This document shows positions 1-64,000 of a DNA stretch of 64,000 nt, in pieces. The notes below the pieces were generated by a model, which made no database searches, had not been told where the DNA came from, and worked only from the letters and a program-made list of their open reading frames with translations. The stretch comes from Acholoe squamosa (taxonomy: Eukaryota > Annelida > Polychaeta > Phyllodocida > Polynoidae). The DNA is taken from assembly GCA_949317995.1 (NCBI GenBank), contig OX439036.1, positions 4,705,207-4,769,206 on the forward strand, read 5' to 3'. Every line of letters begins with the position of its first letter. The first letter of the stretch is position 1. The position numbers were made by a program, and so were the translations under genes.

Positions 1-1500
1 GAAAATGCAGTTTTCTCCATATCTGAAGGGTTCATTCCCACTTGCCAGTAGCCTGATTGCAAGTCTAGGGTACAAAACCAACTGTTTCCCCCTAAGGAGT
101 CAATGGTTTCATCTATTCTCGGTAATGGATACGAATTCTTTTTCGTTATTCCATTCAACTTCCTGTAGTCTATGCAGAAACGGATAGTACCGTCCTTTTT
201 TGTTACCATACACACAGGACTACTCCATGGACTATTGGAAGGGACTATTACATCCTGTTCCAACATCTTGTTTATTTCTTCTTCAGCTACTCTCTTTTTC
301 GCTAAAGGTAGCCGTCTATACGGTATCTTAAAGGGTTCCGCATCTCCAGTATCTATTTTATGTAATACCTTATTTGTCGTACCTAGTTTTTCACCAGGTT
401 TGGCAAAGGCAGTATGATACTGACAGAGCATATCATAGAACTCTTTCCGGTGTTCCGGATCTTCTAATGAAGTTTCTTCATACAACTTAAGTAAGTCTTC
501 CGAAATTTCATCATCTCCTGTTATCTTCTGTAAGTTTAGCTTACTATCCGTTACAGTTTCCGAAAGGGTCACGTTTCCAAAAACTTGTCCCTTTTTCAAG
601 TAGATAGTAGTGTTTCCAGTATTGGAGACAGGTACTACCGACCAGGATGCATTCGCTACTATCGTGTCTACAGAATTTAATCCAATACCTGACAAAGTAA
701 CTACATCCGGTTCTATCACTGCAGGTTTGTTACGCATTGCAGGATCACTTCTTACAAGCACATCACAGGCTACTCCCGGAGGGATTCGCACAGTGTGTGC
801 CACACTAGCCATACTGCTCACTTGTCTCAGTGCACATCTAACCTTCACGGGGTACGGGTATCTCACACTCAACACTCCTGTTTGGGGTTCCAATACAGCA
901 CCATACAGGGATGCGAAATCCAACCCGAGTATCCCCTCATCTGCTATATCCGCAACGGTGGCGCTCATGACATAGTCATGTATACCATCTAACTGTAGTC
1001 TCACACAAGTTCTACCATACGTTTGCAAGGTACTGCCGTCGGCCGTCTGAGCACTTCCTCCCGATTTGAGAGTATCATGTTCATCTGGTATAAGGTCGTA
1101 GAACCCCCTGGAGATACAAGAGTGGCTAGCTCCTGTATCCACAAGGAATTCGGCAGACCTTCCGTTAACAGTAAGGCAAACATACCACCGCCTTCCGTTT
1201 AGAACAGAGGGCATGTCCGTGACAATCGGAACGTCATTTTTCACACCAGGAGTCAATCCACATCCTTTCAAGAATTCCAGACAAGGATGACCCGGGGGCA
1301 GGTGGGCACCACAGACCTTGGCTAACGAATAGCCACCTGCCTCGTTACTGATATTGGGTTTCCCCTGTGCTCCCATAGCACCTGTTATATCAGCTTCCCT
1401 AACCTTCCGGGTGTCTACAACCACCTCGGTGTTAGGCGATCTTGTTACTTCATGCGAACTATCATCACGGATGGTGATATCATGGCAAGATTTGTCACTG
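1..1500 (-). CDS. pol region of the Ty3/gypsy element: protease and start of RT (partial)
   Basis: The protease active site VDTGAS is at about 1126-1144 on the minus strand, preceded by a typical beta-strand lead-in. About 900 bases further on come the RT fingers and palm start: a SPWSSPVC-type block, then VTKKDGTIRFCIDYRKLN near 160-210, then CTLDLQSGYWQ near 65-100. The YxDD motif, RNase H and integrase would lie to the left of the window. Pol is in a different frame from gag, so it is presumably expressed through recoding, as is usual in the family. The family assignment to Ty3/gypsy is firm; the clade is not. Confidence 0.85.
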
Positions 1501-1534
1501 GGATCCCCTTCTTTGCCCCTCGGGAGACCCCTCC

Positions 1535-4417
1535 TTAGTTTTCCTCTGTACTTACTCCAGAGACACTCTCCTGTCTACGAGGGACAGGTTTCTCAGCCAT
1601 ACATTCTGGAGCATAATGCCCCAGTTTCTGGCATCTGAAACATCTCCTCTGAGATTTGTCAACTCTCGGTCTCTTTAGAGCTTCTGTTAATCCGGCTAAT
1701 AATGTTTCCATCATGTTAGTCGGAGCAACAGTGGCTGCTACAGTTGGGTTCGCCGTAGAGGCTACACTGCCAGGTTGAGTTGATCCGGAAGCTGTTTTAC
1801 CAGCAACAGATCCTCCTCTCCCTCTCGAATGTACTTTCCTATACCGCTTTTGTCGGTAATACTTTCCAGCTACATGCACTGAACCAATATAATCTCCGTT
1901 TTCATCGGAAACATATTCATCTTTATCATCAACTTCATTCGATTCAACCGGAGCTAATTGGGAAGTATCGTATACCGGAGCAGGTGTACCTCCGTATTGG
2001 AATGGAGCTGCTCTTATTGGATTAGGTCCGAGACCTACCAAACGTTTCTTCATGTCATGTCCATCGATTGCTATGAACAGATCACTGAAGGAAGTGTCAT
2101 CTTTCCAAGAGTCCCAGACCACTTGCTTGTGATCCGGATCACGCAATCCACTGTAGAATTGTATAAACAATTCTTGTAGATAACAATCATCATCATGAGC
2201 CCAATTTGGACGTGCTTTCGAAAGCAAGTCCTGTAGCTCCAAACCAAAGACTTTGTGTGATTCTTTAGGTTTTTGTGTCCTCTTCTTAAAGCTTACCCAC
2301 GGATCTTCTCTAACGATTGATCCGAAAAGGTATGCGGCACATTCGACCAATTGATCATAGGTACCATATATTCCGTAAGCTGCTCTCCATTGGTTGAGAG
2401 CTACTTTTCCGCCTTTATTTAACCAACAAATCAAATATGGCAGAGCTTCTTCTTTTGTCCAGCCACTACAATTGACTTCGTCAACAAAAGCTTGATACCT
2501 GTCCTTCCATGGATCATTAGAATCATATGGAGGGGGTATCCGTGCCTGCCTACGTGCCGGATTATTACATCCGCGTAGTCTATCTGCTTCTCGCATGCTC
2601 CAGTTCATGACTTCCATGCCGTCTGCTCCCTTTCGGTAGCAGTCAATGCCAAGGTTTTGTATACATTGGCTTCTATCAAAGATGGTTTGCATCCCTGCAG
2701 GCATAGAAGTTCTCCTGTTAGGTTTCCTGCCATCTCCTCCTGATCCTGATCCTCCTGGGCCGCCTGGAGGGTTTCCTCCTGGTGGACCATTATTATTATA
2801 GCCTCCAGATGAACCACCAGGGCATCCACTATTGTGACCGGTGTTTCCAGAAGAAGCGTGTCTAGGGTAAGAATCATTTTGATTCCATCCCTGGTTATAG
2901 CTATTACCATTCTGATAATTGCCACTTCCCGATGGATTATAATTATTTCTATATCCATAGGAAGATGTTCTCGGTTGATACGTACCGCCATTGATATTGT
3001 TTTGTGGCGGATTTGGTCTCGGAAAACGTCCATCAGTAGGACCATTACCAGAACCTGGGGGTGGATTCGGTAATCTTGGTACTGCTGGTGTACTGTGGCC
3101 GGGTTGGGGGAAATATGAAGGTGGTGTCAACATATGCCTCATTGGTCCGGGTGCTCTTGGTTGTGCCACGGGTGAATTATTATTATTCCCTGTAGCACCA
3201 TCGTGAGTCGCTTTGATTTTGTGACTCAAATCTGGTATGGGTGGTGCCGGACCTATCGTATCCAGCATTGGAATTACTGGTTTAGATGCGGTTCCATTTA
3301 CTGCAGCATTATCCGGTTTCTTATAGATTCCGGATACCACATTCTTGTCAGCCCCATCATCAACGAATGGGCTGTATCTAATTGGGGTTGCATCTTTAGA
3401 TGTCTTTCCCAACATTGTAGATACCACAGCTGGGTCTATATTACCTATAGTTAACTGGGCTGCTTCTACATATTTATCTAGAGTTATTGCAGTGGCCTGC
3501 AATTCCTGAAGCTCATTTGTGAGTTTCTGTCTATCCTCCTCCAGTTGTTTGTTGTAAGCTATGATGCCTACCCGGATGGTTTCATTATCTTCAGCTTGTT
3601 TACTGCACTGAAGTTTCAATTTATCCAACTCATCCTGATAATGGCGAATTTCGGATTCGAATTTTGTCTTATCAAGGTTTAGTTGGTCGTTCGTATCTAT
3701 ATATGTTTGGATACGAATGTGCCTATTATCATATTCTTTATTGAATGATTCTCTCATAGATTGAAGTTTTAGTTCTTCATTCTCGAGTTCTTTCATGTAC
3801 TCGCTCCTTCTGGCTTCGAATTCATTTCGCATGCCAGTTAGGTCCTCTTCCAGCTGAAGTTTTTCATGGAATACTTCATCCTTAGCTTTGACCAAGGTAT
3901 TTAAATTCTCGTTCAAAGTTACATAAGTTTCATTCAACAACAGGACATCCGGTCGTTTTAATTCTTCACCTTCCGGTACCGCATAGGTTAAGTCGCCATC
4001 TATAGCGCTATAATCTAATATTGGTAATTCGGGCCTGGGTAACCTATAAGGTAGTTCTCCGAATGTTACCCTTTTTCGCATTGGTGCCGGATGTTCTGGG
4101 TTAGTACTACCACCGACTTCGAACATCGAATCACATAATTCGTCAACAATTGAATGCTGGCCTATTAAGTTACTATGTCTCTGTATGGACTGTTCGCGTC
4201 GTACAGAGTCTGGCAGATTCTCTTCACTATCATTATAGTGGGGTCCGGGATCTCTCCAAGATGCTGATTCCGCATCTTGTGAGTCCGAATGGGCTTGGAG
4301 CATTAGCGATCCATTTCCATTCTCTTGGGCAAGTGATTGCCCTGCTGGGTTAGCTTCCCTAAGGGTGTCTAACCCATGTACTAGCCGTTCGGACGTTATA
4401 ACGTCCGGGCTATACAC
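1535..4417 (-). CDS. gag-like polyprotein of the Ty3/gypsy element, 960 residues
   Basis: Structural protein of the left-edge retrotransposon, expected to form the cytoplasmic particle and bind RNA. Residues about 160-330 form a long charged coiled coil. Residues about 380-590 are low-complexity and rich in Pro, Asn and Gly. Residues about 590-800 are a tryptophan-rich, mostly helical capsid-like region. An RG-rich stretch (SRGRGG) precedes a zinc knuckle near residue 925 (CFRCQKLGHYAPEC, CX2CX4HX4C). The frame is open over its whole length and starts just inside the primer site. At 960 residues it is large for a Ty3/gypsy gag, mostly because of the coiled coil and linker. The capsid assignment is by position and composition; the zinc knuckle is certain. 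Confidence 0.88.
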   Translation of the reverse strand: MYSPDVITSERLVHGLDTLREANPAGQSLAQENGNGSLMLQAHSDSQDAESASWRDPGPHYNDSEENLPDSVRREQSIQRHSNLIGQHSIVDELCDSMFEVGGSTNPEHPAPMRKRVTFGELPYRLPRPELPILDYSAIDGDLTYAVPEGEELKRPDVLLLNETYVTLNENLNTLVKAKDEVFHEKLQLEEDLTGMRNEFEARRSEYMKELENEELKLQSMRESFNKEYDNRHIRIQTYIDTNDQLNLDKTKFESEIRHYQDELDKLKLQCSKQAEDNETIRVGIIAYNKQLEEDRQKLTNELQELQATAITLDKYVEAAQLTIGNIDPAVVSTMLGKTSKDATPIRYSPFVDDGADKNVVSGIYKKPDNAAVNGTASKPVIPMLDTIGPAPPIPDLSHKIKATHDGATGNNNNSPVAQPRAPGPMRHMLTPPSYFPQPGHSTPAVPRLPNPPPGSGNGPTDGRFPRPNPPQNNINGGTYQPRTSSYGYRNNYNPSGSGNYQNGNSYNQGWNQNDSYPRHASSGNTGHNSGCPGGSSGGYNNNGPPGGNPPGGPGGSGSGGDGRKPNRRTSMPAGMQTIFDRSQCIQNLGIDCYRKGADGMEVMNWSMREADRLRGCNNPARRQARIPPPYDSNDPWKDRYQAFVDEVNCSGWTKEEALPYLICWLNKGGKVALNQWRAAYGIYGTYDQLVECAAYLFGSIVREDPWVSFKKRTQKPKESHKVFGLELQDLLSKARPNWAHDDDCYLQELFIQFYSGLRDPDHKQVVWDSWKDDTSFSDLFIAIDGHDMKKRLVGLGPNPIRAAPFQYGGTPAPVYDTSQLAPVESNEVDDKDEYVSDENGDYIGSVHVAGKYYRQKRYRKVHSRGRGGSVAGKTASGSTQPGSVASTANPTVAATVAPTNMMETLLAGLTEALKRPRVDKSQRRCFRCQKLGHYAPECMAEKPVPRRQESVSGVSTEEN

Positions 4418-4423
4418 CAGAAT

Positions 4424-4441
4424 TAACTGGTCACGGCACCA
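4424..4441 (-). other. Primer-binding site of the Ty3/gypsy element
   Basis: Immediately inside the LTR the minus strand reads TGGTGCCGTGACCAG, beginning with the TGG that pairs with a tRNA CCA end. It lies between the LTR end (4443) and the gag start (4417), the normal place for first-strand priming. I do not assign the tRNA. Confidence 0.75.
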
Positions 4442-4442
4442 G

Positions 4443-5039
4443 TGTAAGGGTTTGTGGCCTTACGGACCTGGGGGGTTCGGGTCTTACGATTCGGAAAGAA
4501 AGAGTAAGACAGTATTCCAAGTGTATGCCAACGGTTAGGTTTATTACTTAATGCACACTCACGGCTGCCGGATGATATCAAAGAGGCAGCTAATATTAAA
4601 AGACAGTGGTTTACATAGTGTGGAGGCCAGAAGGGCCTCTGACGTAGCGGCTGAGCCCTGGGCTTTATATACGGACCCAGGTGTTCGTCGTCAGATGTCC
4701 CCACAGACCGGGATCGGTGCTGCCACCTATCCGGAACCTGAGGAACGTCCGACGACTCGACTCACCCGCCACGTCAGACGGTACCCAACTCCTATGGTTT
4801 AGTAAAGTGTACCTCTACAACTCTATACATTTTTCTATCGCTCTACATTGTATATCATCAAACTACATGTACAATGTACACACACACACCCCATACTTAC
4901 ACATACCGATCATAGGGGTCGCCCAAAGTGCTACCTTACCTACCTGCTGCTTCCTACGTGTAACCTCAGATCAGCATAGGCCACCTACCTGTACACTCGT
5001 ATCCATTAAGACTCTCTACAAGTTTCTGGAATAAACACA
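4443..5039 (-). repeat. 5' LTR of the Ty3/gypsy element
   Basis: Inferred boundaries are TGT...ACA on either strand. In element orientation the LTR starts at about 5039 and ends at 4443, one base before the primer-binding site. It contains a TATA box (TATATAAAG, minus strand, about 4668-4677) and, further downstream, a minus-strand AATAAA signal near 4538-4543. This is the order expected of a U3-R-U5 structure. The outer edge is inferred from the terminal TG only, because the partner LTR is off-window. Confidence 0.8.
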
Positions 5040-5053
5040 ACCGCATTATCAAC

Positions 5054-5640
5054 TTACTCAAGGTCTTGCCTTTTTGTCATATATACTTGATAGCATTTAC
5101 AGCACATCAAGATATGACAATAGTAAAACTCACATAATGATATGTTTTTCTGTGCTCTGAGCCAATTTAGCTTGTTTTGTACTTCCATAACCAAAATGAA
5201 GGTTAACCAAATTTGTGTCAATGGCAATAGGCCAATCATTTTTGGGTGATTTTCTACTTTATCTCTGATAGCTACGTCATACGCTACTAAAGCAGTAATG
5301 TCATAAATTTCTGGACGTAACATGGCGGTGAGAAATGTTTTGTGGGCGTGCAGGCCAGCACTATTGATACCCTTATCACACATATCATCTTCAGGGCATG
5401 TTAAACAGAATAGCAAAGTATTAATGCAGTCTATAGGGGAAGTCTTTCTACATCTCTAGTAAAAAATTTACAATGTCAAAATTACTACGTTTCCTCTCCA
5501 GTTTGTTAATATACTTGGAAACCTGAAAGTCGTCATTCCAGTCCTCTCCAAGATCTTGCATGATGACTCGGGTAGTTTTGCGCTTTGTACTCGTCGACTG
5601 ACGCCATCTTGATTTTTCCCCCCACAGGCACAATGGAAAG
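5054..5640 (-). pseudogene. Remnant coding-like segments, possibly gag of a DIRS-like element
   Basis: Two minus-strand open segments (5448-5633 and 5054-5416) lie just outside the LTR. The second contains ITALVAYDVAIRDKVE, which resembles LKALVAYDSAVKNRA in the gag of the DIRS-like element at 14993-16021. That similarity is the only clue, so I treat this as a decayed relative of that gag. A host exon cannot be excluded. Confidence 0.3.
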
Positions 5641-5744
5641 TAGGGTTATCCTTGTCGTCAGACTTAAAATCCTCCCTGGGGTCCAGGATGATAGGCTATG
5701 ATGGTTAGAATATTATTTCATCCATAAAAATAAATAAGAAACTA
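5641..5744. other. Unassigned sequence
   Basis: Short AT-rich flank between the gag-like remnant and the CACTG-ended element. I see no gene or repeat in it. Confidence 0.5.
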
Positions 5745-7052
5745 CACTGCAAAAATGGTGTTTAGATCCTAAACACAATTCTAAACATATTCTTGCAACG
5801 TTTTTGTAATCACATTAATTTCCTAAACATGTTTAGCCAAACAATGTGCTTAGCTCAAGTGTTTAGAAATGTAGGTGTTTAGGTTAAAACTTTGTGTTTA
5901 GATATATGATTTTTTGTGTTTAGAATTTTATGAATTTTTGTGTTTAGATGTTTAAATGATTTGATGGAGAGTTAAGGTGTGCAGATATGTATGCATGTAT
6001 GTGGAGATATATTTTGTTTGTTTTCTCATTTACTGCGGAGGGGGGGGGGGACATCAGCAGGTATTTACTTGTCAAAGTCTCCAAAGATATCAGCTACAGC
6101 TATATACTTGTACATATATTACACACTGCATCAGAATGAGAGACTTGAGAAAGTACAACAGCTTGGCTTGCTTGCTTGCTTTGAATTTAAACCTCACCTA
6201 TGTGCCTCAAGGACACGTCGAGGGTGAGAGGTCCCGTGGCGTGAAACCCGGACCCGTACACTAGAGGGAGCTAAGGTAGAAATCACGCCCCTACACATTT
6301 ACCGAGGCAATGGTTCTTTAACATCCGTCACTACATAGGCATAGTGAGAGATGGACAGGCCTGTTTCAAGTCATTTGTCTGCCATGACCGCCGAGAGACT
6401 TTCCAGCACAGCCTAGCCAGAGCAGGGAGAAACTCAAACGACACCTTACGGCGACGTTTGGAACCACCACTATGCCCCGGCCGGGCCGGGAACCGAACCC
6501 ACGACCTTACGGCCTGTGAGCGGACGCGCTACCGACTGCGCCACGCCTCCCGACTAAAAACAGCTTGGCAGGAAGGACATTGCCTTATCTATTCCAGAAT
6601 AACATCAAATAGGTGTCAGTCATAGAGTTTATTGATTATTTTATAGAAATGATGGTGGCATGTGGTGAATCTAGTCAATTTTCTATTGCCCTTTCTATTC
6701 ACATGACATTCTATAAAATGAAACCATAATAAACATGGGATTGGGGGACATTTGTCACAACAATCGATTATAACTGTGTGCAGATAGTCCAGTCAGAGGT
6801 AGTGCTGCTACCTGGTGTGGATTCAACATCCAAGTATCTAAACATATTGATGTTTAAATCTAAACACCTATTATTCAACTGTCTCAACTCTAAACATCTA
6901 AACATGTTTAGTGTAAATGTTTATGTAGTTAGAATAAAAGTGTTCATTTCCTAAATGTGTAGTCGATGAGACACCTAACTGACCTATATGTTTAGGTTTT
7001 AAACGTGTTTAGACCTAAACATGTTTAAAATCTAAACACCATTTTTGCAGTG
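5745..7052 (+). mobile_element. Non-autonomous DNA transposon with CACTGCAAAAATGG ends, copy 1 (contains a SINE)
   Basis: The ends are terminal inverted repeats: CACTGCAAAAATGGTGTTTA at 5745 and its complement ending GCAGTG at 7052, with TA on both outer flanks. The subterminal parts are full of GTTTAGA/TCTAAAC short repeats in both orientations. No transposase is encoded. Without the inserted SINE the element is about 0.9 kb. The CACTG ends suggest the CACTA/EnSpm-Chapaev group, while a TA duplication would also fit Tc1/mariner; the superfamily is open. Confidence 0.8.
6157..6569 (-). mobile_element. tRNA-derived SINE inserted in the DNA transposon
   Basis: The SINE body is 6168-6558, read on the minus strand. 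Its head is tRNA-like, with a good A box (TGGCGCAGTCGG) and a B-box-like GTGGGTTCGGTTCCC, the pol III promoter pair. Its 3' tail, at the left end, is a short CAAGC-type repeat instead of poly-A. It is flanked by perfect 11-bp target duplications AACAGCTTGGC at 6157-6167 and 6559-6569. The homologous transposon copy at 12164-12668 has one AACATCTTGGC at this place and no SINE, which confirms the insertion. The unusual tail suggests a LINE partner that recognises a microsatellite-like end. Confidence 0.9.
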
Positions 7053-8810
7053 TATGGTATAGTTTCTCTGTCTAAAAAGAGCTCTCCCCTCTTTCATGAC
7101 ATGTCTTTTCCCCTCTGACCAGGAAAGATATCAGATCAAATAAACTTTCCTAGTATAATAAGTTTCACTTGAAGGCATTTCTCAAGATTGTATAAATCAA
7201 AATATCTGGTACGACTCTAAGCTGGTCCAGTCATACCAGAACCTGCCTATGACTGCCTGGGTACACTCCAATATAATGTCCAATTGTCCAGGCCAGTCAT
7301 ACCAGAGTCATCCCTTAGCCTGGGATGACTTGAGGCTGTTCCCTACTTATAATTGTTCCAGACACCTCAGTCGTACCACCTGTATCTCATGGCTTGCACT
7401 CTTCTTCACAAGTAGGGACCCATCTGTGATCCATTTATTCAGGAAACAGAGGGCAGGACCTTGTGTAGCATTGCTCCTACTTCCACAGAATATTGAATAT
7501 AATGACACTTCAGTAAATGATGGAATCCTCTTACTTATAGATCAGAGAATAAGAAAAAAAAAAGAAAATGACCTTGAGAAGACAGTGATAAAGGTACACT
7601 GGGCATGTTTTGGTTTCCCAACACCTGGGAAAATCCAACACCCGGGCTGAAAGAGTTAAGAAGTGCCCCCCAAGTCTAAAACATTGTTTCCGCCTAAATA
7701 GAAACAAGGTTACCTTTTGAGATGATGAGTGCACCCAATGATTTCTCAGCTTATGCCAGCCAGTACACTAGACCCTTCCCCAATACAACTAGCCTTGTTC
7801 TATTGGGCTGTACGACTGGGGCTCAGAACTTAGTGGGGTGCGGGGAGGGGAATAGTTCATGTCAGTTTGAGTCATTGTTCCGGACAAGCCACTTATATTG
7901 CTTTGTGTCAAGTCGTACTATGTGGATCCTGGTACAACTTTAAAGGGGCTTAGTCGTACCACCTTGAGAAATGACCTGCTGATCTTGTTGTTTTACCCTT
8001 AAGATATGAAGATGGATTGGGTTTCTGTTGTGTATTTAAACACTTTTGACATTCACCAAAATATTCAAAGACATTCATAGAAAGAAAAAATCCATTGGGA
8101 GGTTGACCTGACTTAGGGAAATATGAAGCAAATGAAGTATGAACCCCTGATGGATGTGGATGTGGTAAATTGAATACATGCATAATGAATACGTTTTGCA
8201 TAAAGATAAAAAGGATGATCGGCAAGAACCCAATTATATCTTAACCATTGATTTCAAAAGGGCGCCTAGACCTGATGTACATCACCCAATTTGACACATA
8301 GAATGATAAAGTTACAGTGTAAACCATACTATCAAAGCTGTAATGGTACTTCTTGAGTGATTTAATTGATGTATACAGTTGTTTGATCCATGTATGTTGT
8401 TAAGAATACTGTGACATTTAAAATCAGCATGACACTCAGCACTTTTCTTTATGATTCCTGCACAAGACCTTTGGTTGATCTGTTGTTATTTTCACAGAAG
8501 ATAATCCTTGTGCATTTGTGTACCACCGTACTGCCAGCTGAGTTTCCTGTAAAAACTACACTGGTGACCAGATATACAATAATGGTGGTTCACCGTTTTA
8601 TGAGAATCCCTGGTAGATTATGTAGTTACTTTTTACAGTGCAGAAATCTTTTTGTAGTGAAAAATGAATACACTTCAGTCCATTTTTCAGTGATGTGTGT
8701 TGACCGCCTTTTGAGGAATGAAGCAGACTGTTGCTGTCTCAGAGGAGTAAAACTCTTAATACATACGTCTAGAAACACCCTCCTGATTATGCATGTTCCA
8801 AAGTAATTGA
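7053..8810. other. Non-coding sequence; contains a diverged piece of the tandem block
   Basis: No gene seen. 7200-7380 has short repeats of the type CCAGTCATACCAGA. 8500-8640 resembles 46490-46600, 47620-47760, 60850-60960 and 61940-62060 (shared core: TGTAGAAACTACACTG ... CTGGTAGATT), a subrepeat of the tandem block described at 37975-64000. Confidence 0.5.
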
Positions 8811-9350
8811 CCCTTTAACGGCCGCTGATGCAGGAATGCATCATGTCCTTTGGTTGGCACGATGCACAAGTGAAGTGCTGGCGAGTCCACTTATGGGCAC
8901 TTTATCGGAGCATCATGTCAATCCTCTAGGCTGCATCAACCATCGTCATAATGCATGAATTCAGCCCGGGTGAGATACACCAGTCCTAAATTCATGCACC
9001 ATGACAACCAAGCAGATTAAAGGAAGCACTTCATAACACCATTACACTTTGACAGAAGTATACCCGCTGTGTGCATCGATTACCATTGAATGAGCACTCC
9101 TTTCAGTCAATCTAGGAACTTTGAACAATGCTCATCTATCCTTGCTCTGTTCTTCAGTGTGGTATAGATAATGTATAATGTTCTAGATATCAATGATACT
9201 AAGGTAACATTCAACTAAACCATCGAAAAGCATCCAGAAATAATGTCCATAGATCATATAACAGATCAATTGGTCCACATACTACACATAAAACCTATGT
9301 TTTTGAACTTACAACTTACTTTGTAGAATCCCGACAAAGAAGTTGAAAAA
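8640..9350 (+). repeat. Segment of the tandem block, matched by 63550-64000
   Basis: Shared stretches include TGCTGTCTCAG near 8735 and 63675, GATTACCA[CT]TGAAT near 9080 and 63810, TATAACAGATCAATT near 9257 and 63920, and GAATCC[CT]GACAAA near 9330 and 63985, in the same order. The inverted-repeat copy at 8811-9025 was inserted into the left block copy only. The match shows that the end of the right-hand block resembles the sequence left of the element pile. Confidence 0.65.
8811..9025. repeat. ATGATGCATGAATGCAGCC palindromic repeat family, copy a
   Basis: Left end reads CCCTTTAACGGCCGCTGATGC, followed by runs of ATGCATCATG and a weak hairpin around ATGCATGAATTCAGCCC. Related copies lie at 9925-10030, 41735-41830, 44615-44765, 48785-48905, 53000-53075, 53490-53612 and 55325-55552. 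The shared ends (CCTTTAA/TTAAAGG next to CGGCCGCTGATG) make this a short inverted-repeat transposon family without coding capacity. Confidence 0.65.
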
Positions 9351-9553
9351 TAACTTGATGAAGATAAGCTACTTTCCTAACTTTTACTCTACTATAATAA
9401 GACAAGTGTCTTTTTCATGGTAGGAAATGTTTTGTAATGCAGGATGCACATGCCATCAGATTAAAGGCGATATCGCTTATGAATAAGAAGTACTCCACTA
9501 TAATACCCTTGTGGTGGACTGACACTGTACGTCCTCCCCCAGGGTGTTGTCTT

Positions 9554-9915
9554 GGAGGGTGTTGCTCCTATTGTAAAAAGAAATGTGAGTATGTGCCCTC
9601 TTTTCTAAACAAGTCGTAAACTGCTTCGCCAAAGTACTTGCACTCACCATATCAGTCTGAAAAGTCACCTGCCTTGTTTAAAACAGAGAGAGCTGCACTA
9701 TCAGGTACCTACTCATGTCACTCACTCTATAATATATTATACTGACTGACTTCTCCCAACTAGGCACATACTAAAATCCCCCTTTTTTAGCACCATACAT
9801 GAATGACCACTTGTGGGACACAAAAGGGACAAGTTATAGCTACATAGAAAGAAAGGACTGGAAACGAGGGCATTTTTAGCCAGCTCTCCCTTTTACTATA
9901 AGAGCAACACCCTCC
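9554..9915. mobile_element. Short inverted-repeat element (GGAGGGTGTTGCTC ends), copy 1
   Basis: Terminal inverted repeats are GGAGGGTGTTGCTC at 9554 and its complement ending at 9915, extended imperfectly by CCTATTGTAAAAAG. The inside is non-coding. A homologous copy lies at 10984-11330 in the same direction. The ends do not identify a superfamily and I see no clear target duplication. Confidence 0.75.
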
Positions 9916-9924
9916 TGTAATGCT

Positions 9925-10030
9925 TTAAATGGTGCATCATGCAGGTTAGTCACCATAATGCATGGCTGCATCATGCCATGTTTGATACACTCCTAGAGGG
10001 TCTGCATGATGCACCAACAACCCGTAAAGA
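9925..10030. repeat. ATGATGCA palindromic repeat family, partial copy b
   Basis: Contains TGCATCATGCAGG, ATAATGCATGGCTGCATCATG and CTGCATGATGCACC, in a decayed arrangement that fits the family at 8811-9025. Confidence 0.45.
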
Positions 10031-10353
10031 AATAAATACAATCGATACGGCAACCTTTATAAAAGGGAACATCTGCACCTTACCTTTTGCTAAATACCAA
10101 AGGTAGGGATAATGCTGAGCTTGCTATAGATATAAATAACACCATCAAAAAACCTCCCGATACAATCTTCTTTGGATGCATGTAACTAATCAATTGATAT
10201 ACATTCCTCAGTCAGAACAGCACATACTTTTGAAGTCGAGATGTACTTTGCCAGACTGACAGGTGCAAAGATATGAACCTAGTTGACTGATCGGGCAATC
10301 AGCTTTTATTACCTGTATTTCAGATACATGAACGGTCCACAGGAGACAACATC

Positions 10354-10499
10354 ACATGTATTTGTAACATGTGATGTATACGATATCAGACCCAAGACAT
10401 TATACGCCTGATCAATTGCAACATTTACATGTATTTGTAACATGTGATGTATACGATATAAGACCCAAGACATTATACGCCTGATCAATTGCAACATTT
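10354..10499. repeat. 73-bp tandem duplication, two copies
   Basis: 10354-10426 and 10427-10499 are near-identical direct copies beginning ACATGTATTTGTAACATGTG and ending at GCAACATTT. Only one or two bases differ, so the duplication is recent. The short open frame over it is an artefact of the repeat. Confidence 0.9.
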
Positions 10500-10983
10500 A
10501 CCACAAGAATATTATGTGATTTAATGTTGTGTTAGTCTCGTTATATCCCATGTATTATTTAGTGGCATTATTTTTAATGAGCATATCTTTTTTTTTTCAT
10601 GGCAGGTGTAGAGTCTGTCTGAAATTGATGGCCGTCCAGTGCTCATACAGGCCGCCAATACAGCCGTTTTGAATCCAAAACATTCCTGTGACAGAATTGC
10701 CATATCTGTCCTGTAAAAGTTTAACTCTTCGAATAAGTCTAAATATGTATGGTAGTACTTATGGTGGTGTCAAAATGCCTTTTAAGCATCCAAAACGACC
10801 AAAAGGTTATTCTTCAATAAGGGCTACACCCCTGCATAATTGGTTAATGCAATTCTGTTACTGATGGGGTGGTTTTTAATGACTATACTGTATATATAAT
10901 CTTGGCTGTGATTGCTCCTGTGTCAAATCTGCAGTTCCCACCTCTTGCAGCTAATTTACTGATTCGTTGATCCCAGACTGCGA

Positions 10984-11330
10984 CCAGGGGCGTGTTGCTC
11001 CTATGGTAAAAAGAGCTGTCAGTCGGTACCCTCTTTTCAAAAGAAGTCACGCTCTGCTTCACCATTCAACTTGTTCTCACCACATTAGTCTGAAATGTCA
11101 CCTGCCTTGTTTAAAACAGAGTGAGAGCTGCACTATCAGATACCTTCTCATGTCACACACTCTATAGTATATTATACTGACTGACTTCTCCCAACTAGGT
11201 ACCTACTCAAATCCATCTTTTTAGCACCATACTTGAATGGCCACTTGTGAGCAACAGAAGGGACAAGTTATAGCTACATGAAAAGAAAGGACTGGGCATT
11301 TTTAGCCAGCTCTTCCTATTACTATACATA
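10984..11330. mobile_element. Short inverted-repeat element (GTGTTGCTCC end), copy 2
   Basis: Clear homologue of 9554-9915 over its whole length, sharing for example GTCACCTGCCTTGTTTAAAA and ACTGACTGACTTCTCCCAAC. The right inverted repeat is decayed, so the boundary is taken from the homology. Confidence 0.75.
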
Positions 11331-11916
11331 TCTTTATGTAGAGTGAACCTTCAAAAATATTATCTCAAAAACAGTGCCAATTGACTAGCTTAGTTTAACA
11401 GACATCTTTAAATCTTTATTGACAGTAGTCTGTTTACCTCATCATCAACAGCGATTTATTGGGCCTGGCACTTGTCTGCTATATGCAATATCCATAGCTT
11501 AGTTAATGGTCGCATCCTGTCACATGTCCTGCCAAGACTATAAACCATCAATGTATAATGTGCGATAAAATTTCTAGCCTGTTCTACAGATCTTATCACT
11601 ATTTGTTTAACACATTCCAAAAAGGCTATTCTGATATGTCGATCCACTACAGTTGCATCATGGCATTGCATTTGGTTATTTTCTTGGTCCCCCTCCACTT
11701 ACTCAAAGAAAATTACATATAAACAAAACAAACCAAAAGGAAATGAAAAATGTGTGAAATAAGAAGTGACATTTGAAGGGTTAAATACCACTTCACTTCC
11801 CATTGTCAGTCAACCCCTTGCCCAAACCCTGCCCTTTGATACAGCTCTGCACTATGCCTGCATTGATCACCTTTAAATTGGGTAGGTTTAACTAGAGAAG
11901 TCTGCAAACCTTAAAC
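11331..11916. other. Non-coding; 11450-11690 is the end of a tandem-block copy
   Basis: 11470-11600 (TATGCAATATCCATAGCTTAG ... ATAATGTGCGATAAAATTT) matches 53135-53260 and 55610-55720. These three are the last recognisable parts of successive copies of the same block. No gene seen. Confidence 0.55.
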
Positions 11917-12070
11917 TTAAAACGTCCGCCCAAGAAAATATCAAACATGTTGGATATGATAGTGAATCAACATTAACAAATGGTTGTTTCTATGCTCATT
12001 AACAATTTAGAAATGTTGATTCAGAATTGAATTCATCTTTTATGGCCTATTTGTGGGGTGGACGTCTTAA
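11917..12070. mobile_element. Small inverted-repeat element with TTAA target duplication
   Basis: TTAA at 11917-11920 and 12067-12070 flanks inverted repeats AACGTCCGCCC and GGGTGGACGTC (complement GACGTCCACCC). The element is about 146 bp and non-coding. TTAA duplications are typical of piggyBac and Kolobok-type elements. Confidence 0.65.
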
Positions 12071-12163
12071 CGCATGTATACATACATCTCTCAGTTAACT
12101 ATCATCAATACAGCAAAGTTATACAAAGGTGTTTTACTCTTTACACCTGTCGAGTATGCTACA

Positions 12164-12668
12164 CTGCAAAAATGGTGTTTAGATTTTAAACATGTTTAGG
12201 TCTAAACACGTTTAAAATCTAAACATATAGGTCAGTTAGGTGTCTCATCGACTACACATTTAGGAAATGAACAATTTTATTCTAATTACATAAACATTTA
12301 CGCTAAACATGTTTAGATGTTTAGAGTTGAAACAGTTGAATAATAGGTGTTTAGATTTAAACATCAATATGTTTAGATACTTGGATGTTGAATCCGCACA
12401 AGGTAGCAGCACTACCTTTGAATGGACTATCTGCACATAGTTTTAATCAATTGTTGTGACAAATGTCCCAAAATCCCATGTTTATCTTGGTTTCATTTTA
12501 TAGAATGTTATGTGAGTAGAAAGGGCAATAGAAAATTGACTAGATTCACCTTATGCCACCATCATTAGCATTAAATAATCAATAAGCTCTATGCCTGACA
12601 CCTATTTGATGTTATTCTGGAATGGATAAGGCAATGCCCTTCCTGCCAAGATGTTGTACTTTCTCAAG
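12164..12668 (-). mobile_element. CACTGCAAAAATGG DNA transposon, copy 2 (truncated, no SINE)
   Basis: Homologous to 5745-7052 in the opposite orientation. It begins CACTGCAAAAATGGTG at 12164 after a TA and stays collinear, at high identity, as far as the AAGTACAAC/GTTGTACTT segment, where it stops at about 12668. The inner end is therefore missing. At the SINE target it carries a single AACATCTTGGC (minus strand), the unoccupied site. Confidence 0.85.
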
Positions 12669-12700
12669 TCTAAGTTTATCTAATTATTTTACAAAATATT

Positions 12701-12895
12701 TTATACATTGATAGATTCTTTCATACATTTTTTAGATATAGCTTTAAATTTATCTTTGTCCCTAATATTTCTGGTGTCTGTTTCAAGATTATTCCATATT
12801 TGGGCACATAGACATTCAGGAGATTTTGTATAAGCTGCACAATTAATTTTCATATAATTTAATAAACCTTCATTACCCGCAGAGTCAAAGTTCAA
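12701..12895 (-). pseudogene. Probable C-terminal end of the LINE ORF2
   Basis: The minus-strand frame reads YTKSPECLCAQIWNNLETDT and then a FKAISKKCM-type tail before a stop. This is the usual end of CR1/L2/Jockey-type ORF2 proteins (a ...G..WNsLp...r....FK...K block). The main LINE copy breaks off at 16285 after RITRFSSAPVL, a motif that in these proteins stands shortly before this block. The most economical reading is that the two pieces were once continuous and that the 12.9-16.28 kb material was inserted between them. The inference rests on motif order only. Confidence 0.6.
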
Positions 12896-13104
12896 AAAGG
12901 AGTAGAATATAAATGTGCTGCTTTGTGGAATTCCCTTGGAAATGAATACAGAGAAATTGAAGAGTATTCAAGGTTTGGTGATAGGCTGAGAGTGATGTAT
13001 GATATCCAGCCTCCATAAATACTATAATAATTCTCCACATATTTTACACCATCAAAACAAATTCTAAAGTGGAATAGATAATAAACCTACTGAATTTATG
13101 CTCC

Positions 13105-13321
13105 TTCGTTTACTAACCATATTTATTTATGGTACAGGCCATCAAACACCATTTAAATTGTGCAAAGAAGTTACTAACAACTAGTGATCCATATTTAACA
13201 AATGTTATTGTACTTCAACTAAAGAAATATCTGGATTTAGAGACATTTATTGTCCACTGGATGAAAAACAGGCATGACCTAAGGGTGCATAGCCTATCCT
13301 ATGTACAATCAAAACTGAATA

Positions 13322-13330
<9 letters not shown>
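13105..13330 (+). pseudogene. Unidentified plus-strand coding-like segment, possibly a tyrosine-recombinase fragment
   Basis: An open plus-strand frame runs from about 13117 to the TA microsatellite. It contains LNCAKKLLTTSDPYLTNVIV and then LKKYLDLETFIVHW. Its pattern (AK..L, then a polar loop, then a hydrophobic ...LKK.LDL... helix) recalls the start of the recombinase core in DIRS-like elements. It lies at the 3' side of the DIRS-like gag-RT-RH genes but on the opposite strand. CTAAC and a CAG upstream could also be read as a branch point and splice acceptor of a host exon. Identity is unresolved. Confidence 0.3.

Positions 13331-13379
<49 letters not shown>
13325..13379. repeat. (TA)n microsatellite
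   Basis: About 27 TA units. It abuts the 27-bp direct repeat that ends at 13395 and marks the place where the DIRS-like RNase H region breaks off. Confidence 0.95.
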
Positions 13380-13382
<3 letters not shown>

Positions 13383-13395
13383 CAGGAGCACTAGA

Positions 13396-14965
13396 TATAA
13401 CTCATAGACATTAATATTTCTATGGTGAACTCTCAAAATATCCAACTTTGGAGATTTTACAAAATGACCACAAAGGTCATCTAAAGGATCCGTATCTGAC
13501 CAAGTTCCATATAAATAATCTGAACCATACCAGGCACCAAACCCCTGAATTGAAGAGTCAGAATACACAGGGGTACATTCGTTATCATTCAAAATGATAT
13601 TTCTACAATTAAAAACATTGCAAAAATTTCTCCACCATTCCAAGTCCTTGTGTATCTCTTCATTAAGTCTAACCACACCCCTGTTCCTGGCTCTAGCACA
13701 CAAGTCGAAGACACGGCGACTGAACGTTCTGCCTCCCCTAACTACTTGGGAGCAAAAAGACATTAAGCCCCCAATTTTGATTTTTTAGATACATATGCCC
13801 TACCTATACAATCCTCTATGGCCAGTTTCATTTTTTCCACCTTACTCTGGGGGAGTGATAGCTCCATAATAGTAGAGTCAATACTTATACCAAGGAAGAC
13901 ACATTTTTGACTAGGTTCAGTTACTTTTTCAGTGGATATTTTGAAACCCATAAACTCCATACACTCGATGAGAATATTCCTCTGACGTCTACATTCTTTC
14001 TCAGAATTTGCAATAATTATGAAGTCATCCAGATAATTTACAATCCTTTCAACACCATAGAACTTTGCAACCGAGACAATAAAATTTGAAATCCTGTTAA
14101 AAATATATGGAGCACACTTCAACCCAAAGGTTAGGCGGTTACTCTCATAGAATTCTGCACCCCTACCAAAATCCCAGCGAAAGCCCTGATACTTGATGTG
14201 TGGACCGTAAACTCCTATAGACCGGTAAGCTGATTTCAAATCTACCACACTCATAAAGTCGTCTTTATCTAACTGAGATGTAACAGTGTTAATAGAATTG
14301 TATGAAAATGGACTAGAAGTAGTACTCATATAATTATTTATAGAGATTCCATCAGGCATACTACAGTCAGTGATAGGTCTCAATTTACCATTTGATTTCT
14401 CTACACCGCCTAGTGAATGTATGCATCTGGGCTTGACGACCGACTTTGTAACCAAGCCCTGGGCTAACTCCTCCTCAATAATGCTACACATCTCGTTATA
14501 AAATCTATCTTCTAAAATAGACTTATAATTTTTACAATCATATGCTGTATCACATCCCGGGTCAATTATTTTGAAACCCTCGGTAAAACCACACCATAGA
14601 AAATCAGATTCAATCTGATTGATATTAATAAGGTCGGACTGTCTAAGAAAACTAGCAAGTCGACACGGGAGTATTTGAGCCTTCCTACCATAAATGAAGT
14701 GCTCGCACCTACATACACCGTTAATACAACTATCATAGACCCTGTTGCTGGGTCTATTTAAACATTCCACCGTAAAAAGTGGTTCAACCTCACCCTGTAC
14801 TGGGCCACTATAAGAATTAAATAAATTCTTTGACAATTCACAAGAATCATACATATTTACACTATCATTATTGACATTTCCACCCGGAATGATAGAAACG
14901 GGAGGCTCAGGAAGGTCTACCATACATACTACACTAGAATCAGGCATCAAACTATCAGAACCCAA
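13396..14965 (-). pseudogene. DIRS-like reverse transcriptase and RNase H region
   Basis: RT blocks appear in order on the minus strand: IHSLGGVEKSNGKLRPITDC (near 14360-14420), SVVDLKSAYRSIGVYGPHIK (near 14190-14260), LTFGLKCAPYIFNRISN, then the catalytic NYLDDF near 14020-14040. RNase H follows with VYSDSSIQGFGAWYGSD near 13530-13570 and a HRNINVYEL block, where homology stops next to the TA microsatellite. The block spacing matches DIRS/Ngaro RT-RH. The region is spread over more than one frame and its 3' end is lost, so it is treated as a fossil. Confidence 0.78.
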
Positions 14966-14992
14966 TGCAGGACCTTGCCCAAGTGAATTTTC

Positions 14993-16021
14993 CTAGTCTT
15001 TCTTGTTCTTTTGACATTTGTCTTTACCATGGTTTGACATACCACAAATCTCACAAATATGACGATACCTGCACGGGTCCTCCCTGCAACCCTCGGCCCT
15101 GTTGAAGGCATAACAGGTTCGGTTGGATTGTTTTGATTTGAAAGACTTAGGCTTAGACCCACCCGCCTTCTGCGCTTGCACCGTTCCGTCATAAGACAGG
15201 TGCCTCAGAATATCCTCACTTTTAACATCGCCAAACGATCCAACACCCTCAAAATTAGCCCTATTCTTGACCGCTGAATCGTATGCTACGAGAGCCTTCA
15301 ACGTGTATATTTTAGTAGAGGCTTTTTCTACCAGAACTTCAATATGCTTAACCACATCGAACACATCTTCACCCTCCTCTAGCAACTGTTTAACCATTCT
15401 AACGTTAACGATCAGTAGTTTCTCGATACTGTCCATTTTTTCACCTTTTTTCAAGAAATTTTTCTGGTCAAACGTACCTCTAGACTTTGTAGCATGTCGA
15501 CGATTACTCCTTGAGGCATTAGATCCAATAGAAACCGACGAATCCGTGGAAACACTACGGTACGAAGACGATCTACTCGAAGATCCAAGATGGCGACGAC
15601 CTGCCCTGTCGCCGTGGAGACCCCGGTAGTCAGGCGAGCGCTGCTGGCCACGCCCCCGTTGCTTGGTTACCATGTTGACTGTGGAATGTTTATCAACACC
15701 ACCACGTGCACGACCCGTCTCCGCCTCGCCAGTCGCCGTTGAAGTACTTGCTCGATTAACCGCCTGGTTCTCCAATAAGGACCGGATATCTTCGAGCTGT
15801 TGCTCCATGCGAGTAGTACGCTCCTCCAGCTCCCCGATATACGTCTGGTCAACAGGTAAATCCAATGAACCCCCAGTAGCGGTTGGGGAAGATGATCCAT
15901 GACCACCCCCATTGGAATCTACACTGCTCGATATCCTAGAGTTGGCAATATTCCCTGGTTTTTTAGGTGACTTCTTGGTCTTGGACCTTCGTGTGCCGCT
16001 AGCTGTTCCTTTCCTACCCAT
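14993..16021 (-). CDS. DIRS-like gag, 342 residues
   Basis: Putative nucleocapsid protein. The N-terminus is basic (MGRKGTASGTRRSKTKKSP), followed by a Ser/Gly-rich linker, a short coiled segment (ELEERTTRMEQQLEDIRSLL, about residues 65-85), an Arg/Ser-rich stretch, and a helical middle. The C-terminus holds a CCCH finger (CYAFNRAEGCREDPCRYRH, CX8CX4CX3H) followed at once by a CCHC knuckle (CEICGMSNHGKDKC). This CCCH-CCHC pair is characteristic of gag proteins in DIRS/Ngaro-type elements. ATG at 16021 is preceded by a TATA promoter. The frame is open throughout. Confidence 0.8.
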   Translation of the reverse strand: MGRKGTASGTRRSKTKKSPKKPGNIANSRISSSVDSNGGGHGSSSPTATGGSLDLPVDQTYIGELEERTTRMEQQLEDIRSLLENQAVNRASTSTATGEAETGRARGGVDKHSTVNMVTKQRGRGQQRSPDYRGLHGDRAGRRHLGSSSRSSSYRSVSTDSSVSIGSNASRSNRRHATKSRGTFDQKNFLKKGEKMDSIEKLLIVNVRMVKQLLEEGEDVFDVVKHIEVLVEKASTKIYTLKALVAYDSAVKNRANFEGVGSFGDVKSEDILRHLSYDGTVQAQKAGGSKPKSFKSKQSNRTCYAFNRAEGCREDPCRYRHICEICGMSNHGKDKCQKNKKD

Positions 16022-16139
16022 AATGATAGGTTAAACACCGTATTAACTTGGAAAAACGGATAAAACCGTTAAAATTTCCGGCACCACCCAGCGTGGTGTG
16101 TGCCGCTCTGAGGAAACACGCCAACTGACGGTTAATTTG

Positions 16140-16190
16140 GATCCCGCAGCTTATATAGGCGCTGGATGTTTACGGTGACGTCACACATAC
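16140..16190 (-). promoter_or_regulatory. Promoter of the DIRS-like element: CRE and TATA box
   Basis: On the minus strand a perfect palindromic CRE (TGACGTCA, about 16175-16182) lies about 20 bases before a TATA box (CCTATATAAGC, about 16150-16160). The gag ATG is about 130 bases further downstream. The arrangement is a standard pol II core promoter; activity is inferred. Confidence 0.6.
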
Positions 16191-16270
16191 CAATGCGCAC
16201 CCTGGAGGAAAAATAGATCCAACCACTGCACATATTAATTATATATATATACACGGGTGTATATAGTCCC

Positions 16271-16297
16271 ATATATATATAATACAGGAGCACTAGA
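16271..16297. repeat. 27-bp direct repeat flanking the DIRS-like element
   Basis: 16271-16297 and 13369-13395 are identical: ATATATATATAATACAGGAG followed by CACTAGA. Both copies sit next to TA-rich sequence. The right copy overlaps the last LINE codons (SSAPVL) and the left copy abuts RNase H sequence. It could be a terminal repeat of the element, a duplication at insertion, or a repair product. Confidence 0.8.
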
Positions 16298-18950
16298 AAA
16301 TCTTGTAATTCTTACAGTTGGTTTGATATATTCTTCCATTGTTGACCTTTTATAAGCAAGCATTTTTATATGAAGTAATCTTCTAGCCTCAAGTTTGGGC
16401 CTCTCTGTATCTCTATGTACAAGATTGGTTGGAGTCAATACGTGGACATCTAAACAGGTTTTTCAACACTTATTTGCAACCTCTGAAGTACTTGTAACAG
16501 CTCAGCATTAGCTCCATTGTATAATATATCACAGTAATCGATAATTGGTATAATATGCATTTTATACATTCTTATTCTTGCTGTGGTAGATAGATATTTC
16601 CTAGTTTTATACAAAATTATTGATTTGAACCGAACACATTTTATAACATTTCTCACATACATATTAAAATTCATTTCTTGGTCTAGGGTGACCCCTAGGT
16701 ATTTGTATGATTGGACATTCATTAAAGTTTTACCATTTAGAACAATTTTTGGTTTCTGTATTCTTTTCAACTTAATTGCTGAAGCAAAGGTCACGATTTT
16801 TGTCTTAGATTCAGTTATTGTAAGTTTGTTAGCCAAAGACCAGAGAGAAAAAGAATTAAGTGCAGTAGAAAGTTCATTTGTTAATACATCTAGATTTTTT
16901 CCTGATACATATAGTACAGAGTCATCCGCATATAACAAAGTTTTATGTACATCATTATCAGAAATGCAGTCATTAATATACAATAAAAAGTACAAAGGAC
17001 CAAAAATTGAGCCCTGCGGTACTCCACATGCTAAATTAGCACGTTCAGAACGTATATGGTTGGCTATGGAACATTGTTGTCTCCTTGATAGGTAATTTTC
17101 AATTAAAGTTAGATTTCTATTTCTGACTCCATATTGTTCAAGTTTCTTTAATAAAATCAAGTGATTTACTGAATCAAGGCTTTTTTTATATAGATAAAAG
17201 CAGCCATTGTTATATTACCTTCATTTCTATTTTTTAATACATCATCAACTAGTACTCAGATAGAGTCAAGTGTAGATTTACATTTCTGGTAACCTCCTTG
17301 GTTTTTTGATAATATATCAAATCTTTCTAAATGTTCACTTAATTTATTATGTATGAGCCTCTCAAGAATTTTGCCAGGTACTGGTAAGACACTAAACGGT
17401 CTAAGATTTGAAACATTGGACTGATCCCCTCCTTTTGGTAAAGGTGTCACCATGGCAATTTTTCAGCTATCCGGAATTTGGCCTGTATTTGTAATCAAAT
17501 TAATGATTTTTATGAATTTTTGGGGAAACTTTAACATGTTTTTTTAAATATATCAGTAGATAAATAGTCGATAGCAGATGACTTAGATGTGTCTATGTCA
17601 GATAAACATTTTATAATTTCTTCGTCTGTAAAGTTCTCATCAGGCATATCCACCTCGCAGCGGGTACCCTTGAAATTAAAAATAGTTTGGTGTTGTTCAG
17701 CAAGTCTAGGTCCAATCTCTGCGAAAAAATTATTTATATAAGTAGAAGTATCATTAATCGAGATTACATGGCCATTTTCATCTGTTAACATGATTGATTT
17801 AATATTGCCTTTTTTGAAGGTAAAATGTCTTTCATAGTGCTCCAAAATTTCTTAGAATCTTTCTTCAAAACCTCAGATAAATTGGTATAATAAGCTTCTT
17901 TAGCCAGTTCTATTCCTCTATTCACTTTGTTTCTACACTCCCTGGCTCTGTGCCACAAGATGACATCCATGTTTTTTCTAGCTAATTTTAATAGAACATT
18001 TTTATCGTTGATCCTTTCAAGCAGCTAATTAGACATCCATGGGCTAGGTTTATCTACAACTTTAAAACTTTTAACAGGGCATTGTAGGTCAAGCATTCTC
18101 TTAATCATATTCTCTACTATAGTCCAACAAACATTTGGATCATTTGATTGATTGAAATAATTCCAATTACCCTTTTCTAGGTCTGAATAAAATTTTTCTA
18201 AATCTAGCTTATTGTATGATCTTCCGAGAAAGGTTCTAAAATTCTTCTTTATATGTATTTGGGATTTTAGAATATGTACCGGTAAATAATCAGACAGGTG
18301 TACGTTCAATGGACCACTAGAGGTGATAGTATCACAGTTTGAAAAAATCAAATCTATACATGTGTTTGTACCTGAAGTGATTGTGACCTCATTAACGAGT
18401 TGTACCAGGTCAAAATGACCGAAAATTTCTATAAGGAGCTGTTTATCTGGTGAATTGGTTAGTATATTTACATTGAAGTCTCCAAGGATAAAAATATCAT
18501 ATCCATCCAGATTATCAATTTGTAGTAGTAGAGCTCGCATAGTATTACAAAATTCCATAAGGTTACCTGAGGGTGGTCTATAGATATTACACACAATACA
18601 TTTTTTGTTTGCACCTTTAGCTGATAATAACCATTGAACTTCTATATTTTCATTAATTCTGTTTAAGGCTTTAAACTTGTCTATTGAACATGATAGACTC
18701 TCATTGACGTATGCACACAGACCACCACCTCTATATATACTGATAGGGTCTTGGCGAAAGAGATTATATCTTGGAAAGCTATATAATTTGCTACAATCCA
18801 TCTCATTCAACCATGTCTCTGAAAATAGTATAATATCTATAAAACTATCATTTAGTTCCTCACACTCCTGACATTCATATGTATATAATAGAGAAACCTT
18901 TTCTAAATTTGTTTTTTAAAGACGTGTCGATTGTCAGCAAACTGTATCAT
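16285..18950 (-). pseudogene. LINE ORF2: APE-type endonuclease and reverse transcriptase, decayed
   Basis: The endonuclease runs from about 18950 (SLKNKF, then IILFSETWLNEMD) through GGLCAYV, CNIYRPPSG, ILGDFNVN, CIDLIFSN and LSDYLPV (18025-18870). The last motif is usually SDHLPV, so a histidine thought to be catalytic is Tyr here. RT follows with NLRPFSVLPVPGKILERLI and FDILSKNQGGYQKCKSTLD (17256-17453), GVPQGSIFGPLYFLLYIND and LLYADDS (16900-17040). The tail DYCDILYNGANAELLQVLQR is CR1/L2/Jockey-like. At least five frameshifts or stops separate the open pieces 18810-18025, 17970-17785, 17845-17531, 17453-17256, 17160-16450 and 16438-16285. The copy is dead but well readable. Confidence 0.9.
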
Positions 18951-19181
18951 GTATACATATCTGATCTCTCTACCCGTGCATGTTACAATAAACCAAGCAA
19001 TTATAAGCCATACGCGATAAAAAATTACATACCCCCCTCCCTTCACAGGCTTACAGCTCTTATGGCTACCCATGAGAATCAATGTATGAGTTTTGCAGTT
19101 AAAGTTTAAGGGCTATAATATTATTTCAATTAGGAACTAAACATGTATATAACAAAAACATTTTTTCAGTTCAGAAAGTCA
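18951..19181 (-). other. LINE inter-ORF spacer
   Basis: About 230 bases between the ORF1 stop at 19182 and the first recognisable ORF2 residues. No further domain is seen. Confidence 0.6.
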
Positions 19182-19364
19182 TTATTCTTCATCTGGATTT
19201 CCAGGTGCTCTGGTTAACTGTACCCGAACTTTCTGTAGGATTTGTCCCATCAGATTCTCACCCTTGATATTACCAGAAGTACATTGGTTGGCCTGACCGA
19301 AATGCATCTTCACGCCCCATATCGAGTGGAAGCTAGCCTCATACAAGTTCTTATCCCCAGTGGA

Positions 19365-19598
19365 GATTAGATAGTCTCTCATACACAGTATAGAGAATTT
19401 TTCTTTGTTAATTTCTTGCATGACTGTGGCAGCCATCTTGTTCCATTCCGCTGTAGGTCTAATTTTCCTAGCTTCATACATGATTAGATAGTCTCTCATA
19501 CACGGTATAGAGAATTTTTCTTTGTTAATTTCTTGCATGACTGTGGCAGCCATCTTGTTCCATTCCGCTGTAGGTCTAATTTTCCTAGCTTCATACAT
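19365..19598 (-). repeat. 117-bp in-frame tandem duplication inside the NADAR domain
   Basis: 19365-19481 and 19482-19598 are direct copies differing at about one base (ACACAGTATAG versus ACACGGTATAG). The unit is exactly 39 codons and repeats the segment with the conserved W...VM...KF motif. The near identity means that it arose late. Confidence 0.93.
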
Positions 19599-20353
19599 GA
19601 TTTCTACCGGGTCTTCTAGCTTCTTTAAGGATAGGACTAGGTTCTTCTGACCACATGCTTGGGCCTTGGACACTTGATACGCCTGCTCAGAGCTGTTGTA
19701 TTCTACTCCTCTATAGGACATCTGACAGTGGTAAAGGTTGTACAGTTTGTGGTGGTGTGATTTGAACATAAGTTTGTCTGGCATTTCAGCTTCATTCGCT
19801 CTCTGCATATTTAAATCTTTGTAGGGTAGTTGGTGGAGTTGACTGAGTTTGAAAGGTTTCTTGTCTGTTATGATCTTACGTTGTCTCAACTGTGTGTTGT
19901 ACCCCTGCCTTTTTGCCAAGTACTCACCCAGCTCGTCCCCGATTGATACATGTTTGTATAAGAACTTGCCTTTTAGATTCTTCAGGAGTTTCATCAGTTT
20001 CGCCTTTGTATATGCATTATTGAACACTATTTTAATCGGTCAAAAGGTCTTCTTGTTTATATCATGGGCGCCGCCATCTTGGTTTCTTGTGACGGGTATA
20101 CCTGGGCGACTGCAACTTTGTATGCTTTCGATGCCGAAATCCGCGCACACGTCCCTAAATAGTTGGCTGATCTTTTCCAATAAATTTTCATTATCGGATT
20201 CCTCTAGGCCTTTAACTACGACAATTTTTCTCTTGATGTCTTCGTCTATTTTCTCAAACCTCTGTGCATGTTTTAATAACAGTTCTGTTTGGGCCTGAAT
20301 ATTCTGCGTGTGAGCCGTCATGGCGTCTCCTGTCTCTTTGACAGTGGTGGATA

Positions 20354-20357
20354 CTGT
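20354..20357. other. Target-site duplication CTGT, left copy
   Basis: CTGT at 20354-20357 and again at 37567-37570 flanks the outer ends of the two LTRs. Both lie in LINE ORF1 codons reading DTV, which proves that one element spans the interval. Confidence 0.9.
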
Positions 20358-21705
20358 TGTCATACTAGTTATTGGCATGATCAAGTTGTCATATGAGAAA
20401 TATCATATGACTAGTGGTGTATGGAGTAAATACATCAAGCTCATAGAAAATAGTGTTATTTCCAGTTGTCACTGGTTTATTCAGCTTTAGGCAACATGTA
20501 AGAAATATCAATCATACAGTGGTTAGTATGTAGGTAATTTGTACATACAGTAAACATACAGTAATTTATAAAGTACAATGTTCTGTTCCACTCCACCTGT
20601 GAGGTATTAATAATACAGTGTCCAGCATGTTTCTAGGTGGGTTCCCACACCTAGCTCCTGACCTGCTGCTTAGAGGAATAATGTAATAATGAATAACTTT
20701 ACCCTCTGGTGGAAGTCTTGAGGAAGATAGCCCCTGGCCACTAATGATAGAAAACAGTGCCTGTCTAGCATAGTTTCACCATAGTGCAGTGGTATAGCAG
20801 GTAGCAGGAGATGACTGGAGATGTTACCTCTAGAGCGGTTCTTGGTGATCTGACTGTCTAGGAGGTGCAGCCAGGCTATTTGTAGCAAATCTTGGAAAAG
20901 CACCTCCAGACTGACTGGAGCCAGTAGCATTTGCCTAACTCTACAATTGTTTGAGGGGAGTCTTTCATGTGTCACAGGGGGACAAAGGACCCCCATGGAC
21001 GCCGCTGTGTCCCCCTTTGTCTTAGTCGGTTCTGCATCTTCAGACCCTCATAACTCAGTCGTTTATGCTTTTATAACCGCCATTTTGCGCATGCGCGGAG
21101 GTGAATGTGCCAAGTTTATAATGCCCGCTGGATAGGCGCGTAACTTGCGCTGGTTCGTCTGTAGTCCATTCGGAGGTTGATTCAGTCTCCATGGCGTAAC
21201 TTCCTTAATAATGGGAGTTCCGCCTTGATCTTGGGCTCATTCTAACCATCTAATTATGGGCTTTCCATAAATGCTTTGATATTTGACCTAGGTTGCTCAG
21301 GAGCGACGCTAGAGCGACCGGAAGGTTATGGCATCGTGCTTATGTAACCCATTGTTCAGTCATTAGGGTGCTCAGACACTCATGACGGCGTCAGCGGTGC
21401 TCAGGCACCCGTGACGGCCGGTTGCATTCACTTACAAGTTATTAATTTGTGCATTGGACCATGAGGTCGCACACTGAGACCCTTATTCTTATTATATTGT
21501 GCAGTGAACCATTAGGTCGGAGCCTTTGATGTCACAAACTCTGTCTAACTGACTGTGGCTGGTGTGCAGTGGGGCATGAACGCTCTTATACAAAGTTTGA
21601 GCGCTCTTATAACTCTTAGAACCAACCTATGTATTAATTTCATAGATATTCTTTGATTAATACAATAATATGTTAGAATTTATGGAATAATAAAATGGTA
21701 TATCA
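20358..21705 (-). repeat. 3' LTR of the env-bearing element
   Basis: Begins TGTCATACTAG and ends TATATCA on the plus strand (TG...CA on both strands). A minus-strand AATAAA signal lies at about 20476-20481. Same length as the partner at 36219-37566. The short open frames in it occur in both LTRs and have no recognised product. Confidence 0.93.
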
Positions 21706-21712
21706 TAGAATA

Positions 21713-21727
21713 CTCCCTCCCCCGAGA
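21713..21727 (-). other. Polypurine tract of the env-bearing element
   Basis: The minus strand reads TCGGGGGAGGGAG a few bases before the 3' LTR start at 21705. This is the position and composition of a plus-strand primer. Confidence 0.75.
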
Positions 21728-22049
21728 AAATGCGAAACTCCGTCATTTCGCCGAGGGAATGTACAATCTGCATATTTTTACCTAATTTTGGAGTTATATA
21801 CTGTTTGTAAGAGGATTTGAAGAAATGGGGAGTGCTTCAAATGCAATTTTTGTGGTCGAGCTTTGTCAGTATAAACAATTTTCTCCTGGGTATAAGTACA
21901 TTTCCGAGTTTCTATATCTTATCATACCTGAGTGTATTTGCTTATGTAACATCAATTTTGGGTACAATTTTCCATTTTTATGTACAACATACAATTTGGC
22001 AAATAGTGTGCAATTTTGGCATTCAATGTTCAATTTAGCGTGCAAATTG

Positions 22050-22400
22050 AACATAAATGACAATTTTTAGTGTGCAAATTTACAATTTCGCGTGTAATTG
22101 CGTTCAATTGACAATTTTAGTATGCAAATATATAATTTCGCGTACATTTGGCAATTTTAGTATGCAAATATATAATTTTCGCGTACATTTGGCATTTTTA
22201 GTATGCAAATATATAATTTTCGCGTATATTTGGCAATTTTAGTGTGCAAATATATAATTTCGCGTACATTTGGCAATTTTAGTATGCAAATATATAATTT
22301 TCGCGTACATTTTGGCATTTTTAGTATGCAAATATACAATACGCGTTCAATTCACAATTTTAGTATGCCAACATATAATTTTGCGTTCAATTGATAATTT
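22050..22400. repeat. About 41-bp tandem repeats in the 3' region
   Basis: Seven to eight imperfect units of the type TTTTAGTATGCAAATATATA plus ATTTCGCGTACATTTGGCA. Open frames over this stretch in several phases are a product of the repetition. Confidence 0.88.
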
Positions 22401-22499
22401 CTGTATGGACATGTATAATTTTGTGTACAGCTTGGTTACACATAGAAATGTTGATTTTTGTAAAAACCTGATTTTAGTGTATCACTTGGGTACAGACAT

Positions 22500-22790
22500 A
22501 CAGTATAATGTGCAACATACAATTTAAGTGTGCAAATTGGGTACAAACTTACAAACTAGTGTGCAACATACAATTTTAGTGTGCAAATTGGGTACAAGCG
22601 TACAATCTGGTGTGCAACATACAATTTTAGTGTGCAAATTGGGTACAAACGTACAATCTGGTGTGCAACATACAATTTTAGTGTGCAAATTGGGTACAAA
22701 CGTACAATCTGGTGTGCAACATACAATTTTAGTGTGCAAATTGGGTACAAACATACAATCTAGTTTACACTATACAATTTATGGGATTTG
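22500..22790. repeat. 51-bp tandem repeats in the 3' region
   Basis: About five units, GTGTGCAAATTGGGTACAAA then CGTACAATCTGGTGTGCAAC and ATACAATTTTA. The unit is 17 codons long, so it gives periodic open frames on both strands. Neighbouring copies are almost identical, as in slippage or unequal exchange. Confidence 0.92.
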
Positions 22791-22799
22791 AGACAAATT

Positions 22800-23566
22800 T
22801 TTCCGAGGACCGGAAAAACAAAGTACTTTATGTACAATGGGCTTGTTTGTCTCTGAGTTACTCTTTGATTTTGCTATATGGGTGTATTAATTGGCAATTT
22901 CGGCAGTGGGCCGCTGCTTAATTGACTTTTCCCTAGCCTTTTTGAGTATGTGTCCCTGAAAGAGATTATTTGGTGAGTATCTTAAGTAAACATTTTTCAT
23001 GTCAACAATTTTCTCAACAATTTTTTTTTTTACATTCATTTTTCCAACAATTTTCTTGGATACCTAAAGTGTGTTACTTTAAGTAAACCTTGGTATAGTA
23101 TACAAGTGCTAGTGGGTACAAAAACTGTCTTAGTTATCTACCTGCATTCATGTATATTAATGTTAGATTTGTACAATTTACAATTTGTAGTTTGCAATTT
23201 CGCAATTTTGCGCGTATATGCGCGCATTAATCATCGATTTTGTGAGAATACCATAGATTTTCATATTATACATCAACAAGTGGCTGTGTATATATATATA
23301 TATTTTTTTTTCTAATACTTTGATAATTTCATTGACAGTGGAGGTGTGTCAGGAGTGAGATGTGAGTCTCCTCCCTGATGTGCTCATGCAGTGGTGGCAC
23401 TTGAGGTGTTAGGTGCCAGATTCTGGCATGTGTCTGTGTCAGTGCCTAGCTTGGTGTCAGTGGACAGTTCAGGGTGGGGGGGGGTGTGTGTGTGTGTGTC
23501 CATTTAAGGAGTGTGTGGCTGGTATTGGAGTATCAGTTCCTCTCTGGAAACCTCTGCTGTAGCACC
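22800..23566. other. Non-coding 3' region upstream of the antisense ORF
   Basis: AT-rich, with a short TA/T-rich run at 23285-23312 and a GT-rich run at 23475-23505. If the antisense ORF is expressed, its promoter would lie here; TATATATATATT near 23288 is the only core-like signal. Confidence 0.4.
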
Positions 23567-24046
23567 ATGGCCCATCTACAAGCTCTCTTTGCTTTGCCTG
23601 TCCCCCAGGTGATGGAGGTGGGGAGTCCGGTTAGGGCCCTGGTGGAGGCTAACCAGACCATCCACTATGGGTACATAGTGAGGAATTTCAAGGAGATCAT
23701 TGAGCATGGTGATGTGTTGGTCTGCAATTACTCCTGCCACTATTTCTTAGGCTCAGCCTTGCGTCGGGGGGCCACTGTGGCCCTTCTGGCTAGGGCCTTG
23801 GGTAATATGGGGTTCTGGCCCATGGACTATAACTTCGGGCCGCGGGAGCGAGTCCTATGGGATTATCTGTTGGCAGCATCCCTCCTCGATCTTGCGGCAT
23901 CCGGGGATCCATTCATGGCCGCCGAGTATGGACTGGGGTTGATGGAGGCCCGGCTTGCTGAGTGGGAACATGACCATGGCCACATGATTGGATCGGACTC
24001 GGACTCCCACTCTCCCATCGATGTTGAACCCGAGGATCTGTGGTAG
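23567..24046 (+). CDS. Antisense ORF within the env-bearing element, 159 residues, function unknown
   Basis: A plus-strand frame opposite to all retroelement genes. ATG at 23567 has a strong vertebrate-type context (AGCACCATGG), the same as env. The protein starts MAHLQALFALPVPQVMEVGS, has a hydrophobic, helix-prone middle (ATVALLARALGNMGFW; WDYLLAASLLDLAASG) and an acidic tail (SDSDSHSPIDVEPEDLW). I recognise no family. GC content and codon use are higher in G+C than in the flanking repeats, which suggests real coding history. Antisense genes near the 3' LTR are known in some deltaretroviruses (HBZ), but no homology is claimed. Confidence 0.5.
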   Translation: MAHLQALFALPVPQVMEVGSPVRALVEANQTIHYGYIVRNFKEIIEHGDVLVCNYSCHYFLGSALRRGATVALLARALGNMGFWPMDYNFGPRERVLWDYLLAASLLDLAASGDPFMAAEYGLGLMEARLAEWEHDHGHMIGSDSDSHSPIDVEPEDLW

Positions 24047-24193
24047 GATCCCGACTGACTGAAACCTAGGGTGTAAACCCGCCATCCCAAAGGCCCTTTT
24101 CAGGGCTGGCAAATTGTCCGAAAAGTTCTGAATACTGTCTCTGATATGTTGTCTCCTGGTGGTGGACTGGGGGCAGTCTAGGCTGAGGGCAGT

Positions 24194-24715
24194 CTAGGCT
24201 GTTTCCACAGTCACCGGGGAGGGCTGGTGGTTTAGAAAATTAGCAATGGTCTGCATGTTTGACCTTGCGGTCTCCTGTTGTTCGTCAATAATTATATCTG
24301 TTGTATTTTCCAGTGCTGTCATGGTCACCGGGCTGGTGCCACAATCATTCTGGAGAAGCATGGAGTAGTACAGTCCTTTGTTTTTAAGGGCTGGTATAGT
24401 ACTGAACCTAGTGCGCCAAGGTAGGTGTATCACCTGAGGGAGGTGATAAGCAAATTCTCCTCTCTGTGTTGTTATAACTGCTGGTCCATTCCAGGTAAAT
24501 ATAGCCTTAGTTAGTGGGAAGGTTTTAACCACTATATCCTTATAGGTAGGGGCAGCTGCTGATTTAATCTCATCAAATTCATGTGGTATTGGCCTCAAGG
24601 GTAGCGCGAAGTTTGAGTCTCCATAATATATTTTAAAATATATTGTGGGATTTGTGCGCTTGGCCACATTTTTCTTGCCACAGTGTGTCTGTGCAAATTT
24701 CTTAAGGTACTTCAT
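24194..24715 (-). CDS. Small sense ORF behind env, 173 residues, function unknown
   Basis: ATG at 24715 lies six bases after the env stop codon (env ends at 24722). The protein starts MKYLKKFAQTHCGKKN, is basic at its N-terminus, contains a proline- and aromatic-rich middle (FTWNGPAV, VIHLPWRTRF) and a more acidic tail, and has no signal peptide or membrane segment. No family is recognised. The tight spacing suggests expression from the same RNA as env, by reinitiation or splicing. Confidence 0.6.
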   Translation of the reverse strand: MKYLKKFAQTHCGKKNVAKRTNPTIYFKIYYGDSNFALPLRPIPHEFDEIKSAAAPTYKDIVVKTFPLTKAIFTWNGPAVITTQRGEFAYHLPQVIHLPWRTRFSTIPALKNKGLYYSMLLQNDCGTSPVTMTALENTTDIIIDEQQETARSNMQTIANFLNHQPSPVTVETA

Positions 24716-24721
24716 TATTCT

Positions 24722-26815
24722 TTAGGCTGAGTAGATGGTCAGGGTGAATAATATAGCAATTATCAGGGTGTGGGTTTCCTGAATTGTGAGGAAAGGGGTG
24801 TGGGTTTCCTCTGTAGGGGTTAGTTTGGTAGGATTTTTATCTGGGAGCAATTTGTGTAAGGGCAGCTCGGTGACTAGTCTGAATGCTTTGGCTGTAGGCA
24901 GGTAGGCTACAGTCCCTCCTAGTCTGTACAGTTTGAGTAGTATGTATACTATAAAAATGTGAGCTGATATCCCTAGGATGAGTCCTAAGCTTTGGAAGAT
25001 TGGATGCTCTGTAACTCGACGTAGGTGTGATTCTACGTAGCGTGTTTCCATTTCCCTATCAAGGTTGGAGGCATCTTTCAATAATGTTTTGGCAAAGGGC
25101 TCCAAATTTAGTTGAGTAATATCATCCATGATTGGATTTTCCTGTAGTTTTTCTAAGGTTCTAGAAAGGTTTACTACTGGGAAATTTGGAAGATTCTCTC
25201 TTTCATCTGGTTTGGTTTCGGAAATTTGGTTAAGTGCTGCCATGAATGGTAAATTGATTGTCTTGAGAATGTAATGAAATGATAAGGTTGAGTTACAGGG
25301 CAACCTTGTGTTTGGAAGAGAAAATTCTCCTACACTGATTGTGCACCCACAGGGTACACCTATGATTGAGTAGGACTGGGCTTTTCGAGTTTCAGACGTT
25401 TTACCATGGCAGTTGATAAAGTAATGGGGTTCATTAGTAGTGACCAGATACTCATCTTCAGAAATGGAAATAGCATGGGTGGTAGGTGCTTGCAGTGGTG
25501 AAACTGTAAACTTGCAATGTTCCTTAATCTGTTGAGCCTGGTTAGTAAAAATGGCTACAGGGCATGTAGGCCTGTGTTTATAGATTCTACCATTTACATC
25601 TCTGCATACCTTTACTGTAGTACCTTCACATGCCTGCATATCTGCTGAGTCCAATTCGATGAATAATGATTCGTCGTAAGATACTGCTAGAAACTCAGTT
25701 GTGGTTTGCAACTTGGTGACTCCTCTGGTGGGGGTCTCCTGTGTGTCTATAGGCATTGGTGATGTAATCATTTGGTACAGTTTGAAGGTTGAGGTGGTAG
25801 ATTGTATTATAATGTCCAGATGAATATATATGTGGTGAGCTGAATAAGTGTATGAGGTCAGCTTCTGTGAATAATAGAAATCTAAGTCATTAATTGTGAC
25901 TTGTGCTCCAGGGTGTGTAATCCTAAGTTTGTTATTAATGTCAATTAAGTATCTAGCAAGGTCTGAGGGTGGTACTATATCAGGGGTTAGGATTCCTGAT
26001 GATAGCATCCTCAGGGCTGCATTTGTCCTTTGCAGTGATTGAACTGTATTCATTCTTGCTGCTATGATAATTAATGCATCATTTAATACTTGCATTTTCT
26101 CCCTTTGAGTTTTCTCGTGCCTTGAATATGAGTCAAGTGACCTGGACATGTTAAAGGCCCACAGGTTGACGGTGTCACCTATGGTGTTGATTGTGCTGTC
26201 TAGTACCTTCTTATCTTGGATGTATGCTTTAACAAACTTATCTTGTCTGTCTGTGATCTTTTCAATGAGATTAGCTGCTTCCTGATCTTGTTTAGCAAAT
26301 TTTCTTAGTATTTCATCTATGTTCTTGAGCTGTCCCATTACTTGGTTTACATCTTCTACTGTGGCTAGACCTAGCACACCGCGAAACAGGGGTGCTAGAA
26401 AGCCCAGTATGGCCTCTCTTTTGGCCTTGTCCAATGTGTTTATGGGGTTGGATAAGAACAATTTGATGGAGGCTAATGTTTCATTTATCTCCTTGTCTGC
26501 AATTTCCAGCAAGGTGTCAAGCTCCTTGGCTTGTTGGATAATTTGACCAGAGGTATGATCTTGTAGAGTAGGAGTGGTCAACTGGAGTATTCTATCCCTT
26601 ATGGATCCTTGGGTAACGGGTGCCCGAGGTATCTTGTAGGGGATAGCTAACAACAGTGTTGTGGTTGTATGTCCATTGACCAATGGTTGAGGGCTAGGTT
26701 TGAATACTACTCCTATGTTTTGTCTCACCACAGGTGTATAACCTGCAGTAAGTAGTTCTATAGTATATACTAACAGCATAGTTAGCAGTATGGGTGAAAC
26801 TCTCAGTCTCCCCAT
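24722..26815 (-). CDS. env-like fusion glycoprotein (baculovirus F / errantivirus type)
   Basis: The frame stays open further upstream, but the ATG at 26815 (AGCACCATGG context) gives a protein of about 697 residues starting MGRLRVSPILLTMLLVYTIE, a clear signal peptide. Around residue 135-160 the sequence KREAILGFLAPLFRGVLG followed by ATVEDVNQV resembles the fusion peptide of F-type proteins and is followed by long heptad-rich helices. A cysteine-rich middle (near residues 390-520) and N-glycosylation sites (for example NMS, NST) follow. A membrane anchor (LGLILGISAHIFIVYILL) lies near residue 615-635 with a cytoplasmic tail. The fold assignment is by pattern; the env position after integrase supports it. 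Confidence 0.8.
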   Translation of the reverse strand: MGRLRVSPILLTMLLVYTIELLTAGYTPVVRQNIGVVFKPSPQPLVNGHTTTTLLLAIPYKIPRAPVTQGSIRDRILQLTTPTLQDHTSGQIIQQAKELDTLLEIADKEINETLASIKLFLSNPINTLDKAKREAILGFLAPLFRGVLGLATVEDVNQVMGQLKNIDEILRKFAKQDQEAANLIEKITDRQDKFVKAYIQDKKVLDSTINTIGDTVNLWAFNMSRSLDSYSRHEKTQREKMQVLNDALIIIAARMNTVQSLQRTNAALRMLSSGILTPDIVPPSDLARYLIDINNKLRITHPGAQVTINDLDFYYSQKLTSYTYSAHHIYIHLDIIIQSTTSTFKLYQMITSPMPIDTQETPTRGVTKLQTTTEFLAVSYDESLFIELDSADMQACEGTTVKVCRDVNGRIYKHRPTCPVAIFTNQAQQIKEHCKFTVSPLQAPTTHAISISEDEYLVTTNEPHYFINCHGKTSETRKAQSYSIIGVPCGCTISVGEFSLPNTRLPCNSTLSFHYILKTINLPFMAALNQISETKPDERENLPNFPVVNLSRTLEKLQENPIMDDITQLNLEPFAKTLLKDASNLDREMETRYVESHLRRVTEHPIFQSLGLILGISAHIFIVYILLKLYRLGGTVAYLPTAKAFRLVTELPLHKLLPDKNPTKLTPTEETHTPFLTIQETHTLIIAILFTLTIYSA

Positions 26816-28323
26816 GGTGCTTGTGTAAAGCAAGTTTGCTGTTTAAAGTCTTGTCAAATTTGTAGTGATTTTGGTGCTGGTAAAGTCTAAGTGTATGGTG
26901 TAACACTTTAAATGAAGTGGTTCAAACTGTACCTTTGCAAGATTGAGCTGTCTTGGCAATATGTCCGGTGAGTCTATAGAGATTGACAAGTAAATGGTAA
27001 GGTCAGGTTGAAGGTGAAGTAGGTGTGTTCTTTATCCTAGTGCAGTCTCTCCTAATGGAGAAGTGGGCTGGCTAATTCCCAAGTGGGGTCCTGTAGACTT
27101 GTGTTCCAGACTGCAGCTGGATGAAGACTGATGGTGGGCTATGGTCCACAGTGCTTCTTATGTAGCCTACCCTACCCACATCCATTGTGGGCCTGGTATT
27201 GTTTCTCTGGAGCAGGTGCACCTAATCTCCAGTGTCTGCTACTGTGGGGGTCTATTGTGTAATCTGTGTACTGGTAATTAGCTCCTCCTGTCATCCAGGA
27301 CAGCCATTCATGACCGTCTAGACAGTTGTCTGAGGGTAGCTTATAAGGTCAATTGATCTCTATAGACTGCTGTGTTGGCATAGCGCGCTCTTTCATGTGG
27401 GGATTAGGCTTTAGACACTCCATTGTGTTACCCTTACTCTTCTTAGACTTTATCAGGTTAGAGACGGGAATATCTTGTTAGGACACACCAGGATCATAGT
27501 ACAAGAGTCTGATTTTAGTCTGTACTAAGATTCTGATACCATGCACAGTCTTAGGATGTACTGGGATCTTAGTACACTTGTGTGTGCACTGGACCATGAC
27601 ACTCACCTCCACAGGTGTATGGGCCAATTAGAGCCCTGGTCACTGGACCATGACACCTACCTGTGCATACATTATTGGGGTCAAAGGTGGGATGGTGAAC
27701 CCACTCCATCATTTAGTACTTATATTTACATTAAATGATACATTTACTCCCTTATTAAACAACACTTGGCTAAAATGAAAACATCATTTTGTAGGCATTT
27801 ATCTATTCTTTAATCTTGTGGGTTCATATTTATTAGCAAATTTAACAAAAAAATAGGAAATAGATTTTACTATACCAGGACTAAGGGGAAGTTTATACAT
27901 ATAGCCATTTCTCAGAGAATATTCTGATTTTAGTTCTATAAAAAAGTGCATATGTTAAATATAGTCCCCATGTACTTCAGGTGACTTTAGGATTATGTAT
28001 TTTTGATGAAGAAGTTAGAGAAATTTGATAATAAAACAGTGTACTAAGTTCTTAGTACACCCCATGATCCATGGACTATCATTGAATCTTAGGGCGTACT
28101 AAGAAACAGGTTAGTCCTGAACCTGTTTATGTCTGCTTTACTTGGGGGGTCCCAGTCTTTGACCCTTTCAGAGGCAATAACCTACTGATATATTTACAAA
28201 TTTGATTGGCTTTATATACATATAAGTAATTCATTATCAGTCACACATGTCTTATGTGTGGATGAAGAGAATTTGTAATACTTTTTGAAAATCTTATGTT
28301 CTTTTGGTATCTCAATCTTGTTT
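26816..28323 (-). other. Non-coding gap between integrase and env
   Basis: About 1.5 kb without a supported gene. In env-bearing relatives the env RNA is made by splicing, and an acceptor could lie here, but I cannot choose one. Short GTACTAAG/CTTAGTAC motifs recur at 27490-27580 and 28040-28100. Confidence 0.5.
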
Positions 28324-31300
28324 CTAATTTCTTGAAACTGCACCACACCTAGATGTCTTTCTTAGTATGTGGTGTGCAGGCCTAGGCTTGATAGGGCCTA
28401 TGCCTGTGGTTTCTCTTGTAAGGGTGATATCATTTTTGTTCCTTACAATTTTGCTGTAGTATTTGGCCTCATGTGGAATAAGCCTGTGTGCAAATTCATT
28501 GTTTCTGACAGCCACAACCTTTTTCAGTCTGTCTATGTGCACTGGTCTGGCCACCAATAGATTGGTGTCCAAGTTTTTGAGTTTGGCACTTGTCAAACTA
28601 GGTCTATCTACTACAACATATGGTCCCATAAAAAGGGGTTGAAGTTTCTTACACTCTGTGTTGGTCAGGATTCTTGGTATGTTTAGGTACACCATGTCGG
28701 TGACCTTGATTTCCTGTGGTGTAAGTTTCTTATCATATCTATCTTTCCTTTCCTTTTGTAGCTTGGCGACCCTTTCTATAGCTTTCCTCCTAGAGGTATC
28801 CTGATTTGTTATCATGTTAGCTACATGGTCTGCTACGGTGGATATGTCTTCCTGTATTCCCAGCCCTAAGTCCATTGGGGTGGCTGGGTTCCTTCCATGG
28901 AGTAGGAAGAAAGGGTGAATCCTGTGGTTTGGGATTCAGTGTTGTTTAATGCAAAGGTTATGGGTTCAATAAATGAATCCCAATTGTTTTGGTGCTTTGA
29001 GCAGAATGCTCTGAGCGCTGTGCCGATGCTAGCATTGAATCTCTCTACAAGCCCATTTGATTGTGGCCTGTATGGTGAGGAGAATTTATGTTTGATCTTG
29101 AGGTGTTTAGTTAACTTTGTGAACTTTGCACCTGTATAACATGTTCCATTGTCTGTTTGAAGAGTGGCTGGTGTTCCATGATGACAAATTATATTCTTGT
29201 AGAACTCTGCTGCTGTTGTTTCAGCTTTTAAGTCAGTAGTAGCCCAAGCTGTTGCATATCTGGTAGCATAATCTATGCAGACTTGTATATGTTTGTTTCC
29301 CCTGGCAGTTGTGGGAAGTGGCCCCACCGCGTCTAGGTTTAGGAACTTCATTGGTGAAGTCATGTACTCTCTCACTGTCATTGGTGTTTTGTGTGAGTGT
29401 ACTTGCCTTTTTGCTGTGAGGCATGTGTGGCAGGTGGAAACATATTTTGTTGTGTCTGCTAGCATAGACTTCCAATATACCCTAGGTCGGAGTGCTGACA
29501 GCATCCTACTTGAACCAAGATGGCCGCCAGTAGGATGGTCGTGGAAATACTGTAGTGTACTTGTTACCCATTGCTGTGGTATAACAATTTGAAGTGGTAC
29601 AGTATTGGTTTTTCTCCAATTTATGGGGCATATATGGACTAATGTACCATTTACCAAGGTGTATGTCTGGCCTTGGTTGATAATTCTATTTCCTTGTGCT
29701 TTTGGTGCAGGCAAGGTCCCATCCTCAAGATATTGTATGAGGGGCAATAGTTCCTTGTCCTTCCTTTGTTCCAAGCCAAGGTTTGTACCTGAGATGGATG
29801 TGTCGGGAATCTGATCCAGTAGTTGATTTATATCTAGCACATGTTGTTTTATTCTGTCTCTTTCTTTTTCTTTTTCATCGACTATTGGCCTATCTTGTGC
29901 CTTTTGTTGGGGTGTGTCACTCTTGTTTTGGTGTGTAGGCTCCTTTGGGGGGCCTATTCTTGCCTTGGTGGGAGTGGCAACCTTTTTCTTTAAAGGCACA
30001 ATTTGCTTTTTGTCATTCTTCCTTGTCTCAGAGTTCTTTGATTTAGTAGATGCAGTGTCTTTTGTGACATTTTTCCTGGCAGGTGGGGTTTTGGTAGGTT
30101 TGTTCCCTGTGACCTTTTTCTCATTTAGAATAGTTTGTGATTGTGTGGGGGGTTTTGGTGTGCCCTCCTGAATCATTTCTCTAGTCTTTGAGCGTGTGGT
30201 CATAGGACACAAATGGTTTGATGTTTCCTCTCCCTGCATTGATTCAAAGAATCTGACTGATTTGGAAGTTGCTTGAGTGATAGCATATATTGTGTCTTCT
30301 GAATCTTCATCATCTGAGTCAGGTGGGGTGAAGGGTGGCTCCTTAGGAGTTGCCTTCAGCATCTGATTGAGTGATGAGAATTCGATAGGCTCGAAGTCAT
30401 TATCTGGAAAGAGTTGTGAGTATTCTCTCTCACAGTGGCAAAACACATAGTGTGTAGATTGCTTCAAGATACCCCTAATGGGTGTCTCTGGCCTTTCAAT
30501 GGTGTTGGGTGGATCATCCCTTTTGAATGGTACTTTCTTTGTTACTTTTGCAAACTTGGTTCTACTGGCTGCTCTAACTCTCCTTGGTGGGGGTGGAGGG
30601 TTAGTCATGGGTCCAGAATCTGGGTATTCTCTTCTAGACATAGCATCTGGTGGTGTGTTATCATCACCTTTCACGTGTTGGATGGTGAATGAAAATTGTT
30701 GTATGTCTAGAGCCCATCTGGCCCATCTATGTGTGAGTCCTGTATTGGTTAGTAGTGGGATCAGGGCTGCATGGTCTGTGTATAATTGGAAGTGTCTAGT
30801 CTCTAGATAGTGTCTGAAATGTAATACTCCATACACTACTCCCAGTAGTTCTCTCTCTGTGGTATTGTAATTTCTCTCATGTTTGGAGAGGGTTCTACCT
30901 GCAAAGGCTACTGGTCTGAGCACTCCTTCATTATCTCTCTGTGAGAGTACAGCTCCTAAACTCACATTGGAAGCATCAGTTGCCAAACTTTCTCATAGTT
31001 TGGATATCTGAGAAGAGCATTGGTACAGAGGGCATGCTTTAAAGTTTTGAAAGCATTATCTGCATCCTCTGTCCAGACAAATGCTTTGAGATGTGTCTGT
31101 AGATCATACAATGGTCTAGCAATTTGGGCATAACCTTTGATAAACTTTTTGAAGTATTGACATAGGCCTGTGAAGGATCTGACATTTTTGACTGATTTTG
31201 GTGTTGGGAAGGTTTTGATTGATTCCACCTTTGTGGGAGATGGTTGCAGTCCCATGGGTGTCACTCTCATTCCCAAGAAGTCTATTCTGTCTATGAAGTA

Positions 31301-33047
31301 TTCACATTTTGATTTCTTCAGTTTGAGTTTACCAACTCTTAGGCTGTTGAACACATCTTCCAGGTCATGGAAGTGTTGTTCGATTGATGGTGATAATACC
31401 AATATGTCATCTAGGTATGGTAGGGCACATTTGTACTTGAGTTTGTTCAGAATTAATGTGACTAGATGGCAGAATCCCGCCGGTGCCGTCGCTAAACCCA
31501 TCGGCATCCTTTCATAGACATATTTTTTTGTCATTTGCTATGAATGCAGTTTTATGCTGGTCCTCCTGTCTTATAGGAATTTGAAAAAATCCCTGTTGGG
31601 CATCTAGCTTACTGAATACTCTTGGTCTGAGTGACCCTATCATGTCTAGAGTGTCATCGGCTCGGGGTGTAGATAAGGCTTGATTTATCGTGTTCTGGTT
31701 CAAATAACGAAAATCTGTGACGAGCCTATGGCCTCCTGATGATTTTTGTACTAAAAAGGATCTGGAAGCCCAGGGGCCCTCGGCACATTCTCTCAGAATG
31801 CCCTGTTGTACTAGCCTTTCACACTCTTCCCCTATTGCGGCCTGTTTTTCTGGTGTTTGTCTATATGGTAGGAAATGACATGGCACTGCTTCAGGTTTTA
31901 CATGTATTGAGTGGGTATACAGGTGTGTAGCACCAATGTCTCCATCTTTTCCTACAAATATATCATCATACTTGGTCAGCAGTGATCCTAATCTATCATG
32001 CTGATCTTTGGATGTGAGCACAGATTTTGGTGGAACATTCTCTTCCAATTCTGGCTCTAGGTCATGTGCCTCACTATGTATAGCAGCTATTTCAGAGAGT
32101 CTGATTGAGTTGGGTTCAGGGTCAGCGTATGTGGACTCACAGTCTGAGTCTGTGTCACTGAATTGAGTTACATCCTCAGGCCGTATGGCTGAGATGGATT
32201 GATCAGTGTGTGGGGTAGTGTCTGACACCTGTTGAGGTTTTTCTAAATCAGATTCCTTGACTTCCTGAAATAGAGCTATGATGGCACCCTTTTTGATTTT
32301 ATGTGGGCGCCTGCTGGTGTTGAGTAACACTAGGGGATGTTTGTTATTTTCCCTGGGGGTTACTGCTGCCCTTTGAACTAGATATGGGGCATTGTTATTT
32401 CTTTGGAGGTTATCTACTACTCCAGTTTTCCCTTGCAGTGATTGAGTAGATGTGACCTTACCCAATACTGCAAGTTCAGAGAATGGAGGGATGGTAAAAT
32501 CCCTCACTGCCCTAATGGGTTTGAGAATTTGTTCAGGATCAACATTAAATTCAATTTGAGATTTTGTAGTGCTTAAGAAATCTGTGCCGAGAACAACGGG
32601 CTGTGTGAGGTTGGGAATTACAGCAAATTGGTATTGGAATCTGACACCTTGGATTCTAAAGTTCAGCATAGCTGAATGTCTAACATGACACACCGATCCA
32701 TCTGCCAAATGGATGTTGATTTTAGATTTCCTCAGTTGGATATGGAATCTCTTTTGGAGATCCATGAGGAATGATTGTCTGACACAGGTGATAGTAGCAC
32801 CTGTATCAACCAAACATTGTACATCTGAAACATCATATAGATTTGCATTGATACAGCCATTTTGAAGAAGTACAATAGAAAGCTTGGTACTCTCACCTGT
32901 ATCCTTTGATGATGAATCTGGTGGGGTGATGTGTATCACTGATGGACGTCTCTGTCTGTTAGATGGTAGATTGGCACTAGCAATTGTCTCTGGTTGGATC
33001 CTTGTTAATCCTGATTGATTGTTTGTTTGTGGGGTGTCACAGTGCAC
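28324..33047 (-). CDS. pol region of the env-bearing element: protease, RT, RNase H, integrase
   Basis: In minus-strand order: protease CLVDTGATITCVRQSFL (near 32790-32840); RT fingers SSGGHRLVTDFRYLNQ and SKLDAQQGFFQIPI; RT catalytic LPYLDDILVLS (near 31390-31425); RNase H ATDASNVSLGAVLS and LYTDHAAL; integrase zinc finger (HDHPTGGH ... CHTCLTAKR), catalytic core LDAVGPLP, TDNGTCYTG and PQSNGLVERFN; and a GPY/F module (LFMGPYVVVDR) near 28600. Between RNase H and integrase stands an unusual Lys/Thr/Pro-rich spacer of more than 200 residues (about 29800-30600). The gene is spread over overlapping frames with about two or three apparent breaks, some of which may be normal recoding. Confidence 0.9.
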
Positions 33048-33070
33048 TGGCCCATCGGCACTGTGACATC

Positions 33071-35261
33071 CTAGTTTTCCTGGTTCTGTGGGGTGGTTGA
33101 GATGGTTGCCACCAGGAGCTTGGAGATTTGATCCATCACATGAGGTGGTATTTGGGGGTTACTGTTTTGGTTCCCCTGGTAACCTCTTGTGTCAGGTTTG
33201 TAATCCTCCTGGCGTGAGTTGGAACCCTGGTTATATTGACCAGAGTTGCTGTATTGACCGGAGTTGTTGGATCTCTGGTTGTTGTAGGCACCATTGTTGT
33301 TGTAGGATCCACTGTTGTAGTTCCTTTGTGGACTATGGCTTCTACTGTTGGATCCTTGATTATAGGATCCAGAGTTGTAGCTCCTATGTGGACTGTGGCT
33401 TCTACTGTTGGATCCTTGATTATAGGATCCAGAGTTGTTTGAACCCTGGCTGTTGTTGTAGGAACCATTGTTGTTGTAGGATCCAGAGTTGTAGTTCCTA
33501 TGTGGGCTATGGCTCCTACTGTTGGATCCCTGATTATTATAGGATCTGCCATTACTTGGGGTTCTGTCTCTCCTATCACTGCCCAGTGGGCACACAATGT
33601 TGCATCAACATTGACAACCAGTTGATGTTATGTTGATGGTGTTGATCAACCTGTTTTCAACACTTTTTCAATATTTGTATTTCAACGTTGTCAACCATCA
33701 CCATTTCAACATCCAGTCAACAGTTGACATATCAATGTTGAAATATTGTTGTCAACTCAACGTTGATTCAACATTGATTTGTCAATGTTGAATCAACAAT
33801 ATTTATTTCAATGTTGATACAATGTTGATTCAATGTTGATATGTCAACAAAACAACTGTCAACATTGTTTCAACATTGTTGAAACAATGTTGAGTCAACA
33901 TAGAAACACAAACATTGAATCAGCGCTGATGGTTAGATGTTGAATCACAGTTGATTTTGAGTATGTTGTCTCAACTTTCAATTTCAACTCTATTTCAACT
34001 CTAAATCAATGTTGATATGCAAACATTGCAAATGTTGTTTCAACGCTGAATCAACATTGATGTGCCCAGTGGGTGTATGAAGAGTCACCATTGTTGGAGT
34101 TGGAAGAGCTGTTGTCTTTCCTACTGTTGTGACCCCCCGGTTGTTGTTGTTGCCCCCTCTACCTCTACCTCTATTGGATTGGTAGTTGGGGTCATAGTTA
34201 TTTCCTCTATATCTACCGGTAGGGTCTCTTGATGCAACCTTAGCCTCCTGTTGCCTTACATGGGCACTAGACATTAGGTTAACATCTTCATCTGCACTAG
34301 TGCTGATTTCCTGGACCTTTTTCTTAGTAGGCTGTGGGTTTGACTCTGCCTCCCTTACCTTCCTAGATCTTTCTTGGGTCTCAACCTCTAAGGCTAGGTC
34401 TAGGGCTTGGTCAAAAGAGTCAATTTTCTTGTTCTCAAGAGCCATAGAGATCCAGGGCCTCATGCCTTGGGTAAATGCCTTGCTTAGGATTTCATCGCTT
34501 TGGCGTTGGGCATTACACACTTTCCTGAGATGGCATGCATAGTCTAGGACAGGTTCATCTACCTTTTGTGCACGGAGTGCAGTCCTTGAGATTATATTGT
34601 CTCGAGTAGCAAAATACTCTTTTAATTTATTTACTACATTGGTCCATGTCAACATATCAGGTGTGGCACTCTCCCTGAAGGATTCAAACCAAGCTAGTGC
34701 TTGTCCTTCGAGGTACTTGGGTAAATATGTTACCATGGTGTCACTGTCTGTTACTTTGTACTTATCCTTCAGATATTCTGGGAATTTGTGATCAATAAAT
34801 AATGCTGTTGACATGAGTGGTGATGGGTGTGAAAAGGTTTTGGGTTTTGTTACCTCATGTATCCTGATCTTTCTGTCGTCCTGCTGTTTTTTGTCTATGA
34901 GTTTGGTCATGTTGGACACCATGGAGATTATGATGTCATCTTTGGATCCAGAGGCAGATGGTGGGACAACAGGTGTGATGGCAGGTGTGGGAGGCTGTGG
35001 GGTCTGGGATGATACCATCTTCATGAGGTCTGCTATCTGTTGTTGTTGTCTCTCTAGGGACTTCCGCTGATCTTCCATGGCCTTCTGTTGGGCATCCATT
35101 GCTGCATTCCTCTCTGCCAGTTGTTGGTTGAGGATCCTCTCCCTTTCCTCCTGCTGGGACTTGTTGGTCTCTAGGGCAGTAACTGCATCTTGGATGGCCT
35201 TCTCATAGGCCCTTATCTTCTCAGCTGTCTGATTAGGTTGGGGGCCTTCATCGGTGTCCAT
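33071..35261 (-). CDS. gag of the env-bearing element, split by an inserted element
   Basis: The first in-frame ATG is at 35261 (MDTDEGPQPNQT); the frame is open upstream to 35645 without ATG, so a non-ATG or spliced start is possible. A coiled coil (about 50 residues, EKAIQDAVTALETNKSQQEE onward) is followed by a typical gypsy capsid block: YLPKYLEGQALAWFESFRES, NVVNKLKEYFATRDN, FTQGMRPWI. The C-terminal part (33071-33576) is a tandem low-complexity array of SYNN/QGSNSRSHSPHR units, apparently replacing a zinc knuckle as the RNA-binding tail, since no CCHC motif is visible. The DNA transposon at 33577-34075 lies between the two parts. Confidence 0.8.
33088..33560 (-). repeat. Coding tandem repeats in the gag C-terminus
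   Basis: Units containing GGATCCAGAGTTGTAG and CCATAGCCACAGTCCACA-like segments repeat with variable length (roughly 60-70 bases). They encode SNSRSHSPHR and YNSGSYNN motifs, rich in Ser, Asn, Gly and Arg. Confidence 0.75.
33577..34075. mobile_element. Non-autonomous CACTA/EnSpm-like element inserted in gag
   Basis: 499 bp, starting CACTGCCCAGTGGGCACA and ending TGTGCCCAGTGGGTG, with the 3-bp duplication TAT on both sides (33574-33576, 34076-34078). CACTG-type ends and a 3-bp duplication fit the CACTA/EnSpm group. The inside is almost entirely degenerate repeats of CAACATTGA/TCAATGTTG in both orientations and codes for nothing. It must be younger than the host retroelement. Confidence 0.85.
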
Positions 35262-35640
35262 GATGGAGGGTGTGGGGGAAGTGTCTCTGGAGGAGTGGCT
35301 GTCAAAGGCCGGAGCTGGGGTGGAGGATCTAGATGAGGGTGTGGATCCACCCCCTGAGGCAGATCCTTCTTCCCCTGAGGTAGATAGCGTGAGTTGAGCG
35401 TCCTGTAGAGATCCCTGGGAAATGTTGGATCCCTGAGAACTGGTTGTTCCCTGAGTAGACAGGGTGGGAGGTGTGGGGTCTACTGAGTGTGGGACTGTTG
35501 TATTGGAGGCTGATTTGCCTCCTGTGGGCCTCCTAGATCTAGGTGGGAGGGAGACCTCTTCAACAGGCCCCTGACTACGTAAGGTCTTTGTGTGTTGTTC
35601 TGCCAGCTTGACTGATAAGACCTTGATGTGTGGGGTGGAC

Positions 35641-36060
35641 CTCACTGACGTGTGGGAGACGTCACTGACGTGTGGGAGACCTCACTGACGTGTGGGAGAC
35701 CTCACTGACGTGTGGGAGACGTCACTGACGTGTGGGAGACGTCACTGACGTGTGGGAGACCTCACTGACGTGTGGGAGACCTCACTGACGTGTGGGAGAC
35801 CTCACTGACGTGTGGGAGACCTCACTGACGTTTGGGAGACCTCACTGACGTGTGGGAGATCTCACTGATATATGGGAGATCTTACTGTTGTGTGAGAGAT
35901 CTCATTGATGTGTGGGAGATCTCATTCATGTGTGGGAGATCTCATTGATGTGTGGGGGATCTCACTGATGTGTGGGAGATCTCACTGATGTGTGGGAGAT
36001 CTCACTGATGTGTGGGAGATCTCACTGATGTGTGGGAGACCTCACTGGTATGTGGGAGCT
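35641..36060 (-). repeat. 21 tandem 20-bp repeats in the retroelement leader
   Basis: Exactly 21 units of CTCACTGACGTGTGGGAGAC and close variants, with the right-hand units drifting to CTCACTGATGTGTGGGAGAT. They lie between the 5' LTR and gag. The left-hand units carry TGACGT, a CRE/ATF-like half site, one per 20 bp; the right-hand units have lost it. A transcriptional or packaging role is possible but inferred. Confidence 0.93.
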
Positions 36061-36189
36061 CTCACTGGTGACCTTGGTGGGCATGGTGTCAAGGTCAAGG
36101 TCACTGGGTGGGTGGAGTGGGTTTTACTGTGTGTATGATTGTTTTTAGTTGTGTTACCAGCTTTAATTTTTATGAGCCTGTGAGAAATG

Positions 36190-36218
36190 GGATCTTAGTA
36201 GGATGTTCTCCACCACTT
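36190..36218 (-). other. Probable primer-binding site of the env-bearing element
   Basis: Just inside the 5' LTR end (36219) the minus strand reads AAG and then TGGTGGAGAACATCC. The TGG start and place fit a primer site; I do not recognise the tRNA. Confidence 0.5.
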
Positions 36219-37566
36219 TGTCATACTAGTTATTGGCATGATCAAGTTTTCATATGAGAAATATCATATGACTAGTGGTGTATGGAGTAAATACATCAAG
36301 CTCATAGAAAATAGTGTTATTTCCAGTTGTCACTGGTTTATTCAGCTTTAGGCAACATGTAAGAAATATCAATCATACAGTTGTTAGTATGTAGGTAATT
36401 TGTACATACAGTAAACATACAGTAATTTATAAAGTACAATGTTCTGTTCCACTCCACCTGTGAGGTATTAATAATACAGTGTCCAGCATGTTTCTAGGTG
36501 GGTTCCCACACCTAGCTCCTGACCTGCTGCTTAGAGGAATAATGTAATAATGAATAACTTTACCCTCTGGTGGAAGTCTTGAGGAAGATAGCCCCTGGCC
36601 ACTAATGATAGAAACCAGTGCCTGTCTAGCATAGTTTCACCATAGTGCAGTGGTATAGCAGGTAGCAGGAGATGACTGGAGATGTTACCTCTAGAGCGGT
36701 TCTTGGTGATCTGACTGTCTAGGAGGTGCAGCCAGGCTATTTGTAGCAAATCTTGGAAAAGCACCTCCAGACTGACTGGAGCCAGTAGCATTTGCCTAAC
36801 TCTACAATTGTTTGAGGGGAGTCTTTCATGTGTCACAGGGGGACAAAGGACCCCCATGGACGCCGCTGTGTCCCCCTTTGTCTTGGTCGCTTCTGCATCT
36901 TCAGACCCTCATAACTCGGTCGTTTATGCGTTTATAACCGCCATTTTGCGCATGCGCGGAGTTGAATGTGCCAAGTTTATAATGCCAGCTGGATAGGCGC
37001 GTAACTCGCGCTGGTTTGTCTGTAGTGCATTCAGAGGTCGATTCAGTCTCTATGACGTAACTTCCTTAATAATGGGAGTTCCGCCTTGATCTTGGGCTCA
37101 TTCTAACCGTCTAATTATGGGCTTTCCATAAATGCTTTGATATTTGACCTAGGTCGCTCAGGAGCGACGCTAGAGCGACCGGAAAGTTATGGCGTCGTGC
37201 TTATGTAACCCATTGTTCAGTCATTAGGGTGCTTAGACACTCATGACGGCGTCAGCGGTGCTCAGGCACCCGTGACGGCCGGTTGCATTCACTTACAAGT
37301 TATAAATTTGTGCATTGGACCATGAGGTCGCACACTGAGACCCTTATTCTTATTATATTGTGCAGTGAACCATTAGGTCGGAGCCTTTGATGTCACAAAC
37401 TCTGTCTAACTGACTGTGGCTGGTGTGCAGTGGGGCATGAACGCTCTTATACAAAGTTTGAGCACTCTTATAGCTCTTAGAACCAACCTATGTATTAATT
37501 TCATAGATATTCTTTGATTAATACAATAATATGTTAGAATTTATGGAATAATAAAATGGTATATCA
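36219..37566 (-). repeat. 5' LTR of the env-bearing element
   Basis: Same 1348-bp length as 20358-21705, with about two dozen base differences and no length difference. Ends match TG...CA. Confidence 0.93.
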
Positions 37567-37813
37567 CTGTATCTAGTGTTCCTTCTGTGGAGGTAAGCCT
37601 AGATCTTATACCATCAAGAGTAGCATAATCTATAGAGTCTTCGAACCCATCGAGACTAGTTTTCATCTCAAGTTGCAGTTCCTCCACTGTTTTGACTCAT
37701 TTGTCAATCGAGTTGACAGCGGCAATAACATCCTTCAAGGTGGCTTCCGGCGATAACATTTCAATTTCTTTTCCTCTTCTCCTGGTTTGTGACCTTTCTC
37801 TAGTGTTGGACAT
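37567..37813 (-). pseudogene. LINE ORF1, N-terminal part
   Basis: ATG at 37813 starts MSNTRERSQTRRRGKEIEML, a basic N-terminus, then a coiled-coil-forming stretch (VEELQLEMKTSLDGFEDSID) and ends ...STEGTLDTV at the retroelement target site. One in-frame TGA lies at 37699-37697 (codon 39). After 81 codons the frame continues in the same phase at 20357, which identifies it as the missing start of the NADAR-bearing ORF1. Confidence 0.8.
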
Positions 37814-37960
37814 TATGTCCGTAGTTTCCTGGAACCTTTATGAAGCAATATGTCAAGTTTGACACCGTTCCTATATGTATATCCTAGTATATTTGCAAAA
37901 ATTCTGCAGCCCTATTTTCAACCGCTCAACCCTGTGCCGCCATCTTGTCTAGCCACCATC
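37814..37960 (-). promoter_or_regulatory. LINE 5' untranslated region / internal promoter candidate
   Basis: Upstream of the ORF1 ATG the minus strand contains CAAGATGGCGGCAC (about 37940-37953), a good YY1-type site. Such sites near the 5' end direct transcription starts in L1-type elements. The 5' boundary, about 37960, is set by the return of tandem-block sequence. Confidence 0.5.
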
Positions 37961-37974
37961 CTTAAAGGGTTCGG

Positions 37975-38800
37975 TACACTGGTTTATTGCTGCAGTCTGG
38001 TAATAACCGTAAGTCACCTCCAACAGCCAGATAGTAAAAGTCTCCCTTCACACACACACAGACCCAGACACAGTTTGCAGAGTGCCAATCAATACACATG
38101 CTGTGTAGTTTGAGAATACAAAGAACTCTTTAGATCCACTTTGTATTAATGGAAAAGGTTATTTTACTCGCTTTAATGTGTGAGAAGTAAAGGTGATAAG
38201 AGACTGGTACAGACAGTAGTTAAGGTAAATATACAAAAACCTCAAACAGGTGGAAGTTCCGGGCTGCAGATATGGTATTGAAATCCTTAATATTCTGCCA
38301 TATACATATGAACTGTCAGTGACATCTATGACAAGCCATATATTGTGATATATGGATGGACGGCTGGGTGATAACAAATCATAGTGTTTTGGGGATGTCC
38401 CTTGTGAAAGTCATTTTGTAATTTTAATTGAATAACTAATGGCAAATGAAAGGTACATTTAGTGTCCTCCTGACTTACAAACCATGCACACTTCAACTCT
38501 CACAGAGTATTATATTGTACCGCCCTAACAATTACTGATAACGAACAGACTATGAGCTGTCATTAGAAAATCCATACCAACTGCTGTAATGGCTGCAGGC
38601 AGGCAGAAAGGAGGGGTCTCTCGATATAGGACTGGTAGGGACATGTAATTGATTCTGGGAATATGAAAGTTAGAAGGTCAGTAATTACTAGTAATTACTG
38701 ACATGGGGAGCTGTATATAACTTGATGGTCTGATATAGCAACTTGATATAACTTATCACTGTACCAGCATAGTCTTATTTCAATAATCGGTAGAAGCCCT
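37975..38800. repeat. Start of the tandem block, copy 1 (matched by 53385, 56035 and in part 39300)
   Basis: Shared landmarks with 56035-56900: AATAACCGTAAGTCACC/AATAACTGTAAGTCAAC, CCCTTCACACACA, CAATCAATACACAT, TTTAATGTGTGAGAA, GGAGGGGTCTCTC and ATTCTGGGAATATGAAAGT, in the same order. A second, tandem copy of its latter half is 39300-40160. Divergence is high, so the duplication is old. No coding potential. Confidence 0.75.
38679..38700. promoter_or_regulatory. Perfect 22-bp palindrome CAGTAATTACTAGTAATTACTG
   Basis: Two inverted TAATTA homeodomain-type cores. Related copies are GTAATTACTAGTAATTAC at 39577-39594 and GTAATTACTTGTAATTAC at 56801-56818, each preceded by the conserved ATTCTGGGAATAT segment. 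This could be a binding site or simply a stable part of the repeat. Confidence 0.4.
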
Positions 38801-39299
38801 GAAGATGTAGGATAAAACATTATCTGTTCTGTAATATTTCCTTTCTTTTTTTTTGTCATCACATTTCTAATTTAGACTGGTTACTGCATTGGCACATATA
38901 AATCAAATGAGCATGAGTCTGAAAATGCTGGGAATTTGGGACTTTGCTTAGCAAGACTGGCATTGGAATCTATAACTGACTGGCAATTTGAACTTTACAG
39001 AGTCATTAAACTAACAGTCAATTTCTACTTTGTCTTTGATACTACTCAGCTTAGTGAATACGATGCACAATTAGTCCCTGGTCATGGACATTTGCCTACA
39101 TATTAAAATGAAGATATGAATTTGATTTACAAACATCCTTCTATATTTCTTGAATAAATGCTGCGAAACAGCCTCCAGAGGAATCTTGCATACAAAACAT
39201 CTTTTGCTGCAGAAGCTTACCACCCTTGTGACAGGTTGCTGCCCCCTGGTGCCCAAATGGCACACTATTATGAGCCTTATTCTGCCTTTGGCGGGTCAG

Positions 39300-40160
39300 G
39301 TTATTTGATGATTGAAACATGACTTAAGTCCCCTTTTGACATATAAACCATTCATAGTCTCCCTTTTACTATCCAAGTATTTGACAAATCTCCCACAGAG
39401 TATTATATCGAACCTGACAGGCCTAACTATTACTGAAGACCGACACACTATGTGCCGTCATTAGAAAATCCATATGACTGCAGTAAGTGCTGAAGGCAGG
39501 ACGGAAGGAGGGGTCTCTCCCGAGAGTACTAGTAGGGACATGTAATAGATTCTGGGAATATAAAGTTAGAAGGTATGTAATTACTAGTAATTACTGACAT
39601 ATGGGGCTGTTTATAACTGGTAGGTCTGAAATAGCAACCTAAGATGATCCTTTGGCCCTCTTCTATGTACCAGCATGCTCCTCTTTAACCAATAGGTAAA
39701 AGCCCTAAAGGTGTAGGATAAAATATTATCTGTGCTGCAATATTTCCTTTTTCCTTTTTGATCAGATGTAATGTGGACTGGTTACTGCATTGGCCTATAT
39801 ATAGGAAATGAGCATGAGTCTGGAAAAGGTTCTGAGCATATTGGAATGTTCAAATTAGTATTATTTTGGCACCGAAACCATACTTGGAAAATGTACTGAG
39901 TATTACGGTTATATGAGGCTTTCTATTAGAGCCTGTGGTTTACATTTTATAGTTTATAGTAAATTTCTACTTGTTTTTTGATACCTGTTTCCTTGTTTTT
40001 ATTGAATAAATGTGATGAAACTGCAGCCATGGGGATCTTGCATACAAAACATCTTGCACAGCTCATGCTTACCACCCTTGTGACAGAGGGTCCTGGCCCC
40101 TGGTGGCTGAATAGCACACCATTATAAGCTGTATTCTGCCTTGGGCGTTTTGGGTTATTA
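39300..40160. repeat. Tandem-block segment, second copy
   Basis: Repeats 38410-39290: ACAGAGTATTATAT, GGAGGGGTCTCTC, GTAATTACTAGTAATTACTG, GGTAAAAGCCCTAAAGGTGTAGGATAAAA, ACTGGTTACTGCATTGGC and the block ACCACCCTTGTGACAG ... CCCCTGGTG near 39220 and 40070. Confidence 0.7.
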
Positions 40161-43100
40161 AGTCATTATCTTGGCACTGTCAGCAGATCGACATTATAAT
40201 GATGGGTGAAGACACCCATTATCCTATTTAATAACCCTTGGTGTTGGGCACACTGGTATTTAGAACAAAAAAGCATAAAAATACTGCCAGACAGACTGTA
40301 ATAAAACAGAAGCTAGATATATTGTTCAATTTGAAAAGTGGTTATAGGTACACTAGAGGTCACAATATTCTTCTATGTTCTTAAAATGTAGATTTAAAGT
40401 ACAACAGTAAAGGCTAAAAAGAGTATAATTAGATACCTGTCTAAAATAAAGATATTCTTATCGCTTTTATATCTACAATAAGGATTCCCAAATCTCCTTC
40501 TTTCTCAAATGGTCTCATAGCTTAACGCTGCTACAAGACGTACTATGCATTTTTCTTATTTCTATCTTAGAAGACTTTTCAATTGACTTCATGGTAATTG
40601 ATCTAGTAAGGAGTGGATGATAATATATACAGTGAAAATCACAATGTTCACTGCATTGGTTGGAATGTAAACTGAATTAGGTAATTAGTTCAAACCGAAG
40701 TCTTTATATTTCATGTCTTGGAGCAGCGTCAATACATAAGCTAGAAAAACCAAATCAATTTTGAATGATGCATTAGTTGAAGGCCATGGTATGTTGCCTT
40801 GCTCTAACATATTCCTATCATACAGTATGATACCTTCCCATCATGCATCAATGTTATACCATACCATGATGCCTCAGTAGAGTACCTTCCCATCATTCCT
40901 TAGTAAAGCGTACATCTCTATCTGCATCCTGTACCTAGCTGTGGCAGGACTCCTTGATCAAACATAAAGCATGTGAGATAATAGAGGCTTTAACAACCAT
41001 GATTAATCAGCACCCCTGTTGGTGGAAGCCGTCCTTATCCTGTACTCAACCATCATGGTGCCTAAGCATGCGAATCAATTAGGGTGTTATGCCCCGCATT
41101 AGAAACTCCTGTGCAGAGGGGTGTTTGGTCTCATCAACCATGCACTGGGTCTAAATATGGGTGCATGTTAGGTGTAGAATAGGCAGGATGTGTATTTTAG
41201 GGAACCGTACCACTGTGGATGGGTCAATATGACAGCCCTATATTAGGAAATAATCAAAAATTAGCCCTAAAGAACTTTTATAATTGATCACATTTTATGA
41301 CAGTGTCCAAGCCTTAAAATGCTATTATGGCAGTAGTAAAAAGTGAACTTGGAGGTAAATATTAAATTGGTAAATTTCATGTTATTTCAGGAGATGGCAA
41401 TTTACTTCCCATGTTTTTTGCTAGGCTACCTCGGCAGATCATTTGATTTTGAAGGAGACACTTTATCTGAACATCATTTCTGAATTTCAGATGGAAAAAA
41501 AAAGATTTCCACTAATAATGTTTCTAAAGCTTGGCCTTATATTTGTAATTACAGGGGATTCTTGCTAAATTCACTGAAGCCATGCTGAGGAACTCAATGT
41601 CTCACACCTCAAATAACACTGACCTTCCTGTGAGGTTTCTTTCTCCCCCTTTACCCTTTCATCCCTGCATAACAGGTAAAGCATTTAATTGATGTGTTCC
41701 TTTTCTTCCTGACCAGAGTTAAGGCACTATTGGTGCATCATGTCAATTCTTCAGAAATGTATGCAGGAATCAAGCTCAGGTTATTCACCAGGAATGCATT
41801 AATGCATCACAGTAATAACTGATAGCAGTTTAATGCATAAAAAAGTACCACAAATGAAACTTTCTACACAAGGGCTGTATGAATACACGCGTCAAAATAA
41901 AGGCGAAATCCTCGTTCAATATTCATGTCTCATGCAAATGTTGTGGTGTTACACAAATCACTTCCAGAGTCATCATAATGCATGGATGTAGTTACATGAG
42001 CATGAAAATTTAAGCAGTAGTGGTCCACAAAGCATAATGGAAAATATGGCGATTCAGATTATTTTCAAGCTCATCCATAAACCATCTGAATGGAGCAAGC
42101 AGATGTGCCCAGAATGAGGCAATTGTTTTTTCCTTGATAAACTCATTCACAATTTCAATTTAAACCAGGTTGTAGCATGTTTTTTCATGACCTATATGAT
42201 TATGTGGCTGTACAGTCTGCCTTTGAAGGATGTTCTCATTCTGCATGAACATTTTATATACTATGCATGTGGCACAACCATTTAAATGCCGATCTTATGG
42301 GTCATGTATAGGCATGTAGAATCTGATCACAATGGAATAGCAGGCTACATACCATTCATTGTTTCAGTATGAAAGGGTTGACACTAGATTTTCACGAATT
42401 CTCTACCACCTATTATGTATTTCAATTCATTGTGTTATTCTCTCAGTATGGATATTACTCTGGCTGATCAAAAGTTTAAATTTAAAGACCTTTGTTTCTC
42501 TTGAATGAGTTTGATTACAGATAAAACTGTGTTCTACATTAGGTGTAAAAAGCACTATTCAATGATTGATTAATACTAACTTTTTAAATGAAGGAAATAG
42601 GGTAGAGGCACTCATTTCGGACGCTCCTAGCCACACAAGAGGTGACCATATTTGATACTCAAATCCTGTACCTTCAACTGTAGTGAATTCTGCTGTCCAT
42701 TGTACCAATTGATACATAATACTTAGCCACCAATATCTATGAAGAGTCAGACACTATGTTGTCTAGTTGAAACAGACACAATGTGCCACTGTATGCAGAT
42801 TATTCTAGAAGGACATGTAGCAGAATAGTATAGGGAATACTTGCTAATGCAATACTCGTCTCCAGAAAACTCTCAGATGTGTAATTTTGCATACCTTTAA
42901 CAGGGCTATCTGCAGGCCCAATTGCACATGACTTCCATGGGCAGATGGAGAAGTGATTGGATTTAGGTGTTAGATTAGGTGTCAGGAAATCCAAATACAG
43001 ATTAAATATCCATATCTGAGAGTAAAGGTGTATCACAAAAGATAGTCATCGTGATGAAGTCCATTGTAAAAGTATATGAATTATGATATAATTGTGTCCC

Positions 43101-44204
43101 AGACAGTGTGTAATTGGTGTCAAACTGTAGGTGTAATCTGGAGACAATATAAGAATGACACAAACAATGTAACACAAGGGATGCTTTCAGGTTTGCCAAG
43201 TTAAATTATCAGCAAAAATGTACATGTTTCCATTGATATATTGATAGATCATGTAATCATTCCAGTGAAGACACACCAGATTAATTAATCAAACCAGGTT
43301 TCCCATTTTCTCACCATTCCTTATCATCAAAATATAACAGAAACACCCTGTGTTGGCACAGATGTAAAACTATGTAGAAAGGGACTTATATTTGTTATGC
43401 TGTATTTGTTAGAGAATATGATAGCTTTGTTTTCATGTGTACTTCATATGATACCTGAAATCCTCCTCAAAAGGTGTCCGACTTTAGGTATCTGTCCGAC
43501 TTAGGGTGCCTTTACCCAGGCAAAAGTTCATAAAATATGGGTCTCCGTTAGGGTTGTCGCACATGCAGCAATTATGATGCCTGAGAAGTGGATTGTAATG
43601 CAACACTTTTAGTGCAATAACCCCACAAGGGACCTGATTGAGTGTTCCTTTGCCATCGCTAAAAGATGAATAACAATGACATTTAATGAAATAAACCTTC
43701 TTTAATGCTATTTTGAAACTATGATGTCATCAAAAAGTCATTGACCTAGGTATTTCATGGGTGCCTTGAAACATGACAGACACTTAGCGTTCCGACATAT
43801 TTGTAAACCATGATATGAGATCCAATCTTTAAGGTCTGTGGGACTGTCCGAGAGATTTTACTTACATTATATAAAGTAAGTCTAGTTCCTTCCTTATTTC
43901 TAGCGATGTATTTTTTATACCGGTATGTATGTATACTTCACCCATGGTGCCTTATTACAGTGCCAGGCCATGGCCTATTAGAATAAAACCACATTCTGCC
44001 TCGATACCAGGACATTTATTGATTCCCGTATGCCCCTTCTACCCGTCCCTTCACACTGCAATGTCTTTGGTCACCTTTTTACCAGTAGGACACCATTCTG
44101 TACCATTCTGTACAGACACCTGGCTGACACTAGGTGCCGCTACGTACTAATCTCTGCCCCATTAGTTCTTTAAGGTTAGCTTAATACCTAACCCAGTATA
44201 GACG
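40161..44204. repeat. Tandem-block middle part, matched by 57300-60700
   Basis: Ordered matches: CCTTGATCAAACATAAAGC (40953/58105), GAATCAATTAGGGTGTTATG (41071/58241), ATCCATAAACCATCT (42073/58953), GCCTATTAGAATAAA (43974) versus GCCTATTGGAATAAA (60566), and CTTTGGTCA near 44065/60653. No gene seen; open frames are short and not shared between the copies. Confidence 0.65.
41735..41830. repeat. ATGATGCA palindromic repeat family, partial copy c
   Basis: Contains TGGTGCATCATGTCAATTCT and CAGGAATGCATTAATGCATC; ends decayed. Confidence 0.4.
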
Positions 44205-44370
44205 CATAAAATGGTAAAGGTGAACGATGAGCAGTTTGAGCTGACCGTTTCTTCACGAGGGTGACCTGCCCGTTCCGCATCAGGCCGTTAGGCCGAGTGT
44301 GGAGTGGGCAGGTCACCCGAGTGAAGAAACAGGAAGCTCAAACTGATCAGAGTTCATCTTTACATTTATG
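44205..44370. mobile_element. Palindromic short inverted-repeat element
   Basis: Arms run inward from CATAAAATGGTAAAGGTGAAC and outward to GTTCATCTTTACATTTATG, and include AGTTTGAGCT ... GGGTGACCTGCCC with its complement GGGCAGGTCACCC ... AGCTCAAACT. The folded arm is about 65 bp with a loop of about 30 bp. Non-coding; family unknown. Confidence 0.75.
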
Positions 44371-44614
44371 TCAAGGTGTTTGGGTTGATAATTAATCGAT
44401 ATTTCATCAATATAATCCATAATTAACTCTTATTTACCCATCTTCATCGCGAAATCCTGACCGCCGCCATATTGGATGTTTACGTTTCAAAAGGGCTGCG
44501 CATGCGCGATGGACCTATGACATCATCGTGCGGATTTGGCGCCGGTTATTTAACGCAGGGGTACAATATGCGGTCTCAGTGCATTGTCAATGGAGCATCG
44601 ATATTCACCTTGAC

Positions 44615-44765
44615 ATAATGTATTTATACATCATGTGAATGGGTCGGCATGATGCATGAATGCAGCCGTGGCAAGTAACACACGATGGTTACATTCATGC
44701 ATCATGGCACTTCATTGCTGCATCATGACGGTGATGCAGCGGGTACTCCTGCATTGCATTATTAA
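44615..44765. repeat. ATGATGCATGAATGCAGCC palindromic repeat family, copy d
   Basis: Hairpin arms GCATGATGCATGAATGCAGCC and TTACATTCATGCATCATG surround a loop TGGCAAGTAACACACG, followed by CTGCATCATGACGGTGATGC. Confidence 0.65.
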
Positions 44766-45070
44766 GCAGTCCTTGAAATGTTAATTCTACTAACAACATC
44801 TACAGTCATGCATTCTGATGGTCACACAGGTTTTATATTCTTATGAAGGTTTGTCATGAGGCATGGAAATTGTCTTATGTATGAAGATTGCATTTTAGTA
44901 TTAAACAGACAATGAGTAAAATTGCAGTATGTGGCTGGTAAAGAGTTGCAGAAAACCCCTCTGTGCAAAGAATTGTGAATACCAGTTCAACGCCTAGTGT
45001 TACCGGAATCTGCACTGTGTTTGTCGATGCTTGGAATCCACCATATCCATTTAAATATGAATGTAATATA

Positions 45071-45175
45071 TAATGATTAGACTTGAACGAATGCCTTTCA
45101 GGGCTTGATATAGGCACGACGCGCAGCGGAGTGCCTATATAAGCACTGAAAGGCATGAGTTCAAGTCTAATCATT
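45071..45175. repeat. Long hairpin next to a TTATAACACGG element
   Basis: Imperfect inverted repeat: TAATGATTAGACTTGAAC ... GCCTTTCAG ... ATATAGGCAC and its complement GTGCCTATAT ... CTGAAAGGC ... GTTCAAGTCTAATCATTA. Arms about 46 bp, loop about 13 bp (CpG-rich). Its end lies 11 bases from the element at 45187. Confidence 0.75.
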
Positions 45176-45186
45176 AGATATTGCAT

Positions 45187-45760
45187 TTATAACACGGTTT
45201 CCACCATTAATTCTAAGTATTTACCTTAAAAAATGATATAATCCATTCATTTCTTATGCGAGTCGACAAGACGGCCCTCCGCCATCTTGGTTTCATGTTG
45301 ACTTTTGGTTAAGCTGGCGACCTCCTGCAACTCCAACTCTCATAGACCTACTACTGCGAACACGTCGAGACAGAGCTGCGCCAGTCTAAAATATAATCCA
45401 TTCTGTACACACCAGGCGGCGGCACCTGTAGTGTAAACAGAATGGCAAAGACGCACGGCAAGTCGCTCGATTCGAAATTTTAATAATTTTGTATGTTAAA
45501 TTCAGCCAAAATATCAAGTAATCTACCCGACAGGGAGTTAGAATGAGGTTTCAACTATGTTATGTCCAAAGGATTTTGCTATATTTGGTCTATAAGCTTC
45601 AAAAATGGAGAATTTACTTTCGTCTTGCGGTAGGTTTCAACATGTCCGCCCCGCTGTCTGCTCGCCGTGAATTTTGGGTGCTTTATCGCGAGATATTTGA
45701 ACTCATATTATCCATTTTAGGAATCGAAATCAGTGCCTAAACTCGATAACCGTGTTATAA
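45187..45760. mobile_element. Inverted-repeat element with TTATAACACGGTT ends
   Basis: TTATAACACGGTTT at 45187 and AACCGTGTTATAA ending at 45760 are inverted repeats. The 574-bp interior is non-coding apart from short chance frames. Similar TTATAACAC/GTGTTATAA ends occur at 52536-52735, again directly beside a long hairpin. Confidence 0.6.
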
Positions 45761-45945
45761 TATGAAATGGACATACTTCAAATCAATTTTCCTGTTGTTA
45801 ACCAGTGCATTAGTGACTTTGATGATCTGCTGAAGCAGAAGTACCTGATTCCTGGTAAGAGAACGCTATTTGCCCAATCAGGAGTCATATATTGTTCTAG
45901 CAAGATTGCAATAATGCTGTTAGACATGGTTCATTCAATTGGTGA

Positions 45946-46041
<96 letters not shown>

Positions 46042-46075
46042 GTTGTTGTTGTTGTTGTTATTATTATTATTATTA
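45946..46075. repeat. (ATT)n microsatellite with internal (GTT)n
   Basis: About 32 ATT units, then six GTT units (46041-46058), then further ATT units. The poly-Leu, poly-Tyr and poly-Ile frames over it are artefacts. Confidence 0.97.
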
Positions 46076-46479
46076 CTTTGGCTATTATAGTCTCCGAAAT
46101 GAGATGGTTTATAGTGATTGTAAAGTGAAGGTTAGAACTTGCAACTTCATGTTCCTGTAAGGTAACAGACAAAATAACAGCAAGAACACTCACCTCTTTG
46201 AACGAGATGCACTTTCTGTACAGCGGCCATTAAGCCCCTTAGTCAGACAGTTGGGAGCAGAAGAGGTCTCTGTGTGAGCCGCTCCTTCCGACATTTCTCA
46301 CACTGAATTAGGGGTGGAGTGTTTTGTAAAACAGGACTAAACATTTGGTCTTAAATAAGAATATGTGTCGGGGATTGGGCATACTGAATAAGACGCACAC
46401 TGTAAAAGAAAATGTTGTCAAAATAATTGTGAAATCCTTGTCTAAATTTTGCCAGAGAGCTGTGATTATTTTCATGGGG

Positions 46480-48400
46480 TTTCCTTGTACCATTGAGTGT
46501 ACTGTATTGCTCAATTGTAGAAACTACACTGCTTCACTGCAAAGCAATAAGAGTGGTTAATTTTTCAGTTTAATGAGTATCGCTGGTAGATTCATGTTAT
46601 TTCTTAGACTGTAAATCTCAGTTCAAAATCAGAGACATGGATAAAACATGGATGAACTGAATTCTATTACGGAAAAGTTCATTTTTTCACATATGAACAC
46701 AATGTTCAAGGGGGACAGGGCACTGATTTGAATAGGTACAGGAGATGAAATGTTAGAAGTGTGGATAGGTTGCGGGGCAAATAAGAACAGTCCATGAAAT
46801 CACTTATTATGAATAGCAATAGCTAGAATAGCATTCAATCTAACTTCACTTACCACATACTTTATAGCTCTCACCCTCATTCTTTTAATTTTGTCACCTT
46901 AACACCAGTCACTTCATAATAAATGACCCTGAAGGGGGGCTCATCTGCTGAGCCATCTTATCAGCGTTCCCCATGACCTGTTTAGAGCCACTGGTGTTAG
47001 GTAGAGTTATGGCTTCTCGACAGTCTGTTAGCACTTAAACCTTTATAATCCTTAATCTGCAAATGCTTCATTTGCAATTTCAATTTGTTGTCTTGATGCA
47101 ATGAAACTGCATTAACAATGCTTTAGCTTTTCATGTTGACCTTCTATGAGCGCATCAACTCATGATGCCTGAAAATGGCACCAGCGAGTTCCTCATCAGT
47201 TGAGAATTGATGCTTCATTTTGACAAAGGTCTATCTTTATCAAAGCATTGTGGCGGGCTTCCCTAGCCCACTTAAAAGGGTCTATATCTCCTCTTTCCTA
47301 TCCCATCAGGATGTGTGTGGTGCACATATGCGCGGGCACTGACACATTCCTCTGTTAAATTATCAACCTGTGAAGCACGGGATAGCCACTTAGTGCCGCT
47401 AAAGTGCTGTAAAACACAAATCAATCAAAGCATTGTGGTACTGTACAGGGTTATATCTCTGTGCACTGAGACAGTAGACTTTTTGGTCTGTCCTATCTTC
47501 TGTATTAGATGCAATGTCTCAGCACAGCCTCAATAGTTAAGATAAAATGGTGGACTGTAAATGAAATGTTGTTGCAATAATATCTCTGGTATCTTTGGGA
47601 CTAGGATTTCACTGACATTTTCATGGAGATTCCTTGTACCACAAAGCTTTACAATACTGCTATCTGGAGCTTCATTGTAGAAACCTCACTGCTTCACTGC
47701 ATTACAATTATGCTGTTCCGCTCTTCAGTTTTCTGAGAATGGCTGGTAGATTTAAATTTTTTCGGAAGAGTGAAAAACAAAAGGTTTGGATGCACTTTAG
47801 AAGCATCCACTTGCTACAGAGTTTGATTGAGATAGAGTTCAGATTCAAACCCTACTCCATCCTTCACAATCACTGCAGAGCCAGTCTAAACTACAGTAAA
47901 ATTAAATCAGCCTCAGAGACAGAATCCATTTATGAGGTAGGATAAGAAAATGTCAAGATGAAATTAGTAAAGGATTCCATCGTCTACTTCTTCAGGTGTC
48001 TTTGATGATGCAATATGGCAAAGGGACTCGATTCAGGATTTGGCAAAGATGTGCTGTTGTGAATTGTATTATTGGAAATTAGTGGTCGGAATATTAAACG
48101 GCTTAAAATGAAAAGGCCAAATTTGATAATTTACATTATGATTGTTCTGCAGATAGAGGAACTGTTAATGCTGAACAATCAGACTCAGCAAGGTGGAATT
48201 CAGCATAAAGACAAAGGAGGAGAAGATATTTGATGATATAAGCGGACATTTTAGAAGGTTTGAGTATTAAATTCATCATGTTGGATAACTAGATGAAATT
48301 AATAGCCCTTTCTGTGTAGGTCTTGATTAATTAGTTCTATGACCTTTCTAAACATTGCATATTGTGTGAAAATGATACAGCAATGTGAAAACTTACCGAC
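46480..48400. repeat. Tandem-block right part, matched by 60845-62640
   Basis: Shared in order: ATTGTAGAAACTA[AC]...CTGCTTCA, ATCTTATCAGCGTT[CT]...CCAT, CTGGTGTTAGGTA, CACTTAAACCTTTATAATCC, TTGCAATTTCAATTTGTTGT, ATTCAAACCCTACTCCATCC, GATTGTTCTGCAGATAGAG. The TGTAGAAAC[CT]...ACTGCTTCACTGCATTACAA unit occurs twice within each block (46510 and 47670; 60870 and 61985). No coding frame is conserved. Confidence 0.7.
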
Positions 48401-48784
48401 CTTATTTGGGTAGAGGTCTATAAAGGACAATGGCTTAAAGTAAAGTTGATAATTCTCAAAGTTGGTATAGATTCATGGGCAATCCTTTTAAGACATTTTG
48501 TTTAACTGTGGTCACTGAAATGATAAAAGTTAAAGTGAAGAATTACCTGTTTTGATTAGCCCTATGAAGGCCTATATTAGTGAGGTTAAGATAACAATGT
48601 ACTCGGCAATGTGCACATCGAGAGCATCCAGCATTAGTTAGTATTTTCCTAGTGGTAGAGTGGGCCATTTCTTAAGGCATATAGCACTACAACTGCAGAA
48701 AGCCAAAATTATTTCTATGGGTATGTAGGTACGACTAGGAGGGTGCAGAAATAGCCTCCAGAAATGCCAAAACGTAAATGTCAC

Positions 48785-48905
48785 CCTAGAGATTCGCCAT
48801 GATGCATAGCTGAAGTGCTTGCTAGGGTTCTTGCAAGATCTTCATTGTTGCATCATGACGACCAAGGGTTTGGTGCATCAGTGAGTTGGCAGGCCTTAAA
48901 AGGTC
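48785..48905. repeat. ATGATGCA palindromic repeat family, copy e
   Basis: GCCATGATGCATAGCTGAAG to TTGTTGCATCATGACGACCA and GTGCATCAGTGAGTTGGCAG; partial and decayed. Confidence 0.5.
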
Positions 48906-49870
48906 AACGTGCAAACAGAGGCTGTGGAAGTTTTGAAATAGCTACATTAGGTCCTCAACCAATCCAATTTCCTGCAATGACAGATTCTCTGTTGCAACTG
49001 CCTGTAATTTGTTAAAGGGACTAATGTTGGGTAAAATAAATACTGCCCTATTTAAACCTATAGATTCTTCTTCTATGAATGTAAAATTATTGAAAAAGAA
49101 ACAATGGCAGGCAGCTTTAGTAAATATGTATTTGTAATGAGAGATTACCCATTGCATTAATAACTAGTATCATGGTTTTATAATTGAACAAACCCTTGTA
49201 ACTAGCCATATTACCCATGTGTTTGTTCCTTTAGTGATCACAAGTTGTAAAAAAGTACCTTTTGCAGAACTTTGTAACTGCTTCAATGCTTATTCTACGA
49301 TTCATAGAGACAGGCAGTCAGCTTTATAAATTTGCAAGAAGTCCCTTTGAGGTACTTCTAAACTTCATATCATTTCAAGTCAATGGTAGTCACACACCAA
49401 TGGAAGGATACATACAAGACATATGGGATATCGTGAAGAGTGTTTGCATATGCAAAAGGCTTATTTTAAGTCAATGGTTTTGACAAACCTATGGTAGAAG
49501 AAACACTGGGTGTGTGAAGTATTGTGTTGTGTGTCTGGGATATTGACATTTAAAGTGGCCCCTGATGAGTGGCGGCAGAACCGACTCCTCCTCCTCAACA
49601 CTGTAAACACTCAACCTCAAGTGACAAGGGTTTGGGACTGAAGATGCTGTAGGGGATTATGCTTGTACCACTATAAAGGTACCAGTAATAACCAGATAGG
49701 CCCTGAACTTGGTGCTATCCAAGTAGGGCCCATATACTTCAGACTGTTAAATTGCAACCTATGCTTGTAGAGTGTACAGTATTCCCTGTCACATATCCTT
49801 ACTAGGTGACTGGAAGAGGGGCATAATGGGATTTGTACACAGTCTAAGACCCCTATGCTTTGCTTCCCCC
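48906..49870. other. Non-coding sequence, nothing recognised
   Basis: No gene, repeat or hairpin that I can support. Confidence 0.5.
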
Positions 49871-49876
49871 TTCCAC

Positions 49877-49990
49877 TGTCTGTCTGTCTGTCTGTCTGTC
49901 TATGTTTATGTCTATGTCTATGTCTATCTCTTTCTCTGTCTCTATCTGTCTGTCTGTCTGTTTCTCTCTTTGTCTGTCTCTGTCTCTTGG
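49877..49990. repeat. (TCTG)n/(TCTA)n microsatellite
   Basis: Irregular array of TCTG, TCTA and TCTC tetramers. The Arg/Asp/Thr-rich frame on the minus strand is an artefact. Confidence 0.95.
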
Positions 49991-52429
49991 TCCCTTTACC
50001 TCTTTGCTTCTTTCTCACTCTCTTTCTCCCTGCCCTTTGATATATATAGTGTTAATCATCTCTTTTCCACACCTCTGACACCCTGTGCTGGTATGCAAGC
50101 ACCTAACAGCTTTATACAGAGCCTCTGATTGGTCTTTATCTTATATTTGTGATGGAGAGCACCTTCACAATGAGGGACGTTCAATGACCAGGCTGGTCAG
50201 GAAGAAAACTCATAATTGTCCTTATTTTCTTCACAACATGTTGCGTTGCATTTACCATTTGTAGAGAGAGAGTTATATAGATGGAGGGACAGACTGGCAG
50301 ATAGAGAAACAGAAAGACATAGAAGGAGTTAGAATGGAAATGAGTGAGTAACTAAGTACCACCAAACAACCCTTATCCCACGAATGCAGGAATTAGAATT
50401 TGTGCAAACATCTACTGCTGATCTCTATAACTTGGCTAAGTGTTAACTGGAAATGTTTGGTTCTCTTAGCTGATAGTTCCAATAAGACACTGTATGTAGC
50501 ATGGTTAATTAATATCACACTTCTGAAATTGAGCCAAGCCCCACAGTTAGCCCTTAATAAAAGCAAATAAAGCTTTGATTAAAAGTTTCTGACTACCACA
50601 ATAACAGATATCATGATTTGTGTGTAATTCTACCTTTAAGGCTTTCAGAGAGTTTCTTTTTTTCATATATCTTTCTCATTTATTCTGACAAGAATAAACA
50701 TGAGGGTGCTTCACCTTTTTTACTTACCATGTACTTTGATTTTTGTCTGTTGTTTCAATCATACAACTTTATCCATGTGCTCCAAATACACAAGGACATT
50801 TCTGTTGTACTATCATGCATTTTTGTTGCATTTTCCATGTATGGTCTGTTCCTTCCTCAGGACCATGGCCCAGCCAAATAGGCATTCTTCATATTTGAGT
50901 ATAACTGTACCTACACCCGTTGCTGTAACAGTAGTAACAGTTACTGCTCTGCACCCCCTACCATATATCATGATCCCATCAGTAATGAGCAACTTTTTCC
51001 CCAGTCTCTCATATCTTTTTTTCTTTTTTTTTTTTTGGTGAGACCCACAAACTATCAGTTTCTGCTGAAAAGGTGATTTTACTTCAATAGGGTATAATTA
51101 TGACAGTTTGACGTGAGAAGGAAGAGGACTGAAAATAGATGAGCTGGACAAAATGGCATGATCCAAAAAAATGACTCATTTTGTCCCTATGGCTCATGAC
51201 TGTTCTGTTCTACATCTTGGTGCAATTAGTTACAGCATACAGATTAGGACAAAAAGGAAGAACACGCCAGCCGACACGCCCATTCAAGCACCCGTCTCTC
51301 CACTGCAGAAAAATTGACAGAAATAAAGAAAGGATTAATCACGATAAGACTTGTGATTAATTATTCAAGCATTTTCTCATATTACCTATTCTGCTGCTAC
51401 TGTTGTGAAAAGAAGCTGTATTTGAAGGCAATCTCTACATCATTGGCTGGCATGCATATAATTGACCCTAAAAGACAGTCCTCCACTATTTGACATGTGT
51501 ATCAATGCATATTGATAATAATGCCTTTTCAATGTTGTGTTTTGCTTTGTTGCAGGTGCGTAAGGTAACGTTATAACCCAAATCCAGACAAACTGGTAGG
51601 CCTAGTCTTTAGATATGCAACATATATGTGCCTTTACATAGGTGCTCAATATTTGCAAGCTGTCACGCTTAAGAAAGGACGAAATGTCACTCAGTTATGA
51701 TGAATGTACACTGAAAAAAGTCTTCCTGACAAAATGACATGTATATCCATGTCAACTTGATTTGACACAGAGAGCACATGTCATTGGGACATGGCACTTA
51801 TGTCACCATGACAACTGTCAAGTGCATTTCAAGTGGAGTCGACAAACCAAATGTGAGAGTGTCAACCTCATTTAACATGCCTTTCACGCATGTCATGTGG
51901 GAGACAATCGTGACCTGTGCAGTATGCTTCGGCGATCAGTCTTCTTTTCTCTGTGTATTGGCGATGTCTCATATGACAGTGCACATTTGAAATGGAGAAA
52001 GCCTATCGGGGTGCTCCACTGTGTAAAGAAGGTGTTATCAGGAGCACCCTTAGTATTGATATCAAGACAACTATTTTACCATGTTTCACTCTAAGGCTGG
52101 TAGCAGAGTACAGGGTATATCTCATTTGCTTCTAATAACTGGGAAACCTAGAGGAAAAATGAATCCTGTGCTATATAACCAGGTCCTATGGGGTTTCTAT
52201 CGTGGTGAGCAGCGTATCACAGTGAGTGAAATTAAGGCCAAGTTAACGATCGAGCAAGGCATAGACAGTAAGCTTGTGCACAACAACACCCAGAATTTAC
52301 ATTAACATAAAACTGCTCCCCTATCAAGAAAAGACTCTCATGTGTAATTAAACAGTAACAAGCATGTGTTGTGATGGCTGTCCTATACAAGTTGTTCCTT
52401 GTTAGAAGCAGTGGTACAGGGAGTGAATT
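49991..52429. other. Non-coding sequence; 51540-51670 is a block segment
   Basis: 51540-51670 (TGTGCCTTTACATAGGTGCTCAATAT) resembles 63225-63260 (TGTGCCTTTAGGTGCTCAATAT). A T-rich run lies at 51008-51035. Otherwise no gene or element supported. Confidence 0.5.
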
Positions 52430-52533
52430 AGGGAATAATGCACGGGGCATGGCTGTGGGAGTGCTCTAGACTGTATTGATGTCTCAATACAGTCTAGAGC
52501 ACTCCCACAGCCATGACCAAGTACATTATTCCC
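52430..52533. repeat. Long hairpin with a perfect 32-bp stem core
   Basis: 52448-52479 (CATGGCTGTGGGAGTGCTCT AGACTGTATTGA) and 52484-52515 are perfect complements around a 4-base loop TGTC. The stem continues imperfectly through GGGAATAATG/CATTATTCCC to about 50 bp. It abuts a CTTTATAACAC end at 52535. Confidence 0.9.
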
Positions 52534-52535
52534 TT

Positions 52536-52735
52536 TATAACACAGAAAAATCACCCATCAGCCACCTGACAACACATGCATATCAATTGTGAAGTCTAAA
52601 GGTGAGATGGAGTTAACCTCCTTTGCCAGGAGTGCATTATCCATCTAGATAATGCAAGGTCAATCAGCCAATCAGAATGCAGCATTCAGGATAATGCACG
52701 TTGACTTCACCCAGCAGTGTTATAACGGGAGTTGA
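52536..52735. mobile_element. Short element with TTATAACAC ends (weak)
   Basis: TTATAACACAG at 52536 and CAGTGTTATAA near 52735 are short inverted repeats. The interior has TGCATTATCCATCTAGATAATGCA, itself palindromic. Similar organisation to 45071-45760 (hairpin then TTATAACAC element). Confidence 0.45.
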
Positions 52736-53340
52736 CACATGACTACAGCTGGCTGTCATGTTAACGTCTGTCCCCATACTGTACCTTGCCTCCCTGTTTC
52801 CTCTAGTATCAAACACAGATCTAGTACAAGACAATAGAACACTGGCAATTCAAGAACTCCAGCAATTCTGCTGTTGTTACCATCACAAGCATGATGTCTC
52901 CTGCACAGAATCTCAAACTTAGTTACTGAGACTGAAGAATAAGGTCAACTTACAATTCACAAAAGGAGTTATGATCATATACTCCATCACAGGAAATGTC
53001 TCGCCAGCACTTCATTGGTTCATCAGGATGACCAATAGGCATTATGCACTCCTGCACCAGTGTCCTTAGAGGGATACGAATAGGCCTAGACATTTATTTA
53101 TTAACATGTCAATGAGTCCATGCACCGGTCTGTTGCATGCAATATTTATAACTTAGTTGATGGTTGTGCCAACATTCACATCCTCTCCAGACACCGTGAC
53201 CCTCTAATATGTGCAACAAAATTTTTAGACAGAAATCTTGTCACTGCTTACTTAATACATTACAGTAGGGCTATTATGAGAGCCTGCTGCTGCATTATTG
53301 CATTGCATTTGTCCATCATAATAACACAAAACATGGATAA
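52736..53340. repeat. End of tandem block copy (matched by 63300-63540, 11450-11690, 55600-55730)
   Basis: 52736-52960 matches 63300-63540 (ACAGCTGGC[TC]GTCATG, AACGTCTGT, TACAAGACA, ATGTCTCCTG). 53130-53280 matches 11460-11600 and 55600-55720. A partial ATGATGCA-family copy (GCCAGCACTTCATTGGTTCA ... CATTATGCACTCCTGCACC) lies at 53000-53075. Confidence 0.6.
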
Positions 53341-53489
53341 TTGTGATAGTTAAAGAGTTAAGTAGACAGTTCAAGGGCGAGGTCGACAGTTTATTGGCCA
53401 ATAACTGTAAGTCTCCTGCCATAACCAGACAGTGTTACCACAGACAGTGATACTGCACACAATGCACACCCTCCAGGGGAGCACAAGTC

Positions 53490-53612
53490 CTGTAGGGCCG
53501 GCACGATGCATGAATGTAGCCTTGGTGTGTTACTCGACAGGGCTGCATTCATGCATCGTGACGAGCAATGGGCATGATGCACTAATACATTAGCGGCTCT
53601 TAAAGGGTTCAC
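53490..53612. repeat. ATGATGCATGAATGCAGCC palindromic repeat family, copy f
   Basis: Arms GGCACGATGCATGAATGTAGCC and GGCTGCATTCATGCATCGTG around loop TTGGTGTGTTACTCGACA; right end GCATGATGCACTAATACATT then AGCGGCTCTTAAAGGG, the terminal motif of the family. Confidence 0.7.
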
Positions 53613-53649
53613 ACAGACATACAGACACCATGGGCACAGTATGTAATGG

Positions 53650-53720
53650 AAAACCTCTGCAGAGCTGGAGGTTTTGCCATAAAACCTCGTCGGCAAAACC
53701 TCCAGCTCTAATGAGGTTTT
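53650..53720. repeat. Hairpin AACCTC...GAGGTT
   Basis: AGAGCTGGAGGTTTTGCC and GGCAAAACCTCCAGCTCT form a perfect 18-bp stem with a 13-base loop, with further pairing of AAAACCTC and GAGGTTTT outside. The loop also contains AAAACCTC. Confidence 0.85.
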
Positions 53721-54116
53721 CTGACTTATACTCCATCCACTGAAGTTTATGTAACAGTAAAACCATAAATATAAGCATATTTTGACATAAACTGTAGAGG
53801 TCTAGAAGAGGATTTGAAGCTTCTACACTGGCTGTGATACAAAGCTATGATAAATATATTGTGTTCTAGTCTATAATCACCAGCAGTCTCAATAGTATAA
53901 TGGTTATCAAGTCTGACTTTGAATCACAGAATGTGGGACCAAGACTGCAGGGGGAAAGTGTTTTTAACATACACATTCAAGATAAAAGGAGTCTTCGTAA
54001 AAGGCCCCCTGAAGCCCCCATTTATCATATTGGCAATCAGAGGATGTTCATTATAATACATTATTTTTAGAATTTGTTGCAAAAATGACAGTGGTCAACC
54101 TAGAATAAAACAAAAT
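53721..54116. other. Non-coding sequence, nothing recognised
   Basis: No gene or repeat supported. Confidence 0.5.
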
Positions 54117-54192
54117 CACACCAGGGGTTTGAACCTGTGTGGTCTAGATTTCTAGTCCCAGGCCTTAACCACTACACTAGATTGACCAGTGA
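54117..54192 (-). tRNA. tRNA-Ser(AGA)-like pseudogene or SINE head
   Basis: The minus strand has A box TAGTGTAGTGGTTAAGGC, an anticodon arm GGGACTAGAAATCTAG (loop CTAGAAA, anticodon AGA) and B box GGTTCAAACCC. Acceptor pairing is weak and the variable arm is too short for a functional serine tRNA, so this is probably a tRNA-derived retroposon relic. Confidence 0.5.
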
Positions 54193-54297
54193 AACTTTCA
54201 AAGTGAAATCACCCTGTTTATCTATAATTGATCACTCAGTCATAGAAGTAGTATATTGCCCTTCAGTAGATGTTCTAACACCTACAGTATCAGCTGA

Positions 54298-54371
54298 GGA
54301 CTCATGGTGTAATGGTTAGCACTCAGGATCCCAGCGATGTCTGGTGTGTGGGTATGAATCCCATATGGGAC
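54298..54371 (+). tRNA. tRNA-Gln-like pseudogene or SINE head
   Basis: A box TGGTGTAATGGTTAGCAC matches eukaryotic tRNA-Gln/Glu, and the B-box-like GGGTATGAATCCC sits at the expected distance. The anticodon arm (CTCAGGATCCCAGCGA) is altered, and the unpaired acceptor ends speak against a working tRNA. It faces the Ser-like relic 106 bases away. Confidence 0.5.
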
Positions 54372-54414
54372 AGAATTTTCCCAAGAATTACATCTGCTGT
54401 TCAAAAGTGACCTT

Positions 54415-54532
54415 ATTCATAAAACCTCCTTTTACACTTGGCCTATTTCACAGAACCTCCTCCCAGACCTGACCCAATTCACAAAACCTCCTGCTAGAAC
54501 TGACCTAATTCATAAAACCTCCTGTTGGCACC
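54415..54532. repeat. About 31-bp tandem repeats (CATAAAACCTCCT)
   Basis: Four imperfect units of TTCATAAAACCTCCTGCTAG plus AACTGACCTAA. The AAAACCTCC core is the one in the hairpin at 53650-53720. Confidence 0.75.
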
Positions 54533-55324
54533 CAAACTGTAGAATATGGACATAAACCTACAGTAGGAACAATAGGGTGCAGAGCCAGGTGGAGTATAAG
54601 AATCAGTACACACTCTGCGTTGTATTCACAATACACAGTCTGTGTAGCTGTCACTATTTAGATGTAGTTTGTATGAATGGAAAAGATTATGTTAGCAGCT
54701 CTAATATGTGAGAAATATAGTAGTAGATGCTAGACAGAAAGGCAGACAAGGGCATAACAGAAAGTGGCTCTACAAGGAAGTGTCTCTACAGTTCTGCACT
54801 ACATTTATATCCTTCATAATCGGACATTTACATGACTACTGTCGTTAAAATGTATGGAATTATAGATTGTAGAAGGAAAGCTGAGTGATGATACTTGTAA
54901 CTTATTTGATATAAAGACCAGTTATACTTCAACTCTCAGTACCAATGTATCTCAGAAGTCTCACACTGACTCTATGCCATCATAAGAAATTCTATATATG
55001 TAAGTGTTATAAAGAGTTTTGTGCAGGATTAACATTCAATAAAATGATATTTATAAAGGAGGATTCGTTGCTAGACATGACACAGAGATGCATTGAACAG
55101 AAACCAAATAACATGTATGTATCCTCTTTCATTCAACCTATAAGGGTTAGAATGCTTTGTGTTTTGGTGGTATCGTCTTTTATATATAAGCTTCTAGGCA
55201 ATTTGCTGACTGCAATTGAAAGAGATGCATAGCCTACCTTGAATAAGATATCATATAATCTTAGGGTCAATATGGTGTATTCATTCAAAAACAACTTTAC
55301 ACATGCAGTAGTATTTTACAGACC

Positions 55325-55552
55325 TGAACCCTTTTGGGGCTGCTGATGCAGGAGTTCATCTGAGCCCAATAGATGCACCATGAAGTTCTGGTGAGTCTGG
55401 TTATCACCACTTCATCGGTACATTATGCAGTCCCTCCAGGAGTGCATGATGCATGAATGCTGCCCTTGTGAGTAACCCGCCAGGACAGCATTCATGCACC
55501 ATGACGACAAATGGGCATGATATGCATGACTGGCCCTTAAAGCATTAATTGG
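55325..55552. repeat. ATGATGCATGAATGCAGCC palindromic repeat family, copy g (most complete)
   Basis: Left end GAACCCTTTTGGGGCTGCTGATGCAGG, central hairpin GCATGATGCATGAATGCTGCCC ... GACAGCATTCATGCACCATG with loop TTGTGAGTAACCCGCC, right end ATGCATGACTGGCCCTTAAAGC. The ends form inverted repeats, so the unit is about 228 bp. Confidence 0.75.
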
Positions 55553-55801
55553 CACAAGTCTGCTTATGTTATTATTAACAGCTTGGCTTTACAAGGCCTT
55601 GTACTGGTGTATCACATGCAGTATTCACACCTTAGCTATTGCTCGTGCCAACATTTACATTTTCTGCCAAAATCATAACACTCGAATATGTGCAAAAGAT
55701 ATTCAATAGGTGCTACACAACCATCTTACTCCTGTTTGATTGATATACTTCAGAAGGTCTAGAACTCATGCTAATGTAGTGCAGCCACATTGTTGAAATT
55801 C

Positions 55802-55955
55802 TTTTTTTTAGCGCCTCCCACGCCGCATAGCGGCAGTACCGCAAAGCGGTACGGGAGTGCGCTATGATGATTGCATTTGCCCCATGTGATGAGGTCTCAC
55901 AATACAAAATTACTGATCGCGTTTTTTTTACGCGATCACAACCGCATTTCTTGTT
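55802..55955. repeat. Unclassified dispersed repeat (AGCGCCTCCCACGCC ... AACCGCATTTCTTGTT), copy 1
   Basis: Starts TTTTTTTAGCGCCTCCCACG and ends ACAACCGCATTTCTTGTT. It contains a GC hairpin pair GCATAGCGGC and GTACCGCAAAGCGGTAC and a second hairpin CGCGTTTTTTTTACGCG. Far more GC-rich than its surroundings. Copy 2 is 57529-57768. Confidence 0.85.
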
Positions 55956-56034
55956 GAATCATTATGATGAAAATAAGAAGAAATAAAAACAGCAACAAAT
56001 GAGCAATTACATGAAATTAGATGAGACTCTTAGG

Positions 56035-57528
56035 TACACTGGTGTGTAGACATTGTCTGACAATAACTGTAAGTCAACTGCCATACCAGACAGTAAAACT
56101 CCTCCCTTCACACACAGACAAAGTTGGCAGAGTGTCAATCAATACACATCCTGTGTAGTTTAAAAATACTGTACTTAGTATGAATGGAAATGGTTATTCT
56201 AGTTGTTTTAATGTGTGAGAAATAGAGTAAAAGTGAAAAGCACTAGTAAAACCAGAAAGGCAGGCCAGGGATGTGAAAGAAGTTCCTATTGTGTCTGTGT
56301 GGATGAACTATACATTTGTAACTATTAGAGTAAAATATACAAAGATGTCTTGCAGGTGTCAGTTCTGGTTTGCTGACATGACATTTATATCCATAATAAT
56401 CATGTACACATCAATTCTCAGTGACATCTATAATAATCTGTACATAGAAGTAGAGCTTGATGATAGTACATCATAATGTCCCTTGTGATAATGATCACAT
56501 AATTTTAAGGAAATAACTAATGAGAAATTAGAAAGGTAAATTAGAAAGGTAAATTTGGTGTTCTCCTGACATACAAACGCTACACACTTCAACTCTCACA
56601 ATCCATGTATTTGAAAAATTTCTCGAAGTATTATATTGAACCTGACAGGCCTAACTATTACTGAAGACCAACAGACAATGTGCCGACATTAGAAAACCCA
56701 TATCAACTGCCGTAAGGCCTGCAGGGGAAGGAGGGGTCTCTCCAAATAGTAGTAGTAGGGATATGCAATAGATTCTGGGAATATGAAAGTAAGAAGACAT
56801 GTAATTACTTGTAATTACTGACATGCGGTGCCGCATATAACTGGAAGGTCTGGAATAGCAACTTGAACTGACTTGTCTCTGCCAAATACCAGCTTAGTCC
56901 TCTTCTACTAACAGGTAAAGGCCCCGAAGATGTAGGTTAAAATAAACTCTATACTACGGTATTTCATTTTGGGGTTTTCATCATCTTTTCACAATGTAGA
57001 CAGGTAACTGCCTTGGCCCACATAAACCAACTCAACAAAAGTCTGGAAAACGTCGAAATAAGTATTTCACAGATGGACTTATCATGGGGAAAAAACTCCT
57101 AGAAATGCACTTTACAGAGTCATTAAACTAACAGTCAATTTCTACTTTGTCTCTGAAACTCGTTTTCCCTTAATATAAACAACCTCACCCTGCCTTCAAG
57201 CATGTCATTTTACCATATTTGTTTGAGTGATAGAGATTTCCCTATTGGACTTCAAATTTTACATTTGAGGTCTCTATTTTAAATATGGGTAGGATATCTG
57301 GTGATATTCAAATGTAATTATTAAGACATTATATTGGCGCTGTCAGCCCTGTTTCAGATCTATTGTTTGACTGGAGAAAATGTTGAAGATAAAGGCCACA
57401 ATGTAGCCCAATGTTCTCAAAATGTAGATTTATAGTACCAAAGCTATGATCAAAGAATATAATCAGGAGCCTGTTTGATACAACAAATCTCACAGCCCTT
57501 TTATATTTATAAGGTTTTTAAGTCTCCC
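56035..57528. repeat. Tandem block, right-hand copy, start
   Basis: Matches 37975-38900 and then 40150-40450 (GGCGCTGTCAGC, TGTTCTCAAAATGTAGATTTA). Open frames are short and not shared with the other copies. Confidence 0.7.
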
Positions 57529-57768
57529 TTTTTTTAGCGCCTCCCACGCCACGTAGCGGCAGTACCGCGAAGCGGTACGGGAGTGCGCTATGATGATTGC
57601 ATTTGCCACATGTGATGAGGTCTCACAATACAAAATTACTGAATAGAGAAATTGATAATTGTGAAATCTTCTTTATGTCTGCTTTATGAGACATGTCATC
57701 AAACACTGGTATACCCACATTAACGGCGGGAGGCATTTTTTTACGCGGTCACAACCGCATTTCTTGTT
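57529..57768. repeat. Unclassified dispersed repeat, copy 2
   Basis: Same ends and GC hairpins as 55802-55955, but with about 85 extra bases before the ACGCGGTCACAACCGCATTT end. The shared first 110 bases are nearly identical, so both copies are recent. Confidence 0.85.
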
Positions 57769-59764
57769 TCAAATCACCTCATAATTCAATACAGCATTCC
57801 ATAAAATCGAATGTATTTTGAATGATGTATTAGTTGAAAACCATGGGACAGTGCTTACTCTAAGACTCTATACTGATATAACAATAGGGTACCAGACAGA
57901 GAAGCCCAAAGGTCAATGTCGGTCCCGCGTCTGCTCGGTCTGGACCTGCCACACCTTGGTGAGACCTATCATACTTCAGTATGATGCCTTCCAAAAATGC
58001 CTCAGTGTTACACCCATGAGTCCTCAGTAGACTACCTTCTCATCATTCCGTAGTAAAGCTGGCATTTCTATCTACTTCCTGTACCCGGCTGTGACAAGAA
58101 TCCGTTGATCAAACATAAAGCGTGTGAGATATTGGCAGTGGGTGATAATTGGGGCTGTAACAGCCATGGTTAATCAGTGCCCCCTGCTGGTGGAAGCCGT
58201 TGCTGATCCTGTACTCAGCCATCATGGTGTCTAAACATACGAATCAATTAGGGTGTTATGGCCCACATTAAAAACTCTTTCCTGTGCCCAAGGGTGTTTG
58301 GACTCATCAAGCATGTACTGGTTGTAAATGGAGTTACCCGGTAGGTGCAGAGAAGGGGATATGTATTTTAGATTTCTGTACCATTCTGGATGGGTCAATA
58401 TTACACCCCCATAATCATAAATCAACCCTATATGGCTTTGTATGTCCAGACTTTTAAATGTTATTATGGCAGTAGTAAACGGCGAACTTGGAGGTTAATA
58501 TGAAATCAGTGAATGTGATTTTCACTGTGTTGTCAGAAACAATTCATCTGAACAATATTTCTGAATTTGAGGGGTAAGATTATTTGTGAGAATTTAAAAA
58601 GTTATTATTTTTAAAGCATAGCCAAATGTCTGTTCTCATAGGGAAATGCAGCTTAGTTTATGGAAGCCACACCCAGGAACTTGATGTTTCAGACATCAAT
58701 TGACATTCGCTATTTTGTAGGGTTTCCTTTAAGCCCTTAATGGTAACACAATGTTGGTACACAATGTTGATCTTTCAGGAATGTGTGAACGCTGTTCAAA
58801 CCCTATTCAGCATATATGTTCGAAAGATAGTGACCATGTATTTGAGGACAATTACGATGAACAGACCCCCAAAATTATCACTACCGATCAAAAGAAAAAT
58901 ACAGCATTAGCAGGTTTTAACGGCTTAAAAGACAAGATGGTGATTCATGGTTATCCATAAACCATCTCAATGGGAATGAGCAGATGTGCTTTGAATGAGG
59001 CAATCAGTTTTTACTCAATTAGTTGCTCACATGTTCAAATGTTTATACATGACTTCTAGGACTACATATCTGCAGGGCAGTCTGCCTGTGAAGGATGTTA
59101 ATATTCTGTGTGGACCTTTTAGATATACTTTATAAATGTGGCACTGACCTTTAAATACCAATCTTATGCGCCAGGTGTGTAAAACCTGGTCACAACGGAA
59201 TGGCAGGCTACAAACCATTAAATGTTACAGTATGCATACAGAACAGCTTTACACAAGATTTTGTCTAGCACCTATTATGTAGTCTAGTTCATTGTGTGAT
59301 TTTCTTAGTATATATATTCATACCGGCTGGTCAAAAATGTAAAGACCTTTGTTTGTCTTTACTGAGTTTGATCACAAAAATAATCTGTAAGTGTGAAATC
59401 ATTATTCATCAATTGATTAACCTTGGAGGTGATAGGCAAACATTTGCCCACATAATGAGAGTGCTGTATGTCAGTATGTCCAAAGGGTGGATTGTGATGC
59501 AGCAATAGCAATTAAAGTGCTAACCCTATGAAAGACCTATACATGAATGGTCTTTTGCATTCATCTCCTGGTTTAAAGAGGAATTACAATGACAATTTAA
59601 TGAAATTAAGGTTCTTTCATGACATTATAAAGCTATGATAAGATCAGAAATGCATATGACCGCATTATAATGATGAGCCTCAGTGATCAAAATGATTACA
59701 GTGATATAAAATATTTTTTTTACCTCTAAAGATTCAATTTCTGAATTGTTCTTGACTCTAGAGG
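57769..59764. repeat. Tandem block, right-hand copy, middle
   Basis: Collinear with 40750-43720 (see that entry for landmarks). No gene supported. Confidence 0.6.
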
Positions 59765-60464
59765 TTAATTCAAAACATCCTGGGATCGCAACCTCAGCGA
59801 TCTTAGGAATTATTCTACCTTATCCTATTAAGCAATCTTAAGATTAGACTGCGTTCACATCGATCTTAGCCTCAGCCCTCCTACACTATTCCAAGAAGTA
59901 CTGACTGGGCACAGGGGTAAGAGTCCCAAAATAAAGGAATAGCTGCGGAGCCACTCTTCTTCACAACAGTGTTTATACCATCGTTCCCCATCCCCATATG
60001 GGCTAACAAAAGAACACAGTGTGCAGTTGACCCAGGTACAGTATTCAAGAGTTGTATGATTTATGCTTGCCTATTAGAAGCATTTTGCCCTTCCCCCAGG
60101 ACAAAGAGAGAGAAGGGAAGAATTACCTTACAGTGCACTTAGCGCATGAGTAGCCCTAAGAGCCCTCAAGGACACTCAGCAAACATCCTCCCGCCCTTCT
60201 ATATGTATGCAGCAGGCTATTCACTCTTTCGATCAGGAGTGTTCCCTGTAAGTGCTCTTGTACTCAGGTGAAACCACTATGCAATTCTTTCACTAAGATC
60301 GCAGTGATCTTAGTGCTGGAAAAGGAATAGTGAAGTGATCCCAGGACTTGCTATTCTTGACAGGCCTGCAACCACTGCATTAGATAGGGTAGACCAGCCA
60401 GGTCTTATGATATGTGCCTACACTAAGATCGCTGGGGTTGCAATCCCAGGATGTTTTGAATTAA
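59765..60464. mobile_element. TTAA-flanked inverted-repeat DNA transposon, non-autonomous
   Basis: TTAA at 59765-59768 and 60461-60464 flanks about 38-bp inverted repeats: TTCAAAACATCCTGGGATCG CAACCTCAGCGATCTTAG on the left and the near-perfect complement ending GATGTTTTGAA on the right. The 692-bp inside is non-coding and carries more GATC/TAAGATCGCAGTGATCTTA motifs. The TTAA duplication fits piggyBac or Kolobok. Confidence 0.88.
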
Positions 60465-62640
60465 GCTCCAGAGCAGCATCCTTCTAGAGAGATTCTGGCA
60501 ATATCATAGAAAGTTAGACTAGAACCTTTCTATTTCAAACTGGTATATGAATGCCCTGCTGCGGCCTATTGGAATAAAGCCATATTCTGCCTCAATACCA
60601 GGACACTTATTGATCCCTGTATGCTCCTTTACCCCTCTCTTCACACTGCAGTGTCTTTGGTCATCTTTTTACCTCTAGGACACCATTCCCTACCCGTGAT
60701 CCCTTTCGGGGAGAAACGGTATGATCGGAAGTGTGTCCATGGTTCCGGTGGTGAATATGCGAAAGTCTACTGCTCATATTTTACAAGCGAAAATGGCGCC
60801 GCGTTAGCGCTTCTCCTCGAAAGACGTAACCTTCTCTACCTTCTCTGTGTATTGTACTGCTCCATTGTAGAAACTAAGCTGCTTCAATACAATGCATTCA
60901 TGGTGGTTCAGTTTTCAGGTTTACTAGAGTCCCAGGTAGATTCAACCTTTATTTCTTAAACTGTAAACCTTTTTTGAATTTGGAGATCGTTAAGCATAGA
61001 GGAACTGAATTCTATCCTCAAAAATTTATTTTGTGACATATTTTTATGCTCTTATGGATGGGGAGGGGGCACTGAATTAGAAAAGGAACAGTGTATATAG
61101 TTGCCATGTTAGAAGTGTGGATAACTGGTGCAGCAAATTTGGAACAATACAATATATTATACATTTAGGGCGCCAGATTTGCATGTGTGTCAGAGAGGGA
61201 AGGGGGTCCATGAAAGTGCTTATCATAAGTGACATAAACTGGGAATAGGGACCTTAATACATCCTGCACTAAGAGCCCTTTTCGCAGATCCTGTCACATA
61301 TGTTACTCTATAACTTCAGTCTAGTTCTAGAATAGCACAGTCGAGTCCCACTTCATTTTCTGCATACTTCATAGATTCCACCTTCATTCTTTTAAATGTG
61401 TTCCCCTTAACACGACTCACAAATAAATGACCCTGAGGGGGCGCCCATCTTGTGCGCCATCTTATCAGCGTTCTCCATCACCTGTTTAAACCTGCTGGTG
61501 TTAGGTACAGTTATGGCTTCATGACAGTCTGTTATCACTTAAACCTTTATAATCCTTAATCTGCAAACCCTACATTTGCAATTTCAATTTGTTGTTTCGA
61601 TGCAATGAACCTACATAAACAATGCTTTGGTGCTTCATGTTGACCTTGTATGAGAGCATCAATTCATGAGGCATAAATAACACCCGTAAGCACCAGTCCA
61701 TAATTGATGCCTTATTTAGACAAAGGTATATTTGTATCAAAGCTTCGTGTTCCTTATACAGGGTTATAGCTCTATGCAGTAAGAGGGTACTCTTTATGAC
61801 CTGTCCTATCTTCTGTATTTTTATAAGGTCTAAAGTCTCAGCACTGCTACAATATTTAAGATGGAACGCTGAACAGGGTATATTGTCCTAAAAATAACAA
61901 TGGATCTTTAGCAAGATTGGGACGGTTATTTTCACTAAGATTTCATGTACCACAGTGCTTTACTTCACTGCCACCTTCATATTAGAAACTACACTATTTT
62001 TACTGCATTACAATCATGGCGGGTCACCATTCAGTATTCTGAGGATGCCCCATAAATTCGACATTATTTCTTGGAGTGTAAACAAAAGGTTTGAGATAAT
62101 TTTACATGCATCCACTTGCTGTAGAAAATGATTGAGATAGAGGTCAGATTCAAACCCTACTCCATCCTTCGCAATCGCTGTAGAGGCAGTCTAAACTATG
62201 GCAAAATAAAATTTGCTTCAGGGACAGAATCCATTTAGTAGGATAAGAAAATGTTGGGATGAAATTAGTAAGGGATTCTCCTATCTACTTCTTCAGCTGT
62301 GTCTGACGACACAATACACCAACGAGGTTTGATTCAGGATTTGGTAAAGCAAGCTGTCGTGAATTGTAGTATTGGAAATTAGTGGTGAGAATATTAAACC
62401 ACATAAAATGAAAAGGCAGAATTTGATATTTCACTTTATGATTGTTCTGCAGATAGAGAAGCTGTAAATGCTAAACAATCACAGGCATCGAGGCCGAATT
62501 CACACTGTAGACAGAGGCAAAGGTTTGACTAGATGAAATTGATAGCTGCTTCTGTGAGGGTTTTGATTAATTAGTTTTATGACCTTTCCCAACATTGCAT
62601 AGATTATGTGAACATGATTTAGCAATGTGGAAATGTACTG
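60465..62640. repeat. Tandem block, right-hand copy, right part
   Basis: 60540-60700 matches 43960-44110 and 60845-62640 matches 46480-48400. In this copy the hairpin and inverted-repeat elements present at 44205-46075 are absent, so those were inserted after the duplication. Confidence 0.65.
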
Positions 62641-63132
62641 ACCTTAGATCAGTAGAGATATATACGGGTCAACAGTGTTTCTGCATGAAGTAGAATTTAT
62701 CATTTTACTAGTAGGCACGGATTGATAGGTTACCCTTTTATGGCTCTAGATGTTTTCAACCATAATCATCAAAATAACAAATGTTTTGGTGAAGGATTAC
62801 TCATTGTACATGCCATCTTAGGGATAATTCTAGCAGAACAGCCTGGGTATTTAGTAAACTCTAAAATTTATAGACATTTTGAATTATGATTGATAAGAAA
62901 TGGTGGAACAACATCAAATTTTGATGAACTAAATCTCTTCATGTTCTAATGATTCCTATGTATTTTTTTTAGTTTGACACAGTATTTTGTATAGAATTAT
63001 TACTTATGTACATCAACCTCTTGATAAAAACGCCCTTCTTATATTGTGTTCTGCTTAGTTACAGGTGAGGGAGCTAGGAGTGTGATCATCCATCTACGCA
63101 AACATATGCAGGTAGGCCTGCAGTATTCTACA
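62641..63132. other. Non-coding sequence, nothing recognised
   Basis: No gene or repeat supported. Confidence 0.5.
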
Positions 63133-63139
63133 GATATAT

Positions 63140-63204
<65 letters not shown>
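63133..63204. repeat. (TA)n microsatellite
   Basis: About 35 TA units with one G interruption. Confidence 0.95.
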
Positions 63205-63206
<2 letters not shown>

Positions 63207-64000
63207 CATATATGTCATTTATAAAATAAATGTGCCTTTAGGTGCTCAATATTCGGATCGCTGGCAAATTTACGACATAGGCAGTGTGAGTGATTGGTAG
63301 TTGTTGACATGTGAGTACAGCTGGCCGTCATGATAACGTCTGTAACCCTCCAATTCCTCCCCTATCTCTCTATGTTGTCTTGTATTAAACACAAATCAAC
63401 TGGTACAAGACAGTAGCACCCTCGAGTATATAATCTTTTCTGTCCTATTGCAATACCTCCTGGAAATCTCTTGTTGTTTCAATCATGGCAATAATGTCTC
63501 CTGGCTAGAAGTTAAAACTTACTGCAGTACTGGAGAATAAAAAAAGATCATTGGCTTTTCATCTGTTTTTGAACAGTGTATGGAAGCAAACACTTCTACC
63601 AACACAGTCTACCTCGGATAATCTTTTCTGTTTTGGGTGATGATCACCTTTTAAGTGATCAAACAGCGCGTTGCTGTCTCAGCAGAGGTACCTACAATTC
63701 AAAGTCACTATTTATCATTTTAGAAAAATCATCTTTATCATATGTAATTCCAAGTTATATGGAACTGCCGTCATTAATACCCTTTGATAGAAGCATGCAC
63801 GTGGTTTGCATTGATTACCACTGAATCCCCCTCACTATCATTGCAGCGAATTTTGAACCATGTTCATCAATACTAGATCTTTTGTTTAGTAAGGTATGGA
63901 TTATTTTTAACCTATAGATCGTATAACAGATCAATTTCTATAAATAAACATATCTTTTTTGTCCTTGCTACTTTCCTCTTAGAATCCTGACAAACAGAGA
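63205..64000. repeat. Tandem block, end part
   Basis: 63225-63260 matches 51630-51660, 63300-63540 matches 52736-52960, and 63550-64000 matches 8640-9350. It continues off the right edge. Confidence 0.6.

Follow-up and report, generated by a model that had tools for sequence, protein, structure and literature searches.

The locus studied here raises the question of whether the ORF1 protein of a LINE retrotransposon can carry a NADAR domain and, if so, what such a domain would do there. The window, namely the whole stretch of 64,000 nucleotides that was analysed, comes from the annelid Acholoe squamosa (assembly GCA_949317995.1, contig OX439036.1, positions 4,705,207 to 4,769,206). A preliminary description had proposed that an L1-type RRM and a NADAR domain are fused and precede an APE-RT frame, and this layout was borne out by sequence profiles, by the predicted fold and by 14 uninterrupted relatives of ORF1. 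That the RRM-CTD-NADAR fusion is correctly identified is, in our judgement, practically certain.

ORF1 is split by an LTR element and ends in a NADAR domain

The ORF1 frame and its parts were mapped as follows:

37567..37813, minus strand: N-terminal part of ORF1, from the reading frame, the DNA and the in-frame join; ATG at 37813, in-frame TGA at 37699-37697
20358..37566, minus strand: LTR element within ORF1 with gag-, pol- and env-like frames (by eye), from the LTR match and target duplication
19182..20357, minus strand: remainder of ORF1 (end of the coiled coil, RRM, CTD and NADAR); TAA stop at 19184-19182, in-frame TGA at 20042-20040
19902..20231, minus strand: RRM and start of the CTD (RKIVVVKGLEE ... 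KHVSIGDELGEYLAKRQG)
19824..19889, minus strand: CTD strands preceding NADAR (LRQRKIITDKKPFKLSQLHQLP), from the alignment
19215..19775, minus strand: NADAR domain, including 39 duplicated residues
19365..19598, minus strand: 117-bp tandem duplication within NADAR (copies 19365-19481 and 19482-19598)

At 20357 the frame is interrupted by the insertion of an LTR element; this right edge is an insertion boundary and not the start of ORF1, since the LTR begins there and the N-terminal part lies on the far side. Beyond the insertion, the frame begins MSNTRERSQTRRRG at the ATG and reaches 37567 with its one in-frame TGA. Once the insert and one target copy are removed, the parts join in frame as ...STEGTLDTV-STTVKETGD..., giving an ORF1 of 473 codons (counting the stop and the 39 duplicated residues), or about 433 residues minus the duplication, while the relatives have 427-546 residues. 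The N-terminal part, coiled-coil-like by eye, was assigned from the frame and the in-frame join and not from similarity, and a coiled-coil profile of the relatives had no match among the 1118 six-frame segments of the window. On the near side, the minus-strand frames 20384-20040 and 20027-19182 form one reading frame, interrupted by the single TGA at 20042-20040.

The motifs cited in the preliminary description were located on the minus strand at 20231-20199 (RKIVVVKGLEE), 19694-19665 (SSEQAYQ, as SSEQAYQVSK) and 19364-19332 (STGDKNLYEAS), and its NADAR assignment held when the Pfam profile PF08719 matched the frame at 83.8 bits (E=2.2e-23), its cut-off being 35.1. The domain has a predicted YbiA-like fold, resembling the structures of Phytophthora NADAR (8bau) and E. 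coli YbiA (2b3w), while the RRM and CTD part (CTD at approximately 19955-19824, minus strand) gave a fold match to 2yko, 2ykp and 2ykq. The order of coiled coil, single RRM and CTD, together with this fold match, is shared with type II ORF1p such as that of human L1, from which the window ORF1 differs by its C-terminal NADAR and by the lack of a Transposase_22 match. This Pfam family, a common but not a defining mark of type II ORF1p, was absent from the matches at E<=1 for both window frames, P0001 and P0009, and also from the matches listed (25 of 67 families) for the 14 relatives.

Chance matches were controlled with profiles built from the 14 relatives, leaving out the window, and run on its 1118 six-frame segments (30 residues or longer). 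At E<=1 only the two ORF1 frames were matched, both halves with the RRM+CTD profile (E=3.2e-07 and 8.8e-05) and the lower half alone with the NADAR profile (E=3.4e-35); in the shuffled control, 0 of 1118 segments gave a match to one of the four profiles. The RRM+CTD matches are independent of NADAR, and the relatives themselves had first been found through the window ORF1.

The window copy of the LINE is dead. Its NADAR duplication is a nearly exact tandem (116 of 117 bp identical, one mismatch), and its CTD lacks 13 residues that 14/14 relatives have. Recoding of the two in-frame TGA codons was considered and dropped, as ORF2 of the same copy has decayed too. In 37813-37960, some 135 bp ahead of where ORF1 starts, lies ACAAGATGGCGGCACAGGG, which we take to resemble the YY1 site near the human L1 5' end and which may mark the 5' end of the LINE.

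NADAR is conserved together with the rest of ORF1

P0001 was retrieved when the read-through ORF1 served as query, the match covering 90% of this query (E=5.2e-20). The resulting two-sequence profile, run on only the 8000 best word-sharing candidates, yielded P0001-P0008, and residues 140-469 of P0008 led to P0009-P0016. P0006 and P0007 stop before NADAR, and all of the remaining 14 of the 16 relatives carry a Pfam NADAR, with RRM, CTD and NADAR aligning together in 14/14. The count of relatives indicates that the fusion recurs and not how frequent it is among ORF1s, because every protein query contained NADAR and proteins much shorter than the query were excluded, stand-alone NADARs among them; such searches would overlook most ORF1s that lack NADAR.

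Across the relatives, NADAR identity tracks that of RRM and CTD. Within P0001-P0005 the values for NADAR, RRM and CTD were 75.0%, 73.3% and 83.2%, within P0008-P0016 38.7%, 37.0% and 46.7%, and between the two groups 30.7%, 23.4% and 26.0%; coiled-coil identity was lower than that of the other domains in every comparison. Judged from these alignments, NADAR is kept together with the rest of ORF1. In trees of RRM+CTD and of NADAR (15 rows, with the 39-residue duplicate retained in the window row), the window sat on very long branches (7.04 and 2.57, respectively) whose placement differed between the two trees, and it is thus close to neither group of relatives.

The NADAR active site is largely retained in one group and altered in another

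In the Phytophthora NADAR, E43, E125, R79, W89, R93, W133 and D130 are described as ligand contacts, while E88, K95 and D171 are reported as catalytic in E. coli C7 (PMC11543638). Mapping through an alignment to 8bau of the window and the 14 relatives (15 rows) located equivalents of E43, E125 and W89 in 15/15 rows and of the catalytic Lys (C7 K95) in 10/15, namely the window and P0008-P0016; the window NADAR accordingly has all four. At the W133 position, Trp is found in the window and in 6/9 of P0008-P0016, the other three having Tyr or Phe. R93 is Ala and D130 is His in the window, two contacts that do not define a NADAR, D130 being missing in 4/9 of P0008-P0016 as well. Compared with the hydrolases 8bau and 2b3w, the window thus shares the full domain and most active-site residues but is fused to an RNA-binding retrotransposon protein, is internally duplicated and lacks D130 and R93.

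In P0001-P0005 (5/5), Met or Leu stands in for the catalytic Lys and FACG replaces WG, and the domain is nevertheless kept at 72-81% identity. By this residue pattern the P0008-P0016 group looks catalytic and the P0001-P0005 group altered yet conserved. Hydrolytic activity is probable for the P0008-type relatives, and catalysis cannot be the sole reason for keeping NADAR, since P0001-P0005 retain the domain without Lys and WG.

An APE-RT frame follows ORF1 on the same strand

Downstream of ORF1 lie the remains of an ORF2:

16282..18890, minus strand: ORF2, APE endonuclease then reverse transcriptase (PF14529, E=1.6e-06; PF00078, E=1.9e-15)
13382..16281, minus strand: DIRS-like element inside ORF2, from frames and edge repeats; edges approximate
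12701..12859, minus strand: probable C-terminal end of ORF2 (CAQIWNNLETDTRNIRDKDKFK), beyond the DIRS-like insert

APE and RT on the strand of ORF1 make this a LINE with an APE endonuclease. The first APE motif (YYIHMNVRSVRN, 18890-18855) lies about 290 bp past the ORF1 stop. The frame is broken, its coding sense switching frame about five times with at least three stops (by reading frames), and the RT is interrupted at approximately 16282 by the DIRS-like element. Against solved structures, the APE piece gave weak matches (best E=0.53) and the RT piece none at E<=10. We take CAQIWNNLETDTRNIRDKDKFK at 12859-12701 to resemble CR1/L2 ORF2 ends, and the RT motifs GVPQGS and YADD together with this C-terminus are, on our assumption, of the CR1/L2/Jockey kind, unlike L1/Tx1.

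ORF1 and ORF2 very probably belong to one element. The pairing rests on this locus, as a second copy with the two ORFs was not observed: in the window the profiles matched just the two ORF1 frames and hence no second ORF1 copy, and the nucleotide self-comparison that covered 16200-21000 showed the LTR as the sole long match outside that region. Scans of viral contigs with queries A1, A2, the RT piece, P0008 and P0013 returned no loci of relatives, as did a scan of genome contigs with P0001; a scan with P0014 found one viral contig (L001, 78.9 kb) in which the match was confined to P0014 residues 322-466, roughly the NADAR part. A distinct and rather unlikely reading is that two different elements lie side by side, a Tx1 ORF1 carrying NADAR and an unrelated CR1/L2-like ORF2, for which the presumed CR1/L2/Jockey kind of the GVPQGS...YADD motifs would speak. 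The NADAR-bearing ORF1s in print do belong to Tx1 LINEs (PMC12477816). On the other hand, the first APE motif is retained, so that a 5'-truncated insertion would have had to start within about 290 bp of the ORF1 stop and on the same strand; moreover, type II ORF1 is reported to occur in the CR1 and L2 lineages, and ORF1s to have been exchanged across lineages (PMC4120745).

Comparison with known systems

A NADAR-bearing LINE ORF1 is not the first of its kind, contrary to the belief in the preliminary description that none had been reported. Several Tx1 LINEs of Crassostrea gigas likewise appear to have a YbiA-family NADAR in ORF1; their ORF2 is Tx1 (L1 superfamily), whereas that of the window looks CR1/L2-like by its motifs, the C. 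gigas elements being compared through their published description. The precedent reports divergent matches to YbiA-family NADAR in the ORF1 proteins of these elements (from Repbase), for which it suggests processing of the RNA intermediate, and also describes NADAR in some Ectocarpus Gypsy elements (PMC12477816). The latter are likewise retroelements with an acquired NADAR but are of LTR type and carry it in another protein and another lineage. Among LINEs with other added enzymes, the esterase of type IV ORF1 in CR1/L2 elements is unrelated to NADAR (PMC4120745), and the viral helicase of TRAS elements is an unrelated domain located in ORF2 (PMC5563155). The passages of PMC4120745 that were consulted do not mention NADAR, and among the papers listed in a literature survey outside subscription papers and Repbase reports PMC12477816 was the only one that we recognised on NADAR in LINE ORF1. 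To this precedent our analysis adds a fold-level match, co-conservation and a sub-group that lacks the catalytic Lys; should the ORF2 assignment be correct, a second LINE context is a further addition.

A proposed role for NADAR in retrotransposition

Nucleic acid ADP-ribosylation occurs in animals, where it could conceivably be directed against mobile elements. We propose that the window holds the remnant of one LINE, with a type II ORF1p-NADAR and an APE-RT ORF2, and that NADAR undoes host ADP-ribosylation in undamaged relatives, a composite reading to which we give even chances. Of this reading, the domain order, the frame, the fold, the recurrence and the co-conservation were observed, as was an active site largely kept by one group; the trimer, RNA coating, enzymatic activity, a host adversary and the joining of ORF1 and ORF2 in one element are inferred. 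The ORF1p of undamaged relatives would most likely coat the element RNA as a trimer and would carry NADAR into the retrotransposition particle, where the domain could strip ADP-ribose from guanine bases of the element RNA or the new cDNA and so reverse modification by host ADP-ribosyltransferases. The element's own RNA or cDNA would be the natural target, since NADAR is joined to an RNA-coating ORF1p. In support of this notion, NADARs are reported to remove ADP-ribose from DNA guanines (PMC11543638), and all NADARs tested removed it from guanines of RNA (PMC11833690). The shellfish enzyme CARP-1 carries out guanine-directed DNA ADP-ribosylation, which has been proposed to serve innate immunity against DNA viruses and/or NAD+ regulation (PMC8053099), and an enzyme of this kind is a candidate host adversary. 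That counter-defence is the main role is plausible, at somewhat less than even odds.

Other explanations address function or origin, and the weights given to them are not mutually exclusive. The ORF1p NADAR might mainly degrade small molecules, either ADP-ribose-type signals or toxic metabolites from host defence, as the preference for soluble ADP-ribose derivatives proposed for viral NADARs (PMC9503650) and the action of E. coli YbiA on riboflavin intermediates (PMC11543638) would suggest; we consider this unlikely, because a domain joined to an RNA-binding protein would rather be expected to act on nucleic acid and macromolecular targets are favoured for the NADARs of eukaryotic RNA viruses (PMC9503650). 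To a similarly low degree we entertain that in at least part of the family NADAR serves not as an enzyme but as a binding module, which would recognise either nucleic acid with ADP-ribose attached or modified RNA ends and aid packaging or localisation. The persistence of the domain without catalytic Lys and WG in P0001-P0005 points in this direction, whereas the equivalents of E43, Lys and E125 are kept in P0008-P0016 (9/9) and in the window. Finally, NADARs occur in many animal groups (PMC11125620), and the frame could in principle be a domesticated or chimeric NADAR gene of the host that contains LINE-derived parts, rather than a mobile-element protein. We hold this to be very improbable, given the co-alignment of RRM, CTD and NADAR in all uninterrupted relatives, the APE-RT frame directly downstream, and the cutting short of P0006 and P0007, which are close to P0001-P0005 (P0001-P0007 possibly coming from one genome or several).

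An ADP-ribose-removing domain on an RNA-coating retrotransposon protein would point to a host-element conflict, and the undamaged proteins with the same fusion make evasion of host defence testable. NADAR is, in addition, another domain among LINE ORF1 types, and a true ORF2 assignment would suggest that an enzyme-bearing ORF1 was exchanged between LINE lineages. A still broader and speculative reading, which we think improbable, is that NADAR-ORF1 is a widespread conserved type shared by two or more LINE superfamilies, Tx1 and a CR1/L2-like one among them, caused by host guanine ADP-ribosylation of retrotransposon RNA or cDNA, with one sub-group turned into a reader.

Nested insertions and other elements in the window

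The LTR element within ORF1 measures 17.2 kb, and its LTRs (approximately 20358-21705 and 36219-37566) are 98.2% identical over 1349 bp, with a CTGT target duplication flanking both ends. Inside it lie an env-like frame of 703 residues (24722-26833, labelled by eye) and two tandem-repeat runs with 40/41-bp and 51-bp units (22063-22827).

The insert at 13382-16281, which we take to be a DIRS element, comprises frames at 14993-16021, 13763-14965 and 13299-13763, and both of its edges carry the 16 bp ATACAGGAGCACTAGA together with TA repeats; to our knowledge, long target duplications are not expected from DIRS elements. About 500 bp in 12860-13395, between this insert and the probable ORF2 end, fit neither by eye and are perhaps a further small insert. 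Elsewhere in the window, a 960-residue frame at 1535-4417, in which a CCHC zinc knuckle lies close to the end, is gag-like by eye and belongs to another element.
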